A DNA stretch of 64,000 nt from Phenylobacterium sp. (GTDB taxonomy: Bacteria > Pseudomonadota > Alphaproteobacteria > Caulobacterales > Caulobacteraceae), in NCBI RefSeq assembly GCF_016793225.1, contig NZ_JAEUMN010000143.1, positions 1 through 64,000 on the forward strand, written 5' to 3'. The position numbers and the translations under genes were made by a program. The notes under the pieces are model-generated. The model searched no databases and had not been told where the DNA came from. It worked only from the letters and a program-made list of their open reading frames with translations. This document shows, in pieces, positions 1 to 64,000 of the stretch; position 1 is the first letter of the stretch, and each line of letters begins with the position of its first letter.

Positions 1-519
1 TGGGCCCGCGGTGGAGCCGAAGCCCATCAGGCAGCGCTCGGCCACCTGGCGTCCCTCGGGCCCGTCGAAGTTGGTGCGGATCCCGGTGACCGCCTCGGCG
101 AACCGCTTCCGCCCCTCGGCGCTGTAGGGCAGCCGGCCGTCGGCGGGCTCCACGATCCACGACGAGCGCAGCGAGCCGCCGAGGTTGCCCACCTTCGTGC
201 CCGGGTCGATCCAGAAGGCGTTGTAGCCGCCGGGATCCTCCCCCGCCTTGGGCGCGCCCTGTCCGGGATCCGTCGGGCGCGCGTCGGCGGCGCGGAAGCC
301 CGCGAAGCTCGTCTCGAGCGCCCTGGCCTGTTCGGGCGTGATCTCCAGGGTCTTGAACTGCGCCGGCCGCTCAAGCTGCGTCACCGAGGCGTTCGTCCAG
401 ACGCCCGAAAGGTCGGGCTGACCGAGCGCGTTGCGCGGCGCCTTCCAGGTCTGGGCGCCGGCCGCGCCGGCGCAGATCGTGAGCGCCATGGCCGCCATGA
501 GTGCGTCCGTGCGAGCCAT
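1..519 (-). CDS. Secreted protein of unknown function, partial (WWEG/CHEGNY family, copy 1 of 4)
   Basis: The gene runs off the left edge: ATG at 517-519, 173 codons, no stop seen. A short hydrophobic export segment (about residues 8-20, ending AGAAGAQ) is followed by the block W-K-A-P-R-N-x-x-G-Q-P-D-L-S-G-V-W-T-N-A-S. The last readable residues are ERCLMGFGSTAGP, which align with the ERC/GPxML block of the copies at 5093, 17649 and 19505. The C-terminal WWEG and CHEGNY blocks would lie outside the window. A GGGGAGGA ribosome site sits in the end of the DUF2784 gene, whose stop is one base upstream, so the two are cotranscribed. The family is common in Caulobacterales and Acidobacteria, but I know of no assigned function. 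Confidence 0.85.
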   Translation of the reverse strand, partial: MARTDALMAAMALTICAGAAGAQTWKAPRNALGQPDLSGVWTNASVTQLERPAQFKTLEITPEQARALETSFAGFRAADARPTDPGQGAPKAGEDPGGYNAFWIDPGTKVGNLGGSLRSSWIVEPADGRLPYSAEGRKRFAEAVTGIRTNFDGPEGRQVAERCLMGFGSTAGP

Positions 520-520
520 C

Positions 521-925
521 TCAGTCCTCCCCGTTGAACCTCGTTGCGGGAAGTATGCGCCCTTGCGGCGGAACGAGCCACCACAGGGCCGCGACATAGA
601 CGAGGACCGCGACATACGCCGCCGCAAACGCCGCCGGCGGCAGCGGCCAGAAGATCACGCCGTTGACCCACCTCATGATGAGGGGATCCCCGGCGCCGCC
701 TCCGGTGAGCGCATCCTGCCAGTCGGTGAGGAAGCACGCGCGGCCCATCACCGCCTGCGCGGCGACCACCAGCAGCGATCCGAGGTGCAGCGCGCGCAGC
801 CACCGGATGCGCACGAAGCGCCAGCCGAGCGCCGCGCCGGCGGGGATCGCCACGAGCCCGATCACGTTGAAGGCGATCACGGCCACGTGGATCGCCAGCG
901 CGAGCTGTCCCAGCAGCAGGTTCAC
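521..925 (-). CDS. DUF2784 family membrane protein
   Basis: 134 residues with four hydrophobic segments (about 4-30, 41-61, 85-103, 104-118) and the family-like layout of a N-terminal helix ALAIHVAVIAFNVIGL, then a Cys-containing loop (RACFLTDWQDAL) and a final long helix. It matches DUF2784 by length and layout; function unknown, inner membrane expected. The stop is one base from the ATG of the following secreted protein gene, which makes a tight two-gene operon. The C-terminal coding bases carry the ribosome site of that gene. Confidence 0.75.
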   Translation of the reverse strand: MNLLLGQLALAIHVAVIAFNVIGLVAIPAGAALGWRFVRIRWLRALHLGSLLVVAAQAVMGRACFLTDWQDALTGGGAGDPLIMRWVNGVIFWPLPPAAFAAAYVAVLVYVAALWWLVPPQGRILPATRFNGED

Positions 926-1098
926 TCCCGGAGCCTACGCCGGTCCCGCCGGGTTGTCCGCCGGCGCGCGCGGCCGCGGAACAGGGACGGGCCGTTCCGC
1001 ACCTGTCCGGCCTGCGCGCGGGCCTACTGGCCCGGCAGCCGCAGGCTTGACTATGGGCCCGCAGCAGGGGACTCCAGGCCATCCCGAGGAGGACCCCC

Positions 1099-1236
1099 AT
1101 GCGCAAGCTCATCGTGCTCACCGCTGCGGCCGCCGCCCTGCTGGTCTCCGCCTGCAACACCGTCTCCGGCCTCGGCAAGGACGCCCAGGCGGCGGGGCGC
1201 GCCGTGACCGGCGCCGCGGAAGACGCCAAGCGGTAG
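1099..1236 (+). CDS. Entericidin A/B-like small lipoprotein
   Basis: 45 residues: MRKLIVLTAAAAALLVSACN, with a clear lipobox (L-V-S-A-C) at residue 19, then a short mature peptide containing NTVSGLGKDAQAAGRAV. This is the entericidin EcnA/EcnB pattern: a tiny secreted lipoprotein with a Thr-Val-x-Gly-x-Gly-x-Asp start after the lipidated Cys. A CGAGGAGGA ribosome site precedes the ATG. In enteric bacteria the family forms an antidote/bacteriolytic pair, but single copies are common in alphaproteobacteria and the role here is unknown. Confidence 0.75.
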   Translation: MRKLIVLTAAAAALLVSACNTVSGLGKDAQAAGRAVTGAAEDAKR

Positions 1237-1281
1237 GAACCGCCGGCCCTCCGCCGGGTTGAGGCCCGGCAAGGAGGCCCC

Positions 1282-1503
1282 ATGTCCACGTCCAAGCACC
1301 CTGCGCCCGGCCAGGTCCGCCCGCCCCGGGACGACCTCGAGACCGATCCGGGCATCGGCGCGTCGCGCGGCACGACGATCGCCGGCGAGGATCCCCACAT
1401 CCTGCGCGAAGACGGCGAGAACACCGAAGAGGGCGACGTCGCCAACGACGCCGACGCGACCGGCGCCATCGTCCCGAACGCGCGTCATCGCAGCCATCCC
1501 TGA
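1282..1503 (+). CDS. Small acidic hypothetical protein
   Basis: 73 residues, strongly acidic in the middle (EDPHILREDGENTEEGDVANDADAT region), with no signal peptide, membrane helix or cysteine. AAGGAGG lies 6 bases before the ATG, which makes it a real translated gene. It follows the entericidin-like gene by 45 bp and may share its transcript. Probably unstructured. I do not recognise a characterised family. Confidence 0.6.
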   Translation: MSTSKHPAPGQVRPPRDDLETDPGIGASRGTTIAGEDPHILREDGENTEEGDVANDADATGAIVPNARHRSHP

Positions 1504-1586
1504 AAGAATTCGCCCCGGCGTGAATTCTTGCGTCGAATCGTCGGACGGACCTTTCCCCGGCGCGCCGGAGGGCGCATATCCCGCCC

Positions 1587-1982
1587 ATGACCGAGATCGC
1601 GCATCCCCTGTTCCGCTCCATCGGCCGAGGCTTGCGCCACCGGTGCCCGGCGTGCGGGAAGGGCAATCTCTTCGGCCGCTACCTGAAGGTCGAGCCGCGC
1701 TGCGCCGCCTGCGGGCATGAGACCGCCCGATATCCCGCGGATGATGGGCCCGCGTATCTGACCATCCTGCTCATCGGGCACCTGATCGTGGCCCCGCTGC
1801 TGTTCTTCCCCATCGTGTGGGAAACCTCGCCCCTGGTGTCGCTGCCGATCATCCTGGGGTCGCTGGCCGTCGTCACCCTGCTGACGCTGCCGCGGATCAA
1901 GGGCGGCTGGATCGGTCTGATGTACGCCCTGCAGGTGACCGACCGCGACCACCGCTTCCATACGGCCGACGCCGCGGACTGA
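1587..1982 (+). CDS. DUF983 family membrane protein
   Basis: 131 residues. The N-terminal half has the DUF983 zinc-ribbon-like pattern C-P-A-C-G-x-G-x-L-F-x-R-Y-L followed by C-x-x-C-G (about residues 21-24 and 39-42). Two hydrophobic helices follow at about 57-76 and 82-99. The family is an alphaproteobacterial membrane protein of unknown function, often found near cytochrome oxidase assembly genes; no such genes are seen here. The gene stands alone, ending about 90 bp before the P450 gene on the same strand. Confidence 0.85.
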   Translation: MTEIAHPLFRSIGRGLRHRCPACGKGNLFGRYLKVEPRCAACGHETARYPADDGPAYLTILLIGHLIVAPLLFFPIVWETSPLVSLPIILGSLAVVTLLTLPRIKGGWIGLMYALQVTDRDHRFHTADAAD

Positions 1983-2011
1983 ACTGCGCTTTCGGTGACG
2001 GCGCCGTCAAC

Positions 2012-2045
2012 TTGACACTGTTCAAACGCTGTTTGGCGCTGTTCA
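2012..2045 (+). promoter_or_regulatory. Candidate promoter/operator of the P450 gene
   Basis: TTGACA at 2012-2017 fits a -35 box. Just downstream lies a perfect inverted repeat CAAAC-GCT-GTTTG (2023-2035) inside three CTGTT repeats at 2018, 2029 and 2039 (10-11 bp spacing). GTTC-N7-GTTT at 2020-2034 is also one base from the alphaproteobacterial LexA half-site pair. This is a plausible repressor site for the P450 gene starting at 2074; no binding partner can be named. Confidence 0.35.
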
Positions 2046-2073
2046 CTGTCGGCCCTTCGACGGAGGAGCAGCA

Positions 2074-3342
2074 ATGGCGGACGGCAACCTGACGAACATC
2101 GCGGCCGCGCGGGAAGAAGCCTACGCGCTGCCCCTCGCGAAGCTGAACCCGGCCCAGCCCGAGCTGTTCGAGGCCGACGCCCACTGGCCCTACTTCGAGC
2201 GCCTGCGCGCCGAGGACCCCGTGCACTACTGCGAGGAGCACGAGTTCGGGCCCTACTGGTCGATCACCAAGTACAACGACATCATGGCGATCGACACCGA
2301 TCACCATCGCTTCTCGTCCGACTTCATGAAGGGCGGCATCACCATCGCCGGCGGCCAGCAGAACATGGACCCGCTGCCGATGTTCATCGCCATGGATCCG
2401 CCCAAGCACGACATCCAGCGCAAGGCCGTGAGCCCCGCGGTGGCGCCGCCGGCGCTGGCCGCCATGGCGCCGCAGATCCGCGAGCGCGCGGGTCAGATCC
2501 TCGACGGCCTGCCGATCGGCGAGGAGTTCGACTGGGTCGACCTCGTCTCCAAGGAACTGACGGCGATGACGCTGGCGACGCTGTTCGACGCGCCGCAGGC
2601 CGATCGCCGCAAGATCACCTACTGGTCCGACGTGGTGACCGCCGCGCCGCGGCCGGGCGGCCTGGTCGAGTCCCTCGAGCAGAAGATGGCGATCTTCTCC
2701 GAGTACCACGCCTACTTCACGGGGCTGTGGAACGAGAAGGTGAACGCCCCGCCGCACGGCGACCTGATCTCGATGCTGGCCCACCACCCGGCGACCCGGA
2801 ACATGGAGCCGCGCGAGTACTTCGGGAACGTGGTCCTGCTGACGGTGGGCGGCAACGACACCACCCGCAACACCATCTCGGGCTCGATCTACGCGCTGAA
2901 CAAGAACCCCGACCAGTACGCCAAGCTGCGGGCCAACCCCGACCTGATCCCCTCGATGGTGTCCGAGACCATCCGCTGGCAGACCCCGCTGGCCCACATG
3001 CGCCGCACCGCCGTCGAGGACGTGGACTTCCAGGGCAAGCGCATCAAGGCCGGCGACAAGGTCGTCATGTGGTACGTCAGCGGCAATCGCGACGACGAGG
3101 TGATCGAGAACCCGAACGCCTACATCATCGACCGCGAACGGCCCCGCCAGCACATCTCGTTCGGCTTCGGCATCCACCGCTGCGTGGGCAATCGCCTCGC
3201 CGAGCTGCAGCTCACCATCATCTGGGAAGAGATCCTCAAGCGCTTCCCCACCGTCGAACTGGTGGCCGAGCCGAAGCGCAGCTTCTCGACCTTCGTGAAG
3301 GGCTACGAGACGATGCCCGTGGTGATCCCCAGGCGGAACTAG
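2074..3342 (+). CDS. Cytochrome P450, CYP153-like
   Basis: 422 residues, the usual length of a soluble bacterial P450. I-helix oxygen-activation motif GGNDTTRNT (259-267), K-helix ExxR at E298-R301, and haem loop FGFGIHRCVGNRLAE with the cysteine ligand at 370. The wording of the haem loop and GGNDTTRN strongly resembles CYP153, whose characterised members hydroxylate the terminal carbon of medium-chain alkanes and related aliphatics. No ferredoxin or ferredoxin reductase gene is adjacent, so electron partners must be encoded elsewhere. GGAGGAGCA precedes the ATG. P450 assignment is near certain; CYP153 subfamily is likely; substrate is inferred. Confidence 0.93.
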   Translation: MADGNLTNIAAAREEAYALPLAKLNPAQPELFEADAHWPYFERLRAEDPVHYCEEHEFGPYWSITKYNDIMAIDTDHHRFSSDFMKGGITIAGGQQNMDPLPMFIAMDPPKHDIQRKAVSPAVAPPALAAMAPQIRERAGQILDGLPIGEEFDWVDLVSKELTAMTLATLFDAPQADRRKITYWSDVVTAAPRPGGLVESLEQKMAIFSEYHAYFTGLWNEKVNAPPHGDLISMLAHHPATRNMEPREYFGNVVLLTVGGNDTTRNTISGSIYALNKNPDQYAKLRANPDLIPSMVSETIRWQTPLAHMRRTAVEDVDFQGKRIKAGDKVVMWYVSGNRDDEVIENPNAYIIDRERPRQHISFGFGIHRCVGNRLAELQLTIIWEEILKRFPTVELVAEPKRSFSTFVKGYETMPVVIPRRN

Positions 3343-3432
3343 GCGCTTCGATCCTGTCCAAAGGTTCACTGGCGGACGGCGTCGGGCGGCAGCATAGCTC
3401 GACCACACCCTGCCGCCAGAAGGACCCGAACC

Positions 3433-3594
3433 GTGACCGACCCCGCCGCCGACGCCATCGAGGGCGAGTTCCGGGTGCTGGCCACGCGCGACCACAGGCC
3501 CTCGCCCAACACCCGCCGGATCGTGGCGCGGATCCTGTGCTGGAACCTCATCTTCGTAGGCGTCCTGGCGGGCGCGCCGCAGCTCTTCGCCTGA
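3433..3594 (+). CDS. Small hypothetical membrane protein
   Basis: 53 residues from a GTG with AAGGA eight bases upstream. The N-terminal half is charged (DPAADAIEGEFRVLATRD) and the C-terminus has one hydrophobic helix (ILCWNLIFVGVLAGAP, about 34-49). It lies 90 bp after the P450 on the same strand and converges with the rhodanese gene. No family recognised; the reading frame is short, so the evidence is the ribosome site and the plausible one-helix topology. Confidence 0.45.
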   Translation: MTDPAADAIEGEFRVLATRDHRPSPNTRRIVARILCWNLIFVGVLAGAPQLFA

Positions 3595-3619
3595 CAGGCG
3601 GCTGAGGCGGCCCGAGGGG

Positions 3620-4033
3620 TCAGCCCTGCGCCGGGCCCGACGCCTTGGGGGCCAGCGCCTCGACCGGGGCCCCGTCCTTCCGCCAGGCGGTGAAGCCGCC
3701 GGCCAGGTGGCAGACGTTCTCGAGGCCCATGTCCTGCACGGTCTTGGCGGCCAGGGCCGAGCGCCAGCCGCCGGCGCAGAAGAACAGGAAACGCTTGGGC
3801 TCGGCGAAGACAGGCTTCGCGTAGGGGCTCTCCGGATCGACCCAGAACTCCAGCATGCCCCTTGGGCAGGAGAACGCGCCCGGGATGACGCCTTCCCGCT
3901 CGCGCTCGCGGGGGTCGCGCAGGTCGACGAACACCACGTCCTCGCGGCCGTGCAGGTCGCGCGCCGCGCTGACGTCCAGCGCCAGAACCTCGGCGTCCGC
4001 CTCGGCCAGGAGCTGCTTGTATCCCTTCTTCAT
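3620..4033 (-). CDS. Rhodanese-like domain protein
   Basis: 137 residues, a single rhodanese domain. The VDLRDPRER motif (about 36-44) and the active-site loop CAGGWRS with Cys86 identify it; HLAGGFTAWRKDG (109-121) is the typical C-terminal signature. It should carry persulfide sulfur or act as a sulfurtransferase in the cytoplasm. I chose the ATG at 4031-4033 because GAGG lies 7 bases upstream; a GTG 33 bases earlier lacks a good ribosome site. Not in an obvious operon. Confidence 0.88.
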   Translation of the reverse strand: MKKGYKQLLAEADAEVLALDVSAARDLHGREDVVFVDLRDPREREREGVIPGAFSCPRGMLEFWVDPESPYAKPVFAEPKRFLFFCAGGWRSALAAKTVQDMGLENVCHLAGGFTAWRKDGAPVEALAPKASGPAQG

Positions 4034-4158
4034 CGCGACCTCGTTGGATTGCCTCAGCAAGGCCACCCGAAAAGGCGCGTCGTGTCACGCGAACTTCGCA
4101 TCGTGGCGCCGCACGCGGACGTCCACCCCCCGGCGGCGCCCGCGTGCAGCGCCGCGGG

Positions 4159-4815
4159 TCAGGCCGGGAGCAGCCTGCCCGCGCCGGGCCGACGTCGCAG
4201 AAGCACGCCCGCGCCGCCGAAACCCAGGATCATCATCGTCCAGGCCGCGGGCTCGGGAACGCCCGCCACGGGGCGGTCGAAGCTCACGCTGTCGTATCCC
4301 GTGGTCCTGGCGTCGAGGCGGCCCGTGAACAGCACCTCCCCGGCGGCGCCATGGATCGTGACGTCGTACAGGTCGCGGGTCTCGCAGCAGTCGCCACGCC
4401 CGTAGATCGCCACGCTCGCCAGCGTCGTCGCCGCCGAGAAGGTGATCGTCAGGAACTCGCTCGGGCCGGCCCCCGCCGAATGGTAGACCCCGGGCACGAC
4501 CGGCGTGGCGCTGTAGTCGAAATCCGCCGGATAGACGCCGTCGTTCGCCTCGCCCGGCCCGCCCTCGGGCGCCTCGCCGATCGGATAGCGGCTGAGCGCG
4601 GTGGCGACCCCGCCGTTCGAGGCGAGGGCCACGTTCTGGCCGCCGAAGTCGAACGCGAGCAGCTCGGCCACCTGCAGGTAGTCCGGCAGGGCGTTCTTCA
4701 CGGTGATGCTCTTGGCCCCCACCACCGTCACGGCCTGGGCCGCGCCCGCCGTCGCCAGGGCGGCCGCGGTCCCCACGGCCATGGCCTTGCAGAATGTCAG
4801 ACGTCCCATCTTCAT
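4159..4815 (-). CDS. PEPxxWA-CTERM sorted exported protein
   Basis: 218 residues: signal peptide (about 1-28, ending AGAAQA), a beta-rich extracellular domain that looks like a galactose-binding/coagulation-factor fold (FLTITFSAATTLASVAIYG), and a C-terminal sorting tail VPEPAAWTMMILGFG followed by hydrophobic residues and RRR. This is the PEPxxWA-CTERM variant, processed by an exosortase/archaeosortase-type system in Proteobacteria and usually linked to exopolysaccharide or surface display. It is divergent from the unknown secreted-family gene at 5093 with a 277-bp shared upstream region. Confidence 0.88.
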   Translation of the reverse strand: MKMGRLTFCKAMAVGTAAALATAGAAQAVTVVGAKSITVKNALPDYLQVAELLAFDFGGQNVALASNGGVATALSRYPIGEAPEGGPGEANDGVYPADFDYSATPVVPGVYHSAGAGPSEFLTITFSAATTLASVAIYGRGDCCETRDLYDVTIHGAAGEVLFTGRLDARTTGYDSVSFDRPVAGVPEPAAWTMMILGFGGAGVLLRRRPGAGRLLPA

Positions 4816-4827
4816 CGAAGCAACCCC

Positions 4828-4915
4828 ACATCACAGGTGCGGCGTCCGTTCGATGACGGCGCGCGCAGGATTTGGGTGAAGCCGGCCTCTTCGGCGGCGT
4901 CACCGCCTGTGATGT
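4828..4915. promoter_or_regulatory. Widely spaced inverted repeat in a divergent promoter region
   Basis: ACATCACAGG (4828-4837) and its exact reverse complement CCTGTGATGT (4906-4915) flank 68 bp between the divergent PEPxxWA-CTERM gene (start 4815) and the secreted-family gene (start 5093). It could be a paired operator for a looping regulator or simply chance. No sigma-70 boxes are convincing. Confidence 0.3.
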
Positions 4916-5092
4916 TGCGGCGACGGGGGGCAAGGGCTCCATACCCGATTGTAGGGTGCTGTTTTGGGGCGCCCCTCGGCCTGCGATCGGGCGCGCGCCT
5001 CCTCTCGACAGGCCGCCACGTGTGCGAGACCATGGGCCCCTTGCGGTCGATCCCGCCGGCCAGACGTGGGACGCTCCGCGAAGGAGGAACCC

Positions 5093-6199
5093 ATGCACCG
5101 CGCCGCCCGGCTCGCCCTTGCCCTGATCACCTGCGCCGCCCCGCTGGCGCTCTCCACCGCGGCATACGCCGCTGACGCCCCGGCCGCGAAGGCTGCCGTC
5201 TGGAAGGCGCCCCGCAACGCCTTCGGCCAGCCCGACCTGTCGGGGAACTGGAGCAACGCCACCCTCACCCCGGTCGTCCGCCCGGCGAAGTTCGGGACCC
5301 GGGCCGTCCTGACGCCGGAGGAGGTGAAGGCCATGGAGGCCGCCGCCGAGCTCGAGGTCGAGGAGGGCAACGCCTCGACCGACCCCAACGCCGACGCCGA
5401 GCACCGGGCCAAGGTCACGAACGTGAAGCCGGAATACGCCGCGGCCGGCGGCGACACGGGCGGCTACAACCGCGGCTGGCTGGATCCCGGCAGCTCGGTG
5501 ATGCGCGTCGGCGGAGAGCCGCGCACCAGCCTCTTGACCACGCCCGACGGCCAGGTTCCCAAGCGCAAGGGGGGCGCGGCGCCGATGCCGCGTCGGCCCG
5601 GCATGGGCGCCTTCGACAGCTACGAGACCCGCTCGCTGGGAGAGCGCTGCATCATGGGGTTCGGGCGCAACGCCGGTCCCCCGATGCTGCCCAACGGCTT
5701 CTACAACAACAACTACCAGTTCCTGCAGACGGCGGACACGCTGGTGATCAACGTCGAGATGATCCACGACACCCGGATCATCCGGATCGGCGGCAAGCAC
5801 CGGACCGACGGGATCCGCACCTATCTGGGCGACTCGATCGGCTGGTGGGAGGGCGACACCCTGGTGGTGCAGACCACCAACTTCCTGCCCAACCAGGCCT
5901 ACAACGGCGCCTGGGAGAACCTGAAGGTCACCGAGCGGTTCACCCGCGTCGGGCCGCGCCGGCTGCGCTACCAGTTCCAGGCCGAGGACCCGGGCGTGTG
6001 GGACAAGCCGTGGGGCGGCGAGTACGAGTTCTACACCCTGAACGGCCGGGTCTTCGAATACGCCTGCCACGAGGGCAACTACGCCCTCCCCGGCATCCTC
6101 GCCGGCGCCCGCTACCAGGAAGAGGAAGCCCGCAAGGCCGCGGCGGCGGGTCCCGGCGAACCGAAGACGGGCGGCGCGAAGACGGGCGGCGCCCCGTAG
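5093..6199 (+). CDS. Secreted protein of unknown function (WWEG/CHEGNY family, copy 2 of 4)
   Basis: 368 residues. Signal peptide about 1-27 (ends AAYAAD). Conserved blocks shared with the other copies: W-K-A-P-R-N (37-42), QPDLSGNWSNA (46-56), ERC with Cys186, YNNNYQ (204-209), LGDSIGWWEGDTLVV (245-259) and YACHEGNYALPGIL (323-336). The C-terminus ends in a short Gly/Lys/Thr repeat (KTGGAKTGGAP). AAGGAGG precedes the ATG. Expected in the periplasm or secreted. The repeated Trp-rich and Cys/His blocks suggest a compact beta-domain, but no catalytic assignment can be defended. Confidence 0.85.
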   Translation: MHRAARLALALITCAAPLALSTAAYAADAPAAKAAVWKAPRNAFGQPDLSGNWSNATLTPVVRPAKFGTRAVLTPEEVKAMEAAAELEVEEGNASTDPNADAEHRAKVTNVKPEYAAAGGDTGGYNRGWLDPGSSVMRVGGEPRTSLLTTPDGQVPKRKGGAAPMPRRPGMGAFDSYETRSLGERCIMGFGRNAGPPMLPNGFYNNNYQFLQTADTLVINVEMIHDTRIIRIGGKHRTDGIRTYLGDSIGWWEGDTLVVQTTNFLPNQAYNGAWENLKVTERFTRVGPRRLRYQFQAEDPGVWDKPWGGEYEFYTLNGRVFEYACHEGNYALPGILAGARYQEEEARKAAAAGPGEPKTGGAKTGGAP

Positions 6200-6205
6200 C
6201 CTTCC

Positions 6206-7945
6206 CTACTCCGCCGCCTGGCGCAGCGGCGCCGGCTGGCGGCCCCGGATCAGGCGGCCGGGGAGCGGGCCCTGGGGGGCGCCGTCGCGGTAGATGACCT
6301 GGCCGGACTTGATGGTGGCCCGATAGCCCTCGGCGTCCTGCATCAGCCGGCGCGCGCCGGTGGGCAGGTCGTAGACCATGTAGGGGACCTTCAGCCGCAG
6401 GCGGTCGAAGTCGATCACGTTCAGGTCGGCCAGGTAGCCCGGCGCGATCACCCCGCGGTCGTTCAGCCCCACGGCTTCGGCCGTGTCCAGCGTCTGGCCG
6501 CGGATGGTGCGGGCGAGGTCCAGCTTCGGCCCGCGGGTCCGGTCGCGGCACCAGTGGGTGAGCATGAAGGTGGGCAGGCTGACGTCGCAGATCGCGCCCA
6601 CGTGCGCCCCGCCGTCCGACAGGCCCGACAGGCAGTTCGGGTTGGTCAGCATCGCGTGCACGTTGTCCAGGCTGCCCTCGACGTAGTTGTGCATCGGGAA
6701 GAACAGGAACGCCCGGCCCTCGTCGGCGATCAGCGCGTCGTAGACCAGCTCGTCCGGGTTGATCCCGAGCGCCTTCGCCCTGGCGCCCAGGCTGGTGGAC
6801 GGATGCGGCTCGTAGTCGAGATGGTCCCCCTCGATGGCGTACATCTTGTGGTGGGCGCCCGCGAGCGAGTTGATGAAGGGGTGCCCCTTGGCCGGGGCCT
6901 CGGCGATCAGCCGCGCGCGGAACGCGGGGTCCTTCATCCGGGCCACCTTCTCCGCCAGCGGCAGGTCGGCGATCTCGGCGTAGGAGGGGCGGCTGATGAA
7001 GGGGTGCGCCGAGCCCTGCAGGCCCAGCATCAGGCCCACCGGCCGGCCCGCCACCTGGGCCTTGATCGGGTAGCCCGCCTCGACGGCGTCGTCCATGCGG
7101 GCCATCAGCTCGCGCCAGCGGTCGGGGACCACGTCGGCCTGGACCAGCGAGAAGCTCAGCGGCTGCCCGGCGATCTTCGTGAGGTCGCGGATGAGCTGGA
7201 ACTCCTGGTCGATGTCGGCGAAGTCGCTCACCCACTGCAGCACGCCCGAACCGGCGTCGGCGAGGCCCTGGGCGATCGCCTCCATCTCGGCCCGCGCCGC
7301 GCCGATGGTGGGGGTCAGGTCGCCGTCGGCCGTGCGGTGGACCATGGTGCGCGTCGTGGAGAAGCCCAGCGCGCCGGCGCGGATCGCCTCGGCGGTCAGC
7401 TCGCGCATCCGCTGGTTCTCGTCCGGGGTCGCCGGCTCGCGGTTCGCGCCGCGCTCGCCCATGACGTACACGCGCAGCGCCCCGTGCGGCACCTGGACCG
7501 CCACGTCGATGTCGTGCGGCAAGGCCTCCACGGCGTCCATGTACTCGGCGAAGCTTTCCCAGCGCCACGACAGGCCCTCGTGCAGGGCCGCGCCGGGGAT
7601 GTCCTCCACCCCCTCCATCAGGCGGATCAGGGTGTCCTCGTCACCCTTACGGACGGGCGCGAAGCCGACGCCGCAGTTGCCGACCACCACGGTCGTGGCG
7701 CCCAGCGTCGAGGACGGCGTCATCCGGGAATCCCAGGTGACCTGGCCGTCGTAGTGCGTGTGGATGTCGACCCAGCCCGGGGTGACCAGCATCCCGGCGG
7801 CGTCGATCTCCTCGCGGCCACGGCCCGCGACGCGGCCCACCTGCACGACGCGATCGCCCGCGATCGCCACGTCGGCGACGACGCCCGGTCCGCCCGTCCC
7901 GTCGAAGACGGTCCCGCCGCGGATCACCAGATCGAATTCGGGCAT
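6206..7945 (-). CDS. D-aminoacylase-like amidohydrolase family protein
   Basis: 579 residues. N-terminal beta-sandwich piece DLVIRGGTVFDGTG (4-17), then metal-binding DIHTHYDGQ (about 60-68), the NCG loop after GATTVVVGNCGVGFAP, and SDGGAHVG late in the barrel supplying the metal/catalytic Asp. This is the layout of the N-acyl-D-amino-acid deacylase branch of the amidohydrolase superfamily, which hydrolyses amide bonds with one or two zinc ions. No signal peptide, so cytoplasmic. It ends 6 bp from the 5093 gene (convergent). Substrate unknown; related proteins of this length are often found in catabolic loci. Confidence 0.88.
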   Translation of the reverse strand: MPEFDLVIRGGTVFDGTGGPGVVADVAIAGDRVVQVGRVAGRGREEIDAAGMLVTPGWVDIHTHYDGQVTWDSRMTPSSTLGATTVVVGNCGVGFAPVRKGDEDTLIRLMEGVEDIPGAALHEGLSWRWESFAEYMDAVEALPHDIDVAVQVPHGALRVYVMGERGANREPATPDENQRMRELTAEAIRAGALGFSTTRTMVHRTADGDLTPTIGAARAEMEAIAQGLADAGSGVLQWVSDFADIDQEFQLIRDLTKIAGQPLSFSLVQADVVPDRWRELMARMDDAVEAGYPIKAQVAGRPVGLMLGLQGSAHPFISRPSYAEIADLPLAEKVARMKDPAFRARLIAEAPAKGHPFINSLAGAHHKMYAIEGDHLDYEPHPSTSLGARAKALGINPDELVYDALIADEGRAFLFFPMHNYVEGSLDNVHAMLTNPNCLSGLSDGGAHVGAICDVSLPTFMLTHWCRDRTRGPKLDLARTIRGQTLDTAEAVGLNDRGVIAPGYLADLNVIDFDRLRLKVPYMVYDLPTGARRLMQDAEGYRATIKSGQVIYRDGAPQGPLPGRLIRGRQPAPLRQAAE

Positions 7946-8040
7946 CAGGGCCTCCTTGCGCGCGCCGCATCATGCGTGGCCCGGCCCGGACCGCAAGACT
8001 GACGCGAGGGCATGAGGCCCTGTCCCAACGACACGCTCCG

Positions 8041-8062
8041 CCGTCATCCCCGGCTTGCGCGG
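8041..8062. repeat. Partial copy of a dispersed palindromic element
   Basis: The stretch GTCATCCCCGGCTTGCGCGG belongs to the family of CCGGG-rich intergenic elements also seen near 33305 and 39014. Here it lies in the 156-bp gap between the amidohydrolase and DUF2277 genes and its second arm is missing. Confidence 0.35.
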
Positions 8063-8101
8063 AGGATCCCTTGGGCTGTGAGCGGGCGCGCGCCTGCAGA
8101 C

Positions 8102-8374
8102 CTACGCCTTGGCGAACCGCGCCGCGTTGCGCGCCCGCGCCTTGGCGGCCTCGGTTTCGCGGTCGCGGGGCGGCGCCTGGGTTTCCAGGTCGGCCAACAG
8201 GTGCTGGGCGATGTGGGTCACCTCGGCCACGGCCCGGTCGAACGCCGCCTTGTTGGCCTTCGATGGCGTGTTGAAGCCCGAGAGCTTGCGCACGAACTGC
8301 AGGGCGGCGGCCCGGACCTCCTCGTCGGTGGCGGGCGGGTCGAAGTTGAAGAGGGTCTTGATGTTGCGGCACAT
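8102..8374 (-). CDS. DUF2277 family protein
   Basis: 90 residues beginning MCRNIKTLFNFDPPATDEEV, the diagnostic opening of DUF2277, with VRKLSGF-x5-KAN in the middle. The C-terminus is Arg/Ala-rich. Small cytoplasmic protein of unknown function, widespread in actinobacteria and proteobacteria, often beside oxidoreductase genes. Here it follows the SDR gene by 32 bp on the same strand, so the two probably share a transcript. GGAGAG lies about 10 bases before the ATG. A larger frame running through the SDR gene on this strand is not real. Confidence 0.85.
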   Translation of the reverse strand: MCRNIKTLFNFDPPATDEEVRAAALQFVRKLSGFNTPSKANKAAFDRAVAEVTHIAQHLLADLETQAPPRDRETEAAKARARNAARFAKA

Positions 8375-8406
8375 GGCGTCAGGCTCTCCTGCCGATGTGG
8401 CGGTTC

Positions 8407-9414
8407 TCAGGCGTCCTGCGTCTGCGGGGCCGCGCGGCCCAGGCCGCCCAGCTGCCAGCCCACGGCCTTGGCCATGCGCTCGTAGAAGCTGACCTCGTAG
8501 GCTTCCTCGGGCGTCTCGCGCACCATCCGGTCCATGATGATCGCGTCCTCGCCCACCAGGATGCGCCAGCGCTCGGCCTTCACGCCATCGAGGATGATGG
8601 TGGCCGCCTGGGCCGCCGTCGTCGGCGCATCCTCGCGGAAGCGGCGCGCCTGCTCGGCCATCATCGCCTGGATCGCGGCGTCCGGCACCTGCGAGGGGTC
8701 CATGCCCATCCGCGCCATCCGCTCGCGCGCCGAAGCGAGCTCGGCCGGGGTCAGCTCGTCGCTCCAGTCGCCGCGGAACACCTTGCGCGAGTTGCCGGCG
8801 ATGTCGGTGCCGATGTGGCCGGGCATCACCACCGAGCACTTGATGTGCGGGGCGTTGACCCGGAGGTCGGTGATCAGCGCCTCGGTGAAGCCCTTCACGG
8901 CGAACTTCGCCGCGGCATAGGCCGAGTGCGAGACGCCGGGGCCGAGGCTGGCCCAGAAACCGTTCACCGAGGCGGTGTTGACGATGTGGGCTTCGTCCGC
9001 CGCCAGCAGCATCGGCATGAAGGTGCGGCAGCCGTAGTAGACGCCGTACCAGCAGACATTGAACGTCCGCTCCCAGGCCTCCCGCTCCTCGGGCTTCACC
9101 ATCGAGCCGCCGCCGCCGATGCCGGCGTTGTTGAAGAGCAGGTGCAGCCGTTCGGCCTCGTGCGCCGCCGCGGCCTCGTCGCGGAAGCGGCGCAGGTCCT
9201 CCTCGCTGGCCACGTCGGCGTGGTGCGCCGTGATTCTGGCGCCCTGCGGGATCCCGTCCGCCTGGCAGAGGCGGATCGTCTCGGCCATGTTGGCGTCCGA
9301 GACGTCGCACATGGCGACGCTGCAGCCTTCGGCGATCAGCTGGCGGGCCAGCTCGCGGCCCATCCCCGTGCCGCCGCCCGTGACCACCGCGAACTTGCCG
9401 GCGAAATCCTTCAT
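8407..9414 (-). CDS. SDR family NAD(P)-dependent oxidoreductase
   Basis: 335 residues. Cofactor motif TGGGTGMG (12-19), NNAG (95-98), Ser149, and the catalytic pair Tyr166/Lys170 in SAYAAAK. The protein is longer than a minimal SDR (about 250), with a C-terminal extension of about 80 residues including RFREDAPTTAAQAATIIL, as in a subgroup of alphaproteobacterial SDRs. It should oxidise or reduce a hydroxyl/carbonyl substrate. First gene of a probable operon with DUF2277. The acidic residue after the second beta strand (CDVSD, Asp37) suggests NAD rather than NADP. Confidence 0.9.
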   Translation of the reverse strand: MKDFAGKFAVVTGGGTGMGRELARQLIAEGCSVAMCDVSDANMAETIRLCQADGIPQGARITAHHADVASEEDLRRFRDEAAAAHEAERLHLLFNNAGIGGGGSMVKPEEREAWERTFNVCWYGVYYGCRTFMPMLLAADEAHIVNTASVNGFWASLGPGVSHSAYAAAKFAVKGFTEALITDLRVNAPHIKCSVVMPGHIGTDIAGNSRKVFRGDWSDELTPAELASARERMARMGMDPSQVPDAAIQAMMAEQARRFREDAPTTAAQAATIILDGVKAERWRILVGEDAIIMDRMVRETPEEAYEVSFYERMAKAVGWQLGGLGRAAPQTQDA

Positions 9415-9501
9415 GACGCTGTCCTCGAAACGCGTTTTGCCCAGCCTACGCCGGATGCGGGCCGGCGTAAGCCGTCACGCAGCGTCAAGCGGCGGCGCCG
9501 G

Positions 9502-10659
9502 TCAGGGCTGGGTCGCGACGCTGCTGCCGGCGGTGGAGGCGACGCGGCCGGGGTCGGCGGCGCAGGTGCGGCCGGCGGCCTCGTCGGCCAGGCGCTGGAA
9601 ACGGGCGTCGAACGCCGAGACCAGCTGCGGCTCGGCGCTCCGCGCGAGGATCTCCTGGTTCATCATCCGCGAGCCGAAGTTGTAGTTCAGGCTCCCGAAC
9701 CAGGCGGTGCGGCGGTCCTCGTGGTCGACGATCACGAACTTGGCGTGCATCGGCAGCCCTTCGGGATCGCAGAAGCGCATCACCTCCACGCCCGAGCGGC
9801 GCAGCTCGGCCACCACGTCGCGCGGCACGCGGCGGCGGGTGTCGTGGACGACGAGCTCCACCCGGGCGCCACGCTGGGCGGCCGCCATCAGGCGGGCGGC
9901 GACCGGCCCCTTGTCCATGTGCGAGACCGCCGCGCGGACCTCGTCGCCCGGACCCAGGCGGGCGATCCGCCGCTCCACCACGTCGGGACGCAGGCGCGGG
10001 TAGAAGTAGAAGGCGATGTCGTCGCCGATCCGCTTGGCCTTGTTCGCGCGCTTGCCGAAGCGGAAGAAGGCGCGGCCTTCCCAGATCCGCCGCGCCTGGG
10101 CGCGCAGGGCGTCGACGGCCTCCGGGTCGCGGAAGTCCACCAGCAGGTTCTCGCCCCGGTCCTGGTCGCCGATGTCCTTCAGGAGCTTGGGATCGTCGAG
10201 GCCCCCGGACGGATTGTAGGAGCCGATGAAGGCGGCCGGCTCGGGACCCCCCGAGAAGGTGTAGATCTTGGCGTGCAGGTGCTGCCCGGGAAGCCACGAC
10301 CGGTGCAGGCGCAGGCCGTCCCCCAGACCCGCCTTCAGATGCTCGATCGCAGGCCGGTTGACCGACGCGCGGCGAGGGTTGCCCTCGAGCACCAGCCGGA
10401 CGCGGACGCCGCGCGCCTTGGCCGCGATGAGGGCGTCGGCCAGTTCCGGATCGCGGAAGTAGTAGGTCGCCCAGGTGATCTCGCTGCCCGCCGGCGCGGC
10501 CCGCACGCGTTCGAGCAGCAGGTCGCGCAGGGCTTGCGGCGGCTGGTCGACGCCCCCGTAGTGGAGCGTGGCGCTCACCGGCTCGTTCGGCGGAGGCAGG
10601 ACGGCAGGGCTGTCGAGCACGGGGCGCGGGACTCGCGGTTGGGCGGGCGGAAAGAGCAA
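9502..10659 (-). CDS. Phospholipase D-like domain protein
   Basis: 385 residues with two PLD repeats. The second has a full HKD motif (H305-A-K307-F-V-I-V-D312) followed by GSLNYN. The first has H129-A-K131 and GSYNPSGG, but a Ser stands where the motif Asp is expected. Two such repeats form one active site in PLD/cardiolipin synthase/nuclease proteins. No convincing signal peptide. No operon partner with a clear lipid role, although the next genes on this strand are a lipoprotein methyltransferase and a glycosyltransferase. Substrate (phosphodiester lipid or nucleic acid) is open. Confidence 0.85.
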   Translation of the reverse strand: MLFPPAQPRVPRPVLDSPAVLPPPNEPVSATLHYGGVDQPPQALRDLLLERVRAAPAGSEITWATYYFRDPELADALIAAKARGVRVRLVLEGNPRRASVNRPAIEHLKAGLGDGLRLHRSWLPGQHLHAKIYTFSGGPEPAAFIGSYNPSGGLDDPKLLKDIGDQDRGENLLVDFRDPEAVDALRAQARRIWEGRAFFRFGKRANKAKRIGDDIAFYFYPRLRPDVVERRIARLGPGDEVRAAVSHMDKGPVAARLMAAAQRGARVELVVHDTRRRVPRDVVAELRRSGVEVMRFCDPEGLPMHAKFVIVDHEDRRTAWFGSLNYNFGSRMMNQEILARSAEPQLVSAFDARFQRLADEAAGRTCAADPGRVASTAGSSVATQP

Positions 10660-10749
10660 CCCAGCTTAGGCCGAAGCGCAAGTCCCGGCGACACATTCCC
10701 GCCGCTGGCCCCCTGGCTCTCCCCTGGCGCGGGGCGGGCGGCGCGCCCG

Positions 10750-11490
10750 TCAGCGCGGGGCGCGGCAGGGCATGATGTCGGCGGGCTTGGGCCGTTCGTC
10801 GGGGGCCTCGAAGATGGCGATGTAGCCGACGCCGCCGTCCATCACGCGGCGGCCCAGCTGCCGGTAGCCCACCGCCTCGAACTCGCAGCGCAGCAGGCGC
10901 GGGGGCGTGCCGTGGCTCTGTGTGGGCCGGTCGAGGTCGATCACGCCCACCCGGCCGCCGGGCTTCATCTGCGCGGCCAGGTTCCACAGCAGGGCGTAGG
11001 GGCTCTCGATCTCGTGGTACATGTGGACGAGGACGGCTCGGTCGATCGAGCGCGGCGGAAGGCTGGGGTCGTCGCCCTTCCCCACGATGATCCTGACGTT
11101 CTTCAGGCCCCGGCGCTCGGCCTCGCGGCGCAGGCCCGAGATGTAGGACTCCACGATGTCCTCGGCATAGACGATCCCCTCGGGGCCGACCGCCGGCGAC
11201 AGGCGAAGGGTGTGGTATCCGGACCCGGCCCCGATATCGGCCACCGTCATGCCGCGCTTGATGCCCAGCGCCCGGATCAGCTGGCCCGACTCGTCGGCGG
11301 CGTCGCGGTCGGGGCCGGACGACCAGGCCGGGGCGACGATGCCCGCCACGGGCCGGTCCGGCTTCGGGAAGCCGTCCGGAAACCGTTCGACGGCCGCGGG
11401 CGCCGGCGGCGCGGCGCCCTCGCTGGGCTTCGAGCAGGCGGCGGTGGCGAGCACCGCGAAAAGGGCCAGTCCAAGTCTCATGTGGACCAT
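10750..11490 (-). CDS. Lipoprotein with class I SAM-dependent methyltransferase fold
   Basis: 246 residues. The N-terminus is a lipoprotein signal (MRLGLALFAVLATAAC, lipobox A-T-A-A-C), so the mature protein should be anchored outside the cytoplasm. The body has SAM-binding motif I VADIGAGSGYHTL and later VLVHMYHEIESPYALL. SAM is cytoplasmic, so an exported methyltransferase is odd; either the fold has another role or the signal is not cleaved. Start ATG at 11488-11490; an alternative ATG nine bases downstream would also keep the lipobox. It begins 20 bp after the glycosyltransferase stop, suggesting an operon. Confidence 0.82.
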   Translation of the reverse strand: MVHMRLGLALFAVLATAACSKPSEGAAPPAPAAVERFPDGFPKPDRPVAGIVAPAWSSGPDRDAADESGQLIRALGIKRGMTVADIGAGSGYHTLRLSPAVGPEGIVYAEDIVESYISGLRREAERRGLKNVRIIVGKGDDPSLPPRSIDRAVLVHMYHEIESPYALLWNLAAQMKPGGRVGVIDLDRPTQSHGTPPRLLRCEFEAVGYRQLGRRVMDGGVGYIAIFEAPDERPKPADIMPCRAPR

Positions 11491-11510
11491 TCGGCTCGGG
11501 CGCGACGGCG

Positions 11511-12239
11511 TCAGGTGATGGGTTGGCCGGCCTCGTGCAGGCGCTTGGCTTCCCAGTAATCGAACAGCTTGGGGTAAGGCTCGTCGGGCGAACGCAGCAT
11601 GCAGCGCGAACCCGGCGGCGGCGTCTCGCCGTGCTCGATATAGGTCATCGCCCACATGGTCCGGTAGTTGACCGTCGGCTTCGACACATGCGCCAGCACG
11701 GCGTTCGAGTTCTTGATGATCGCCCAGAGCACATAGTCGTCCACGATCGAGGCCCGCGGGTCCTTGAACGCCCACGCGCCGATGGCCGCGAAGGCGGCGC
11801 GCGTGATGAAGAAGCAGTTCATGTCGCAGAAATCGGCCCCGTTCGACTGCTTGCACACCGCCATGACGCTGCCGTCCGGGCGGATCAGGTTGCGGGTGGC
11901 CGTGACGATGTGCGCCCCCGTCTCCTGCTGGCGGCGGATCAGGGTCTCGATGTGGTCGGGCTCGTACCAGTTGTCCGCGTCGAGGAAGGTGATGGCGTCG
12001 TAGCCCTGGCTGCAGGCGCTCATGGCGGCCACGGCGCGCGGGGTGTCGCCGAAGTCCCCGTGGTTCCAGGGCAGCGGGAAGTGGCGGACCGGCCAGGCGT
12101 CGATCTCGGAGTTCGGGTGGCCGTCGGCGACCATGATGTGGGTCACGTCCGGGTGGGTCTGCGCCGCCACGCTCTCGTGGCAGCCCCGCAGCTGTTCCAC
12201 GGATTCCTTGAAGTAGGGGGTAATGACGGCGACACGCAT
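11511..12239 (-). CDS. Family 2-type glycosyltransferase
   Basis: 242 residues, GT-A fold: VAVITPYFKESVEQLRGC at the N-terminus and the metal/nucleotide-sugar motif FLDADNWYEPDHI with D87-A-D89. This is a short single-domain GT2-like enzyme, cytoplasmic or peripheral at the inner membrane. The sugar donor is not evident. It heads the 11490-10750 lipoprotein methyltransferase gene on the same strand and is divergent from the helicase gene at 12328. Confidence 0.85.
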   Translation of the reverse strand: MRVAVITPYFKESVEQLRGCHESVAAQTHPDVTHIMVADGHPNSEIDAWPVRHFPLPWNHGDFGDTPRAVAAMSACSQGYDAITFLDADNWYEPDHIETLIRRQQETGAHIVTATRNLIRPDGSVMAVCKQSNGADFCDMNCFFITRAAFAAIGAWAFKDPRASIVDDYVLWAIIKNSNAVLAHVSKPTVNYRTMWAMTYIEHGETPPPGSRCMLRSPDEPYPKLFDYWEAKRLHEAGQPIT

Positions 12240-12327
12240 CCGAGCAGCCTTACCCCGCCCGGCGTCCCGGCGAAACCGGAGATGCGCGGGCGGATGAAAC
12301 GGAACGGGAACGTGCTATAGCGGCGCG

Positions 12328-14808
12328 ATGGCCGACGCCTCCGGTCCCACCGCCGACCTCCTGCCGCCGCGCTTCGCCGACTGGTTCGCCCGCCGCGGCT
12401 GGAGCCCGCGCGCGCACCAGCTCGAGATGGTGGCCCAGGGCCGCGGCGGGCGCGACGCCCTGCTGATCGCGCCTACGGGCGGGGGCAAGACGCTGGCGGG
12501 CTTCCTGCCCAGCCTGATCGAACTCGCCGAGCGGCCCCCGGCGAACGCGCCGCGCGGCCTGCACACGCTCTACATCTCGCCCCTCAAGGCGCTCGCGGTG
12601 GACGTCGAGCGGAACCTCGGCGCGCCGATCCTGGAGATGGGCCTGCCGGTGACGGCCGAGAGCCGGACCGGGGACACCGGCCTCTCCCGTCGGCAGCGCC
12701 AGCGCGTGAAGCCGCCGGACATCCTGCTCACCACGCCCGAGCAGCTGGCGCTGCTGTGCGCCTGGGAAGGCGCGCGGCTCTACTTCGAGGACCTGCGCTG
12801 CGTGATCCTCGACGAGATCCATACGCTCCATTCGTCGAAGCGCGGGGACCTCCTGGCCCTGGACCTCGCCCGGCTGCAGGCGCTCGCCCCGAACATGCGC
12901 CGCGTGGGCCTCTCGGCCACCATCGACGACCCCGAGGTGATCAAGGCCTGGATGGCTTCGCATCGTGCGGCGCCGGGCGCCGGCGCCGAGGCCATAACGC
13001 TCGTCCGCGGGCCGCCGGGGGCCGAGCCGGTCGTGGACGTCCTGCTCAGCGAGGGCCGCGTGCCGTGGAGCGGCCATACCGCCCAGCACGCCATGGCCGA
13101 GGTCTACGAGCAGATCCGCCGCGCCCGCACCGCCCTGGTGTTCGTCAACACGCGCTTCCAGGCCGAGTTCGCCTTCCAGGAGCTGTGGAAGCTGAACGAG
13201 GACGCGCTGCCGATCGCCCTGCACCACGGCAGCCTGGCGGCCGAGCAGCGGCGCAAGGTCGAGGCCGCGATGGCCCGCGGCGAACTGCGGGCGGTGGTCT
13301 GCACTTCGACCCTCGACCTCGGGATCGACTGGGGCGACGTGGACCTCGTCATCCAGCTCGCCAGCCCCAAGGGCGCCTCGCGCATGGTCCAGCGGATCGG
13401 CCGAGCGAACCACCGGCTGGACGAGCCCAGCCACGCGCTCTTCGTGCCCGCCAACCGGTTCGAGATGCTGGAGTGCCAGGCGGCCCGGGAGGCCATCGCC
13501 GAAAACCGGCTGGACGGCGATCCGCCGCGCGTGGGCGCCCTGGACGTGCTGGCCCAGCACGTGATGGGCTGCGCGGTCTCCGAGCCGTTCGACATGCTGG
13601 AGCTGTACGACGAGGTCCGCTCCGCCGGCCCCTACCGCGACCTGCCGTGGGAGGACTTCGAGCAGGTCGTCGATTTCGTCTCCACCGGCGGCTACGCGCT
13701 CAAGACCTACGACCGTTTCCGACGCATCGTGCGGTTACCCGACGGGCGCTGGAAGGTGAGGGACCTGAACGTGGCGCAGCGGCACAGGCTGAACGTGGGG
13801 GCGATCGTGAGCCCCGCGATGCTCTCGGTGCGCATCGCCACCCGCGGCGGCAAGGGCGGCCGCAAGGTGGGCGAGGTCGAGGAAGGCATGCTCGAGATGC
13901 TGGACCCCGGCGACACCTTCGTGTTCGCAGGCCAGGTCTGGGCGCTCGTCGGCGTCACCAACCTGGACGTTCTCGTCCGCCCCGCGCCGGATCGCGACGC
14001 CAAGATGCCCTCGTGGGGCGGCTCGAAGTTCGCGCTCTCCACCTATCTCGCCAAGCGCGTGCGCCAGCTGATGTTCGTTGAGGCGCACTGGACGGTGCTC
14101 CCGGCGGACGTGCGCGAGTGGCTCGAGGTGCAGAAGGACAAGTCGCTGATCGTGGGCGAGGACGAGCTGCTGCTGGAGACCTTCCCGCACCGCAAGCGCC
14201 AGTTCCTCGTCTGCTACCCCTTCGAGGGCCGCCTGGCGCACACCACCCTGGCGATGCTGCTCACGCGCCGGCTGGAACGGTTGGGCGTGGGGCCCCTGGG
14301 CTTCGTCTGCAACGACTATGCGCTGGCGGTCTGGGCCCTGAACCCGATGTCCGGTCTCGACTTCGACGAGCTGTTCGCCCAGGACATGCTGGGCGACGAC
14401 CTCGAGTCGTGGCTCGCGGAGAGCTTCATGATGAAGCGCGCCTTCAAGAGCTGCGCGATCATCGCGGGTCTGGTCGAGAAGCGCTTCACGGGCGAGCAGC
14501 AGAAGACGGGGCGGCAGATCACCTTCTCGACCGACCTGATCTACGACGTGCTGCGCCGGCACGAGCCCGACCATCTGCTGCTGCGCTGCGCCCGCGCCGA
14601 TGCGGCGAGCGGCCTCATCGACGTGGCGCGTCTCTCGGACATGCTGGCGCGCATCAAGGGCCGGATTCGCCACGCGCCCCTGGACCACCTTTCGCCCTTC
14701 TCCGTGCCGATCCTGCTCGAGATCGGCAAGGAGCGTTCGCCCGGCGGGGCCGGCGAGATGATCCTGGCCGAGGCGGAAGCCGAACTGATCGCCGAGGCCA
14801 CCCAGTGA
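12328..14808 (+). CDS. Ligase-associated DNA damage response DEXH helicase (Lhr-like)
   Basis: 826 residues. Walker A APTGGGKT with Lys54, DEIH box at 162-165, SAT motif (GLSATID, near 195), motif V TLDLGIDWGDVDL and motif VI QRIGRANHR, followed by the long C-terminal DUF1998/Lhr-type domain. This length and order match the ligase-associated branch of Lhr-type superfamily 2 helicases. The stop TGA overlaps the GTG start of the PdeM-like gene by four bases (14805-14808), so they are translationally coupled. The ATP-dependent ligase and MBL-fold exonuclease that complete the system in other bacteria are not in the window. Confidence 0.93.
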   Translation: MADASGPTADLLPPRFADWFARRGWSPRAHQLEMVAQGRGGRDALLIAPTGGGKTLAGFLPSLIELAERPPANAPRGLHTLYISPLKALAVDVERNLGAPILEMGLPVTAESRTGDTGLSRRQRQRVKPPDILLTTPEQLALLCAWEGARLYFEDLRCVILDEIHTLHSSKRGDLLALDLARLQALAPNMRRVGLSATIDDPEVIKAWMASHRAAPGAGAEAITLVRGPPGAEPVVDVLLSEGRVPWSGHTAQHAMAEVYEQIRRARTALVFVNTRFQAEFAFQELWKLNEDALPIALHHGSLAAEQRRKVEAAMARGELRAVVCTSTLDLGIDWGDVDLVIQLASPKGASRMVQRIGRANHRLDEPSHALFVPANRFEMLECQAAREAIAENRLDGDPPRVGALDVLAQHVMGCAVSEPFDMLELYDEVRSAGPYRDLPWEDFEQVVDFVSTGGYALKTYDRFRRIVRLPDGRWKVRDLNVAQRHRLNVGAIVSPAMLSVRIATRGGKGGRKVGEVEEGMLEMLDPGDTFVFAGQVWALVGVTNLDVLVRPAPDRDAKMPSWGGSKFALSTYLAKRVRQLMFVEAHWTVLPADVREWLEVQKDKSLIVGEDELLLETFPHRKRQFLVCYPFEGRLAHTTLAMLLTRRLERLGVGPLGFVCNDYALAVWALNPMSGLDFDELFAQDMLGDDLESWLAESFMMKRAFKSCAIIAGLVEKRFTGEQQKTGRQITFSTDLIYDVLRRHEPDHLLLRCARADAASGLIDVARLSDMLARIKGRIRHAPLDHLSPFSVPILLEIGKERSPGGAGEMILAEAEAELIAEATQ

Positions 14809-15533
14809 ACGACGTCAGCGTGACCTTCTCCTACGCCTTCGCCGGCAGCCCCTGCGGCGGGCTGCGGACGCGGGTGCGGAGCGCCGAGGTGACGATGCGG
14901 CCGTCCGGGGCGCTGTGGGTGGAGGCCGAGCGCGCGCTGGTGGTGGCCGACCTGCACCTGGAGAAGGGCTCCAGCTACGCGGCCCGCGGCCAGATGCTGC
15001 CGCCCTACGACACCCGCGAGACCCTGCGGCGCCTGGAGGCGGAGACGGCGGCGCTGTCGCCGCAGGTCGTGGTGCTCCTGGGCGACACCTTCCACGACCG
15101 CCGGGCCGAGGCGCGGCTGGCCGAGGACGACGCCGCCCGCCTGCGGACCCTCGCCGTCGGCCGCACGCTGGTGTGGGTGATCGGCAATCACGACGCCGAC
15201 GGCCCGAAGGCGCTCCCCGGCGAGGCGGCCGACGAACTCGACCTCTGCGGCCTGCGCTTCCGGCACGAGCCCCAGGCGGGCGCCCAGCCGGGCGAAGTGG
15301 CGGGCCACCTGCATCCGGCGGCCAAGGTGCGCGCCCCGCGCGGCGTGATCCGCCGGCGTTGCTTCGTGACCGACGGCGAGCGGGTGATCCTGCCGGCGTT
15401 CGGCGCGTATGCGGGCGGGCTGAACATCCGCGACGCCGCCTTCGCCGGCCTGTTCGTCCGCCCCCCGCTGGCCGGAGCGCTGGGCCCGCAGGCCGTGCGG
15501 GCGATCGGATGGCGGCAGCTCACCGACGACTGA
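14805..15533 (+). CDS. pdeM: Ligase-associated DNA damage response endonuclease PdeM-like
   Basis: 242 residues, calcineurin-like metallophosphoesterase: D-x-H in VVADLHLEKGSS, GDTFHD, GNHD and GHLHPA, the four metal-site blocks in order. PPYDTRETL is a family signature near the N-terminus. The start is GTG in the overlap GTGA with the helicase stop; an ATG at 14895 would cut the N-terminal strand. Expected to act as a metal-dependent nuclease in DNA repair with the upstream helicase. Confidence 0.88.
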   Translation: MNDVSVTFSYAFAGSPCGGLRTRVRSAEVTMRPSGALWVEAERALVVADLHLEKGSSYAARGQMLPPYDTRETLRRLEAETAALSPQVVVLLGDTFHDRRAEARLAEDDAARLRTLAVGRTLVWVIGNHDADGPKALPGEAADELDLCGLRFRHEPQAGAQPGEVAGHLHPAAKVRAPRGVIRRRCFVTDGERVILPAFGAYAGGLNIRDAAFAGLFVRPPLAGALGPQAVRAIGWRQLTDD

Positions 15534-15662
15534 CCGGAGAAGGCGACGCTCCGCGACAACCGACCGGCGTTCGCGCGCCGGCGTTACGTTTCGCGGCCGA
15601 CACCTGAAATTAACGTCGTTTTTCAAGGTCTCGTTAGGGTCTCGGCCTGACCCTCCAGGTTT

Positions 15663-16166
15663 ATGAAACGTAAACAACCGTGGCTGGAGTGGCTGAGCCG
15701 GAGCGACGCCGACATCGCCGCGGCGTGGATGGAAGCCTGGTGGATCGACGGGCGCTCGCACGCCGAGACCGACCGGATCCCGCGGCGCCTGCGCATCGAG
15801 ATCGAGCAGCTGCACCTGGCGCTCATCGACATCGTCGCCAACGACCCGGCGCGAGCGCTCGAGATCGCCTTCGTCGTCGCGCGCACCGCCGAGCATCCGG
15901 GGATGGTGACCGAGATCACGGCCAGCGTGGTACGCGACGTCACGACCGCAGACGCGACCCTCTGGGACTGCGTCGCGCTGGAGGCGGCGAGCAACGTGCG
16001 GCTGCTGCACGCGGTCGGGCTGGTCTGGGGCGCGGAGACGCCGCCACAGCTGCGCGACGCGTTCCGGCGGCTCGCCCGCGGCGACGCGCAGCCCCGGCCC
16101 GAGCCGCGGACGTTCACCGATGCGCCGCCCCGCCTGGGCGGCCCCGCCGGACCGCCGCGCTCCTGA
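15663..16166 (+). CDS. Hypothetical protein, possibly DUF6869-like
   Basis: 167 residues, starting MKRKQPWLEWLSRSDADIAA. Trp-rich N-terminus (AAWMEAWWIDG), then LHLALIDIVANDPARALEIAFVV, which resembles the helical repeat of DUF6869-type proteins, and a Pro/Arg-rich tail (TDAPPRLGGPAGPP). No signal peptide or membrane helix. The 129-bp upstream gap contains TTAAC at 15610, a half CtrA-type site, and no clear sigma boxes. Function unknown; the coding frame looks convincing by composition. Confidence 0.6.
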   Translation: MKRKQPWLEWLSRSDADIAAAWMEAWWIDGRSHAETDRIPRRLRIEIEQLHLALIDIVANDPARALEIAFVVARTAEHPGMVTEITASVVRDVTTADATLWDCVALEAASNVRLLHAVGLVWGAETPPQLRDAFRRLARGDAQPRPEPRTFTDAPPRLGGPAGPPRS

Positions 16167-16236
16167 CGCGGCCGGTTCTTGACACGGCCGCGGGCGGCGG
16201 CTCGCATCGCTTCCGCGTAGCCGGTCGGGGACCCGC

Positions 16237-17559
16237 GTGATCAGACGACTTATCCTGCTGGCGGCCGCCGCGTTCGCCGCGCCCGCCCTGGCTGCGCCGG
16301 TGCTCTACCGCGACGCCACGCTGATCGACGGCGCGGGGGGCCCGGCGAGGCCCCACATGTCGGTGCTGGTGGAAGGCGAGCGTATCGTCCGTGTCGCGCC
16401 CGACGGCGAGGCGCCGCCGCCCGGCGCCCGCGTGGTGGACCTGGCCGGCAAGTTCATGGCGCCGGGCCTGATCGACAGCCACGAGCATCTGGCGACCCCG
16501 CCCAACCGGCGGCAGGCGGAAGGCAGCCTGCGCCGCGACCTCTACGGCGGCGTGACCGCCGTGCGCGACATGGCCGACGACCTGCGCAGCGTCGCCGAAC
16601 TGGCGCGCGCCAGCCGCAACGGCGAGATCCCCGCCCCCGACATCTACTACGCCGCCCTCGTGGCCGGCCGGTCGTTCTTCGACGATCCCCGCACGCGCGC
16701 CGTGTCGCTGGGCTACACGCCCGGGAGCGCGCCGTGGATGCAGGCGGTCGACGCGTCCACCGACCTGCGGGAGGCGATGACGCTGGCCCGCGGCACGGGC
16801 GCCACCGCGATCAAGATCTACGCGAACCTGCCGCCGGACCTGGTGGCGAGGATCGCGGCCGAGGCCCGTCGCCAGGGCCTGAAGGTGTGGGCGCACACGG
16901 CGGTCTATCCCACGTCCCCGGGCGAGGTGGCCGCAGCCGGGCCGCACGTGATGAGCCACGCCTGCTCCCTGGCTCACGAGGCCGCCGGCACGCCCGCGAC
17001 CTATCAGGCGCGCCAGCCCATCGACCCCGCCCCGTTCCTGGCCGGCGACAACGCCGCCGTCGCCCGCGTGGTCGGCCGGATGGCGGCCGACGGCATCCTG
17101 CTGGACGCGACGGCAGGCCTCTACGGCCGCCTCTCGGCCGAGGCCGCGAAGTCGCCCGGCGCGCGCCGGCCGCTGTGCGCCGGCGAGCTGTCCGCCGCGC
17201 TCACCCGGCAGGCCTGGAAGGCGGGCGTCGAGATCAGCGCCGGAACGGACTGGGTCGCGCCCTGGGACGACCCGTGGCCCACGCTGTTCCACGAGCTTGC
17301 GGCGCTGCAGGCGCTGGGCATGCCGGCGGCGCAGGTGATCCGGGTCGCCACGCTGAACGGCGCCCGCGCGGCCGGCCAGGAGGCGGACATGGGCTCGATC
17401 GCCCCGGGCAAGCTCGCGAACCTGATCGTGCTGTCGCGCGATCCGACCGCCGACGTCGCCAACCTGAAGAGCCTGGAACTGGTCGTGAAGCGCGGCCGCG
17501 AGCATCCCCGCCGCGACTTCCGGCCGCTGTCGCGGGAAGAGATGGAGGACCGGGAATGA
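16237..17559 (+). CDS. Exported amidohydrolase family protein
   Basis: 440 residues. Signal peptide MIRRLILLAAAAFAAPALAA, then the amidohydrolase scaffold: DATLIDGAGGPA, metal pair H82-x-H84 in DSHEHL, a barrel His in VWAHTAV, and the catalytic/metal Asp in SAGTDWVAPW. This is the imidazolonepropionase/prolidase-like subgroup often exported in Caulobacterales and Xanthomonadales. Because of the signal it should act in the periplasm. The unknown-family gene at 17649 follows on the same strand 89 bp later. Substrate unknown, possibly a peptide-like or cyclic amide. Confidence 0.9.
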   Translation: MIRRLILLAAAAFAAPALAAPVLYRDATLIDGAGGPARPHMSVLVEGERIVRVAPDGEAPPPGARVVDLAGKFMAPGLIDSHEHLATPPNRRQAEGSLRRDLYGGVTAVRDMADDLRSVAELARASRNGEIPAPDIYYAALVAGRSFFDDPRTRAVSLGYTPGSAPWMQAVDASTDLREAMTLARGTGATAIKIYANLPPDLVARIAAEARRQGLKVWAHTAVYPTSPGEVAAAGPHVMSHACSLAHEAAGTPATYQARQPIDPAPFLAGDNAAVARVVGRMAADGILLDATAGLYGRLSAEAAKSPGARRPLCAGELSAALTRQAWKAGVEISAGTDWVAPWDDPWPTLFHELAALQALGMPAAQVIRVATLNGARAAGQEADMGSIAPGKLANLIVLSRDPTADVANLKSLELVVKRGREHPRRDFRPLSREEMEDRE

Positions 17560-17648
17560 GCCGCCGCACCGTCGCGCCGACGGCCGCCGCCTCCGCCGGA
17601 AGGCGAAAGCTATGCGTGCGCCGCCCGGGGCGATTAAGCTCGCGTTCG

Positions 17649-18644
17649 ATGAAGCTCTTCGCCGCCACTGCGCTCTGCGCCGCCCTCGCCGCCGCCCCAA
17701 CGCTGGCCCAGCCGGTCCCGAAGACGGCGGACGGACGGCCCGACCTTTCGGGGAACTGGTCGAACGTCTCGCTCACCAAGCTGGAGCGTCCGCCCAGCCT
17801 GAAGGATCTCACCCTGCCCGAGGCTCAGGCCAAGGCCCTGGCGGCCAACGACCCCATCCTGCGGATGAAGCTGGATCGCGGGCCGATCGACCCCGAGGCC
17901 GGCCCGCCGGCCCCCGGCGGCGCCACCGGCCACGACGCCATCTTCCTCGACAACGGCGACTCGTTCGCCAGGGTGCGCGGCGAGTACCGAACGTCCTGGA
18001 TCGTCGAGCCGGAGGACGGGCGCCTGCCGCTCACGCCGCTGGGCCAGCAGCGTCGCCGCGAAGCCGCCGCCATGAGCAACCGGATGGATCCCGCCGGCCC
18101 CGAGGAGCTGGCGCCCAACGACCGCTGCCTGATCGGCTCGCGCGGTTCGGGCGGGCCCGGCATGCTCAACAACATCTACAACTCGAACTACCAGTTCCTG
18201 CTGACCCGCGACGCCTTCGTGGTGATCGTGGAGATGGGCTTCGGCGTCCGCGCCATCCCGATCCTGAAGGACAAGGCCACTGCCCAGGCCGCGCATCGTC
18301 CCGCGGCCCTGCACCCGTGGATGGGCGACTCCACCGCTTGGTGGGAGGGGGGAACCCTCGTCATCGAGACGGTCAACGTGCACCCCGAACAGGGGCGCTT
18401 CGGGCCGATCTTCCTGTCGGAACAGGGCCGCGTGACCGAGCGCCTCACGCGCACGGCCGGCAACGAGATCGCCTACGAGTTCGCCGTGGAGGACCCCGTC
18501 CACTACACGCGGCCCTGGCGCGCCGAGATGGTGCTGACGGCGCTCGACGGACAGATCTACGAATACGCCTGCCACGAGGGGAACTACGCGCTGCCCGGCA
18601 TCCTGGGCGGCGCCCGCGCCTCGGAAGGCCGGAGCGCGCGCTGA
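17649..18644 (+). CDS. Secreted protein of unknown function (WWEG/CHEGNY family, copy 3 of 4)
   Basis: 331 residues, signal peptide 1-20 (MKLFAATALC to TLA). Blocks: GRPDLSGNWSNVSLT, the Cys block ending GGPGMLNNIYNSNYQ, GDSTAWWEGGTLVIET (variant of the GWWEGDT block) and the C-terminal YACHEGNYALPGILGGAR. It lies downstream of the exported amidohydrolase, so export and function may be linked. It converges with a PEPxxWA-CTERM gene across a strong bidirectional terminator. Confidence 0.85.
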   Translation: MKLFAATALCAALAAAPTLAQPVPKTADGRPDLSGNWSNVSLTKLERPPSLKDLTLPEAQAKALAANDPILRMKLDRGPIDPEAGPPAPGGATGHDAIFLDNGDSFARVRGEYRTSWIVEPEDGRLPLTPLGQQRRREAAAMSNRMDPAGPEELAPNDRCLIGSRGSGGPGMLNNIYNSNYQFLLTRDAFVVIVEMGFGVRAIPILKDKATAQAAHRPAALHPWMGDSTAWWEGGTLVIETVNVHPEQGRFGPIFLSEQGRVTERLTRTAGNEIAYEFAVEDPVHYTRPWRAEMVLTALDGQIYEYACHEGNYALPGILGGARASEGRSAR

Positions 18645-18653
18645 ACCCATGCG

Positions 18654-18682
18654 AAAAGGGCGGGAGTCGCCTCCCGCCCTTC
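18654..18682. terminator. Bidirectional transcription terminator
   Basis: Perfect 11-bp stem AAGGGCGGGAG / CTCCCGCCCTT with a TCGC loop (18656-18681), preceded by AAAA and ending TT. It serves the plus-strand secreted-family gene ending at 18644 and the minus-strand PEPxxWA-CTERM gene ending at 18704. Confidence 0.75.
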
Positions 18683-18703
18683 CAAGTCAGGTGACGTCGC
18701 GGC

Positions 18704-19321
18704 TCAGGCGGCCGCGAGCTTCCGGCGGCTGCGGAGCGCCGAACCCGCCGCGCCGAAGCCCAGGATCATCAGGGCCCAGGTCGTGGGCTCGGGCACGCCG
18801 CCCGTGGCGTTGTAGCGGAACACCGCCTGGCCGCCGTCGCCGTCGTAGGTGAACTGGCTGGGCGACCCGCCGAACGCCGAGAACAGGATCCGGATCGAGC
18901 TTCCGGTGAAGGAGAGCTGCGGCGTCGGAATGGCGCCGTAACTCGAGGGCGAGCCGTAGAAGTCCGGGTCGAACAACCCCATGAAGCTCACAGTGCTGAG
19001 GCTCGTGATGACCACCTCGGTGATGCCGGTGATCTCGAGGAAGCCTTCCTCGTAGTTGCCGTGCTCGACGCCGGTCAGCGTGATCGTCTGGGCCACCGTG
19101 TCGATGTCGACGCTGAAGTTGCCCACGCAGTCGTTCGGGTTGTAGTCCCCGGCCGCGATGGCCGTGCCCGTGGCGAAGGCGGCGGTCGTGGTGGCGCCGT
19201 CGCACGAGGAGAAGCCGCCCCCGCTCCCGAAGCCGTTCTGGGCGTTGAAGGTCGCGGCCTGTGCGGCCCCGGCGAAGAGAAGCGCCGCTCCGGCGGCGGC
19301 GGCAAGCTTGAACATGGACAT
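18704..19321 (-). CDS. PEPxxWA-CTERM sorted exported protein
   Basis: 205 residues: signal peptide (about 1-23, ending AGAAQA), a Gly/Thr/Ser-rich beta domain with a likely disulfide (SSCDG and NDCVG), and tail VPEPTTWALMILGFGAAG then RSRRK. Same sorting class as the proteins at 4159 and 28575. Divergent from copy 4 of the unknown secreted family (19505), the same arrangement as 4159/5093. Probably surface-exposed or matrix-associated; the domain itself is unassigned. Confidence 0.88.
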   Translation of the reverse strand: MSMFKLAAAAGAALLFAGAAQAATFNAQNGFGSGGGFSSCDGATTTAAFATGTAIAAGDYNPNDCVGNFSVDIDTVAQTITLTGVEHGNYEEGFLEITGITEVVITSLSTVSFMGLFDPDFYGSPSSYGAIPTPQLSFTGSSIRILFSAFGGSPSQFTYDGDGGQAVFRYNATGGVPEPTTWALMILGFGAAGSALRSRRKLAAA

Positions 19322-19504
19322 CGGAACTCCCCAGCCCGGCGTGTGTCACGGACATTAACCAACGTTCACCGAACCTCGCCAAGTGAATTCCCTCAGCGAG
19401 CGAGTGATCGCGGACTCGGCACGATTTACGAGCGCCCCCACCGCCGGCGGTGCTACGGTTCCCGGAGACGGCGCGGCGCAAGCGCCGCGGCTCGGGAGGC
19501 GCGA

Positions 19505-20575
19505 ATGGGGCTGAGACTGGGATCCGCGATGTTCGCGGCGGCGATCCTGATGGCGACCGCGTCGCAGGCGGCCGAGGCGTGGAAGCCGCCGCGCACCGCC
19601 GACGGACGACCGGACCTCAACGGCGTCTGGACCAACGCCTCGGTGACCCAGCTCACCCGGCCCCCCGGCGTGCCGAAGCTGGTCGTGTCCAAGCCCGAGG
19701 CCGACGCGCTGGTGAAGGCCAACCCCTTCATGAAGCTGATCGAGGCCGAGGAGGGCGCGAGCGACCTCGACGACGACCTCCTCGCCGACGGCAACTCGGA
19801 CCGCGGCTACAACACCTTCTGGATCGACCCGGGCCGCAGCCTCGCCAACGTGAAGGGCGAATGGCGCACGAGCTGGATCGTCGAGCCCGCCAGCGGCCAG
19901 ATGCCCTTCACCGCCGAGGGCCGCCGTCTCGCCCAGGCCGACCGCGCCGCGCGGCGGCAGAAGCTCTGGCAGGATCCCGAGGCCCTGCCGCTCGAGGAGC
20001 GCTGCATGATCGGCTTCTCGGGCGCGGGCGGCCCGGGGATGCTGAACACCATCTACAACAACAACTATCAGCTGGTGCAGACCCGGGACGCCGTGGTGAT
20101 CGTGGTCGAGATGGTCCACGACGCCCGGACCATCCCGCTGTTCGAGGACGCCGCGAAGGCGCGGGCCGCCCACGGGCCGATCCCCAGGTGGCTGGGCGAC
20201 TCCGTCGGCTGGTGGGAGGGCGACACCCTGGTGATCGAGACGACCAACGTCCACCCGGCGCAGGGGCGCAAGGGCCCGATCTTCCTGTCGCCGCAGGGCC
20301 GGGTGACCGAGCGGCTCACGCGCACGTCCGCCGGCCAGATCACCTACGAATTCACGGTCGACGACCCGGTCTACTACAGCCAGCCCTGGCGGGCCGAGAT
20401 GAGCCTCAACGCGCGCAAGGAGCAGGTCTACGAATACGCCTGCCACGAGGGCAACTACGCCATGCGCGGCATCCTCGCCGGCGCCCGGCTGCAGGAGGCG
20501 CAGGGGATCACGCCCACCGAGGGGCCGGGCATCTTCGGCACGCCGGTGCCGGCGAAGAAGAAGGGCGGGGACTGA
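19505..20575 (+). CDS. Secreted protein of unknown function (WWEG/CHEGNY family, copy 4 of 4)
   Basis: 356 residues, signal peptide about 1-23 (MGLRLGSAMF to ASQAAEA). All blocks are present: GRPDLNGVWTNASVTQL, EERCMIGFSGAGGPGML, IYNNNYQ, LGDSVGWWEGDTLVIET and YACHEGNYAMRGILAGAR. GGGAGGCGA precedes the ATG; earlier in-frame starts overlap the upstream promoter region. The thioredoxin-fold gene begins within 4 bp of the stop, so they are probably cotranscribed, which hints at a need for disulfide handling of the conserved Cys residues. Confidence 0.87.
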   Translation: MGLRLGSAMFAAAILMATASQAAEAWKPPRTADGRPDLNGVWTNASVTQLTRPPGVPKLVVSKPEADALVKANPFMKLIEAEEGASDLDDDLLADGNSDRGYNTFWIDPGRSLANVKGEWRTSWIVEPASGQMPFTAEGRRLAQADRAARRQKLWQDPEALPLEERCMIGFSGAGGPGMLNTIYNNNYQLVQTRDAVVIVVEMVHDARTIPLFEDAAKARAAHGPIPRWLGDSVGWWEGDTLVIETTNVHPAQGRKGPIFLSPQGRVTERLTRTSAGQITYEFTVDDPVYYSQPWRAEMSLNARKEQVYEYACHEGNYAMRGILAGARLQEAQGITPTEGPGIFGTPVPAKKKGGD

Positions 20576-20578
20576 CCG

Positions 20579-21229
20579 CTGCCCCTCGCGCGTCGTGACC
20601 TGATCGGGCTTGGGCTGGCCCTCGGCTTCGGAAGCGCGGTCGCCGCCGGGGCGCGTTGGCTGACCGACGACGGCGAGCGGCTGACCCTCACGCCGGTTGT
20701 GCGCGACGTCCTGTTCGACCCGGGCTCGCCGGCGAGCGGCGCCGCCCGGCCGGACGTCACGATGGTGGTCTTCACCGACTACCAGTGCGGGATCTGCAAG
20801 CGGACGGACGGCGCGATCTACCGGCGGCTGGCCGAGGATGGCCGGCTGCGGGTGATCTGGAAGGACTGGCCGATCCGCGGGCCGCTCTCGGAACATGCGG
20901 CCCGTGTGGCCCTGGCCGCGGCGCGGCAGGGACGATACGACGAGATCCATGCCGCGCTGATGGCGGCGCGGGGGACGCTCACGCCGGAGCGCGTCGATGC
21001 GATCGCCGTGGAGGCCGGCTGCGACCCGGCGCGGCTGGCCGAGGACCTCGCCGACCCCGCCAGCGGCATCGACGCCCAGATCGGCCGCCACCAGCTGCAG
21101 GCGTTCGGCCTCGGGCTCCAGGGCACGCCGGCGTATCTGGTCGGGCCCTACCTGATCCAGGGCGGTCTGGACGACGATGCGCTGCGGCGGGCCGTGGACC
21201 GGGCGCGACGGGCGGGACCGCCGCGTTGA
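20579..21229 (+). CDS. DsbA-type thioredoxin-fold protein, possible non-ATG start
   Basis: Residues from the GTG at 20699 form a DsbA/thioredoxin-like domain with the redox motif C-G-I-C (FTDYQCGICKRTD) and the cis-Pro loop GLQGTPAYLVG. The open frame extends upstream to 20579, where a CTG would give PLARRDLIGLGLALGFGSAV, a twin-arginine-like signal (R-R-D-L-I) with a hydrophobic stretch. The only canonical start (20699) would give a signal-less 176-residue protein. GGGG lies about 9 bases before the CTG. I favour the longer form because the domain is normally periplasmic, but a start at 20699 cannot be excluded. It immediately follows secreted-family copy 4. Confidence 0.7.
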   Translation: MPLARRDLIGLGLALGFGSAVAAGARWLTDDGERLTLTPVVRDVLFDPGSPASGAARPDVTMVVFTDYQCGICKRTDGAIYRRLAEDGRLRVIWKDWPIRGPLSEHAARVALAAARQGRYDEIHAALMAARGTLTPERVDAIAVEAGCDPARLAEDLADPASGIDAQIGRHQLQAFGLGLQGTPAYLVGPYLIQGGLDDDALRRAVDRARRAGPPR

Positions 21230-21233
21230 ACGT

Positions 21234-21284
21234 CCCTTCCCACGCCAGTGGGAAGGGGGGACCGCTCGCCGAAGAGCGAGCGGT
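21234..21284. repeat. Palindromic intergenic element, family R1
   Basis: Two nested hairpins: CCCTTCCCAC-gcca-GTGGGAAGGG (21234-21257), and ACCGCTCGC-cgaaga-GCGAGCGGT (21261-21284). The second-hairpin sequence continues into the motif GACCGCTCGCCGA, shared with the element at 29797-30028. Typical of REP-like elements in Caulobacterales. Confidence 0.6.
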
Positions 21285-21606
21285 GGGAAGGGCAAGACGC
21301 CGGCAGGGCGGATCGGCTTGCTGATCCCTGAACGCGGCGGATGAGGCTTGCCCTCTCCACCCCCCGCTCCCGCTTCGTGGGAAAGGGAGGCTTGAAACTC
21401 TCGGCTGCCAGTTTGCCTGCGGAGTCAGGCGTCTCAAGGACGACGCCGCAAGCGTCGCCGCGGCGCGGCCGCGCGGGACGCGCGGTCCTTGACACGCCTG
21501 ACCCCGCAGGCTCGCATCGACCATGAGGTTCCATTGCGGAGAATGCCTCTGGCGAGGCGGCTGACGACGGCGGAGAAACGGCAGAAAAGGGCGGCTGCCT
21601 TGCAGC

Positions 21607-21747
21607 GTGAAGAGGTATGCGCGCAAGGCCCAGCGCGGCTGTGACCCCAATGACCGCAGGTACGATCGCGACGTACAGCAGGCCGTCAAGCGGCTGCCAC
21701 CCGATGAGCTAGACCGGCTGCTGCGGGACGGTGAAGACGACGAATAG
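21607..21747 (+). CDS. Doubtful small ORF (46 residues)
   Basis: GTG start, 46 residues, VKRYARKAQRGCDPNDRRYD at the N-terminus and an acidic tail (LLRDGEDDE). Another short frame (ATG at 21543) lies upstream in a different frame and ends at about 21644, so the pair may be a decayed or frameshifted gene. No ribosome site is convincing and composition is less GC-rich than neighbours. Listed because it is the only open frame of this kind in a long gap. Confidence 0.25.
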   Translation: MKRYARKAQRGCDPNDRRYDRDVQQAVKRLPPDELDRLLRDGEDDE

Positions 21748-21879
21748 AGGCGCGCCCTCCCCTTGCGCTTCCACCCCCTTTCCGCTACTAGCCCGCCCCT
21801 TCGGAGCCGCCTGGCCCAAGGCATGCCAGGGCGGTTCATCAACACGACCAGAGGACGGAGCCTTCGGGCCCCGAGTGAA

Positions 21880-22080
21880 ATGCCGAAACTGAAGACGAAG
21901 TCGGGCGTGAAAAAGCGCTTCAAGATGACCGCGTCTGGCAAGCTGAAGGCCGGCGTCGCCGGCAAGCGCCACCGCCTCATCAGCCACAACGGCAAGTACA
22001 TCCGTCAGAACCGCGGGACGAAGGTGATGTCCGACCAGGACGCCAAGATCATCAAGTCCTGGCTCCCCTACGGCCTCTAA
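21880..22080 (+). CDS. rpmI: 50S ribosomal protein L35
   Basis: 66 residues: [25 protein letters not shown] in the middle and WLPYGL at the C-terminus, as expected for bL35. Cytoplasmic large-subunit protein. The first gene of the rpmI-rplT operon, with an 18-bp gap to rplT. The longer upstream frame is rejected because bL35 starts with M-P-K. Confidence 0.97.
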
Positions 22081-22098
22081 GCGGAAGGACACTGACAG

Positions 22099-22455
22099 AT
22101 GGCACGCGTGAAACGGGGCGTTGTCGCCCACGCCAAGCACAAGAAGGTCCTCGAGCAAGCCAAGGGCTTCTACGGGCGCCGCAAGAACACCATCCGCACG
22201 GCCAAGGCCGCTGTGGACAAGGCCGGCCAGTACGCCTACCGCGACCGCAAGGTCCGCAAGCGGAACTTCCGCTCGCTGTGGATCCAGCGCATCAACGCCG
22301 CGGCGCGCCTGGAAGGCTTTACCTACTCGCAGTTTATCCACGGCCTTGCGAAGGCCGGGATCGAGATGGACCGCAAGGTTCTTGCCGACGTCGCCGGCGC
22401 CGATCCCGCCGCTTTCAAGGCCATCGCCGACAAGGTTCGCGCCGCGCTGGCTTAA
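22099..22455 (+). CDS. rplT: 50S ribosomal protein L20
   Basis: 118 residues, [20 protein letters not shown] then [15 protein letters not shown], which are diagnostic of bL20. Binds 23S rRNA early in 50S assembly. The gene is followed by a strong rho-independent terminator at 22491-22522. Usual length for the family. Confidence 0.98.
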
Positions 22456-22490
22456 GGTCTGGGATCGTCTCGATCCGCTAGAGCTTGAAG

Positions 22491-22522
22491 AGCCCTCCGG
22501 CCGAACCGCCGGGGGGCTTTTT
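22491..22522 (+). terminator. Rho-independent terminator after rplT
   Basis: Stem AGCCCTCCGGC (22491-22501) / GCCGGGGGGCT (22508-22518) with loop CGAACC and one G-T pair, followed by a T run (22517-22522). Classic terminator that separates rpmI-rplT from the pheS operon. Confidence 0.85.
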
Positions 22523-22530
22523 CGTGAGCG

Positions 22531-22655
22531 CTCCTCCCCTGCGAAGCGGGGGAGGTGGCCCGAAGGGTCGGAGGGGGCGTGCGAGCCGCCTGTTTGCCCC
22601 CTCCGTCTCGCCGCCTCCGGCGCCGATCCACCTCCCCCGCTTCGCAGGGGAGGAG
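22531..22655. repeat. 28-bp inverted repeat between rplT and pheS
   Basis: Exact 28-bp arms at 22531-22558 and 22628-22655 (each has GGGGGAGGTGG or its complement) flank about 69 bp. The right arm ends 40 bp before pheS. Same class of GC-rich hairpin element as R1 but with its own sequence. It could form a long hairpin in the transcript. Confidence 0.65.
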
Positions 22656-22695
22656 CGGGTTTCCCTCCATCACAACGTCATCTAGGACACCACCG

Positions 22696-23805
22696 ATGAC
22701 CGACATCTCGCAACTGCAGACCGACCTCGAGGGCCGGATCGCCGCGGCCGCCGACCTCGGCGCCCTGGAGGCCATCCGCGTCGAGGCCCTGGGCAAGACC
22801 GGGACCGTGTCCGAGCTCCTCAAGACCCTGGGCCGGATGACCCCGGACGAGCGCAAGGTCGAAGGCCCCAGGATCAACGGCCTGCGCGACGCCGTGGCGG
22901 CCGCTGTCGCCGCCCGGAAGGGCGCGCTGGAGACCGCCGAGCTCGACGCCAAGCTGGCGTCCGAGCGCGTGGACCTGTCGCTGCCGCCGCCGCCCCAGCG
23001 CCGGGGCCGCGTGCACCCGACCATGCAGGTGCTGGACGAGATGATCGCCGTCTTCGCCGACATGGGCTTCGCCCTCGCCGAGGGGCCCGACATCGAGGAC
23101 GACTTCCACAACTTCACGGCGCTGAACTTCCCGCCCAAGCATCCGGCGCGCGAGATGCACGACACCTTCTGGCTGCCCGAGGACGAGAAGGGCGAGCGCA
23201 AGGTGCTGCGCACCCACACCAGCCCGGTGCAGATCCGCACCATGCAGCGGCTCAACGAGAAGCTGCCGGCCTGGATCGCCAATGGGCAGGAGCCCCCGAT
23301 CCGCGTGATCGTGCCGGGCCGCACCTACCGCTCGGACTCGGACGCCACCCACACCCCGATGTTCCACCAGATGGAGGGGCTGGTCATCGACCGGGCCATC
23401 CACATGGGGCACCTGAAGTGGACGCTGGACCAGTTCATCGCCCGCTTCTTCGAGACGCCGGCGGTGGAATCGCGCTTCCGGCCGCACCACTTCCCCTTCA
23501 CCGAGCCCAGCGCCGAGATGGACGTGCGCTGCGACCGCTCGGGCGGCGACGTGAAGATCGGCCAGGGCGACGACTGGATGGAGGTCGTGGGCTGCGGGAT
23601 GGTGCACCCCAACGTCCTGCGGAACTGCGGCCTGGACCCCGACGTCTGGCAGGGCTTCGCCTTCGGCTTCGGCATCGACCGCCTGGGGATGCTGAAGTAC
23701 GGCATGCCCGACCTGCGCGACATGTTCGCCAGCGACGTGCGCTGGCTGGAGCACTACGGCTTCTCGGCCTTCCAGGCGCCGAATACCTCGACGGGGCTGT
23801 CATGA
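22696..23805 (+). CDS. pheS: Phenylalanine--tRNA ligase alpha subunit
   Basis: 369 residues. N-terminal coiled coil, then the class II aminoacyl-tRNA synthetase core: [19 protein letters not shown], the [11 protein letters not shown] block, [31 protein letters not shown] and the late [13 protein letters not shown]. Forms the alpha2beta2 enzyme with PheT. I chose ATG 22696 because ASCH and pheT are coupled downstream and the protein begins as in close homologues ([11 protein letters not shown]). The stop overlaps the start of the ASCH gene (ATGA). Confidence 0.97.
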
Positions 23806-24209
23806 CCGTCGTGACCGACGACTGGCGGTCGCTGGAGACGTTCGCGTTCGGCGACAATCCCGAGATGGCCGACCGGCTGCTGGGGTTCGTGCTGGCGGGC
23901 GCCAAGACCGCCACCTGCTGGTCCATCGCCGACGGCCAGCAGACGCACGTGGGCAAGCGCATGGTCGTCAACGACGGCGCGGGCCGGCCGCGCGCGGTGA
24001 TCGAGACCGTCTGGCTCGAGCAGATGCGCTTCTGCGACGTGCCGTGGTCGTTCGCCGAGGCCGAGGGCGAGGGCGACACCTGCCTCGACGACTGGCGCGA
24101 CGGCCACCAGGCCTATTTCACCCGCAACGGCGGGTTCGACCCCGAGATGATGCTCTGGTGCGAACGCTTCCGCCTTCTTGAAGTGCTCGGCGAAGGAGCC
24201 GACCGATGA
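23802..24209 (+). CDS. ASCH domain protein between pheS and pheT
   Basis: 135 residues, ASCH domain: [47 protein letters not shown] and [13 protein letters not shown], with a C-terminal [16 protein letters not shown] proteins are PUA-like RNA-binding or hydrolase domains and some are N4-acetylcytidine amidohydrolases. Both junctions are 4-bp overlaps: with pheS (23802-23805) and pheT (24206-24209). Placement between the two PheRS subunits suggests translation coupling to PheRS and a role near tRNA or modified nucleosides, but that is inference. Confidence 0.9.
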
Positions 24210-26575
24210 AGTTCACCCTCTCCTGGCTGAAGGATCACCTGGATACGACCGCGACGGTCGAGCAGGTGGTCGAGGCCATGACCATGGCCGGGCTCGAAGT
24301 CGAGCACGTGGAGAACCCCGGCGAGAAGCTCGCCAAGTTCACCGTGGCGAAGATCGTCGAGGCGGTGCAGCACCCCAACGCCGACAAGCTGCGGGTCTGC
24401 CAGGTCGAGACCAAGGACGGCCGGCTCGAGATCGTCTGCGGCGCGCCCAACGCGCGGCCGGGCCTGACCACCATCTACGCCCCCATCGGCGCCTACGTGC
24501 CCGGCAGCGGGATCACGCTGGAGGCGCGGCCGGTGCGCGGCGTGGTGTCCAACGGCATGCTCTGCTCGGCGCGCGAGCTGGAGGTGGCCGAGGAGTCCGA
24601 CGGCATCGTCGAGCTGCCGGACAGCCTGGCCGTCGGGACGAGCGCCGTGGAGGCGTTCGGCCTGGAGGCGGCGATCGACTTCGAGGTCACGCCGAACCGG
24701 CCCGACTGGCTGGGCGTGCGCGGCATCGCCCGCGACCTCGCCGCGGCGGGCCTCGGGACGCTGAAGCCGGATCCGGTCGCGCCGACGCCCGGCACGTTCC
24801 CGAACCCCGTCGAGATCAAGGTGGATGGGCAGGCCTGCCCGGTCTTCGCCGGCCGCCTGATCCGGGGCGTGAAGAACGGCCCCTCGCCCGCGTGGCTGCA
24901 GCAGCGGCTGACCAGCGTGGGGCTGCGCCCCATCAACGCCCTGGTCGATGTGACCAACCTGATCTCCTACGACAACTGCCGGCCGCTGCACGTCTATGAC
25001 GCCAACAAGCTGACCGGCGGCTTCATCGAGGCCCGGCTGGGCCGCGAAGGCGAGCGCGTCGAGGCCCTGGACGGCCAGACCTACGACGTGGGCCCCGACA
25101 TCTGCGTCATCGCCGACGGCTCTGGCGCCATCGGGATCGGCGGCGTCATGGGCGGCGAGTCCACCAAGGTGCTGGACGACACGACCGACGTCTTCGTCGA
25201 GGCGGCCTGGTTCGACCCGATCCGCACGGCGCAGACGGGCCGCACCCTCGGCATCACCTCGGACGCCCAGTACCGCTTCGCCCGCGGCGTGGACCCCGAG
25301 AGCCCGGTCCATGGGATCGAGCAGGCGACCCAGCTGATCCTGCAGCTCTGCGGCGGCGAGCCGTCGGAGGTGCGCGTGGCCGGCCAGGCTCCGGCCCCGC
25401 CCGCCCCCTTCGCCTTCGACCGTGGCTATGTGAGGAAGCTGTCGGGCCTGGACGTCCCCGCCGCGCGGATCGACGAGATCCTCACGAAGCTCGGGTTCAA
25501 GGTGGACGGGGACACCGTCACCCCGCCCAGCTGGCGGCGCGACGTGGAAGGCAAGGCCGACCTCGTGGAGGAGGTCGCGCGGATCCAGGGCTTCGACGCC
25601 CTGCCCGTGGAGCCGCTGCCCGAGATCGCCCGCCCGCCCGGCGGCGCGCTGACCCTGCGCCAGCGTCGCATGCGCGACGCGCGACGCACCATGGCCGCCC
25701 GCGGCTACGCCGAGGCGGTGACCTGGAGCTTCATGCGCCGCGATTGGGCCGGGCTGTTCGGCGGCGACCAGCCCGAACTGGTGCTGACCAACCCGATCGC
25801 CTCGGACCTGTCGACCATGCGCCCAAGCGCGCTGGGCAACCTGATCGAGGCGGCGGCCCGCAACGCCCGCAAGGGCTTCGCCGACGCCGCGCTCTTCGAG
25901 GTGGGTCCCAACTTCCGCGGCGACCAGCCGGCCGACCAGTGGACGGCGGTGACCGCCCTGCTCGCACCCCACCCGCCCAAGCACTGGGCGAAGGCCGCGG
26001 GTGACCCGCTGTTCGCGCTGAAGGGCGACCTCATGGCGCTGCTCGAGGAACTGGGCGCCCCGGCGCTGCAGGTGGTCCAGGGTCAGAACGCCGGATGGTG
26101 GCATCCCGGCCGCTCGGCGCGGCTTCAGCTGGGGCCCAAGGTGGTGGTGGCCGAGTTCGGCGAACTGCACCCGCGGGTGCTGAAGGCGCTCGACGCCGAC
26201 GGGCCCATGCTGGCCTTCGAGCTGAACCTCGACGCCCTGCCCGAGCCCAAGCGCAAGGGCGTGAAGACCAAGCCGGCGCTGGAGCTTTCCGCCCTCATGC
26301 CGCTGCGCCGCGACTTCGCGTTCCTGGTGGACGCCGCGACCCCGGCGGGCGACCTCGTCCGCCCGATCCAGGGCGCCGACAAGGCGCTGATCGACGACGT
26401 GCGCGTGTTCGACGTCTACGCCGGCCAGGGCGTGCCCGAGGGGATGAAGTCGGTCGCCGTCGAGGTGGTCGTCCAGCCCCGCGACAAGACCCTCACCGAC
26501 GCCGAGATCGAGGCCCTGTCCGGCCGCATCGTGTCGGCGGCCGAAAAGGCGGTGGGCGCGAAACTGCGCGGGTGA
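24206..26575 (+). CDS. pheT: Phenylalanine--tRNA ligase beta subunit
   Basis: 789 residues, full length. Opens [20 protein letters not shown], has the B3/B4 and B5 domains ([39 protein letters not shown]) and ends with the anticodon-binding FDX-ACB type domain ([38 protein letters not shown]). Carries the PheRS editing and structural functions with PheS. Begins in a 4-bp overlap with the ASCH gene. Confidence 0.98.
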
Positions 26576-26609
26576 TGGTCCGCACGTCCGAGTTGTATCT
26601 GCCGCAGGC

Positions 26610-26642
26610 TTGACATTCCGCGTGTTCGTTCGGAAGTTACAA
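26610..26642 (+). promoter_or_regulatory. Weak candidate promoter of the coiled-coil lipoprotein gene
   Basis: TTGACA at 26610-26615 fits a -35 box. Downstream GTTACAA (26636-26642) may be a -10 element, but the spacing (about 20-21) is long. Low confidence. Confidence 0.3.
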
Positions 26643-26682
26643 CCTGGGGACGCAGTTGAGTATGCGTCCTACGGGGCAGATC

Positions 26683-28437
26683 ATGAATGTGAACTGGCTT
26701 CGCCGCGCGGGCGCGCGGCTGTTCCTCGCTGGCGCGCTGCCGCTGGCGGGATGTGCGAATCTCGTCGACTTCACGGGCAAGACTCAGCAGACGCGGATTC
26801 TGACGCCGGACACCGTCCAGGGGGAGCATCCCCCCTCGTTCCTCGAGGACGTCACACGCATCAGCGAACGAAACAGCCCCGCCGATCAGGGAGCGCGCCG
26901 TTTGCGCGGAGGGCAGCGCCAGGCCCCGCGCGACTACGCTCGACACCCCGTGGACTGTAACAGCACGGCTGACCAGTACACGTTCTTCTGCACTCAGAAG
27001 GCGTCCGAGAGCATTCCCACCGATGCCGAGAAAGCCAAAACCTACCTTGCGGCCGGCCTGACGCTCTCGAACGAGGTCTGCAACGGATGGTTCAACCATC
27101 TGCTGGCCACCCAGGTGGCTCTGCGCCAGAGCTCGGACATGATCAGCACGGTGGGGTCGGTGACCCAGGCGATCATGGGCTTCAGCCAGACGCCTTCCGA
27201 GCAGATCGGACTGACCGCATCGCTCTTCGGATCGGCCAAGTCGGCGGTCGATAACCTGCAGGCCAACTACATCGTATCGACGGACCTCACGACCGTGGCC
27301 GCCGCAGTCCGCGAGTATCGGGGCGCCTACGCGCGGGAGATCGACCAGGCGCAGACGACCTGGAACTACTACACCGCACGCCGCGTGATCATGGCCTACG
27401 ACAACACCTGTTCGGCCCTGTTCGTGCGGAAGTTCGTGAGCGCCCGTGTATCCGGAGAGCGGGGAGACGCCGAGACCAACCCGCTGCTCGAGGCAGCGAT
27501 CAATGCGTTCGCGGCGGAGTGGAGCAAGTACTTCACCGTCGAGGTCACGCCTGCCCAGCTGGTCGACATCTATGCCTATGCCGTTCTGAAGGACGTGCCG
27601 TCGCCGGTGCGGGAAAACCTCCGGACGAGTTTGGAGAAGGAAGGCCTGGCCGACCCGGCGACGGGGCTCAAGTTCAAGGCCGGCGTGACGGCGAACGATC
27701 TGGCCAACGGTCTTGTCCGCAGCAACATCGACGCCGCGCTCAAGGTCCGCGCCACCGCGCGCGTTGACTTGATCCGCGAGCAGCTGGCGGCCGACGCCAA
27801 GGCGAAGGCCGACGCCGCCGCCGGCAAGTCGGCCACGGAGTTGCAGGCGCGCAACGATCATGTCGCGAGCGTGAAGGCGCGGCAGGAGCGGGAGGCCCTC
27901 GACATCGACGCCCAGCAGAAGCTGCTGGAAGCCCGGCAAGACGAGGCGAGGAAGCAGGCCGACCTCGTCGAAGCCAAGAAGAAGCTGGCCAAGGCGGAGG
28001 CTGAGCTGAGCCAGGCGCGCTCCGACCTCGACAAGGCGCGGCAGGCGGATGCAGCGGGATCGACCGCGGAGACCGTGGCGGCCGCGGAAGCCGCCAAGAA
28101 GAACGTCGAGACGGCCGAGGTCTCCAAGGCCCAGGAAGAGGTCGCCGTCTCGTCCGCCGACCTCGCCTACAATCAGGCCGTAGGCCGCCGCCAGGCGGCC
28201 GTTGCGACCGCCGAGAAGACCAAGACGGAATTCAGCCAGGCAAAGGCCGCAGAGGACGCCGCGCAATTGAAGCTGACACAGGCCCAGGCTGCAGCCGGCG
28301 CTGCGAAGGCCGACTCCGATGCAGCCTCGCAGAGCGCGATTGCGGCAAAGGCGCCGTCGGCTCGGCTCAACGAGCTGAGCGCGGTCACGCCCATCGGCCC
28401 GACCGGTCGGCCGTTGGACGTGCCGCCGGCGCCTTAG
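26683..28437 (+). CDS. Coiled-coil lipoprotein of unknown function
   Basis: 584 residues. Lipoprotein signal ending LPLAGC. Residues about 90-350 are a mixed domain with several Cys residues (DCNST, FFCTQK, NEVCNGWF, YDNTCSALF), and residues about 370-555 form one long Ala/Lys/Glu/Gln-rich coiled coil. The codon mix is less GC-biased than in flanking genes. It sits alone between pheT and a PEPxxWA-CTERM gene. Start: ATG 26683, the M directly before the signal; TTG 26656 and ATG 26662 are possible. Not recognised as a characterised family; a stalk-like or envelope-spanning role is only a guess. Confidence 0.75.
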   Translation: MNVNWLRRAGARLFLAGALPLAGCANLVDFTGKTQQTRILTPDTVQGEHPPSFLEDVTRISERNSPADQGARRLRGGQRQAPRDYARHPVDCNSTADQYTFFCTQKASESIPTDAEKAKTYLAAGLTLSNEVCNGWFNHLLATQVALRQSSDMISTVGSVTQAIMGFSQTPSEQIGLTASLFGSAKSAVDNLQANYIVSTDLTTVAAAVREYRGAYAREIDQAQTTWNYYTARRVIMAYDNTCSALFVRKFVSARVSGERGDAETNPLLEAAINAFAAEWSKYFTVEVTPAQLVDIYAYAVLKDVPSPVRENLRTSLEKEGLADPATGLKFKAGVTANDLANGLVRSNIDAALKVRATARVDLIREQLAADAKAKADAAAGKSATELQARNDHVASVKARQEREALDIDAQQKLLEARQDEARKQADLVEAKKKLAKAEAELSQARSDLDKARQADAAGSTAETVAAAEAAKKNVETAEVSKAQEEVAVSSADLAYNQAVGRRQAAVATAEKTKTEFSQAKAAEDAAQLKLTQAQAAAGAAKADSDAASQSAIAAKAPSARLNELSAVTPIGPTGRPLDVPPAP

Positions 28438-28473
28438 CGGGCCGAGCCCAGCCACGGCGCGACCTGGACCGGG

Positions 28474-28507
28474 GTCGTAAGACTCGGTCGGAGACGTCGT
28501 AAGACTC
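28474..28507. promoter_or_regulatory. 12-bp direct repeat upstream of a PEPxxWA-CTERM gene
   Basis: GTCGTAAGACTC occurs at 28474-28485 and 28496-28507, 22 bp start to start (two helical turns), in the gap before the gene at 28575. It looks like a tandem regulator-binding site. No known factor is named. Confidence 0.4.
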
Positions 28508-28574
28508 TGGTCGAATTGACGAATTTCGGCCCGCGAACCTGAATGGCGCTCCACGACGCCAGTCAGAGGTCGCC

Positions 28575-29306
28575 ATGCGCACCGCCCTTCTCGCCTTCAC
28601 CGCCGCCCTGGCCCTCGCGGGCGCGCCGGCCAGCGCCGCCATCGTCTGGTCGGCCCCCGTCGACAGCACCGGCAAGAGCACCGACGTGATCAACACCGGC
28701 GCCTTCGTCGACGCGATCACCTTCGGCGCCGCCACCACCGTCAACGGCGTCAGCTTCACCAGCGTCGGCCTGGGCCTGCCGAATGCGCCGAACTATGGCG
28801 TGCTGACCGGCTTCGGCCAGTTCGGCCCCGGCTGGGACCCCGAGTACCGCACCCTCGTGGAGTCGACCTCGTACTTCGTGGCGCCGACCCAGCTGCAGCT
28901 CGGCTTCGGCGTCCTGCCCATGGGCTCGTACGTCATCCAGCTCTTCATGCCGCAGTGGGACGCGAACTGGGCGACCCGCTTCTCGCTCAACGGCGTCTCC
29001 TCGGCGCCGGTGCAGGCCGGAGGCGCCATCGCGGGCGGGCCCAGCTATCCCGGGCGCGCCATGCCGCAGTGGATCTCGGTCCAATTCGACGCCGACGGCG
29101 CGACCGACTTCACGCTGCTGACCGAGAGCGAGACCCGCTACCAGCTGCTGTCGGCCCTGCAGATCCGCACGGCGGCGCCCGACACCGGCGCCGTTCCCGA
29201 GCCGGGGACCTGGCTGCTCATGATCCTGGGCTTCGGCCTGGCGGGCGCGGCCCTGCGCCGGGCTGCGCCCGCGGCGGGCCTGGCCCGGGCCGCCGCCCGC
29301 GTTTGA
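28575..29306 (+). CDS. PEPxxWA-CTERM sorted exported protein
   Basis: 243 residues: signal peptide 1-21 (MRTALLAFTAALALAGAPAS), beta-rich domain with GFGVLPMGSYVIQLFMPQWD and the tail VPEPGTWLLMILGFGLAG then RRAAP. Third PEPxxWA-CTERM protein in the window. Preceded by a 12-bp direct repeat that may be its operator. Domain function unassigned. Confidence 0.88.
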   Translation: MRTALLAFTAALALAGAPASAAIVWSAPVDSTGKSTDVINTGAFVDAITFGAATTVNGVSFTSVGLGLPNAPNYGVLTGFGQFGPGWDPEYRTLVESTSYFVAPTQLQLGFGVLPMGSYVIQLFMPQWDANWATRFSLNGVSSAPVQAGGAIAGGPSYPGRAMPQWISVQFDADGATDFTLLTESETRYQLLSALQIRTAAPDTGAVPEPGTWLLMILGFGLAGAALRRAAPAAGLARAAARV

Positions 29307-29340
29307 CTTCCCCAGCGGCGGCGCCGCTCCACTCCCGCGC

Positions 29341-29793
29341 ATGGAAGTGAACGGCGTCGCGCACACCTTCATCACGGCGGGGGACTTCGAGGCCTCGGTC
29401 GCCTTCTACCGCAAGCTGCTGCCGTTCCTCGGCATGCGCGAGGTCGCCGACAGCCCGGACACCTACTACTGCGTCGGCGGGCGCACCGGCTTCGGCGTCC
29501 GGCGGCCGGATCCCGAGCACGCGGGCGCGCGGTTCGCGCAGTTCCGCGTGGGCCTGCACCATCACTGCTGGCGGGCGCGCTCGCGCGAGGACGTGGACGA
29601 GCTCTACGCGTTCCTGCAGTCGATCGGCGCCACGATCATCCACCCGCCGCAGGACGAGCCCTGGGCGCCCGGCTACTACGCCGTGCTGTTCGAGGATCCC
29701 GACGGGATCCGCCTGGAGCTGAACCACGTCCCCGGCCGCGGCCTCTTCGACACCCCCAGCCAGCGCGTCGGCGCCAGCCTCGACGGGCGGTGA
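29341..29793 (+). CDS. VOC family (glyoxalase/bleomycin-resistance fold) protein
   Basis: 150 residues, a single vicinal-oxygen-chelate domain: GVAHTFITAGDFEASVAFYR at the N-terminus, LHHHCWRAR, and the metal-site glutamate near the end in DPDGIRLELNHVPG. Metal-dependent enzyme or binding protein with no evident partner; it follows a PEPxxWA-CTERM gene by 34 bp. Substrate unknown. Confidence 0.88.
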   Translation: MEVNGVAHTFITAGDFEASVAFYRKLLPFLGMREVADSPDTYYCVGGRTGFGVRRPDPEHAGARFAQFRVGLHHHCWRARSREDVDELYAFLQSIGATIIHPPQDEPWAPGYYAVLFEDPDGIRLELNHVPGRGLFDTPSQRVGASLDGR

Positions 29794-29796
29794 TCC

Positions 29797-30028
29797 CCCT
29801 TCCCGCTCGCGGGAAGGGTAGAGACGGGAGCCGGTGGAGGCAGCCTTCCTTTCCCGCTTGCGGGAAAGGGGGACCGCTCGCCGAGCCCGCAGGGCGTAGA
29901 GCGAGGGGTGGAAAGGGCAAGCCTCAGGCGCTGCGGTCGAGACGCGCCCTGCCGGCCGCCCACCCTTCCCACCACCCGCTCTTCGCTCCGCTCGGCGGGC
30001 GGTCCCCCCTTCCCGCTCGCGGGAAGGG
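29797..30028. repeat. Palindromic intergenic element, family R1 (second copy)
   Basis: The identical 22-bp palindrome CCCTTCCCGC-tc-GCGGGAAGGG occurs at 29797-29818 and 30007-30028, with a related TTTCCCGCTTGCGGGAAA pair near 29851-29868 and GACCGCTCGCCGA between. It fills the gap between the VOC gene and the EipA gene and shares its motif with the element at 21234. Confidence 0.65.
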
Positions 30029-30038
30029 AAGGGAGCAC

Positions 30039-30692
30039 TCAGAACGGGATGACGTTCCGCTTACGGGTATAGGCCAGGTAGCCGACGTTCGCGCCCAGGC
30101 GCAGGCCGACGCCCGCGCGGATCGGGGCCAGGGTCACGTCCTCGGCGCGCTGGTAGTTCACGCCCAGGCCGCCCACCAGGTAGGCCGAGCCCTCCACGCC
30201 GGGATAGCGCTGGAAGATCACCTCGGGGACCTGCAGGTTGTAGCAGAGCGTGAAGACGCGGCTGGCGTTGCCGCCCCAGTCCCAGCCGATCGAGGGCCCC
30301 TGCCAGAAGACCTCCATCGGCGGACGGTCCTTCATGTAGAGCAGGCCGCGGCCGTAGCGCAGGCCGAAGATGAACGAGCCCGAGCCCTCCTCGCCCGCGA
30401 TGTAGGCGGTGGGCCGGCCGTTGTTGGCGAACAGCCGCTCGACGGCGGCGCCCGCGCTCTCGGCCGTCACGCCCAGGAAGTCGGAGACGTTCGTGACGAT
30501 CTCGTCCTGGCTGTAGGTCTTGGCGCCGGGGGCCTCGCCGGTGGGGCCGGCCGACGGGTAGCTGGGGGTCGAGTTCGGCGGCGGCGGCGCCTCGGCCGGC
30601 GGCAGCGCCTGGGACTGCACGGTCTGGGCCCGGACCAGCGTCGGCGCGGCGGCGGCGACCAGGCTCGAGACGATTAGCTTACGACGATCCAT
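30039..30692 (-). CDS. eipA: EipA family (DUF1134) envelope protein
   Basis: 217 residues: export signal MDRRKLIVSSLVAAAAPTLV and a Pro-rich linker (AEAPPPPNSTPSYPSAGPT), then the DUF1134 domain (TYSQDEIVTNVSDFLGVTAE to YTRKRNVIPF). DUF1134/EipA is a periplasmic beta-barrel protein involved in envelope integrity in Brucella. The gene is divergent from lepA and the gap contains a full CtrA-type site (30762-30776). In Brucella abortus eipA is reported to be activated by CtrA, so this arrangement fits. Start ATG at 30690-30692. Confidence 0.9.
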   Translation of the reverse strand: MDRRKLIVSSLVAAAAPTLVRAQTVQSQALPPAEAPPPPNSTPSYPSAGPTGEAPGAKTYSQDEIVTNVSDFLGVTAESAGAAVERLFANNGRPTAYIAGEEGSGSFIFGLRYGRGLLYMKDRPPMEVFWQGPSIGWDWGGNASRVFTLCYNLQVPEVIFQRYPGVEGSAYLVGGLGVNYQRAEDVTLAPIRAGVGLRLGANVGYLAYTRKRNVIPF

Positions 30693-30761
30693 CGGCGCGT
30701 TTCCCGCCTCCCAATGCACAAGAATCAGTCCGCCCAGCGTCCCTGCATGACCGGGCCCGCC

Positions 30762-30776
30762 TTAACGGCCGATTAA
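30762..30776. promoter_or_regulatory. CtrA-type binding site between eipA and lepA
   Basis: TTAA (30762-30765), a 7-base spacer CGGCCGA, and TTAA (30773-30776) followed by CC: the full CtrA consensus TTAA-N7-TTAA. It lies about 70 bp from the EipA start and about 68 bp from lepA. It likely drives eipA; lepA is usually constitutive. Confidence 0.75.
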
Positions 30777-30844
30777 CCACGTTGATGAGGCGCGAAAGGG
30801 GCGCGGCTATGTTGCGCCGCGAGATGTGGTAGAGGGGCGCCGCC

Positions 30845-32650
30845 ATGACCACGCCTCTCGACAAGATCCGCAACTTCTCGATCGTCGCGCACATCGACCA
30901 CGGCAAGTCGACCCTGTCCGACCGCCTGATCCAGGAGACGGGCGGCCTGACCCAGCGCGAGATGACCGAGCAGGTGCTCGACAACATGGAGATCGAGCGC
31001 GAGCGCGGGATCACCATCAAGGCCCAGACCGTGCGTCTCGACTACAAGGCCGACGACGGCGAGACCTATGTCCTCAACCTGATGGACACGCCCGGCCACG
31101 TGGACTTCGCCTACGAGGTCAGCCGCAGCCTGGCCGCCTGCGAGGGATCGATCCTGGTGGTCGACGCGAGCCAGGGCGTGGAGGCCCAGACGCTGGCCAA
31201 CGTCTACCAGGCCATCGACAACAACCACGAGATCGTGCCGGTCCTGAACAAGATCGACCTGCCGGCGGCCGAGCCCGAGCGGGTGCGCCAGCAGATCGAG
31301 GACGTGATCGGCCTGGACGCCTCCGACGCCGTGGAATGCTCGGCGAAGTCGGGCGTGGGCATCCACGACGTGCTGGAAGCCATCGTCACCCGCCTGCCGC
31401 CGCCGAAGGGCGACCCCGACGCCCCCCTGAAGGCCCTGCTGGTCGACGCCTGGTACGACCAGTACCTGGGCGTGGTCGTGCTGGTGCGGGTCTTCGACGG
31501 CACGCTCAAGGTCGGCCAGAAGGTCAAGATGATGCAGACCGGGGCGACCTATCAGATCGACCGGCTGGGGGTGTTCAAGCCCAAGCAGACCGAGATGAGC
31601 GAGCTCGGCCCCGGCGAGGTCGGCTTCATCACCGCCTCGATCAAGGAGGTGGCGCACGCCGCCGTCGGCGACACCATCACCGACGAGCGCAAGCCTACCG
31701 ACAAGCCCCTGGCCGGCTTCCGCGAGGTCCAGCCCGTGGTGTTCTGCGGCCTCTTCCCCGTGGACGCGGCCGAGTTCGAGGACCTGCGCGCCGCCATCGG
31801 CCGCCTGCGCCTGAACGACGCCAGCTTCACCTACGAGATGGAGACCAGCGCCGCGCTGGGCTTCGGCTTCCGCTGCGGGTTCCTGGGGCTGCTGCACCTG
31901 GAGATCATCCAGGAGCGCCTGAGCCGCGAATTCGACCTCGACCTGATCGCGACGGCCCCCTCGGTCGTCTATCGCGTGAAGATGACCAACGGCGACGAGA
32001 TCGAGCTGCACAATCCGGCCGACCTGCCCGACCCGGTCAAGATCGACTCGATCAGCGAGCCCTGGATCAAGGCCACCATCTTCACGCCCGACGACTACCT
32101 CGGCTCGATCATCAAGCTGTGCCAGGACCGCCGGGGCCAGCAGCGCGAGCTCAGCTACGTCGGCACGCGCGCCATGGTGGTCTACGACCTGCCCCTGAAC
32201 GAGGTGGTGTTCGACTTCTACGACCGGCTGAAGTCCATCTCGAAGGGCTACGCCAGCTTCGACTACCAGATCGAGGGCTACCGCGAGGGCGACCTCGTGA
32301 AGATGTCGATCCTCGTCAACGCCGAGCCGGTGGACGCGCTCTCCATGCTGGTCCACCGCGACCGCGCCGAGGCCCGCGGCCGCGGCATGGTCGAGAAGAT
32401 GAAGGACCTGATCCCGCCGCACATGTTCCAGATTCCGATCCAGGCGGCGATCGGCGGCCGGATCATCGCCCGCGAGACCGTGCGCGCGCTGCGCAAGGAC
32501 GTGACGGCCAAGTGCTACGGCGGCGACGCCACCCGCAAGCGCAAGCTCCTCGACAAGCAGAAGGAGGGGAAGAAGCGCATGCGCCAGTTCGGCAAGGTGG
32601 AGATCCCGCAGGAGGCCTTCATCGCCGCCCTGAAGATGGACGCCGACTGA
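30845..32650 (+). CDS. lepA: Elongation factor 4 (LepA)
   Basis: 601 residues, full family length. GTPase motifs [14 protein letters not shown] and NKID in order, then the EF4-specific C-terminal end with [14 protein letters not shown] and [13 protein letters not shown]-like wording ([15 protein letters not shown]). Ribosome-associated back-translocase/elongation quality factor. GAGGGG precedes the ATG. A longer frame in another register is an artefact. Confidence 0.97.
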
Positions 32651-32666
32651 CCTGCGGCATCCGGGC

Positions 32667-32697
32667 TTGACAGTCAGGGAATGTTCCCTTTCTGTTC
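32667..32697 (+). promoter_or_regulatory. Candidate SOS (LexA) operator and promoter
   Basis: GTTC (32683-32686), 7-base spacer CCTTTCT, GTTC (32694-32697): the alphaproteobacterial LexA pattern GTTC-N7-GTTC. A -35-like TTGACA is at 32667-32672, which puts the box over the expected -10. The first GTTC also lies in the palindrome GGGAATGTTCCC (32677-32688). It lies about 20 bp before the small gene at 32719. Confidence 0.55.
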
Positions 32698-32718
32698 CGC
32701 AAGACCGGAGGGATGGCG

Positions 32719-33165
32719 TTGTCCGATAACTTTCTGCAGTTCGTGCCCGCGGATGCCAACTGGCAGCCTTCCGCCGAGGCCGCCGACCGCGCCTGCAGGG
32801 TCGCCCGGGAGCTGTACCCCGACGCCGACGAGATCAATGCCGAGTTCTTCGACTGCCCGCAGGTGTTCGTACCCCTGGGGTTCTGGGACGGCCCACGCTG
32901 CCCGGCGTGCGGAGCGGACATCGAGGCCTGGTGGTACGACGTGGCAGGCGCCGCTTCGGAGCACGACTTCACGGACCTTTCCGTCGTGACGCCATGCTGC
33001 GGGACGACGACGACGCTCGACGCGTGCAGCGACGACCACAAGCCGCGTTTCGGACGGTTCGTGCTCAGCCTCATGAACCCCGGCTTCGACGACCCGCCGG
33101 ACGTCGAGGCTGCGATCGCGGAAGCGCTCGGGGCGCCGGTGAACCACGTCTGGTTCCATCTCTAG
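32719..33165 (+). CDS. Small Cys-containing hypothetical protein behind an SOS-type box
   Basis: 148 residues, acidic, with two C-x-x-C-like clusters (R-C-P-A-C-G and T-P-C-C-G) that could bind a metal, and a C-terminal NHVWFHL. The ribosome site GGAGGG (32707-32712) directly abuts ATG 32713, which leaves no spacer; the in-frame TTG at 32719 gives a good 6-base spacer, so I prefer it. No family recognised. Upstream GTTC-N7-GTTC suggests induction by DNA damage. Its TAG stop overlaps the start of a palindromic element. Confidence 0.65.
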   Translation: MSDNFLQFVPADANWQPSAEAADRACRVARELYPDADEINAEFFDCPQVFVPLGFWDGPRCPACGADIEAWWYDVAGAASEHDFTDLSVVTPCCGTTTTLDACSDDHKPRFGRFVLSLMNPGFDDPPDVEAAIAEALGAPVNHVWFHL

Positions 33166-33212
33166 AGCGCGTTCCGAAAAGGGGGAACCGGTTTTCGGAT
33201 CGAAACGCGCTC
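33165..33212. repeat. Inverted-repeat element (GAGCGCGTT arms)
   Basis: Arms GAGCGCGTT (33165-33173) and AACGCGCTC (33204-33212), with CGAAAA / TTTTCG inside. This is a widespread alphaproteobacterial intergenic element. It begins on the stop codon of the upstream gene. Confidence 0.6.
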
Positions 33213-33224
33213 AAGCTTTTGATT

Positions 33225-33276
33225 TAGAGCCTCATTCTCCCGTTCAGACGGTTCCGTCTGAACGGGTGAGGCTCTA
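33225..33276. repeat. Perfect large palindrome, possible terminator
   Basis: Nested stem: TAGAGCCTCA (33225-33234) pairs with TGAGGCTCTA (33267-33276), and CCCGTTCAGACGG (33239-33251) pairs with CCGTCTGAACGGG (33254-33266), loop TT. A four-base bulge TTCT lies on one side. Strong hairpin that may end the upstream transcript. Confidence 0.65.
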
Positions 33277-33304
33277 GGGTTCAGGCTCGACAGCGGTTTC
33301 AACG

Positions 33305-33354
33305 GCTTCCGACCGTCCCGGCGAATGCCGGGACCCAGATCCACGTGCGGGATC
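33305..33354. repeat. 50-bp dispersed repeat R2, copy 1
   Basis: Identical over 50 bp to 39014-39063. It contains the hairpin CCCGGC-gaat-GCCGGG. A related half, ATCCCGGC-cttc-GCCGGGA, follows at about 33409-33427, suggesting a composite element. Confidence 0.8.
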
Positions 33355-33480
33355 GTGACGGGAAGGGCTCCGAACCCACGGAACCCGCATCTGAGCTATT
33401 CCATCTGGATCCCGGCCTTCGCCGGGAGGATCGGGTGTTGCGTCCCGACCCTGGAGCCGCCTCCGTCAGCGGACGCGGCT

Positions 33481-34371
33481 TCAGCGCCGGCCGGCCAGCC
33501 AGGCGGTGACGGCGTCCGCGACGCGGGTCGGCTGTTCCAGGTGCAGGAAGTGCCCGGCGTCCGGGACGACCTGGACGGTGCGGCCGGCGGTGAAGATCTC
33601 GGGCGGCAGGGCGCGCTCGAAGGCGGTCGGGAGCACGCAGGTGTCCAGGGCTCCCGCGAGGCCCAGGGCCGGACAGGGGATCGCCCGGCCGAGCAGCGCC
33701 AGCGCCTCGGCGAAGCGCGGATGGTCGTCCGCGAAGGCGCGCCGGTAGTACGCCAGGGCGCTGTCGAGGACCCCCGGCTCCGCGAAGGCCGCCCGCATGG
33801 CCGCGAGGGGCCCGGGGTCGGGCTCCCAGCCCGGCGACCACCGCCGCCACAGCCACTCCAGGAACCGCCCGTCGGCGGCCACGGCCTCGGCCGCCCCCGG
33901 CGCCTGCAGGAACTGGATGTACCAGGTGCGCTCGAGCTGCGCGAAGTCGGCGGGCAGCAGGGCCGCGAAGGCCGCGGGGTGGGCGACCGCCAGCAGGGTC
34001 AACGAGACGACGCGCTGCGGGGCCTTGGCGGCGGCGAGCTGCACCAGGCTGGAGCCCCAGTCGTGGCCGATGAGGTGCGCCGACGGGGCGTCGAGGGCGT
34101 CGAGCCAGCCGAGCACGTCGTCCACCAGCTCCATGAGGCCGAAGTCTGCGTCGGCAGGCCGGGAGGAGGGTTCGTACCCGCGACAGGTGACGGCGACCGC
34201 CCGGAAGCCGCGCGCCGCGACCCGCGGCAGCAGCGGCCGCCAGGTGGCCGGCGTGTCGGGAAAGCCGTGCACGAAGAGGACGAGCGGCCCCTGGCCCATC
34301 TCCCAGGCCGTGAACGCCAGGTCCCCGCGACGCAGGATGCGCCGCGCGGCGCCGGGGATCAGTCCGTCCAC
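33481..34371 (-). CDS. Alpha/beta hydrolase, epoxide hydrolase-like
   Basis: 296 residues, alpha/beta hydrolase fold: oxyanion motif VHGFPDTPATWRPL, nucleophile elbow GHDWGSSLVQ with Asp as predicted nucleophile, and C-terminal DAGHFLHLEQP for the catalytic His. The Asp nucleophile points to the epoxide hydrolase/dehalogenase branch rather than an esterase. Last gene of a four-gene module A operon; it overlaps the dehydrogenase stop by 13 bp. GTG start at 34369-34371. Confidence 0.85.
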   Translation of the reverse strand: MDGLIPGAARRILRRGDLAFTAWEMGQGPLVLFVHGFPDTPATWRPLLPRVAARGFRAVAVTCRGYEPSSRPADADFGLMELVDDVLGWLDALDAPSAHLIGHDWGSSLVQLAAAKAPQRVVSLTLLAVAHPAAFAALLPADFAQLERTWYIQFLQAPGAAEAVAADGRFLEWLWRRWSPGWEPDPGPLAAMRAAFAEPGVLDSALAYYRRAFADDHPRFAEALALLGRAIPCPALGLAGALDTCVLPTAFERALPPEIFTAGRTVQVVPDAGHFLHLEQPTRVADAVTAWLAGRR

Positions 34372-35405
34372 GGGCGGACCAGGATCTTGGCGTGCTGCTC
34401 GGGATCGCTGAGGTCGGCGAACGCCTGGGTGACCCCGTCGAGGCCCACCTCGCCCGTCAGCATGGCGCGCCAGGCGACGCGCCCCCCGGCGATCAGCTGC
34501 AGGGCTTCGGCGAACTCCTCGGCCGTGTAGTAGATGACGAACTGGAGCTGCAGCTCCTTGGTGATCGCAACCATCGGCAGCAGGCTCTCGTCGCCGGCGG
34601 CGATGCCCGTGACCACGATCCGGCTGTCCTTGGGCGCTTCCAGCACGAGGCGGTGCAGCATCCCGGCCGCGCCGGTGTTCTCGAACACCACCACGGGCCG
34701 GCCGGCCGCCTGGTCGGCGGCCAGCGCCAGCACGCTGTCGCGCCGCGGATCGACGGCCACGGTCGCGCCCAGGGCCAGGGCCAGCTCGCGGCGCCGGGGC
34801 GACAGGTCGGCGGCCAGGATCGCCTCGAACCCCCGCGCCCGCAGCACGCCCGCCACCGCCAGGCCGATGGGGCCGCAGCCCACGACGACGCAGGTCTCGT
34901 CGCCCCGCAGAGCCGCCTTGTTGACCGCGTGGACGGCGATGCCGAAGGGCTCGACCAGGGCCGCGGCCTCGTCCGGGACGCTGTCCGGCGCCGGCAGCAG
35001 CAGCGCCTCGGTGAGCTCCATGTACTCCGCGTAGGCGCCCGGCGTCTCGGGACTGGAGCCCACCAGCACGGGCGCGCCGTCGCGCAGCACGAACGGCATG
35101 GAAACGACGCGCGTCCCGGCCGGGAGGGCGCGGGTGGCGCCGGGGCCGAAGTCGACGATCTCGCAGACGAACTCGTGCCCCAGGACCGGCCCCTCGCGCA
35201 GCGTCCGCTCCATGGCCGAGGTGTCGGCGCCGAGTCCCTTCGCCCGGGCGATGATCTCGGGCGCATGGTGGAAGTAGTGCAGGTCCGACCCGCAGATGCC
35301 GCAGGCCCGCACGCGCGCCAGCACATTGCCCGGGCCGGGCTTCGGGATCGGACGGGGCTCCACCTCGAAGCGGCCTTCCCGCATCACGGCCGCCCGCATG
35401 CTCAT
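34359..35405 (-). CDS. Zn-dependent alcohol dehydrogenase
   Basis: 348 residues, medium-chain dehydrogenase: ACGICGSDLHYFHHAP with zinc ligands, GHEFVCEIVDFGPGAT, and the nucleotide-binding VVVGCGPIGLAVAGVL. The four-Cys structural-zinc loop seen in many family members is not obvious. Oxidises an alcohol or reduces an aldehyde with NAD(P). Start ATG at 35403-35405, where ATGA overlaps the cupin stop; an internal ATG at 35399 lacks this coupling. Part of the module A operon 36792-33481. Confidence 0.87.
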   Translation of the reverse strand: MSMRAAVMREGRFEVEPRPIPKPGPGNVLARVRACGICGSDLHYFHHAPEIIARAKGLGADTSAMERTLREGPVLGHEFVCEIVDFGPGATRALPAGTRVVSMPFVLRDGAPVLVGSSPETPGAYAEYMELTEALLLPAPDSVPDEAAALVEPFGIAVHAVNKAALRGDETCVVVGCGPIGLAVAGVLRARGFEAILAADLSPRRRELALALGATVAVDPRRDSVLALAADQAAGRPVVVFENTGAAGMLHRLVLEAPKDSRIVVTGIAAGDESLLPMVAITKELQLQFVIYYTAEEFAEALQLIAGGRVAWRAMLTGEVGLDGVTQAFADLSDPEQHAKILVRPWTD

Positions 35406-35944
35406 TCGCCGACCACGATCAGCTTCGAGCGGTCCAGCCCCATGGCGTCGCAGTATCCGCGATAGAGGTCGAGCGCGGCGCGGGCGTCGATCACCGAGGT
35501 GATCTGGCCCTGCTCGTCGAGATTGAGATTGGCGCCGTAGATGGCGAACCACGTCACCATCCGGCCCGGCATGTCGGCAGGGGTGCAAAGGGTGTGGCGC
35601 GAGCCCGCGGGCTCGAAGAGGTAGGAGCCGGGCCGGTTCACCGCCTCGGGCGTCTCGCGGTAGTACCAGGCGCCCTCCAGGGTCACCGCGAACACCAGGC
35701 CGGTGTGGTAGTGCGTCGGAACCTGATAGCCGGGCGGCAGCCGCGTCTTGGAGATCCAGAGGCCCTGGTTGAGATCGACGTGCAGCAGCTGCAGCGCCGA
35801 TCCGTCGCCCGCCTCCATCCAGGGCATGTCGTCGTCGCCCAGGTGCAGGGTGGGCAGAAGGCCGTCGGCCGGCACCATGGGCCGGGCGGCCAGGGCTTGC
35901 GCGAATTCGGCGAGGCGCGCGTCGCGGGCGGCGGCGTCATCCAT
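35402..35944 (-). CDS. Cupin-fold protein, dihydroxyacetophenone dioxygenase-like
   Basis: 180 residues, one cupin domain: the first metal block PTHYHTGLVFAVTLEGAWYY and the second FEPAGSRHTLCTP. The set resembles the 2,4'-dihydroxyacetophenone dioxygenase family, small Fe-dependent cleavage enzymes. The active metal is expected at the His residues. It overlaps the dehydrogenase gene by 4 bp and starts 14 bp after the PF10118 gene. It may cleave an aromatic ketone in the module A pathway; this is inference. Confidence 0.75.
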   Translation of the reverse strand: MDDAAARDARLAEFAQALAARPMVPADGLLPTLHLGDDDMPWMEAGDGSALQLLHVDLNQGLWISKTRLPPGYQVPTHYHTGLVFAVTLEGAWYYRETPEAVNRPGSYLFEPAGSRHTLCTPADMPGRMVTWFAIYGANLNLDEQGQITSVIDARAALDLYRGYCDAMGLDRSKLIVVGE

Positions 35945-35958
35945 CGGGCGGCTCCGGT

Positions 35959-36792
35959 CTATTGAACGCTGACGGCGCGCGCCGAGAACTCGGCGCGGGC
36001 GGCGGAGAACCCGTCGGGCAGACGCACCCGGCCGGGATCGTACCAGGGCATGAAGGTGCCCAGCAGGCGTGGCAGGTAGTCGCGCTGGTAGGCGGCGGCG
36101 CGCCGCTTGCGGACCCTCGCCCATTCCGGCGTGTCGTACCGCGCCATCGTCTCGGGGTCGGCGGCGATCATCTCGCGGGCGAAGCGGCCGCACCAGGCGA
36201 AGTAGTGGCGCTGGAACCAGAGGCTCATGCGCGAGCGATAGAGATAGTCGCCCACCACCGCCTCGTAGACCTCGAAGCAGACGGACCTGTGCTCGATCTC
36301 CTCGAGGATGTGCCAGTACATCAGGCTGCGGATCGGCTCCTTCATCCAGCCGAACATGCCCAGCTGGATCTGCGTCCGCGCGCCGGCGCAGGTCATGGAC
36401 TCGAAGCCCTCGCCGTAGGCCAGGTTGAACTTCAGCGGCTTCTCGGCGCTCCAGGCGGCGAACTCGGCCTCGACCGCCTTCTCGAGCTCGGCGAGCTTCG
36501 GCCCGGACGGGTGCACGCGGCGGACCACCTCGTTCAGGCGCGCGTGCTGGCGGAAGTGCTGGCCCTCCTGGGCGCAGAAGCGGGTCATGCGGGCGCGGAG
36601 GTCCGCATCCTCGATCAGCGGCGTGGCGGCCTGGATCGTGCGGATGAGGAAGGGCTCCAGGTAGGGCAGCATCATCCATGCCCCCACGAAGAAGTAGGAC
36701 AGCCCCGGGTCGCCCTCGATGAACACGAGATCGACGTCGTCGGAGAACTCGAAGTCCATCCGGCGGATGGGAATCGCTTCGGCGGCGTCCAA
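35959..36792 (-). CDS. PF10118-like metal-dependent hydrolase
   Basis: 277 residues, all-helical: AQEGQHFRQHARLNEVV (metal-like E/H block), MYWHILEEIEHRSVCFEVYE and WFQRHYFAWCGRFAR. This pattern matches the PF10118 family of predicted metal-dependent hydrolases, whose E-x2-H arrangement resembles diiron proteins. First gene of the module A operon on this strand; operator A1 lies 36 bp upstream. Substrate unknown. Confidence 0.78.
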   Translation of the reverse strand: MDAAEAIPIRRMDFEFSDDVDLVFIEGDPGLSYFFVGAWMMLPYLEPFLIRTIQAATPLIEDADLRARMTRFCAQEGQHFRQHARLNEVVRRVHPSGPKLAELEKAVEAEFAAWSAEKPLKFNLAYGEGFESMTCAGARTQIQLGMFGWMKEPIRSLMYWHILEEIEHRSVCFEVYEAVVGDYLYRSRMSLWFQRHYFAWCGRFAREMIAADPETMARYDTPEWARVRKRRAAAYQRDYLPRLLGTFMPWYDPGRVRLPDGFSAARAEFSARAVSVQ

Positions 36793-36827
36793 GGCGCGCT
36801 CCTCCTGCCTAGGACCGAAAGAGAACC

Positions 36828-36845
36828 ACTGAACATTTGATTAGT
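36828..36845. promoter_or_regulatory. Module A operator, site A1
   Basis: ACTGAACATTTGATTAGT (36828-36845), an imperfect 18-bp palindrome in the divergent promoter between the PF10118 gene (start 36792) and the MFS gene (start 36908). One of four sites with consensus ACTRAACANTTGNTCAGT. Confidence 0.75.
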
Positions 36846-36907
36846 CTACCCTCTTTGCGTACGGTATCCGCCTGTTCAGCGACGCAAGATCGCGGGGAGA
36901 CGCAGGG

Positions 36908-38203
36908 ATGGCGACGGGCGAGCCGGCGATGGTTCAGGGCGCGGCGACCGCGCCGACCGGCCCGGCCGTCAGTTCCGGCGCCTGGTGGGCCCTCGCGGTC
37001 CTGACCGCCGTCTCGTTCTTCAACTACATGGACCGCATGGTCCTGGCGGTGCTGCTGGAGCCGATCAAGGCCGAGCTCGGCCTGTCGGACAGCCAGCTCG
37101 GCCTGCTCTCGGGCCTCGCCTTCGCCGCCTTCTACGCCACGCTCGGCATTCCGCTGGCCCGGCTGGCGGACCGCACCTCGCGGGTTCGGCTGCTGGCGGT
37201 CTGCGTCGCGACCTGGAGCCTGATGACCGCCGCCACCGGCCTCGCGCGCAGTTTCGGCGGCCTGTTCCTGGCCCGCGTGGGCGTCGGCGTCGGCGAGGCC
37301 GGCTGCGTGCCCGCCGCCCACTCCCTGATCGGCGACTACATGCCCGGGCCCCGGCGCGCGCTGGGCATCTCCGTCTTCCAGGCGGGGGGGCTTGCGGGGC
37401 TCAGCGGGGGCCTGATCCTGACCGGGCTCCTCGCGGACCAGCTGGGCTGGCGCGCCGCCCTGTTCGCCGTGGGGCTGGCCGGCGTCCCCCTCGCCCTCAT
37501 CATCGCCTTGACCCTGCGCGAGCCGGCGCGTCAGGGCCACGACGCGCCCGCGTCCACCGAGCCCGCCGGCGCGGCCCTGCGGGCCCTCCTCGGCCGTCCG
37601 GCCCTGCGCCACCTGGTCCTCGCCCTCTCGGTCGGCGCGTTCGCCACCTACGGCCTGACGCAGTGGATCCCGGCCTTCTTCATCCGCGTCCATGGCCTCT
37701 CCCTGACGCAGATCGGCCTGTGGTCCGGCACGGCCAGCGGCGTGGGCGGGATCCTCGGGGTCATGCTCGGCGGATGGCTGGCCACGCGCCTGATCCCACG
37801 CGACCCGCGCTGGGAGCTCTGGCTGCCGGCCATCGCCTACGGCGGCTCCGCGCCGCTCTACGCCGCCGTGTTCCTGGCCCCGTCGCCGTTCCTGGCCATC
37901 GGCATCAAGCTGGCGGCGACCTTCCTGGCGGCCTCGGGCGGCGGCGTCGCCCTGTCGGCCATTCAGTCCTTCGCCGAACCGCACCGGCGCGCCACGGCCG
38001 TCTCGCTGACCCTCTTCCTGTCCTCCCTGCTGGGCCTGGGTCTCGGCCCCTGGCTGGTGGGCGTGGCCAGCGACGCCCTCGCGCCCGCCCTTGGCCGGGA
38101 GAGCCTGCGCTACGCCCTGCTGATCTCGACCGCCGCCCTGCTGTGGGCGGGACTGCACTTCCTCCTGTCGGCGCGAAGGGCCCTTCGCGACCGACTGCCC
38201 TGA
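36908..38203 (+). CDS. MFS transporter, spinster-like
   Basis: 431 residues, twelve helices expected. N-terminal FNYMDRMVLAVLLEPIKAEL then GLLSGLAFAAFYATLGIPLA, a conserved loop ARLADRTSRVRLL, and RVGVGVGEAGCVPAAHSLIG. The wording closely resembles the module B transporter at 58263. Likely exchanges the module's organic acid or intermediate across the inner membrane. Its stop lies in a triple 13-bp repeat. Confidence 0.9.
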   Translation: MATGEPAMVQGAATAPTGPAVSSGAWWALAVLTAVSFFNYMDRMVLAVLLEPIKAELGLSDSQLGLLSGLAFAAFYATLGIPLARLADRTSRVRLLAVCVATWSLMTAATGLARSFGGLFLARVGVGVGEAGCVPAAHSLIGDYMPGPRRALGISVFQAGGLAGLSGGLILTGLLADQLGWRAALFAVGLAGVPLALIIALTLREPARQGHDAPASTEPAGAALRALLGRPALRHLVLALSVGAFATYGLTQWIPAFFIRVHGLSLTQIGLWSGTASGVGGILGVMLGGWLATRLIPRDPRWELWLPAIAYGGSAPLYAAVFLAPSPFLAIGIKLAATFLAASGGGVALSAIQSFAEPHRRATAVSLTLFLSSLLGLGLGPWLVGVASDALAPALGRESLRYALLISTAALLWAGLHFLLSARRALRDRLP

Positions 38204-38233
38204 AATCCTGCCCTGACCTCCTGCCCTGACATC
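38195..38233. repeat. Triple 13-bp direct repeat at the MFS/aldolase junction
   Basis: CTGCCCTGA recurs at 38195-38203, 38208-38216 and 38221-38229 with 13-bp spacing. The first copy contains the MFS stop codon. The repeat lies directly before the class II aldolase ATG (38247) and may be a slippage product or a regulatory element. Confidence 0.6.
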
Positions 38234-38246
38234 GGAGCCGATCGCC

Positions 38247-38993
38247 ATGGCCTACGACCTGCCTGTCCAGACCGAAGCCGAAGTCCGCCGGGACCTCGCG
38301 GCCGTCTACCGCCTCGTGGCGCTGGAAGGCTGGGACGACCTGATCTTCACCCACATCTCGGCGCGGGTCCCCGGCCCCGAGCACCACTTCCTGATCAACC
38401 CCTTCGGCCTGCGCTTCGATGAGGTGACGGCGTCGAACCTCGTGAAGGTGGACATCGAGGGCAATCCGGTGGGCCCGTCGGCGCACCTGGTGAACCCGGC
38501 CGGCTTCGTGATCCACTCGGCCCTGCACATGGCGCGCGAGGACGCCCAATGCGTGATCCACCTGCACACCGACGACGGGGTCGCCGTGGCGGCGCAGGAG
38601 GACGGGCTCCTGCCCCTGTCGCAGCACGCCATGATGGTGCGCGACGAAGTCGCCTATCATGACTACGAGGGCATCGCCTTCGACCTCGACGAGCGCGAGC
38701 GGCTGGCCGCCGACCTGGGCGACCGGCGCCTGATGCTCCTGCGCAACCACGGCACGCTGTCGGTGGGGCCGAGCTGCGCCTCGGCGTGGCTGGCGATCTA
38801 CTTCCTGGAGCGGGCCTGCACCATGCAGGTGCGCGCCCAGTCCACCGGCGCCCGGCTGGTCCAGCCCCGCCAGGGCGTGCCCGAGAAGGTGACGGACCAG
38901 TCGCGCTCGCTGTTCGACGGCTCGGCCGGCGCCTTCACCTGGCCGGCCCTGCTGCGGAAGCTCGACGCGGAGTCGCCGGGCTACGCGGACTAG
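38247..38993 (+). CDS. Class II aldolase/adducin family protein
   Basis: 248 residues, one aldolase II domain: DLIFTHISARVPGPEHHFLI, metal-binding HLHTDDG and RNHGTLSVGPSCASAWLAIY. Zn-dependent aldolases cleave or form carbon-carbon bonds next to a hydroxyl, and some members are decarboxylases or ring-opening enzymes. Follows the MFS gene on the same strand by 43 bp, so probably same operon. Confidence 0.88.
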   Translation: MAYDLPVQTEAEVRRDLAAVYRLVALEGWDDLIFTHISARVPGPEHHFLINPFGLRFDEVTASNLVKVDIEGNPVGPSAHLVNPAGFVIHSALHMAREDAQCVIHLHTDDGVAVAAQEDGLLPLSQHAMMVRDEVAYHDYEGIAFDLDERERLAADLGDRRLMLLRNHGTLSVGPSCASAWLAIYFLERACTMQVRAQSTGARLVQPRQGVPEKVTDQSRSLFDGSAGAFTWPALLRKLDAESPGYAD

Positions 38994-39013
38994 GTCCGAG
39001 GCCCGCCATTTCA

Positions 39014-39063
39014 GCTTCCGACCGTCCCGGCGAATGCCGGGACCCAGATCCACGTGCGGGATC
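39014..39063. repeat. 50-bp dispersed repeat R2, copy 2
   Basis: Identical over 50 bp to 33305-33354 and followed by partly similar sequence (GGAGGGGCTCC versus GGAAGGGCTCC). It sits between the convergent aldolase and phytanoyl-type dioxygenase genes. Confidence 0.8.
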
Positions 39064-39086
39064 CTGGTTGGAGGGGCTCCCGACCG

Positions 39087-39947
39087 CTAGCCCAGCTTCT
39101 CCTGCTGGACCGAGAAGATCGAGCTGTACTCGCCCGCGCCCCAGTCGGGCGGCATCGGACAGGGATCCGCGTCGAAGCGGGCGTAGGCCGGGGGGCCGCC
39201 CCGCACGATCACATTGGCGAACTTCACCGGGTCCATGATGCGCGTCAGGGGGATGGCGTCGCAGGGCGCGTAGGTGTGCAGCAGCAGCGGCCGCATCCGC
39301 GGCGACAGGTTGGCCCGCGACCCGTGGACGACGCGGCAGTTGTGGACGGTCACGGTCCCGCGGGGACCGGCCAGCCAGCGCAGCGCCGACGCATCCAGGC
39401 GCGCGGCCTCGGCGTCGGACAGCGCGCCCGTCCATGCGCCCTGGTCGTCCCGCAGCCGGCTGAGCGGGCCGCGGTGGCTGCCGGCGAAGACGCCCATGGG
39501 CGCCATGTCGTCGTCGACGTCGGTGAGATAGACGCCGATGGTCAGCGGCCCGTAGTTCGAATGCGGCCAGAACTGGATGTCCTGGTGCCAGCGGATCTCC
39601 TCGCCGCCGCCGGCCGACTTGAAGTTCAGCTTCGAGTGATGGAAGCGCACGTCGGGGCCCAGGAGGTCCTCGGCGAGGTCGACGATAGGTCCGGTCAGGC
39701 CGAACGCCTCGAACACCGGATGGAAGGCGACCGTCTGCGGGATCCGCCGCAGCATCGGATGCTCCGGGGTATGGCCGGGCCCGAGCAGGATATCCGCCGT
39801 GCTCTGCGACAGGGTCCGGCTGCGCTCGACGAAGGCGTCGGCCACCGCCGCGAGCCGGTCGACCCAGTCCGGATCCAGCCAGCCTTCCAGGCAAAGATAG
39901 CCCTCGCGGGCGTAGCGCGCCTTCTCGTCGGGCGTGAGACGTCGCAT
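39087..39947 (-). CDS. Phytanoyl-CoA dioxygenase family protein
   Basis: 286 residues: non-haem Fe(II)/2-oxoglutarate dioxygenase with the PhyH pattern. Metal ligands likely His and Asp in WHQDIQFW and a late His in NCRVVHGSRAN; Arg in the SPRMRPLLLH segment for 2-oxoglutarate. Hydroxylates an acyl-CoA or small substrate. GGAGG lies before ATG 39945-39947. Divergent from the enoyl-CoA hydratase with operator A2 in the gap. Confidence 0.87.
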   Translation of the reverse strand: MRRLTPDEKARYAREGYLCLEGWLDPDWVDRLAAVADAFVERSRTLSQSTADILLGPGHTPEHPMLRRIPQTVAFHPVFEAFGLTGPIVDLAEDLLGPDVRFHHSKLNFKSAGGGEEIRWHQDIQFWPHSNYGPLTIGVYLTDVDDDMAPMGVFAGSHRGPLSRLRDDQGAWTGALSDAEAARLDASALRWLAGPRGTVTVHNCRVVHGSRANLSPRMRPLLLHTYAPCDAIPLTRIMDPVKFANVIVRGGPPAYARFDADPCPMPPDWGAGEYSSIFSVQQEKLG

Positions 39948-39966
39948 CCTGGGCCTCCGCTTATCG

Positions 39967-39984
39967 ACTAAACATTTGCTCAGT
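39967..39984. promoter_or_regulatory. Module A operator, site A2
   Basis: ACTAAACATTTGCTCAGT (39967-39984), the second site of the ACTRAACANTTGNTCAGT set. It lies 20 bp from the PhyH start (39947) and 52 bp from the enoyl-CoA hydratase start (40036), so it can control both. Confidence 0.78.
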
Positions 39985-40035
39985 CCGCGTCCGTCGTCTA
40001 GCCTCGCGGACCAGGAAATTGGGAGAGAGACGCGC

Positions 40036-40821
40036 GTGGCCCTCGTTGAACTGACCCGCGACGGACACGTCGCGACCGTGACCATCAACCGCGCCGAGCG
40101 CCGCAACGCCGTGACGCTGGAGATGATGCAGGATCTCGAGCGGATCAGCCGCGAGTTCCTCCACGACGAGGCGACCCGCGTCGTGATCGTGCGCGCCGAG
40201 GGCCGGGACTTCTCGGTCGGCGCGGACCTCTCCAACCCGCCCAGCCAGCGGGCCCAGGCCTCGATCCTGATGCGCCGCCGCGGGGCCGAGTTCGGCGCGC
40301 AGCTCATGCGCTCGATGCAGGAGATCCCGCAGCCGACGATCTGCGCGGTCCAGGGCATCGCCACGGGCGCGGGGGCCTGCATCACCTCGGCCTGCGACTT
40401 CCGCATCGGCGCCGACAACGCCCGGATCGGCTACGGCGAGGTCAAGCTCGGCATCAACCTGATGTGGAACGCCGTGCCGATCTGCCTGCACCTCATCGGG
40501 CCGGCGCGGGCCAAGCAGATGATCATGACGGGCAAGCTGTTCGAGGCCGCGACGCTCGAACGGTGGGGCTTCCTCGACGAGGTCGTGCCGCTCGCCGACC
40601 TCGACGCCGCCGCCCGCGAGATGGCCGAGACCTACGCGGCCCTGCCGCCGAACTCGGTGCAGATGATCAAGAAGAGCATCAACAGCCTCTCGGGCGCGCT
40701 GGACCGGGCGGTGATGCACATGGACGCGGACCAGTGGCTGCTGTCCAGCCTCACCGAGGACTACAAGGAGGCGGTCGGCGCCTTCTTCGAGAAGCGCAAG
40801 CCGAGCTTCACCGGCAACTAG
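40036..40821 (+). CDS. Enoyl-CoA hydratase/isomerase family protein
   Basis: 261 residues, crotonase fold: NRAERRNAVTLEMMQDL, oxyanion-hole residues VGADLSNPP and GIATGAGACITSACDFRIG, then NLMWNAVPICLHLIGPARA and EAVGAFFEKRKPSF. Likely hydrates or isomerises an enoyl-CoA in module A. GGGAGAGAG precedes the GTG at 40036. Its stop shares the CTAG tetranucleotide with the stop of the opposite-strand CoA transferase (40818-40821). Confidence 0.9.
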   Translation: MALVELTRDGHVATVTINRAERRNAVTLEMMQDLERISREFLHDEATRVVIVRAEGRDFSVGADLSNPPSQRAQASILMRRRGAEFGAQLMRSMQEIPQPTICAVQGIATGAGACITSACDFRIGADNARIGYGEVKLGINLMWNAVPICLHLIGPARAKQMIMTGKLFEAATLERWGFLDEVVPLADLDAAAREMAETYAALPPNSVQMIKKSINSLSGALDRAVMHMDADQWLLSSLTEDYKEAVGAFFEKRKPSFTGN

Positions 40822-42884
40822 CCGCCCAGGCGGCGCAGGACCTCGTCGGTGTGCTCCCCCAGGCGGGGCGGCGGGGTCGGCTCGGGCAGCCGGGACCGGT
40901 CGAACCGCCAGAACCGGCCGGGATGCTTCGCCCGTCCCTGGCCGTCGGTGTCCAGCGTGATGAACCACCCGCGCGCCTCGAGCTGCGGCTCCTCGAGGGC
41001 CTGAAGCGTGGACAGGACAGGCGTGCGGCGCTCGCCCACGGCCACCTGCCAGGCGTCGACGCCGGACGCCGCCTCCATGCGGGCGGCCGGCTCGGGCCAC
41101 GCCACTGTTGCGCATCCCCGGGCCTCCAGGCTGCGGGCGAGCAGGGCGTCGCCGATGTAGCCGCAGGCGGCCTCCAGCATCGAGCCCTCGACGTGCCCGC
41201 CCTCGTCGGTCGCGAGGCTCCGGTAGAGCGCCACCAGCGTGCAGCCCGCCATCTGGAGCCCGCAGATGGGATCGGCCGGGTAGCCGCCCATCAGCGTCGG
41301 CCGGCCGCGGTGGTCCAGGTTGAGCGCGTCCCAGCCCGCGAGGCCCTCGATCGAGGAGCCGTTGGCCTTGAAATCGGCGTGGGGCCCCTCGGCGCCGAAG
41401 CCGCTGAACGACGTCACCACGAGCCGGGGATTCTCCGTGCGCAGCCGCGCGGGCTCCAGGCCCAGGCGCGCGAGGACCCGGGGCGTGAAGTTCTCGATGA
41501 CGACATCCGAGCCGCGCGCGAGGCGGAGCAGATCGCGGGCGCCCTCGGGCGATCCCAGGTCGAGGGTCAGGCCGAGCTTGTTGCGGTTGGCGGCGTTGAA
41601 GTAGCAGCTGGTGTCCAGCGGACGCGGTCCGGCGGGTTCGGCCTGTCCCAGATGCCGCCAGATGTCCGGGCGCGCGGGCCCCTCCACCTTGATCACCTCG
41701 GCGCCCAGGTCGGCCAGCATGATCCCGCAGATCGGCCCGATCCAGGCCTGGGTCAGGTCCAGCACCCGCAGGCCTTCGAGCGGCGCCGGCCCGCCCGCAT
41801 CGCCCGCCCGGTCGCTGCGCGGCGCCCACGCGGGCGGGGCCTCGCGGGCCGCCGGGGCCGGCGGCGCCGCGCCGTCGAGGCGCGCCGGCGACAGCGGGAT
41901 CCGCCCCTCTCCCAGCGCCGTCGCCTGGGGCGAGAAGGCGCGCAGGTCCTCCAGCTGGCGGTCGGCGAGGACGTCGTCGAGGGACTGGACCTTGCCGCAG
42001 ACCACGCCGCGAACCTGAAGCCCCAGGAACACCTCCTCCATGGAAAGCCGCGAGGCGTAGGGCGCCAGGGCCGCGGCCACCCGGTCGACCCCCGCACCGA
42101 GCACCCGCGCCTCCGGAATCTCGATCACAACGTCGTCGGGCACACACAGAACCTCGCGGTAGGCCTCGAGGTGGACGCCGATCGCCGGGGCGACGGCGAC
42201 ATGGCCGTCCCGGCACGGAAGCAGCCGCGCGCCCTCGGGCGTGCCGCCGTTGCGGACCGTGGCGTGGCCCTGCTGCTGCTCGCGCACGAAGGGGACGAGG
42301 CCGGCGATCGTCTCCAGTCCCGAGACCTCCACGAGCTCCCCGCACCCCCAACGCCTCTGGCGGATGAGGCCGCCCATCGCGCCCACGAAGGCGTTGGCGC
42401 CGATCGCGTAGTCGAGCAGCCGCGCCGGCGCGGGAAGCGGGGGTCCGTCCGCCGGACCGTTGAGGCTGAGGTAGCCGCTCAGCGCCTCCAGCTCGGCGAT
42501 GCACGCGTCCTGCCCCGCTCGCGGCCCCGAGAGGCCGAAGGGCGAGATGGACACGAAGACCACGCCAGGCCGCCGCGCGGCGAGGTCGTCCCATCCGGCC
42601 GCGCCGGGCGGCTCGAAGCCGCCGATCACGACGTCGGCGGCGTCCAGGAGACCGCGCCCGCTGTCGGTGAGCCGGCGCTTGCCGGTCTGGAGGTAGGCTT
42701 CCGCGGCCGAGGCGGCGCGTCCGTCGCGCCGGATCGTCGGCCCCGCCGCCGCCACGACCGCGGCCTGCTCGGCCGATACGGCCACCTCGGCGCCCCAGAG
42801 CGCGAGCTGCCGGCCGCAGAAGGCTGCGGACAGGCCGCCGCCGAGCTCCAGGACCCGGACCCCCGCAAGTGGAAGCCGGTCCAT
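40818..42884 (-). CDS. Two-domain CaiB/BaiF-type CoA transferase
   Basis: 688 residues, about twice the usual 380-410. Two CaiB/BaiF-like halves are visible: the first opens GVRVLELGGGLSAAFCGRQL and the second GLRVLDLTQAWIGPICGIML at about residue 368, with AEVIKVEGPARPDIWR following. Catalytic Asp in the family lies in a DFK-like segment; the second half has NADFKANGSSIEGL-type wording (HADFKANGSSIEG). Transfers CoA between carboxylates. Starts 4 bp after the TauD-type gene stop; same operon as TonB receptor 46090-43955. Confidence 0.88.
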   Translation of the reverse strand: MDRLPLAGVRVLELGGGLSAAFCGRQLALWGAEVAVSAEQAAVVAAAGPTIRRDGRAASAAEAYLQTGKRRLTDSGRGLLDAADVVIGGFEPPGAAGWDDLAARRPGVVFVSISPFGLSGPRAGQDACIAELEALSGYLSLNGPADGPPLPAPARLLDYAIGANAFVGAMGGLIRQRRWGCGELVEVSGLETIAGLVPFVREQQQGHATVRNGGTPEGARLLPCRDGHVAVAPAIGVHLEAYREVLCVPDDVVIEIPEARVLGAGVDRVAAALAPYASRLSMEEVFLGLQVRGVVCGKVQSLDDVLADRQLEDLRAFSPQATALGEGRIPLSPARLDGAAPPAPAAREAPPAWAPRSDRAGDAGGPAPLEGLRVLDLTQAWIGPICGIMLADLGAEVIKVEGPARPDIWRHLGQAEPAGPRPLDTSCYFNAANRNKLGLTLDLGSPEGARDLLRLARGSDVVIENFTPRVLARLGLEPARLRTENPRLVVTSFSGFGAEGPHADFKANGSSIEGLAGWDALNLDHRGRPTLMGGYPADPICGLQMAGCTLVALYRSLATDEGGHVEGSMLEAACGYIGDALLARSLEARGCATVAWPEPAARMEAASGVDAWQVAVGERRTPVLSTLQALEEPQLEARGWFITLDTDGQGRAKHPGRFWRFDRSRLPEPTPPPRLGEHTDEVLRRLGG

Positions 42885-42887
42885 CCG

Positions 42888-43910
42888 TCAGGCCCCGACC
42901 GAGACCAGGAAGCGCAGCAGCAGCCGTTCATGGCCCGGCGCATCCTCGAAGGCGGTGCGGGCGTGCAGCAGCGCGTGGTTGTTGAGGATCTGGATGTCCC
43001 CCGCCTCCAGCCTGAACTTCAGCCCGACACCGGGCTCCTCGGCGAGGGCATCGTACGTGTCCAGCAGGTCGCGATCCACGGCCACGCCGTGCCGCTCCAC
43101 GCTGCGGAAGTAGTCCGAGATGTAGAACGTGTAGAGCCGGTCGCCGTCGAAGGTGCAGGGAGTCATCTCGGCGAAGGGCGCAGCGTCGGCGGCCTGTTCG
43201 TTGCGCAGGTCGAACGGCATCGGCCGGAACAGCTTCGCCGCCAGATCCGGGCGGCGACGGCGCAGCTCGTTGTAGACCGTGGACGAGCTTGCGATGCGGC
43301 TGTCGCCGCCGGTCATGGCCGGGCGCACGCACAACAGGCCTACGAGATCAGCGGCGTCGCAGTGGAACCTGAACTCGCCCGATGTGGCGTACAGGCGCGC
43401 GTGCGGATCGCGGCTGGCGGCGCCGGTGTCGCGCACCTCCCCGATCACGTCGCCCTGCGGATTGTTGAACCCCAGCCGCCCGAACTGCAGACCCAGGACG
43501 CGCATGAAGAGCTTCTGCTCGGCGAGGTCCCAGCGCTCCACAGGCGCGCCGCGCAGGACGAGGAAGCCGCGCCCGCTCGCAAGCGTCTCGCGCCAGCGCG
43601 CCACCGTCGCGGCCTGGCCTTCCAGCCCCACGTCGGCCGGTCCCAGGGCATCGAGGTCTCGCCCCCTCACCCGGGCCATCGCCGCATCCACGGCGGCGAC
43701 AAGTTCGGGACTGAGCCGTTCGCTCCAGTCTTCGGCGCCGCCGAGGTCGGGCGCGCACCAGGCCGCGGCGCCTGTGACGGGACCCGGCGGCGGACCGCCC
43801 TGCGGCCGGTTCAGGAAGTGAGCCGACTGCTCGGCGATGGTCATCAGACGCGACTGGGACACGTTCGCTTCCGCCTTACGCACGGGAGGACTGGGACATG
43901 GGGCGGTCAC
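42888..43910 (-). CDS. TauD/TfdA-like Fe(II)/2-oxoglutarate dioxygenase
   Basis: 340 residues. His-x-Asp in FRFHCDAADLVGLLC, distal His in NNHALLHARTAFED, and Arg in the C-terminal ERLLLRFLVSV, matching the TauD/TfdA ligand set. Oxidatively cleaves or hydroxylates an organic substrate using 2-oxoglutarate. Start uncertain: GTG 43908-43910 or GTG 43862, the second with GGAAG upstream. Lies between the TonB receptor and the CoA transferase genes. Confidence 0.85.
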   Translation of the reverse strand: MTAPCPSPPVRKAEANVSQSRLMTIAEQSAHFLNRPQGGPPPGPVTGAAAWCAPDLGGAEDWSERLSPELVAAVDAAMARVRGRDLDALGPADVGLEGQAATVARWRETLASGRGFLVLRGAPVERWDLAEQKLFMRVLGLQFGRLGFNNPQGDVIGEVRDTGAASRDPHARLYATSGEFRFHCDAADLVGLLCVRPAMTGGDSRIASSSTVYNELRRRRPDLAAKLFRPMPFDLRNEQAADAAPFAEMTPCTFDGDRLYTFYISDYFRSVERHGVAVDRDLLDTYDALAEEPGVGLKFRLEAGDIQILNNHALLHARTAFEDAPGHERLLLRFLVSVGA

Positions 43911-43954
43911 GGCCCCCGCAGGACCGCAACCGCCAGTCAGGGCCGGAGGACGCC

Positions 43955-46090
43955 CTAGAAACTGATCCCGAGCTGCACGCCGTAACGCCGCGGATAGAGG
44001 ATCTGCACGGCCGTCGAGCCGATCGCCACCGGGTCCTTGTCGTCGAGGCCGTTGAGCATGAAGCCCTCGAGCCGCCAGTTGTCCTTCTCGACGCCGAGCC
44101 GGACCGTGAGGTCGTTGAGCTCGCCGGCCCGGAGGTTCTTGGTGGTGGCGTCGATCACGTTGTCGCGGAAGGCGTAGCCCAGGTAGAACGTGCCCGTGAC
44201 CCCGCCCAGGGCCGCCAGCTCGCGGCGATAGTCGGCCGACAGCGTCAGGCTCATGTCGGGCACGTTCGGCACCTTGCCGCCCTTCACGATCGCCGTGCCC
44301 ACCGACAGCGCGCCCGTCACCCGCTTGAACCGGGCGTCCTGGATGTTGCCGGTGGCGGCCAGCGTCAGGCCCTGCGCCCAGTCGGGACGGTAGTTCAGAC
44401 CGAAGTCGGCGCCCTCGATCTTTGCATCGCCGCCGTTGGCCAGCGAGATCACCGCGGCGGTCGCGAACTGGACGAGGACGTTGTCCCAGTCGGTGCGATA
44501 GACAGAGCCTTCGACCAGCAGTTGGCCGCTGGCCAGTTCCCAGCGCGTGCCGAGTTCGTAGGTCCAGAGCTTGTCGGGCTGAACGCTGGTCTGGATCGTC
44601 CCCGCCGGGAGCCCGAGCGTCACGTTGGCCGCGGCCGCCTGCGCCGGCGTCTGCAACGCGCCCGAACGGAAGCCCTTGGCCGCGTTGAAGTAGATCGTGC
44701 CGTTGTCCGCGGGCTTGTACTTGAGGTTGAAGCGCGGGTTCCAGCTGTCGAACTTGAGCTGCCCGACGCGCGGCGCGCCCGTGGCCCGATCGATGCCGTT
44801 CGTGCTGCGGTCGTCCTTGAAGTAGGACAGGCCGAAGAGGGGCGTGAGGCGACCGTCGAGCAGCGGGGCCGACACCTCGCCGAACACCGAGTAGCTGTCG
44901 GTGTCGATCGTGCCGAGGGTGTTGATGATCCCGGTCCGCGCGGCGGTGGGCGTGAGCTGCGAATAGTAGAAGATGTCGGAGCGGATCTTGGCGTTGCGGG
45001 TGTAGCCGCCGACGATCCAGGTGACGGGGCTGTCCGCCTTGGACGAGAGCCGCACTTCGTTGGTGTACGACTTGGTGTGGAACGTGGAGTCGTTGACGAG
45101 GATCGTCAGGAGCGGCGCCAGGAAGTCGAGTTCGTGGTCGACGTACGAGGTGTTGGCCACGAGGTCCGCGAACCCGACGTCCCAGTTCACCGTCGCCGAG
45201 TAGATGTCGGCGTCGACGTCGGTGTAGCCGCGCCGGCCGCCGGTCCCCACGATGCCCGGGAGGTTGAACGGCGTCGGCGCCAGGAGCCGCGTGGTCGCGT
45301 TGTTCGGCGTCAGGCTGTTCGAGAAGTCCTGCTTGTTGCGGATCGTCCAGACGAAGCCGGTGACCGTCACGTCGTCCGAGGGCGTCCAGCCCAGCGTCAG
45401 GCGCGCGTTCGTGCCCTTGAAGCCGTTCACGTTGCGCTCGCGCAGCTCGGGCGCCTCGGCGAAGCCGCTGAGCTTCTCGTAGCCGGCCGAAATGCGGGCC
45501 GCGAGCTTGCCGGCCACCAGCGGCAGGTTGACCACCGCGTCGACGTTGTAGTTGGTCCCGCCGCCCTCGGTCGTGGAGAGCTCGCTCTGGGCCTTGCCGG
45601 AGAAGGCGCTGGAGTCGGGCTTGGCGGTGATCAGCTTGATGGTGCCGCCCATCGAGCCCTGGCCGTAGAGCGTGCCCGAGGGGCCGCGGATGACCTCGAC
45701 GCGCTCCAGATCCAGGAGCCGCGCCGGCGGCGTGAGCTGCAGGTTCGGAACGCCGAAGGGCGTGTCGTCGATGTAGTAGCCGACGAGCCCGTCGCCGGTC
45801 GTGCCGCTGGACACGCCGCGGATCTGCACCGTCTCGAAGCCGGGCGTCGTGCTGGAGACCACGCTGGCCCCGGGGATCAGCTTGGTGAGGTCCGACACCT
45901 TGACCGCGCCGCTGCGCGCGACGTCCTCGCCGCTCAGCGCCTGAACGGCGAGGGGGACGTCCACGAGGCGCTCCTCACGCTTCTGGGCGGTCACCACCAG
46001 TTCGGAGACCGTGGCGTCGTCGTCTGCGGCGAAGGCCGGAACGCCGATGGCGGCGCAGACGGTCGCGAGCAGAATTGTACGGGTGTTCAT
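43955..46090 (-). CDS. TonB-dependent receptor (module A)
   Basis: 711 residues: signal peptide MNTRTILLATVCAAIGVPAF, plug domain with VTAQKREERLVDVPLAVQAL, IRGVSSGTTGDGLVGYYIDD and RVEVIRGPSGTLYGQGSMGG, then a beta-barrel to residue 711 ending in Phe (GVQLGISF). Outer-membrane importer for the module's substrate. GGGGGAGA precedes ATG 46088-46090; the longer frame upstream is unlikely. First gene of the operon TonB receptor, TauD-type dioxygenase, CoA transferase. Operator A3 is about 99 bp upstream. Confidence 0.92.
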   Translation of the reverse strand: MNTRTILLATVCAAIGVPAFAADDDATVSELVVTAQKREERLVDVPLAVQALSGEDVARSGAVKVSDLTKLIPGASVVSSTTPGFETVQIRGVSSGTTGDGLVGYYIDDTPFGVPNLQLTPPARLLDLERVEVIRGPSGTLYGQGSMGGTIKLITAKPDSSAFSGKAQSELSTTEGGGTNYNVDAVVNLPLVAGKLAARISAGYEKLSGFAEAPELRERNVNGFKGTNARLTLGWTPSDDVTVTGFVWTIRNKQDFSNSLTPNNATTRLLAPTPFNLPGIVGTGGRRGYTDVDADIYSATVNWDVGFADLVANTSYVDHELDFLAPLLTILVNDSTFHTKSYTNEVRLSSKADSPVTWIVGGYTRNAKIRSDIFYYSQLTPTAARTGIINTLGTIDTDSYSVFGEVSAPLLDGRLTPLFGLSYFKDDRSTNGIDRATGAPRVGQLKFDSWNPRFNLKYKPADNGTIYFNAAKGFRSGALQTPAQAAAANVTLGLPAGTIQTSVQPDKLWTYELGTRWELASGQLLVEGSVYRTDWDNVLVQFATAAVISLANGGDAKIEGADFGLNYRPDWAQGLTLAATGNIQDARFKRVTGALSVGTAIVKGGKVPNVPDMSLTLSADYRRELAALGGVTGTFYLGYAFRDNVIDATTKNLRAGELNDLTVRLGVEKDNWRLEGFMLNGLDDKDPVAIGSTAVQILYPRRYGVQLGISF

Positions 46091-46188
46091 GTCGCGTGAA
46101 TCTCCCCCTCGTGGCCCGACTGGACCGTTTTGCATTTCGTTACAGCGGCACGAGACTCACATCGTCCAGGCTCACTGGTGGAGAAGAG

Positions 46189-46206
46189 ACTAAACACTTG
46201 TACAGC
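46189..46206. promoter_or_regulatory. Module A operator, site A3
   Basis: ACTAAACACTTGTACAGC (46189-46206), the third site of the set. It lies in the divergent promoter between the TonB receptor (start 46090) and the acyl-CoA synthetase (start 46273). Confidence 0.7.
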
Positions 46207-46272
46207 CGTTCCGCAAGCGTCATTGTCAGGACGGCGGCGGTGGAGCCGCAGACGCGTCAACTGAGGACCTGA

Positions 46273-47850
46273 ATGAACAAGCGTGCGGCCCAGCCGATGG
46301 CCGGCCTACGTCGCCTGGACGACCTGCTCGACCATGCATGCGAGTTGGCCCACGACCGTGTCGCCGCCATGGAGGAGGGCCGAAGCCTCACCTATGCGGG
46401 TCTGCGCAGCGCGGTGGACGCCTACGCCTGCGCGCTGCTGGCGGCCGGCGTGAAGCGCGGAGACCGGGTCGCCATGCTCGCCGCGCCTTCCGTGGACTTC
46501 TGGATCGCCTTCCACGCCGCCGCGGGCATCGGGGCGATCTGGCTCGGGATCAACCCGCGCTACCAGCGGCGCGAGTTCGAGCACGTCCTCGCCGATTCCG
46601 ACCCGGCGCTGGTGGTGGCCATGTCGCCGTTCGAAGGCCGAGACTACTGCGCCGAGCTCGCGGCGCTCGCGCCGGCCGCCCCGATGGTTTGCCATGGCGA
46701 GCCCAGCGCCGGCGCAGCGTCGCTGGAGACCTTCCTTGCCCGCGGCGCCTCCGTGAGCCGGGCCGAGCTGGCGGCCGCACGCGACGCGGTCGATCCCGAA
46801 GACCCCGCGCTGATCGTCTACACGTCGGGCACGACCGGCCGGCCCAAGGGCGCCATGCTCTCGCACAGAGCCATCGTGGCCTCGGCCCTGGCGAACCGGG
46901 AGTGGATGGGCGCGGCGAACCTCGAGAGCTCGGTCTGCGCGGCTCCGGTCAACCACGTCGGCGCCATCAACAACCTCTGCATGCCGGTCCTGGCCGCCTG
47001 CGGACGCCTCATCTTCCATCCGCGGGTCGACCTTCCCGTGCTGGCCGAGATCAGTCGGCGGGAACGGCCCAGCTACCTGGTCTCGTCGCCGACCGGCTTC
47101 GCGATGATGCTGCAGCAGCCGCAGGGCGCGGCCGACCGACTGGCCTACACGCGGCTCATCGTGTTCGGCGGCGCTGTCACCCCGAAGCCGATCCTGGAGC
47201 AGATCGCCCGGCCGGGCCTCGAGCTCGCCAACGTGTACGGCCAGACCGAGACCTGCGGCATCATCACCCGCACGCTCCCCGGCGCCTCGCTGGAGGTGAT
47301 GTCCCAGACGATCGGCCAGGTGCTTCCGGGCGCCGAGATGCGGATCGGGCAGCCGGACGGGTCCGGTCCTGCGCCCGACGGCGTCGCAGGCGAGATCCAG
47401 GTCCGCGGCCCGTATGTGATGAGCGGCTATTTCCGCAACCCTGAGGCCACGCGCGACGCCTTCACCGAAGACGGCTTCCTGCGGACCGGCGACCTGGGCG
47501 TCCGGCGCGCCGACGGGAACGTGGTCTTCGCCGGGAGGCTGAAGGAGATGTTCAAGTCCGGCGGCTACAACGTCTATCCGGTCGAGGTGGAGCAGGCGAT
47601 CTGCGAGCACCCGGCCGCGCAGCTGGCCGCCGTCGTGTCGGTCTCCCATCCGACGTTCCAGGAGGTGGGCCACGCCTTCGTCGAGACGGCGCCCGGCCAG
47701 GACGTCGACGCCGAGACGCTGCGAGCGTTCCTGCGCGACCGGATCGCCAACTACAAGATCCCCAAGGGCTTCACGATCGCCGCCGAGCTGCCGAAGCTGC
47801 CGAACGGCAAGCTCGACAAGCTGGCGCTGAAGCAGGCGGCTGCGGGTTAG
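46273..47850 (+). CDS. AMP-binding acyl-CoA synthetase
   Basis: 525 residues. P-loop motif YTSGTTGRPKGAML (183-196), the GQTE motif in NVYGQTETCG, the hinge TGDLGVRRADGNV and the terminal Lys region LPNGKLDKLALKQA. Activates a carboxylic acid via an acyl-AMP to the acyl-CoA, probably the entry reaction of module A. Converges with the TetR gene 1 bp away. Confidence 0.92.
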   Translation: MNKRAAQPMAGLRRLDDLLDHACELAHDRVAAMEEGRSLTYAGLRSAVDAYACALLAAGVKRGDRVAMLAAPSVDFWIAFHAAAGIGAIWLGINPRYQRREFEHVLADSDPALVVAMSPFEGRDYCAELAALAPAAPMVCHGEPSAGAASLETFLARGASVSRAELAAARDAVDPEDPALIVYTSGTTGRPKGAMLSHRAIVASALANREWMGAANLESSVCAAPVNHVGAINNLCMPVLAACGRLIFHPRVDLPVLAEISRRERPSYLVSSPTGFAMMLQQPQGAADRLAYTRLIVFGGAVTPKPILEQIARPGLELANVYGQTETCGIITRTLPGASLEVMSQTIGQVLPGAEMRIGQPDGSGPAPDGVAGEIQVRGPYVMSGYFRNPEATRDAFTEDGFLRTGDLGVRRADGNVVFAGRLKEMFKSGGYNVYPVEVEQAICEHPAAQLAAVVSVSHPTFQEVGHAFVETAPGQDVDAETLRAFLRDRIANYKIPKGFTIAAELPKLPNGKLDKLALKQAAAG

Positions 47851-47851
47851 G

Positions 47852-48481
47852 CTAGAGGCCCGCGCGCTTGGGCGAGGAGCCGCGGCGGATGAGCGTCATG
47901 TAGGCCCGGTGGCGGCGCTGCCAGAGGTCGCGCTCGTAGCCCGAGCGCCCGAGGACCCGCTTCACATAGGGGTCGAACACCATCGTCCCCAGCTCGAGGT
48001 ACATCATCAGGAACGGCAGCCACAGACGATCCACGTCCGGCGCGAGTTGTCCGGCCGCGTCCATGCGCATCACCGAACTCTGGACGAAGCCGTAAAAGCG
48101 CTGGAAGACCGAGAAGCCCCAGTCGCTCTCTTCCAGCAACGCCCGGCGGAAGTAGGCGACGATGGTCGGCCAGTCCTTCTCATGCCGGGCGATCCAGCCG
48201 TCGATGATCTTGGCGTGATCCTCGGGCGTCGTGGCTTCGGGATGCGCCGCCGCCCCCGTGATGGCGTCTTCGAACTGGGCGATGAAGAACTCGTCCACCG
48301 CCTCCCGCAGGCCGTCCTTCGACCCGAAGTGGTGATTGATCAGCCCGACGCTGACGCCGGACGCGGCCGCGATATCGCGCACCGTGACGCTGTCGAACCC
48401 CTTCTCGGCGAACAGAACGAAAGCCTCGCGGACCAGCCTGTCTCGGCCGACAGGCGCCTCCCGGGGTGTGGCTTGGGTCAA
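47852..48481 (-). CDS. TetR family regulator (module A)
   Basis: 209 residues with an N-terminal helix-turn-helix: REAFVLFAEKGFDSVTVRDI, AAASGVSVGLINHHFGSKDG. TTG start (48479-48481) with GGAG upstream. The ligand-binding C-terminal domain is not assignable. Site A4 lies 139 bp upstream of the start, and the other three sites match, so it is the most likely binder of the module A palindrome. Expected to be derepressed by the substrate or an acyl-CoA. Confidence 0.85.
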   Translation of the reverse strand: MTQATPREAPVGRDRLVREAFVLFAEKGFDSVTVRDIAAASGVSVGLINHHFGSKDGLREAVDEFFIAQFEDAITGAAAHPEATTPEDHAKIIDGWIARHEKDWPTIVAYFRRALLEESDWGFSVFQRFYGFVQSSVMRMDAAGQLAPDVDRLWLPFLMMYLELGTMVFDPYVKRVLGRSGYERDLWQRRHRAYMTLIRRGSSPKRAGL

Positions 48482-48619
48482 TTGCGGCTCTCCATTCGCC
48501 CCTTCTCGCGCCTCGTTCAGCCCGACGCCAGATTTTTCCCGCAGTGAGCGCCGGCGTGTTCAGCCACAGAGCAGAAAAAGTGACCGCCAAGGTCCGGCTG
48601 CCTTGAAAAGCGACGCTGC

Positions 48620-48637
48620 ACTGAACTATTGTTCAGT
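48620..48637. promoter_or_regulatory. Module A operator, site A4
   Basis: ACTGAACTATTGTTCAGT (48620-48637), the most symmetrical of the four (the outer seven bases of each arm pair exactly). It lies between the TetR start (48481) and the SDR gene start (48747), so it may mediate autoregulation and control of the SDR. Confidence 0.8.
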
Positions 48638-48746
48638 CTCAACCGCCCCGCGACCGGGGCGATCTGCTTCCACCGCCGGCCCGGCTGCGCGCACCGTCTT
48701 GGGGCGACCGCGCTCCGACGCCCAATCGAGAACAGGGACATCCAGG

Positions 48747-49667
48747 ATGAGCATTCGCTTCGACGGCCGCGTCGCCATCGTCACGGGAGCGGGCGCCGGC
48801 CTCGGCCGCGCCCATGCCCTGGGTCTCGCGGCGCGGGGCGCGCGGGTGGTGGTGAACGACTTCGGTGGCGGGATCGACGGTTCCGGCGCCTCGTCGGCGC
48901 CCGCGGACGCCGTCGCCGCGGAGATCCGGGCCGCGGGCGGCGAAGCCATCTCCCACGGCGCGGACGTCACCAACGCGGAACAGGTCGCCGACATGGTCGG
49001 CCAGGCGCTGAAGACGTGGGGGACGGTCGACATCCTGATCAACAACGCCGGCATCCTGCGCGACGCCAGCTTCGCCAAGATGTCGATCGCCGACTTCCGC
49101 AAGGTGGTCGAAGTGCACCTGATGGGGTCGGTGGTCTGCAGTCACGCCGTGTGGCCGCACATGCGGGCCGCAGGCTATGGCCGCATCCTCATGACCACCT
49201 CGTCGTCAGGCCTCTACGGCAACTTCGGCCAGTCCAACTACGGGGCGGCCAAGACGGCTCTCATCGGACTGATGAACGTCCTGCAGATCGAGGGCGAGAA
49301 GAACGACATCCGCGTGAACACGCTGGGCCCCGGCGCCGCGACCCGGATGACCGAAAGCCTGATCGCGCCCGACATCCTGAAGCTGATGACGCCGCAGTCG
49401 GTGACCCCGACGGCCCTGTTCCTCGTCAGCGAGGACGCTCCACGGCGGACCATCCTCAATGCGACGGCGGGCGGCGTTTCACGCACGTACATCCACGAGA
49501 CCGAGGGGGTCTACCTGCCGCCCGAAGACAACACGCCCGAGCGGATCGCGGAGTTGTTCGACGAAATCTCAGACGTACGGGGCCAGCACCTCTACGCCGC
49601 CGGCGGCGCCCAGGTGATGAAGTTCGTGGGCAAGGCCGCCCAGGCTATGGGAGTCAGGCTGGGGTGA
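48747..49667 (+). CDS. SDR oxidoreductase, multifunctional-enzyme type 2-like
   Basis: 306 residues. TGAGAGLGRAHALGLAARGA cofactor motif, NNAGILRDASFAKM, Tyr-x3-Lys in SNYGAAKTAL, and the C-terminal segment GGVSRTYIHETEGVYLPP. The opening and the NAGILRD wording match the (3R)-hydroxyacyl-CoA dehydrogenase domain of peroxisomal multifunctional enzyme type 2 (17-beta-HSD4 type). Fits the CoA pathway of module A. Start ATG 48747 by the SDR N-terminus. Confidence 0.88.
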   Translation: MSIRFDGRVAIVTGAGAGLGRAHALGLAARGARVVVNDFGGGIDGSGASSAPADAVAAEIRAAGGEAISHGADVTNAEQVADMVGQALKTWGTVDILINNAGILRDASFAKMSIADFRKVVEVHLMGSVVCSHAVWPHMRAAGYGRILMTTSSSGLYGNFGQSNYGAAKTALIGLMNVLQIEGEKNDIRVNTLGPGAATRMTESLIAPDILKLMTPQSVTPTALFLVSEDAPRRTILNATAGGVSRTYIHETEGVYLPPEDNTPERIAELFDEISDVRGQHLYAAGGAQVMKFVGKAAQAMGVRLG

Positions 49668-49712
49668 CGAAGGCGGCGCCATGCGGCGCCGGCCGCATCC
49701 GCGTGGAGCCGG

Positions 49713-49916
49713 TCAGGCCCCGCGCTGCGGGTAGGTGAAGACGACGCGCCCTTCCGCGTTCCGGAGGAGGTAGCCCACCACGCGCGCGCCAGGGTCGAGC
49801 GCCGCGAACCTGAACGCCGCCTTGAGCTTGGCGGCGTCGTCGTCCGCCGCCTCGATGGCCTCGCGAGGCGCCCCGCCCCCCGGCGACCAGAAGTATTCCA
49901 ATTCGTAGCCGGGCAC
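49713..49916 (-). CDS. Small hypothetical protein
   Basis: 67 residues, GTG start at 49914-49916 with GAGG eight bases upstream. Composition is amphipathic and plausible for a folded domain (YELEYFWSPGG, KLKAAFRFAALDPGARVVGY). No membrane helix, no Cys. Family not recognised. It stands alone between module A and the response regulator. Confidence 0.45.
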   Translation of the reverse strand: MPGYELEYFWSPGGGAPREAIEAADDDAAKLKAAFRFAALDPGARVVGYLLRNAEGRVVFTYPQRGA

Positions 49917-50102
49917 GCTCAGCCTCTGGCCGCCATGGAACGAGGGGCGACGCCGGGCGGGTCGTGACGGTCGGCGCCCCGACGACGCCGAACCGGAGTC
50001 GTCATGAGTGAGTCCTATCGGCTACCGATGAGGCTCCCGCAGCCTTCTCCCAACAGGCGAAGACTTCAAGCAAAAGGCGAGTGGCCGGGCCGTCGGCGCA
50101 TC
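49917..50102. other. 186-bp gap, nothing recognised
   Basis: Between the small hypothetical gene and the response regulator (3' ends facing). I see no repeat, operator or RNA gene. Confidence 0.4.
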
Positions 50103-50525
50103 TCAGTCCCCGCCTGGCGCGGCCTGCGCCGCCTCGATGCGTCGGGACCAGACCAGAAGGCGTGCGACCCTCACGAGAAGCTGTTGGGGCGTGTACGGCT
50201 TCAGCAGGTAGTCGTTCGCGCCCAGCGCGGTCGCGCGGGAGAAGTCGTCGGTTTGGGAGCGTCCGGTGAGCACCAGGGTGGGAACGTGCTTCCCGCCCCG
50301 GTCGCGCATCTCCTGCAGCACGCGAAAGCCATCGAGCCCGGGCAGCCCAAGGTCGAGCACCATGGCGTTGGGCTGGAACGTGTCGATCGCCTGCAGGGTG
50401 GCGACCCCGTCCACGCAGGCGCGGACGTCGCAACCGACGAGCTTCAGATGGCCGACGACCAACTCGCGAGCGTCGGCGTCGTCTTCGACCACGAGCACCC
50501 GTCGCGCGGGGTTCATCTGCGGCAT
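50103..50525 (-). CDS. Single-domain response regulator
   Basis: 140 residues, one receiver domain: acidic pair VVEDDADARELV, phosphoacceptor Asp in MVLDLGLPGLDGF, Thr in VLTGRSQ and Lys in DYLLKPYTP. No output domain (C-terminus is a short basic helix), so it probably acts in a phosphorelay or on a partner protein. AAGGAGG lies 7 bases before ATG 50523-50525. No histidine kinase gene nearby. Confidence 0.9.
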   Translation of the reverse strand: MPQMNPARRVLVVEDDADARELVVGHLKLVGCDVRACVDGVATLQAIDTFQPNAMVLDLGLPGLDGFRVLQEMRDRGGKHVPTLVLTGRSQTDDFSRATALGANDYLLKPYTPQQLLVRVARLLVWSRRIEAAQAAPGGD

Positions 50526-50761
50526 CGCCGGCCTCCTTCCAGGCCGAATCCGGCCCGCGCAGGTCCGCTCTGGCTGCTCATCCTCGCACGCATCACTCGC
50601 CTCGGCGCCCAACGTCGGGCCGCCATGGTGGACGAAGGACGTTAACGGGCCGCATGGCCGCGGGGCGAGACACGACGCCGCACCGCCCAAGCCCCTCCAG
50701 CTCCACTAGAACCGCGGCCCGGGCGAGGCGTTTAGGGCCGCACGCTCCAGCCCGAGGCCCC

Positions 50762-51757
50762 GTGACCGACCCCGATCCCCCGTCCCTGCGAACGGCCCTC
50801 GCGCCGTTCCAGCGGCCAGACACGGCCCGCGCGCTCGCGGAGCTCGCCTATACGCTTGTCCCCCTGCTGGCGTTGTGGGGCGCAATCTATCTCTGCGTCG
50901 CGCGGGGCTGGTGGCTGGGTCTGGCGCTGACTCCACTGGCAGCCATCTTCCTGGTCCGCCTCTTCATGATCCAGCATGACTGCGGCCACCAGGCCTTCCT
51001 GCCCGGCTCACGCGCCAACGCCTGGATCGGCCGCCTGATCGGCGTGCTCACGATGACGCCCTACGACTACTGGCGGCGGACCCACGCGATCCACCACGCC
51101 ACGTCGGCCGACCTCGACCGGCGCGGCCTCGGGGCGATCGAGACGCTCACCGTCGGCGAGTATCGCGCGCTGGGACCGATCAGGCGTCTGGGCTACCGGC
51201 TCTATCGCCATCCGCTGGTGATGCTGGGCTTCGGACCGCCCTACATGTTCCTGCTGCAGCATCGCCTGCCCATCGGGGTCATGCGCGAGGGGTGGGCGTG
51301 GCGCAGCGTGCTGGGCAACAACCTGGGCCTCCTCCTGCTGGCCGCGGCGCTCATCCCCGTCGTGGGCCTGGAGGCGATGCTGCTCGCGCATCTTCCCGTG
51401 GTCGCGTTCGCCGCCGCCATCGGCGTGGCGCTCTTCTATGTGCAGCATCAGTTCGAGGGCGTTCGCTGGAAGCGCCATGACACGTGGGAGCCGGCCGCCG
51501 CGGCGATCGAGGGAAGCTCGCACCTTGTGCTTCCGCAGCCGCTTCGCTGGCTGACGGCGAACATCGGCGCTCATCACGTGCATCACGCATCCAGCCGCAT
51601 ACCCTTCTACCGCCTGCCGGAGGCCCTCGACTCGCACGCCGCGCTGGCCGGCGCGCGCCGGCTCCGGGGCCGAGACCTCCTGCCGGCGCTGAGGCTCGCG
51701 CTATGGGACGAGGCCGCCGGGCGCCTGGTGACGTTCCGCGAGGCGCGGCCGGGCTGA
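50762..51757 (+). CDS. Fatty acid desaturase family protein
   Basis: 331 residues from GTG. Three His boxes: HDCGH (72-76), HAIHH (108-112), HHVHH (271-275), with hydrophobic segments between and after: the non-haem diiron desaturase/hydroxylase pattern. Inner-membrane enzyme that introduces a double bond or hydroxyl in an acyl chain. GAGG precedes the GTG. It stands alone between the modules. Confidence 0.9.
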   Translation: MTDPDPPSLRTALAPFQRPDTARALAELAYTLVPLLALWGAIYLCVARGWWLGLALTPLAAIFLVRLFMIQHDCGHQAFLPGSRANAWIGRLIGVLTMTPYDYWRRTHAIHHATSADLDRRGLGAIETLTVGEYRALGPIRRLGYRLYRHPLVMLGFGPPYMFLLQHRLPIGVMREGWAWRSVLGNNLGLLLLAAALIPVVGLEAMLLAHLPVVAFAAAIGVALFYVQHQFEGVRWKRHDTWEPAAAAIEGSSHLVLPQPLRWLTANIGAHHVHHASSRIPFYRLPEALDSHAALAGARRLRGRDLLPALRLALWDEAAGRLVTFREARPG

Positions 51758-51813
51758 TCCGGCGCCTGTCGTTCGAGTGCGCGGGCCGCCCTTCGTAAGG
51801 CCTTCTCTATCAG

Positions 51814-51831
51814 GAAGCAGAACCCCGGTTC
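51814..51831. promoter_or_regulatory. Module B operator, site B1
   Basis: GAAGCAGAACCCCGGTTC (51814-51831), 14 of 18 matches to GAACCGGAATTCCGGTTC. It lies 74 bp upstream of the 51905 gene, the first of the sulfatase/dehalogenase operon. Confidence 0.55.
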
Positions 51832-51904
51832 ACGTTATGGCGGAACTGGCGCATAGTGCCGGAAAGAGGCCGGGTCATCCGGTCCGCCATAGGGGGCTTC
51901 GCGC

Positions 51905-52597
51905 ATGAACGGGTACGGCACGCCGAACGTCGGCTACATCAGCGGCTGGCGGGATCGCACCGACGACACGCGGCCGATGTGGGCGCTCAATCTGATGCGC
52001 TATCGGCCCGTCGCGCAGTACGCGGACGGCCGCGCGACCACCATCACCGGCCAGGAGGCCGACGATCTCTATCGTCCGGAGGCCGAGCTGGCGGCCGTGG
52101 GCGCCGCGGGCGTGCTGCTGGCGCCCGTGGTGCATCAGCTGGTCGGTGACGGCGGCCGCTGGGACCGGGTGGCGATCGCAAAGTACCCGAGCCGCGTCTC
52201 CCAGCTCGACATGCAGCTGCTGCCCGAGTTCCAGGCTCGCGTGATCCACAAGCGGGCGGGCATGGAGTTCACGATCGTGCTGGCCACCTTCCTCCCGGAC
52301 GATGCGCCGCCCGCGCCGGCCGAGGTGGGCTCTGCACCGCTCCTGCTGGTGCAGGTGGTGTCGGATCCGAAAGCTCCCGACGTCGCGGCCGGGATCGACG
52401 CCACGCCGGTGGCGGTCTTCGACGTCGAGGACACCATCATCGGCGACGAGCGCAAGTACGCCCAGGCGCGATGGCACATCGTGTCGGAGGCGGCGGGCGA
52501 AATCCTGCGCCAGCGGCCGCGGGTGGAGCACCCCGTGGACTATGCGCTGCTGATACGTCCCGAGCGCAATCGCCTGTCCGAGGCGTTCGCCCGATGA
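51905..52597 (+). CDS. DUF1330-like protein
   Basis: 230 residues. The block WALNLMRYRPVAQYADGR and the AKYPSRVSQLDMQLLPEF segment resemble the dimeric alpha-beta barrel fold of DUF1330/NIPSNAP-type proteins, apparently two repeats. No signal. It overlaps the sulfatase gene by 4 bp (ATGA), so the three genes form an operon. Function unknown, possibly a substrate- or cofactor-binding protein. Confidence 0.65.
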   Translation: MNGYGTPNVGYISGWRDRTDDTRPMWALNLMRYRPVAQYADGRATTITGQEADDLYRPEAELAAVGAAGVLLAPVVHQLVGDGGRWDRVAIAKYPSRVSQLDMQLLPEFQARVIHKRAGMEFTIVLATFLPDDAPPAPAEVGSAPLLLVQVVSDPKAPDVAAGIDATPVAVFDVEDTIIGDERKYAQARWHIVSEAAGEILRQRPRVEHPVDYALLIRPERNRLSEAFAR

Positions 52598-54261
52598 GCC
52601 TGCGCAAGCCCCTGGTCGTCGCGGCGGCGGTGCTGGCCGTCATCGGCGCGCTGGGCGTGGTCGCGGCCGCGAACTTCCGCGAGATCATCCTGTTCGTGGT
52701 GGGCAACCGCGGAAAGGAGATCCCGGGGCCGAACATCGAGGTTGCGTGGCGGCAGGGGCCGCCTCAGCCCGCGGCCGGCGACCGGCCGCCCAACATCGTG
52801 TTCATCCTGGCCGACGACCTGGGCATCAACGACATCTCGACCTACGGAGGGGGTGTGGCGCAGGGCCGCGTGCCCACCCCCAACATCGACGCCCTGGCGG
52901 CGAGCGGCGCGGTCATGCCGTGGGCCTATTCCGGAACGGCGGCCTGCGCGCCGTCGCGGGCGATGCTGATGACCGGGCGATACCCCACGCGGCACGGGTT
53001 CGAGTTCACGCCGACGCCGCCCGGCATGCAGCGCATGATGACCCTGTTCTACAACGACGGCACGCGCCCGCACCGGCTGATCCACGACGCGGAAGCCGAA
53101 AAGGCGCTTCCGCCGCAGGACCGGCAGGGGCTCCCCGGCTCCGAGGTGACCGTCGCCGAGGTGCTGAAGACGCGCGGCTACCACACGGTCCACATCGGCA
53201 AGTGGCACCTGGGCGAAGGCAAGGAATTCGGCGCGAACGCCCAGGGCTTCGATGAGAGCCTGTTGATGGCGAGCGGCATGTACCTACCGCCGGACGATCC
53301 GCAGGTGGTGAACGCCAAGCAGCCGTTCGACCCGATCGACCGATTCCTCTGGGCGCGGATGACGCACGCGGCCCAGTTCAACGGCGGGCCCCTGTTCGCG
53401 CCGCGCGGCTATCTCACCGACTACTACACCGACGAAGCGGTGAAGGTGATCCGGGCGAACCGCAACCGGCCCTTCTTCCTCTACCTGGCGCACTGGGGCG
53501 TCCACAGCCCGCTGCAGGCCTCGAAGGCCGACTACGACGCCCTGCCCCAGATCAAGGACCACCGCCTGCGCGTCTACGCGGCCATGGTGCGGGCGCTTGA
53601 TCGGAGCGTCGGACGCGTGATGCAGGAGCTGCGCGACCAGGGCCTCGCCGAGAACACCGTGGTGATCTTCACCTCCGACAACGGCGGCGCCGGCTACATC
53701 GGTCTCCCGGAGGTCAACAAGCCCTACCGGGGCTGGAAGCTGACCTTCTTCGAGGGTGGCATCCGGGTGCCCTACTTCGTGTCCTGGCCCGGAAAGATCG
53801 CGCCGGGCACGCGGTTGCCGGATCCGGTGAGCCACCTGGACCTCCTGCCCACCGTGGCCGCCGCCGCGGGCGCTGCGCCGCCAGCCGACCGGCCGATCGA
53901 CGGCGCGAACCTCTTGCCCTACGTCACCGGCGGGCCGCGGCCGGCGAGCCCGCCGCACCAAGCGATCTTCTGGCAGGACGGGCACTACCAGGCGGTGCTG
54001 AAGGACGGCTGGAAGCTGCAGACCTCGCAGGACCCGAAGAAGGACTGGCTGTTCCACCTCACCGTCGATCCCACCGAGCAGCGGAACCTGGCCGCGACGA
54101 ATCCGGCCAAGGTCGCGGAGTTGAAGGCGGCGATCGCCGAGCACCGTCGCGGCGCCCGCGGCGCGCTCTATCCGGCCGCCGGGCAGATGCCCGTGGTGAT
54201 CGACAAGACGCTCGAGCAGAAGGCGACCAAGGACGATGAGTACATCTACTGGCCCGGCTGA
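52594..54261 (+). CDS. Sulfatase (formylglycine type)
   Basis: 555 residues. Catalytic C-x-P-x-R signature with Cys118 (ACAPSRAMLMTGR), metal-binding FILADDLGIND, GKWHLGEG and TSDNGGAG. An N-terminal hydrophobic helix (MSLRKPLVVAAAVLAVIGAL) suggests a signal anchor or periplasmic placement. Hydrolyses a sulfate ester; needs a formylglycine-generating enzyme encoded elsewhere. The C-terminus runs into the dehalogenase gene region. Confidence 0.92.
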   Translation: MSLRKPLVVAAAVLAVIGALGVVAAANFREIILFVVGNRGKEIPGPNIEVAWRQGPPQPAAGDRPPNIVFILADDLGINDISTYGGGVAQGRVPTPNIDALAASGAVMPWAYSGTAACAPSRAMLMTGRYPTRHGFEFTPTPPGMQRMMTLFYNDGTRPHRLIHDAEAEKALPPQDRQGLPGSEVTVAEVLKTRGYHTVHIGKWHLGEGKEFGANAQGFDESLLMASGMYLPPDDPQVVNAKQPFDPIDRFLWARMTHAAQFNGGPLFAPRGYLTDYYTDEAVKVIRANRNRPFFLYLAHWGVHSPLQASKADYDALPQIKDHRLRVYAAMVRALDRSVGRVMQELRDQGLAENTVVIFTSDNGGAGYIGLPEVNKPYRGWKLTFFEGGIRVPYFVSWPGKIAPGTRLPDPVSHLDLLPTVAAAAGAAPPADRPIDGANLLPYVTGGPRPASPPHQAIFWQDGHYQAVLKDGWKLQTSQDPKKDWLFHLTVDPTEQRNLAATNPAKVAELKAAIAEHRRGARGALYPAAGQMPVVIDKTLEQKATKDDEYIYWPG

Positions 54262-54271
54262 GGACGACGGC

Positions 54272-55270
54272 GTGGAACGCGGGACGACGGACGACGGCGT
54301 GCCGTTCGCGCGGTCGCCGGACGCGGCCTTCGCTGGACTGCCGGACTATCCCTGGGGGCCCAGCTACGTCACGTTCGAGGGGCTGCGGATGCACTGTGTG
54401 GACGCCGGGCCCGCCGACGGGCCGGTGGCGCTGTTGCTCCACGGCATGCCCACGTGGAGCTACCTGAACCGGCGCATCATCGCCGGGCTGGTCGCCGCCG
54501 GATGGCGGTGCGTCGCGCCGGACCACATCGGTTTCGGGCGCTCGGACAAGGTCACCGATGACGGATGGTACTCCATCGCCCGCCACACCCGGGCCATGGC
54601 CCACCTCATCGCCGAGCTGAACCTGAAGGACGTGACCCTCTTCTGCCAGGACTGGGGCGGGCCCATCGGGCTGGCCCAGGCGGCCGAGACGCCCGAGCGC
54701 TTCGCCCGGCTGGTGATCATGAACACCTGGCTGCATACGCCGGAGTACGACTACGCCCAGCCGCTGCGCCGGTGGAACGAGGGCTGGAAGCCCGACGGCC
54801 TCTTCGGCGCGAACGTGCCCGACCGCATGTCGATCGGCTGGTTCATGATGCTGGCGACGCGGCGCATCGAGCGTCCGCACTTCTTCGCCGTGGTCCAGGG
54901 GCAGGAAACGCCGGAGCTGTCCGCCGCCGACGCCGAGGTGAGGCGGGCGTACGACGCCCCGTTCGCCGGCCTGGGGTACGCGGGCCACGCGGGCCCGCGG
55001 CGTTTCCCCCTCAGCCTGCCCTTCGACAATCCCGCAGGCGGCGCGGCCGAGGCGCAGACCCGCCACTTCCGGACCCTGCTGGACTGGAAGAAACCCATCC
55101 ACTTCATCTGGGGCGGGGCCGACGACGTCTTCACCACCGACCGCGGCCAAGCCTGGGCGGCCCGCTACCCGCACGCAACCTTCGACCTCCTGCCCGACGC
55201 CGCGCACTTCCTGCAGGACACGCATGGCGACCGGATCGCCGAGCTGTTCCTCGCCCACGCCGCCACGTGA
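54272..55270 (+). CDS. Haloalkane dehalogenase-like hydrolase
   Basis: 332 residues. The N-terminus FAGLPDYPWGPSYV and the nucleophile elbow FCQDWGGPIGLAQA (Asp127, Trp128) match haloalkane dehalogenases of the DhlA-like group; H312 in DAAHFLQD is the likely base and GGADDV supplies the acid. HGMPTWSYLNR contains the oxyanion/halide region. I prefer the GTG at 54272 (good GAGG site); an ATG at 54236 would overlap the sulfatase gene by 26 bp. Cleaves a carbon-halogen bond, or acts as a related epoxide or ester hydrolase. Confidence 0.85.
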   Translation: MERGTTDDGVPFARSPDAAFAGLPDYPWGPSYVTFEGLRMHCVDAGPADGPVALLLHGMPTWSYLNRRIIAGLVAAGWRCVAPDHIGFGRSDKVTDDGWYSIARHTRAMAHLIAELNLKDVTLFCQDWGGPIGLAQAAETPERFARLVIMNTWLHTPEYDYAQPLRRWNEGWKPDGLFGANVPDRMSIGWFMMLATRRIERPHFFAVVQGQETPELSAADAEVRRAYDAPFAGLGYAGHAGPRRFPLSLPFDNPAGGAAEAQTRHFRTLLDWKKPIHFIWGGADDVFTTDRGQAWAARYPHATFDLLPDAAHFLQDTHGDRIAELFLAHAAT

Positions 55271-55303
55271 CCCGCCGAGCCGCGACGCATTCGAACTTGA
55301 CCG

Positions 55304-55321
55304 GAACCGGGATTTCGGTTC
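55304..55321. promoter_or_regulatory. Module B operator, site B2
   Basis: GAACCGGGATTTCGGTTC (55304-55321), 16 of 18 matches to the consensus, 31 bp before the GST-like gene at 55353. One of the best sites. Confidence 0.8.
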
Positions 55322-55352
55322 GCTACCTTTGGACTGAGCAGAGGCCCCGAAC

Positions 55353-56393
55353 ATGACCGCCACCACGACCGACGGACGCGTCCTCCTGAACGGCGTGCCC
55401 GGCTCGCCCTATACCCGCAAGATGCTGGCGCTGCTGCGCTACCGGCGGATCCCCTACAAGCTCGTGCTGGCCTCTCATGGCGCGGCGGGACTGCCCACCG
55501 CCAAGGTCAACCTGCTGCCCACCTTCTACTTCCCGGACGAAACCGGCGCCCTGGTGGCCGTCAACGACTCCACGCCCATCCTGCGCCGGCTTGAGCGCGA
55601 GCACGCCGGCCGTTCGGCGCGTCCGTCCAACCCCGCCCTGGCGTTCATCGACTCGCTGATCGAGGACTACGGAGACGAGTGGCTGACCAAGGCCATGTTC
55701 CACTACCGCTGGGCCTACAAGGCCGACATCGCGCGGGCTTCGGCCATCCTGCCCGCCTGGCGGCGCTCGCGCATGCCGGACGCGGAGCTGAAGGCGGCTG
55801 GCGCCGAGGTGGCGAACCGCCAGATCCCGCGCCTGCGCTACGTGGGCTCCAACGAGATCACGGGCCCGATCATCGAGGCCAGCTACGCGCGCTTCTTGGA
55901 CGCCTTCGAGGCGCACCTGCGCGAACACGCCTTCATACTGGGGCAACGCCCCGGCGGCGGCGACTTCGGCTGCTATGGCCAGCTCACCCAGCTCGCGCTG
56001 TTCGACCCCACGCCCATGGCGGTGACCGAGGCGCGCGCGCCGCGCGTCTTCGCGTGGACGGGCGCCGTCGAGGACCTCTCGGGCCTGGAGCCCACCGAGG
56101 CGGACTGGTTCGACCCTGCGGCGCTGCCGCAGACGGTGAAGGCGATCCTGGGCGAGATCGGCCGCGTCTACGCTCCACTGCTGCTCGCCAACGCGAAGGC
56201 GCTGCGCGAGGGCGCCGAACAGGTGGAGACCGAGATCGACGGCGGCCGCTGGGTGCAGCAGCCCTTCACCTACCAGGGCAAGTGCCTGCAGTGGCTGCGC
56301 GAGGAGTACGCCGCCCTGGGGCCGGCCGATCGCAAGGCGGCCGACGCAGCCCTGGCGGGGTCGGGCTGCGAGGTGCTGCTGCAGGGGCTGTGA
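55353..56393 (+). CDS. Long glutathione S-transferase-like protein 1
   Basis: 346 residues. Thioredoxin-like N-terminal domain (LNGVPGSPYTRKMLALLRYR, then VAVNDSTPILRRLE) and a long helical C-terminal domain (LREHAFILGQRPGGGDFG). Longer than canonical GSTs (about 200-220), like long GSTs of the beta-etherase/reductive-dehalogenase type. Candidate catalytic residue is the Ser in GSPYT. Should conjugate or transfer glutathione to the module B substrate. Preceded by operator B2. Confidence 0.87.
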   Translation: MTATTTDGRVLLNGVPGSPYTRKMLALLRYRRIPYKLVLASHGAAGLPTAKVNLLPTFYFPDETGALVAVNDSTPILRRLEREHAGRSARPSNPALAFIDSLIEDYGDEWLTKAMFHYRWAYKADIARASAILPAWRRSRMPDAELKAAGAEVANRQIPRLRYVGSNEITGPIIEASYARFLDAFEAHLREHAFILGQRPGGGDFGCYGQLTQLALFDPTPMAVTEARAPRVFAWTGAVEDLSGLEPTEADWFDPAALPQTVKAILGEIGRVYAPLLLANAKALREGAEQVETEIDGGRWVQQPFTYQGKCLQWLREEYAALGPADRKAADAALAGSGCEVLLQGL

Positions 56394-56403
56394 GGGGTCC
56401 GGT

Positions 56404-57402
56404 TCAGCCGGCGGCGAGCCAGCGGCGGCAGTCGGCGGCCTCCAGGATCGCGTCAAGCCGCGGCGACGCCGCGGCGGCGTAGCGGGCCTTCAGCGTGGCC
56501 AGCGACTTGGCGTGGTACTTCTGGGGCGGCTGCACGTAGGGCCGGCCGGCGAGGTCCACAGTGAAGCTCTCCTGCCCCGCCGCCAGCGCATCCGAATTGG
56601 CCTGCGACCAGGGCAGGAAGTAGCGGCCCACATAGGCCAGGAGCGGCGCCAGGGTAGGCTGCAGCGACTCCCAGGTCTCGAACGGGCCGTCGTCGCGGGG
56701 CTCCATCATCCGATGGCACCAGCCCAGCACGGCGGGGCCCCGGGCCAGGATGCCCGCGCCGCAGGTCGGGTCGATGGAGGCCTCGTAGATCTGGGCCGAC
56801 AGACCGAAATCCCCGAAGGCGGGGCGGCCGCCGAACAGGTACTTGCGCTGGGCGAAGTGCGGCTCGAGCAGATCCAGCAGTTCGAACCAGTAGTCGGTGA
56901 TCAGGTGCGCCGTCTCCGCCGACGAGCCCACGAAGTGGCCGCGGCCGGTCATCCGCTCCTGGATCATCTTCTGGCGCGCAGCCACCGTCTCGGCGTCCGC
57001 GCCGGGCATGGACAGGCGCGCCAGGGTGAGCGCCGAGGCCTCCTGGTCGACCTTGTCCCACCAGCGATGGTGGAACATCAGCTTGTTGCCCCATTCGTCG
57101 CCGAACTCTTCGAGCAGCACGGAAAGGAAGGCGAGGTCCGGGTCGTCGGGATGGATCGAGGGTTCAGGCGCCTGGCGCTCGACCTGCTCGATGATCGGGG
57201 TGGAGTCCTGTACGCCCTCGCCGGCCGGGGTGGCGACCGTCGGCACGATCGGGAGGCGGGCGACGGCCTTGTATTCCTCTTCGGTGGCCGCGTTGCGCGG
57301 GATCCAGCGGTGCGGGATGCCCTTGTAGCGGAAGTAAGAGCGCACCTTCACCGAGTAGGGTGACATCTCGGAGCCGTAGATCCGGTACACGCCTTCGCTC
57401 AC
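56404..57402 (-). CDS. Long glutathione S-transferase-like protein 2
   Basis: 332 residues. N-terminal YRIYGSEMSPYSVKVRSYFR and VQDSTPIIEQVE, C-terminal RKYLFGGRPAFGDFGLSAQI; same class as the protein at 55353, with which it converges. GTG start with GGAGG upstream. The Ser/Tyr in SEMSPYS is the likely catalytic site. Site B3 lies 34 bp upstream of its start, so it has its own promoter. Confidence 0.87.
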   Translation of the reverse strand: MSEGVYRIYGSEMSPYSVKVRSYFRYKGIPHRWIPRNAATEEEYKAVARLPIVPTVATPAGEGVQDSTPIIEQVERQAPEPSIHPDDPDLAFLSVLLEEFGDEWGNKLMFHHRWWDKVDQEASALTLARLSMPGADAETVAARQKMIQERMTGRGHFVGSSAETAHLITDYWFELLDLLEPHFAQRKYLFGGRPAFGDFGLSAQIYEASIDPTCGAGILARGPAVLGWCHRMMEPRDDGPFETWESLQPTLAPLLAYVGRYFLPWSQANSDALAAGQESFTVDLAGRPYVQPPQKYHAKSLATLKARYAAAASPRLDAILEAADCRRWLAAG

Positions 57403-57435
57403 GAACGTTTCCTCCCGCCGACCGGCCGCTTTTGC

Positions 57436-57453
57436 GAACCGGAGTTCCGATTA
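57436..57453. promoter_or_regulatory. Module B operator, site B3
   Basis: GAACCGGAGTTCCGATTA (57436-57453), 14 of 18 matches, 34 bp before the GST-like gene start (57402) and between it and the TetR gene stop. Confidence 0.75.
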
Positions 57454-57505
57454 TCATGGCGTCCGGGGGATGGGGAGGCAATACCGCGGCCGGCGCCTAC
57501 GCGGC

Positions 57506-58174
57506 TCAGGCGGCCGTCTTCTCGAGGCCCAGGTAGCGGATCAGCAGAAGCCCCAGCTCGTCGGCCAGGCGAGGGTCATCGATGGAGAACGGCCCCGGTC
57601 CGTGCAGAAGCTGGGTGATGATCTGGCCGTGGATCATCCGCACGGCGAGCTGCGCGCGCTCGGGGAAGCCAGCCTCGACGGACAGGCCCCTGCCTTCGAG
57701 CATGTCCTGGATCTTCCGGGCCTCGAAGATCTCGAGCTGGCGCATCGACGGCCAGACGTCCTGGCCGCGCAGGCTGAGCTCGAACAGCGCGCGGAAGTAG
57801 CCCTCGATGCGGCCCATCGACCGCGCGGAGTTGGCGACGAGCCGGACGAACACCTTGTCCAGCGGATCGGTGGCGCAGGCCGGATCGGCGAAGAAGGTGG
57901 TGATGTTCTCGGCCGACCGCTGGGCCATGTGGGCCTGCAGCGCGAAGAACAGGGCCTCCTTGTCCTGGAAGCGCCGGTAGAAGCTGCCGACGGAACATCC
58001 GGCGCGCCGGGCGATGTCGGCCACGTGGGCCTGCCAGAAGCCATGCTCGGCGAACGCGCGCTCTCCAGCCTTCAGCAGGCGGTCGCGCTGCTCGCGGCTG
58101 CGCGCCTGGTAGGCCGGAAGGGCCCACGCCGGATCGTCGGTCGGCGGCGTCTCGGCGGACTTGGCTCTGGCCAT
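57506..58174 (-). CDS. TetR family regulator (module B)
   Basis: 222 residues with the HTH region HGFWQAHVADIARRAGCSVG and YRRFQDKEALFF. The C-terminal ligand domain is not assignable. Predicted binder of the GAACCGGAATTCCGGTTC palindrome; a weak site (58193) lies just upstream of its start. Same strand as the MFS, GST and DsbA genes, so it may be part of the same long transcript. Confidence 0.87.
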   Translation of the reverse strand: MARAKSAETPPTDDPAWALPAYQARSREQRDRLLKAGERAFAEHGFWQAHVADIARRAGCSVGSFYRRFQDKEALFFALQAHMAQRSAENITTFFADPACATDPLDKVFVRLVANSARSMGRIEGYFRALFELSLRGQDVWPSMRQLEIFEARKIQDMLEGRGLSVEAGFPERAQLAVRMIHGQIITQLLHGPGPFSIDDPRLADELGLLLIRYLGLEKTAA

Positions 58175-58192
58175 GGGCGGCAGCGACTCAGG

Positions 58193-58210
58193 TTCTCGAA
58201 AATCCCGTTA
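58193..58210. promoter_or_regulatory. Weak module B operator, site B4
   Basis: TTCTCGAAAATCCCGTTA (58193-58210) matches the consensus at only 10 of 18 positions. It lies directly upstream of the TetR gene start (58174). Could be an autoregulatory site; low confidence. Confidence 0.35.
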
Positions 58211-58262
58211 TCCTCTAGCCCCTGCGCGCGACGATTGCACAGGGCGCAGTACCCGGATCGGC

Positions 58263-59546
58263 TCAGGGCGCGGCGGGCGCCGCGTTTCGGGGCAAGCGGC
58301 GCGCGGCGAGCAGGAAGAACACCACCGACACCAGCTCTCCGATCGCGGCCAGCGAGATCGCGTAGCCGAGGCTGCGCGTCCCGAAAGCCGGCGCCAGCGC
58401 GTCGCTGGTCATGCCGATGACCAGGGGGCCCAGGCCGAAGCCCACCAGCGCGATGATGAAGAGGGTCCACGCCGAGGCGAAGGCCCGCGTGCGGGGCGGC
58501 GACAGGGTCTGGATCGTCCCGAAGACCGGGCCCGTGAAGCTGTTGCCGAGGAAGCCCGGCAGGATCAGGCAGGCGATCGCCAGCTCGGCCGTGGGCGCGA
58601 GATAGGCCGAGATGAAGAGGGGCGCGCGCACGCCGATCATCAGCGCCGGAAGCCAGGCGTACCAGCGGTTGTCGCGCCGGCCGAGCAGGTCGGCGAACCA
58701 GCCGCCGGCCAGGGTGCCGACGACGCCGGTGACGCCGGAGATCAGGCCGAGCGCCAGCCCCGCCTCGCCCGTGGACAGGCCGTGGAAGCGGATCATGAAG
58801 GCGGGATTCCACTGCAGCGCGCCGTACGAGGTGAAGGCGTGCAGGGCCGAGCCCAGGACGAGGTAGTTGTAGGCCGGGATCTTCATCAGGACCGCCAGCG
58901 CCTCGCGGGTGGTGGGCGCGGGTTCGGTGGAGACCTCCCCCGTGCGCGGCGGCTCCTTGAGAGTCAGGGCGACCACCGCCGCGACCACGACGCCGGGCAG
59001 GCCCACCACGATGAAGGCGGTGCGCCAGTCGAAGGCCTGGTTGAGCCAACCGCCCGCGAGCAGCCCCACGAGGATGCCGATCGGCACGCCGCAAGAGAAG
59101 ACGGCCAGCGCCGTGGCGCGCTTCCCGTGCGGGAAGAGGTCGGCCAGCATGGAGTGTCCGGCCGGTCCCGCCCCGGCCTCGCCGACCGCCACGAAGATCC
59201 GCGCCACGAGCAGCTGGGGGAAGTTCATGGCCAGCCCGCAGACGGCGGTGGCGCCGCTCCACAGGGCGAGGCAGCCGGCGATGATGCCCTTGCGCGAGGT
59301 GCGGTCGGCAAGGCGCGCGATCGGCAGGCCCGCGGCGGCGTAGAAGAGGGCGAAGCCCAGGCCCGAGAGCAGCCCGATCTGGGTGTCGGTGAGCCCCAGT
59401 TCCTTGCGGATCGGCTCCACCAGGATGGAGAGCACCTGCCGGTCCACGTAGTTGATCACATAGACCACAAGCAGCAGGGCGAGCGCGTAGCGGGCGTACC
59501 CGCGCGAGACGCCCCCCGCTGCGCCGGCCGTGTCGGTCGCCGCCAT
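58263..59546 (-). CDS. MFS transporter, spinster-like (module B)
   Basis: 427 residues, twelve helices. VINYVDRQVLSILVEPIRKE and GLLSGLGFALFYAAAGLPIA match the module A transporter at 36908. RIFVAVGEAGAGPAGHSMLA is the same family signature. Likely moves the module B substrate or product through the inner membrane. Ends 89 bp before the TetR gene start on the same strand. Confidence 0.9.
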   Translation of the reverse strand: MAATDTAGAAGGVSRGYARYALALLLVVYVINYVDRQVLSILVEPIRKELGLTDTQIGLLSGLGFALFYAAAGLPIARLADRTSRKGIIAGCLALWSGATAVCGLAMNFPQLLVARIFVAVGEAGAGPAGHSMLADLFPHGKRATALAVFSCGVPIGILVGLLAGGWLNQAFDWRTAFIVVGLPGVVVAAVVALTLKEPPRTGEVSTEPAPTTREALAVLMKIPAYNYLVLGSALHAFTSYGALQWNPAFMIRFHGLSTGEAGLALGLISGVTGVVGTLAGGWFADLLGRRDNRWYAWLPALMIGVRAPLFISAYLAPTAELAIACLILPGFLGNSFTGPVFGTIQTLSPPRTRAFASAWTLFIIALVGFGLGPLVIGMTSDALAPAFGTRSLGYAISLAAIGELVSVVFFLLAARRLPRNAAPAAP

Positions 59547-59557
59547 TCCCGCCTCCC

Positions 59558-60715
59558 CTATTCAACCGCCAGTCGGCTGCGCACACGCGTCAGCCGCCGC
59601 GCGAGGCGCACGGCCACGACGCCGTCGGCGCCGGCCGCACGCGCGAAGTCCAGCGCCGCCTCGCGCTCCACGCCGGAAAGCCCGGCCGTGAAGTCCAGGG
59701 CGCGCTGCAGGATCCACAGCGAGTGGCCCAGGGCCTGCTGCTCGATCGCCACGCCGTGATAGTCCACCACGATGGGTCCCAGCGCGGGCTGGTCGGCCCC
59801 CTCGGCCGAGACGAACCCGCCGGCCGGCGCATCGGGGTTGGCCTCGGCCCAGGCGTTGAAGCGGCCTGCGGTCAGGACCAGCTCCTCCGCGTAGCCGCGG
59901 AAGACGTGCCGCATGAACGCTGTCAGCGTCTCGGGGACGACGTCGTCGGCCGGGAGCTCGCGGGCACGGTCCGGGAATTCGGGCGTCTGCAGCTCGCCGC
60001 CGTTGATGCGCTCGATCCAGCGGAAGACCAGCGGCGCCGTTCGCTGCATGAGGTGCAGCGGATAGGGATCGCGGCCCAGGTGACCGAACATCGGTCCCAT
60101 GAGGGCGTAGTCGCCCCGACTCGGCGCGCCCCCCAGCAGGTAGGGGTGCTGCGAGAGGTGCGCGTTCAGCAGCGCCAGGGTCTCGCCGTAGACCCGTTCG
60201 ATGGTGGGGATGGTTCGCGGTTCGATGCCGAGCATCGGCAGGTACGAGGACATGCGCGAGGCCACCCGCTGGCCCAGGCGTTCGACCTCCTCCGGCGGCG
60301 CGGGAAACCGCAGCGAGCGGCCGAACTCGCCGACGACGAAGCCCTCGTTCACATCGAGGAAGTTCCACCGGTAGTGCATGGCCGGCTTGGCGAGTCCGCG
60401 GTCGCCGAGGACCTCGAGCAGCAGCGTCGCCAGGGTCTGGCGCGGGCCCATGCGCTGCGCGTGGGGGTCGGGGTAGCGCCGCTCCAGCGCGTCCAGGATG
60501 GCCGTGGAGTCCTGGACGATCGTCCCGTCCGCGAACTCGACCACCGGGATGCGGTGCGTGTCGACCGCCGGCTTGATCACCTCGCGGTAGCGAGGGTGCG
60601 AGGGGAAGCGCTCGACGTGACGGACGCCGCGCGCCCGGAGGAACGCCCGCACCTTGGCGGTGTAGAGCGACGCGGGCGCTCCGTAGAGCCAGAGGTCGGG
60701 CGCTTCGCCGGTCAT
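59558..60715 (-). CDS. Long glutathione S-transferase-like protein 3
   Basis: 385 residues. N-terminal LYGAPASLYTAKVRAFLRAR, EFADGTIVQDSTAILDALE, then a helical domain (HLSQHPYLLGGAPSRGDYAL). Longest of the three. Start ATG at 60713-60715 overlaps the DsbA-type gene stop (ATGA), so cotranscribed. Part of the same glutathione chemistry as the other two. 12 bp from the MFS gene. Confidence 0.85.
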   Translation of the reverse strand: MTGEAPDLWLYGAPASLYTAKVRAFLRARGVRHVERFPSHPRYREVIKPAVDTHRIPVVEFADGTIVQDSTAILDALERRYPDPHAQRMGPRQTLATLLLEVLGDRGLAKPAMHYRWNFLDVNEGFVVGEFGRSLRFPAPPEEVERLGQRVASRMSSYLPMLGIEPRTIPTIERVYGETLALLNAHLSQHPYLLGGAPSRGDYALMGPMFGHLGRDPYPLHLMQRTAPLVFRWIERINGGELQTPEFPDRARELPADDVVPETLTAFMRHVFRGYAEELVLTAGRFNAWAEANPDAPAGGFVSAEGADQPALGPIVVDYHGVAIEQQALGHSLWILQRALDFTAGLSGVEREAALDFARAAGADGVVAVRLARRLTRVRSRLAVE

Positions 60716-61365
60716 GTGGTCCCGCGACGTTTCAGGCCCTTCTGGAGCATGCGCCACTTGAGCTGGTCGAACCGGTCCTGGCCGAAGAAGGCCTCACCGC
60801 CGAACACCATCATCGGCACTCCGTAGTGCCCGCCCTCGCGCTGGGCGACCTGGCTGGCCTCGACGATGGCGCGGTGGCGGTCGGGGTCGCCGTCGACGGC
60901 GCCGGACAGCTCGTCGTAGTCGAGTCCGGCCCGCTCGGCCGCGCGGCGCAGGTGGTCGCCCTCGTGCCAGTTCTCGACGGACCCGCCCCAGATCAGCCGG
61001 CTGACCTCGTCCAGGAACGGCAGCCCGCGGCCCCGCTCGGCGGCGGCGACGCCCAGGTAGGTGAGGCGGTGGATGTGGGGCTGTTCCTTGGGGTAGCTGC
61101 CGTCTGGAAGCCGGAACACCGGATCGGGCCGCGGCCAGCGGAGCGGCAGGCCCAGGAACTCGGCCTCACGCCGGATGTCGGCTTGGAAGTAGCTGAACCA
61201 CAGCGGATCCCGCGTCTCGAAGAACTCGGGCGTGCGCACCGCGATCGGGAAGATCGGGCGGACTTTGCACGTCACCTCGTACTCGTCCTCGAGGGCCCGG
61301 AGCCTGGGCGTCACGAGGTAGGAGTAGGGCGAGCGGAAGGACCAGTAGAGGTCGTAGCTGAGCAT
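60712..61365 (-). CDS. DsbA/2-hydroxychromene-2-carboxylate isomerase-like protein
   Basis: 217 residues. SFRSPYSYLVTPRL at the N-terminus has the Ser of kappa-class GST-type enzymes (HCCA isomerase family) instead of a CxxC. HYGVPMMVFGGEAFFGQDR gives the cis-Pro loop. It uses glutathione as cofactor to isomerise ring-opened aromatics in known members. Overlaps the next gene by 4 bp. Follows the TonB receptor gene by 61 bp, with a strong hairpin in the gap. Confidence 0.87.
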   Translation of the reverse strand: MLSYDLYWSFRSPYSYLVTPRLRALEDEYEVTCKVRPIFPIAVRTPEFFETRDPLWFSYFQADIRREAEFLGLPLRWPRPDPVFRLPDGSYPKEQPHIHRLTYLGVAAAERGRGLPFLDEVSRLIWGGSVENWHEGDHLRRAAERAGLDYDELSGAVDGDPDRHRAIVEASQVAQREGGHYGVPMMVFGGEAFFGQDRFDQLKWRMLQKGLKRRGTT

Positions 61366-61389
61366 ATCGTCCCCGGAGCCCGCGTGGGC

Positions 61390-61418
61390 CCGGCCGGCCG
61401 CGTAGCGCGGCCGGCCGG
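61390..61418. repeat. Perfect 13-bp-stem hairpin between TonB and isomerase genes
   Basis: CCGGCCGGCCGCG (61390-61402), loop TAG, CGCGGCCGGCCGG (61406-61418). It lies in the 61-bp gap between the receptor stop (61427) and the DsbA-type gene start (61365). There is no T run on the minus strand, so it is more likely an mRNA stability or attenuation element than a strong terminator. Confidence 0.6.
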
Positions 61419-61426
61419 AAGCCGCC

Positions 61427-63748
61427 TCAGAACTTCACCGTGGCTTCGATGCCGTAGGTGCGCGGCGGGGCGTACCAGCCGACGAAGCCTTGCGCCTGGG
61501 CCGTGCCGCCCGCCGAGATGAAGGCGTTGAGCGGCTGGAGCGTGGCCTGCGCGAAGTAGTCGCGGTCGAAGATGTTCTTGCCGTAGGCCGAGATGCGCCA
61601 GTTGCCCTTCTCGGGCGTCAGGCCCACGCGCAGGCCGACCAGCGTCACCGAGTCTTGCAGGCCGCGCGGGTCCAGCAGCGGCTCGAGGAACTTCGAGCTG
61701 GTGTAGCTGACGTCGGCGTTGACGAAGATCTCGAGGCCCGTGCCCGCCAGCGGCCGCTGGTACTGGCCGGCGAGACTCCAGGTCCACTTCGGACTGTGGG
61801 ACGGGGTCTTGCCGTTGTAGTTGCAGGTCCCCGGCGAGGTCCCGTTGGCCGGCTGGCCGGCGTAGCACTGGCCCGCCGTGTAGTCGGTGAACTCGGCGTC
61901 CATGTAGCCGAGGGAGCCCTTGATCGTGAGCTCGCGGATCGGCCGGAACTCGGCGTCGGCCTCGACGCCCTGCACCCGACGGTCGCCGGCGTTGGCCACG
62001 ATGAAACCGGATCCGGTGAGCGGGTTCAGGATCGAGTCCTGGAAGTCCTTCAGCTTCATCCGGTAGGCGTCGACGTTCAGCACCAGCCGGTTGTCGAGCA
62101 GCAGCGACTTCATGCCGACCTCGATGGTCTCGGAGTTCTCGGCGTCGAACTCGACCGGCACGCCCACGGCCGACGAGCGGGCGTTGTAGCCGCCCGTCTT
62201 ATAGCCCGTGGCGGCCAGGGCGTAGAGCATCACGTCGGGGGTCACGTCGTACTGGACGGTCGCCGACCAGGTGATCTTGTCCTCGTTGCGCTTGACCTTG
62301 CCCAGGTGGTTGACCGGGAAGACCGTTCGCGCCGCCGGGGACGCCGTCGGGTTCACGTCGCCGTCGAGGAAGGCGTTCTTCTTGTCGTACGAGTACCGCA
62401 GGCCGCCGACGAGCCGGAAGCTGTCGGTGACGTTGAAGGTCGCCTGGCCGAACAGCGCCCAGCTCTGGGTGTCCTGGGTGTAGTAGAAGATGCCGGTGTC
62501 GCCGGGCGTGAACCGGCGGGCGGGCGGGAGCACGCGGTTGGCGTGCAGGCCCAGCACCGTGCGTGAGGTGTAGGTCAGGGTCTCGGAGAACAGGTACACG
62601 CCCGCGAGGTACGACACGCGCTGGTCCGCCGGCGAGGCGATCCGCAGCTCCTCGGAATAGCCTTCGGCCCGGAGGCGCTGAGAGCCGGTGGCGGTGTTCT
62701 GCGGCAGGCCGTCGGCCGCCAGCGAGACGATCTTGTCCTCATAGCCGTTGAAGGCGGTGATCGAGGTCAGGGTATGCCCGCCGGGCAGGTCGATGTCGAA
62801 GGTCGCCGAGACGCCGTAGACGTCGGTGTTGTTGTCGCCCTCGACGTCGTCGTCGACCACGTGGTCGCGGTCGTTGAAGTTGCGGAACGGGCGGCCCACC
62901 GCCTGCGCGGCGGTCAGGAAGCCCGGGGTCGCGATGCCGGTGGGCGTGGAGGCCGCCAGGGTCTCGGGCGTGCAGCAGTTGGCCTCGAGCCGGGCGTAGT
63001 AGCCGATGAAGTTGCCGGTGATGCCGTCGCGGGGCTGCCACTTCAGGCGGCCTCGCACGCCCCACTGCTCGCTGCCGTTGACGTCATCGCCGTCGAAGAG
63101 GTTCGTTTCGTAGCCGTCGCGATCGCTGACCCAGAAGGACAGCCGGCCCGCCAGGCTCTCGGTGAGCCCGCCGCCCACGTAGCCGCTCAGTCCCCGGTCC
63201 TCGTAGTTGCCGGCCCGCGCCGTAAGCTGCGCTTCGAAGGTCTGGGTCGGCTCGCGCGAGGTGATGTTGATCGCGCCCACGGGGGTGTTGCGGCCGTACA
63301 GCGTGCCCTGGGGACCGCGCAGGACTTCCACGGTCGAGATGTCCTGGAGGTTCCCCTGAATGGGCCCCGCCGCCAGGATGTAGACGCCGTCGATGAAGAT
63401 GCCGACGGACGACTCGATGCCGGGGTTGGTGCCCGACGTCCCGATGCCGCGCACGAAGACGGTGGTGTTGCGGTTGTTGTTCGACTGCGAGATCGAAACG
63501 GAAGGAATGAAGCGGGCCAGTTCGGTGACGTTCGCGACGCCCGTCTTCTCCAGGAACTCGCCGCTCACGGCGGTCACCGACATCGGGACGTCCTGGATGT
63601 TCTCGGCGCGCTTGTTGGCGGTGACGATCAGCGTCTCCACTTCGGCGACCCCGCTGGCGGTCTGCGCCAGCGCCGAGGACGCCGCGCCCGCCACCAGCGC
63701 GAACGCCGTGGTGACGAGCAGTTTCGAAGCAAGGCTGCGCCTCGGCAT
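61427..63748 (-). CDS. TonB-dependent receptor (module B)
   Basis: 773 residues: signal peptide (MPRRSLASKLLVTTAFALVA), plug domain VTANKRAENIQDVPMSVTAV, FVRGIGTSGTNPGIESSVGI, EVLRGPQGTLYGRNTPVGAI and a large barrel ending in Phe (EATVKF). Two Cys pairs (EANCCTPETL, GQCYAGQP) may form loop disulfides. Outer-membrane importer for the module B substrate. Operators B5 and B6 lie 48 and 147 bp upstream. Head gene of the minus-strand part of module B. Confidence 0.93.
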   Translation of the reverse strand: MPRRSLASKLLVTTAFALVAGAASSALAQTASGVAEVETLIVTANKRAENIQDVPMSVTAVSGEFLEKTGVANVTELARFIPSVSISQSNNNRNTTVFVRGIGTSGTNPGIESSVGIFIDGVYILAAGPIQGNLQDISTVEVLRGPQGTLYGRNTPVGAINITSREPTQTFEAQLTARAGNYEDRGLSGYVGGGLTESLAGRLSFWVSDRDGYETNLFDGDDVNGSEQWGVRGRLKWQPRDGITGNFIGYYARLEANCCTPETLAASTPTGIATPGFLTAAQAVGRPFRNFNDRDHVVDDDVEGDNNTDVYGVSATFDIDLPGGHTLTSITAFNGYEDKIVSLAADGLPQNTATGSQRLRAEGYSEELRIASPADQRVSYLAGVYLFSETLTYTSRTVLGLHANRVLPPARRFTPGDTGIFYYTQDTQSWALFGQATFNVTDSFRLVGGLRYSYDKKNAFLDGDVNPTASPAARTVFPVNHLGKVKRNEDKITWSATVQYDVTPDVMLYALAATGYKTGGYNARSSAVGVPVEFDAENSETIEVGMKSLLLDNRLVLNVDAYRMKLKDFQDSILNPLTGSGFIVANAGDRRVQGVEADAEFRPIRELTIKGSLGYMDAEFTDYTAGQCYAGQPANGTSPGTCNYNGKTPSHSPKWTWSLAGQYQRPLAGTGLEIFVNADVSYTSSKFLEPLLDPRGLQDSVTLVGLRVGLTPEKGNWRISAYGKNIFDRDYFAQATLQPLNAFISAGGTAQAQGFVGWYAPPRTYGIEATVKF

Positions 63749-63795
63749 GTCAGATCCTCCCCGATTGAAACGTCGTTTTCTTGTTGGCGGATTGT

Positions 63796-63813
63796 GAATG
63801 TGAATTCCGGTTC
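63796..63813. promoter_or_regulatory. Module B operator, site B5
   Basis: GAATGTGAATTCCGGTTC (63796-63813), with a perfect right arm TTCCGGTTC. It lies 48 bp before the TonB receptor start (63748). Confidence 0.75.
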
Positions 63814-63894
63814 AAGTCAACCCGGACCGGCGCCTGGACTGCCCGCGGGTGTCGGGCGAGCCAAACGCCACCCCGCCTGACGCAAGGAAAGGAT

Positions 63895-63912
63895 GAACCG
63901 GAATTACGCTTC
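63895..63912. promoter_or_regulatory. Module B operator, site B6
   Basis: GAACCGGAATTACGCTTC (63895-63912), 16 of 18 matches, perfect left arm. It overlaps the stop of the partial gene at the right edge. Confidence 0.7.
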
Positions 63913-64000
63913 CGTAAAGCGGGCGGAGCGGCGTTCCGGCGGCGCAGTCACGCCGATGCAGGCCGCCAGCATCCGCGTCAGCCGGTCGATCACGAACGGT
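63904..64000 (-). CDS. C-terminus of a partial protein at the right edge, possibly a TetR regulator
   Basis: Only the last 31 residues are visible (F-V-I-D-R-L-T-R-M-L to R-F-T-E-A), with TAA at 63904-63906. The helical FVIDRLTRMLAACIG wording resembles the C-terminal end of TetR proteins. If correct, a second regulator lies beside the module B TonB receptor. The start is outside the window. Confidence 0.4.
   Translation of the reverse strand, partial: PFVIDRLTRMLAACIGVTAPPERRSARFTEA

Follow-up and report, generated by a model that had tools for sequence, protein, structure and literature searches.

Four matching 18-bp sites link a TetR-family regulator to a putative CoA-ester catabolic regulon in Phenylobacterium sp.

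TetR proteins that control a catabolic cluster by way of repeated palindromes are well established. In Caenibius tardaugens, the TetR repressor EdcR responds to estrogens and controls the edc cluster, with estradiol and estrone as effectors, and KstR2 is a TetR regulator controlling a pathway with the CoA-ester effector HIP-CoA (both as given in the available text of PMC8700777). RaaS (Rv1219c) is a mycobacterial TetR autorepressor (excerpts of PMC3993263 and PMC4155686), and its operator was tested by gel shift with an oligonucleotide that needs two repeats for binding (PMC3993263, in excerpt). Here we describe a 64,000-nt stretch of Phenylobacterium sp. DNA (contig NZ_JAEUMN010000143.1, positions 1 to 64,000; hereafter the window), in which four similar sites are, with high probability, operators of a TetR repressor that controls its own gene and a CoA-ester (beta-oxidation-type) catabolic cluster; an acyl-CoA of the pathway would relieve the repression.

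Judging from the accessible portions of PMC8700777, the window resembles the edc system of the sphingomonad in having a TetR gene within a catabolic cluster and a palindrome repeated at several promoters. The EdcR operator given there, TnnCnnTACnAnTnGTAnnGnnA, is nevertheless unrelated to the window operator, and by eye the window sites are without the TAC-N5-GTA core. The core TGAAC-N4-GTTCA is common to the RaaS oligonucleotide (PMC3993263, in excerpt) and to ACTRAACANNTGTTYAGT, the consensus of the 49 sites in our wider set; positions C7 and G12 of the site are invariant. According to the RaaS papers as available to us, RaaS heads an efflux-pump operon, whereas the neighbors of the window tetR are catabolic genes for an acyl-CoA ligase and an SDR; no ABC exporter was found among the 14 genes of the cluster. 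The same texts describe two repeats per promoter for RaaS, whereas each of the four window regions has a single site when scanned down to a score of 12, which counts against our proposal. The response to oleoyl-CoA is a RaaS feature and could be extended to the window TetR by analogy only.

The window protein carries a TetR_N domain (PF00440, E 8.5e-17, 61.1 bits against a cut-off of 24) and has the all-helical two-domain fold of the TetR family; its AlphaFold model has a pLDDT of 80. The palindromic operator that TetR regulators have before their own gene and their targets is likewise present, as sequence, at 48620 and at three other promoters. RaaS is the top structural match, and the two best structural matches both bind acyl-CoAs. 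DesT controls a desaturase operon. At 12% identity the window TetR resembles DesT (PDB 3lsp, 3lsr) by fold only, and its similarity to KstR2 (PDB 4w97, 4w1u; E 2e-6) is confined to the HTH region (residues 13-62); the KstR2 pathway, moreover, is an actinobacterial steroid pathway, unlike the window cluster. With only fold or HTH similarity seen, both were set aside as models.

The 14 genes from 33481 to 49667, tetR included, were assigned from Pfam, NCBIfam and PDB sequence searches (Table 1); among the NCBIfam matches listed for the 14 proteins, none reached its curated cut-off except one aldolase-II subfamily model. They fall into eight transcription units, each headed by one of the four sites: metal hydrolase-cupin-alcohol dehydrogenase-alpha/beta hydrolase (-) and MFS-class II aldolase (+) at 36828, PhyH (-) and enoyl-CoA hydratase (+) at 39967, TonB receptor-TauD-CoA-transferase (-) and acyl-CoA ligase (+) at 46189, and TetR (-) and SDR (+) at 48620. 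Because genes within units overlap or are separated by short gaps, co-transcription within each unit is likely, and we infer the operon structure from this spacing.

Table 1. Features of the cluster and, for each gene, the genomes with a site before it out of the genomes with the gene (TetR, orthologues with the N-terminus present; tallies for enoyl-CoA hydratase and SDR include paralogues and intra-operon genes).
Feature	Position	Strand	Site before gene	Remarks
Alpha/beta hydrolase (abH)	33481..34371	-	0/8	nearest solved relatives are epoxide hydrolases
Zinc-type alcohol dehydrogenase (medium-chain)	34359..35405	-	0/8	family matches
Cupin	35402..35944	-	1/8	distant likeness to 2,4'-dihydroxyacetophenone dioxygenase
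PF10118 predicted metal-dependent hydrolase	35959..36792	-	7/8	first in four-gene (-) unit; start TTG 36792 or ATG 36759
Operator site 1 (predicted)	36828..36845	.		between metal hydrolase operon (-), start at 35 bp, and MFS-aldolase operon (+), start at 62 bp; 6/9 pairs symmetric
MFS transporter	36908..38203	+	4/6	family matches
Class II aldolase family protein	38247..38993	+	0/4	behind MFS gene
PhyH-type dioxygenase	39087..39947	-	4/6	family matches
Operator site 2 (predicted)	39967..39984	.		between PhyH (-), start at 19 bp, and enoyl-CoA hydratase (+), start at 51 bp; 6/9 pairs symmetric
Enoyl-CoA hydratase family protein	40036..40821	+	5/12	GTG start
Class III CoA-transferase	40818..42884	-	0/4	three matched stretches; domain apparently duplicated
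TauD-type dioxygenase	42888..43910	-	0/4	family matches
TonB-dependent receptor	43955..46090	-	10/10	first in three-gene (-) unit
Operator site 3 (predicted)	46189..46206	.		between TonB receptor-TauD-CoA-transferase (-), start at 98 bp, and acyl-CoA ligase (+), start at 66 bp; 5/9 pairs symmetric; weakest of four
AMP-binding acyl-CoA ligase	46273..47850	+	13/13	family matches; gene most constantly under a site
TetR-family regulator, proposed repressor	47852..48481	-	10/14	209 aa; TTG start, upstream GGAG
Operator site 4 (predicted)	48620..48637	.		between tetR (-), start at 138 bp, and SDR (+), start at 109 bp; 8/9 pairs symmetric
SDR oxidoreductase	48747..49667	+	3/10	3-hydroxyacyl-CoA dehydrogenase-like by family matches
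Thiolase			8/8	
MaoC2			4/5	
MaoC			3/5	
Epimerase-like			2/5	
Acyl-CoA dehydrogenase			1/2	
Carboxylesterase			0/3	
Aldehyde dehydrogenase			0/1	
Flavin monooxygenase			0/1	

The initial annotation had described an 18-bp palindrome with a common consensus at four places, each in a divergent intergenic promoter 20-140 bp from the surrounding gene starts and one of them 139 bp upstream of the TetR start. All four sequences were found at those positions; the four promoters are divergent, the distances run from 19 to 138 bp, and the gap to tetR measures 138 bp. The shared sites thus held up, while their symmetry proved imperfect (Table 1) and the consensus first proposed was narrower than the one from the wider set. 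Allowing up to 3 mismatches to that first consensus, the window gave 7 strand-hits, at these four places only, and 100 shuffles of the window gave a mean of 0.12 strand-hits with none of the 100 attaining 7. With the four window sites as its sole input, a weight matrix scores them at 24.6-30.4 and finds no fifth site in the window even at a score of 12.

Equally good sites elsewhere in the genome would have spoken against the proposal, and a pattern search of the whole assembly (4,599,220 bases, 197 contigs, 97.5% complete) returned none of equal quality. With up to 3 mismatches it found the four window places and two more at 3 mismatches, one inside a predicted ORF (C16:6985) and one between two predicted ORFs (C194:17275), and the reversed control pattern gave 2 hits.

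Among 299 Caulobacteraceae genomes, 10, counting the host, encode an orthologue of the TetR (E <= 1e-25); that of G115 is a 67-residue fragment where a contig ends. Scanning contigs added orthologues with 48-60% identity in Sphingomonas arenae, Glacieibacterium frigidum, a Sphingomonas MAG, a Hyphomonadaceae MAG and an alphaproteobacterial MAG; where NCBI names the order, carriers belong to Caulobacterales, Hyphomonadales and Sphingomonadales. A class-wide search of 385 genomes recovered the TetR in three, among them the host and G020; locus L032 of the contig scan coincides in coordinates with G434 of this search. Plasmid records yielded no TetR match at E 1e-20. The strict palindrome (up to 2 mismatches) was present in 61 of the 299 Caulobacteraceae genomes, comprising all 10 with the TetR and 51 of the 289 without it, and at least three sites were found in five of the 299, all TetR-positive. 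By hand count the reversed control pattern hit about 50 of the 299 genomes, and single hits therefore represent background level. For two of the 51 TetR-negative genomes with a hit (G098 and G108), ORF lists inspected by eye placed it beside no recognized cluster gene or TetR.

Intergenic regions in related genomes had been suggested as a further check, and there, too, the sites precede cluster genes. At a cut-off score of 20, the window matrix found 43 sites in loci that total 317,920 bp and come from 14 further genomes with the TetR, in three alphaproteobacterial orders; Sphingomonas arenae has three sites and Phenylobacterium aquaticum one. Of the 43, 11 come from the close relatives G220, G136 and G226 and are not independent. 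Among 200 control matrices with permuted symmetric columns the mean was 0.3 hits, but one matrix gave 44, a point against the proposal. Together with the window's four, 46 of 47 sites lie within 300 bp upstream of a recognized cluster gene, and the exception (L034:10605) stands shortly before the ligase, whose ORF is predicted from 10677 but was matched only from further in. A site scoring at least 20 is absent before tetR in four of the 14 orthologues (G046, G271, G020 and G434), which counts against our reading; G020 has a weak site there (score 15.0), and that of G434 falls just under the cut-off and reaches 20.0 with a slightly different background. We had intended 71 loci of distant TetR homologues (L037-L107, mostly Nocardia) as a negative control for the matrix, but dropped them in this role because the sites stand before their own TetR homologues, a positive result: of 101 matrix hits, 98 have the TetR gene no more than 200 bp downstream. 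At a score of 20 the same matrix gave 43 hits in these loci. At the level of sequence, then, it is established that the sites exist, are unique in the genome and are linked in evolution to this regulator and these genes.

That the four sites are unrelated AT-rich stretches, alike by chance, can be regarded as negligibly probable: a single site does occur in 51 of 289 TetR-negative genomes, but against this stand the excess of strand-hits over the 0.12 expected, the placement of all 47 sites outside homologous coding regions and the adjacency of nearly all hits in the distant loci to a TetR. Binding by another TetR of the genome, with the neighboring tetR incidental, is very unlikely. At E <= 1 the TetR query does match the host genome 38 times, and TetR proteins of differing function have the operator core in common; the next match, however, shares only 48% identity over 46 HTH residues, and the sites follow the window TetR across genomes and precede its gene.

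More room is left for the mode of action, yet it is improbable that the TetR is an activator, or an activator at some units and a repressor at others. The varying site-to-start distance in the window would suit activation, as would the fact that overlap with a -35 box does not occur at every site, whereas the tested parallels, RaaS and EdcR, are repressors in the parts of those reports available to us, and sites 36828 and 39967 would contain the -35 box. At these two sites the right half gives a TTG hexamer, with TACGGT and TAGCCT following at a distance of 17 nt. The -35 box would in this way lie under the operator, and a bound dimer would block RNA polymerase. Of 98 oriented flanks, 10 have a TA at -10-like distance; no count outside the sites is higher, but this is a minority, with correlated rows from close relatives, so promoter overlap is not general. 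The alternative we take most seriously keeps the TetR and its operators as proposed and makes the inducer the free substrate or another non-CoA compound. This is possible, though we would not expect it: EdcR, the parallel sphingomonad system, responds to its substrate estradiol and to estrone and not to CoA esters (PMC8700777, in the text available), whereas the two best structural matches of the window TetR bind acyl-CoAs and the acyl-CoA ligase gene is the one most constantly under a site (13 of 13 genomes). For these same two reasons a CoA ester is the likeliest ligand, and we lean, somewhat beyond even, toward an acyl-CoA.

If the TetR is the autoregulated repressor we propose, it would repress seven transcription units besides that of its own gene, with dimers on single operators at the four divergent promoters silencing all eight units together. 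We infer direct binding and repression from the comparative evidence, which favors the single-regulator control of about 13 genes in the initial annotation, with the count now 14 including tetR. Uptake would be served by the TonB receptor and the MFS transporter, and the acyl-CoA ligase, CoA-transferase, enoyl-CoA hydratase and SDR would form a beta-oxidation-type sequence; the two dioxygenases (PhyH and TauD), cupin, alcohol dehydrogenase, aldolase-family protein and hydrolases may carry out other steps. The substrate would enter, the ligase would form its CoA ester, and the ester or a close intermediate would free the repressor, turning on the whole set. Relatives contribute thiolase, MaoC hydratases, carboxylesterase, aldehyde dehydrogenase and acyl-CoA dehydrogenase, and a contig of G179 has a flavin monooxygenase downstream; such a gene set is consistent with a larger compound being oxidized first and then passing through beta-oxidation.

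A literature search, mostly without full text, found no description of this regulon. Tentatively, it may represent an undescribed pathway of Caulobacterales, Hyphomonadales and Sphingomonadales for a bulky TonB-imported carboxylic compound, such as a cyclic terpenoid or similar natural product, with the TetR sensing a pathway CoA ester. The operator would then be a searchable tag for scattered pathway members, for example the metal-hydrolase and acyl-CoA dehydrogenase units that lie on a separate contig of G179, and the motif can be used to pick out more pathway genes in other genomes. Loosely annotated enzymes are gathered into a defined regulon that comes with its regulator, its operator and a promoter test set, and the acyl-CoA ligase and TetR offer a direct screening route to the substrate. 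The operator core is common to an efflux autorepressor from actinobacteria and a catabolic regulator from alphaproteobacteria, so it seems that DNA recognition persisted as the genes under control changed.

In three close relatives that carry an orthologue of the cluster's TetR gene (G220, G136, and G226; loci L017, L018, L020, and L028), the divergent neighbor of tetR is a thiolase gene, followed by a second enoyl-CoA hydratase gene and then the SDR gene, with a carboxylesterase gene placed between the latter two in L028. In the window, by contrast, the SDR gene comes directly after the operator site, across an interval at 48638–48746. The closest thiolase of the window's own genome (66% identity) is carried on contig C151, on which the whole-genome consensus search found no operator site.

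Features of the window considered beyond the cluster
Feature	Position	Strand	Remark
Sulfatase	52471-54261		Outside cluster
Second MFS transporter	58263-59546		Outside cluster
Second TonB receptor	61427-63748		Outside cluster
Further TetR-like HTH	57755-58090	-	37% identity to cluster TetR residues 12-125

The matrix scan of the window found no operator site at the sulfatase, second MFS transporter, or second TonB receptor genes.

Two operator-like sites were present in genome G179 on a separate contig (locus L143; contig C129, 1–6566), where they precede the genes for a metal hydrolase and an acyl-CoA dehydrogenase; farther down this contig lies an FMO-like flavin monooxygenase gene, perhaps of the Baeyer-Villiger type.

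Among the loci of distant TetR homologues (L037–L107), many from Nocardia have two palindromes of this operator type, 20 bp apart, upstream of the TetR gene, an arrangement shared with the operator of the mycobacterial autorepressor RaaS.
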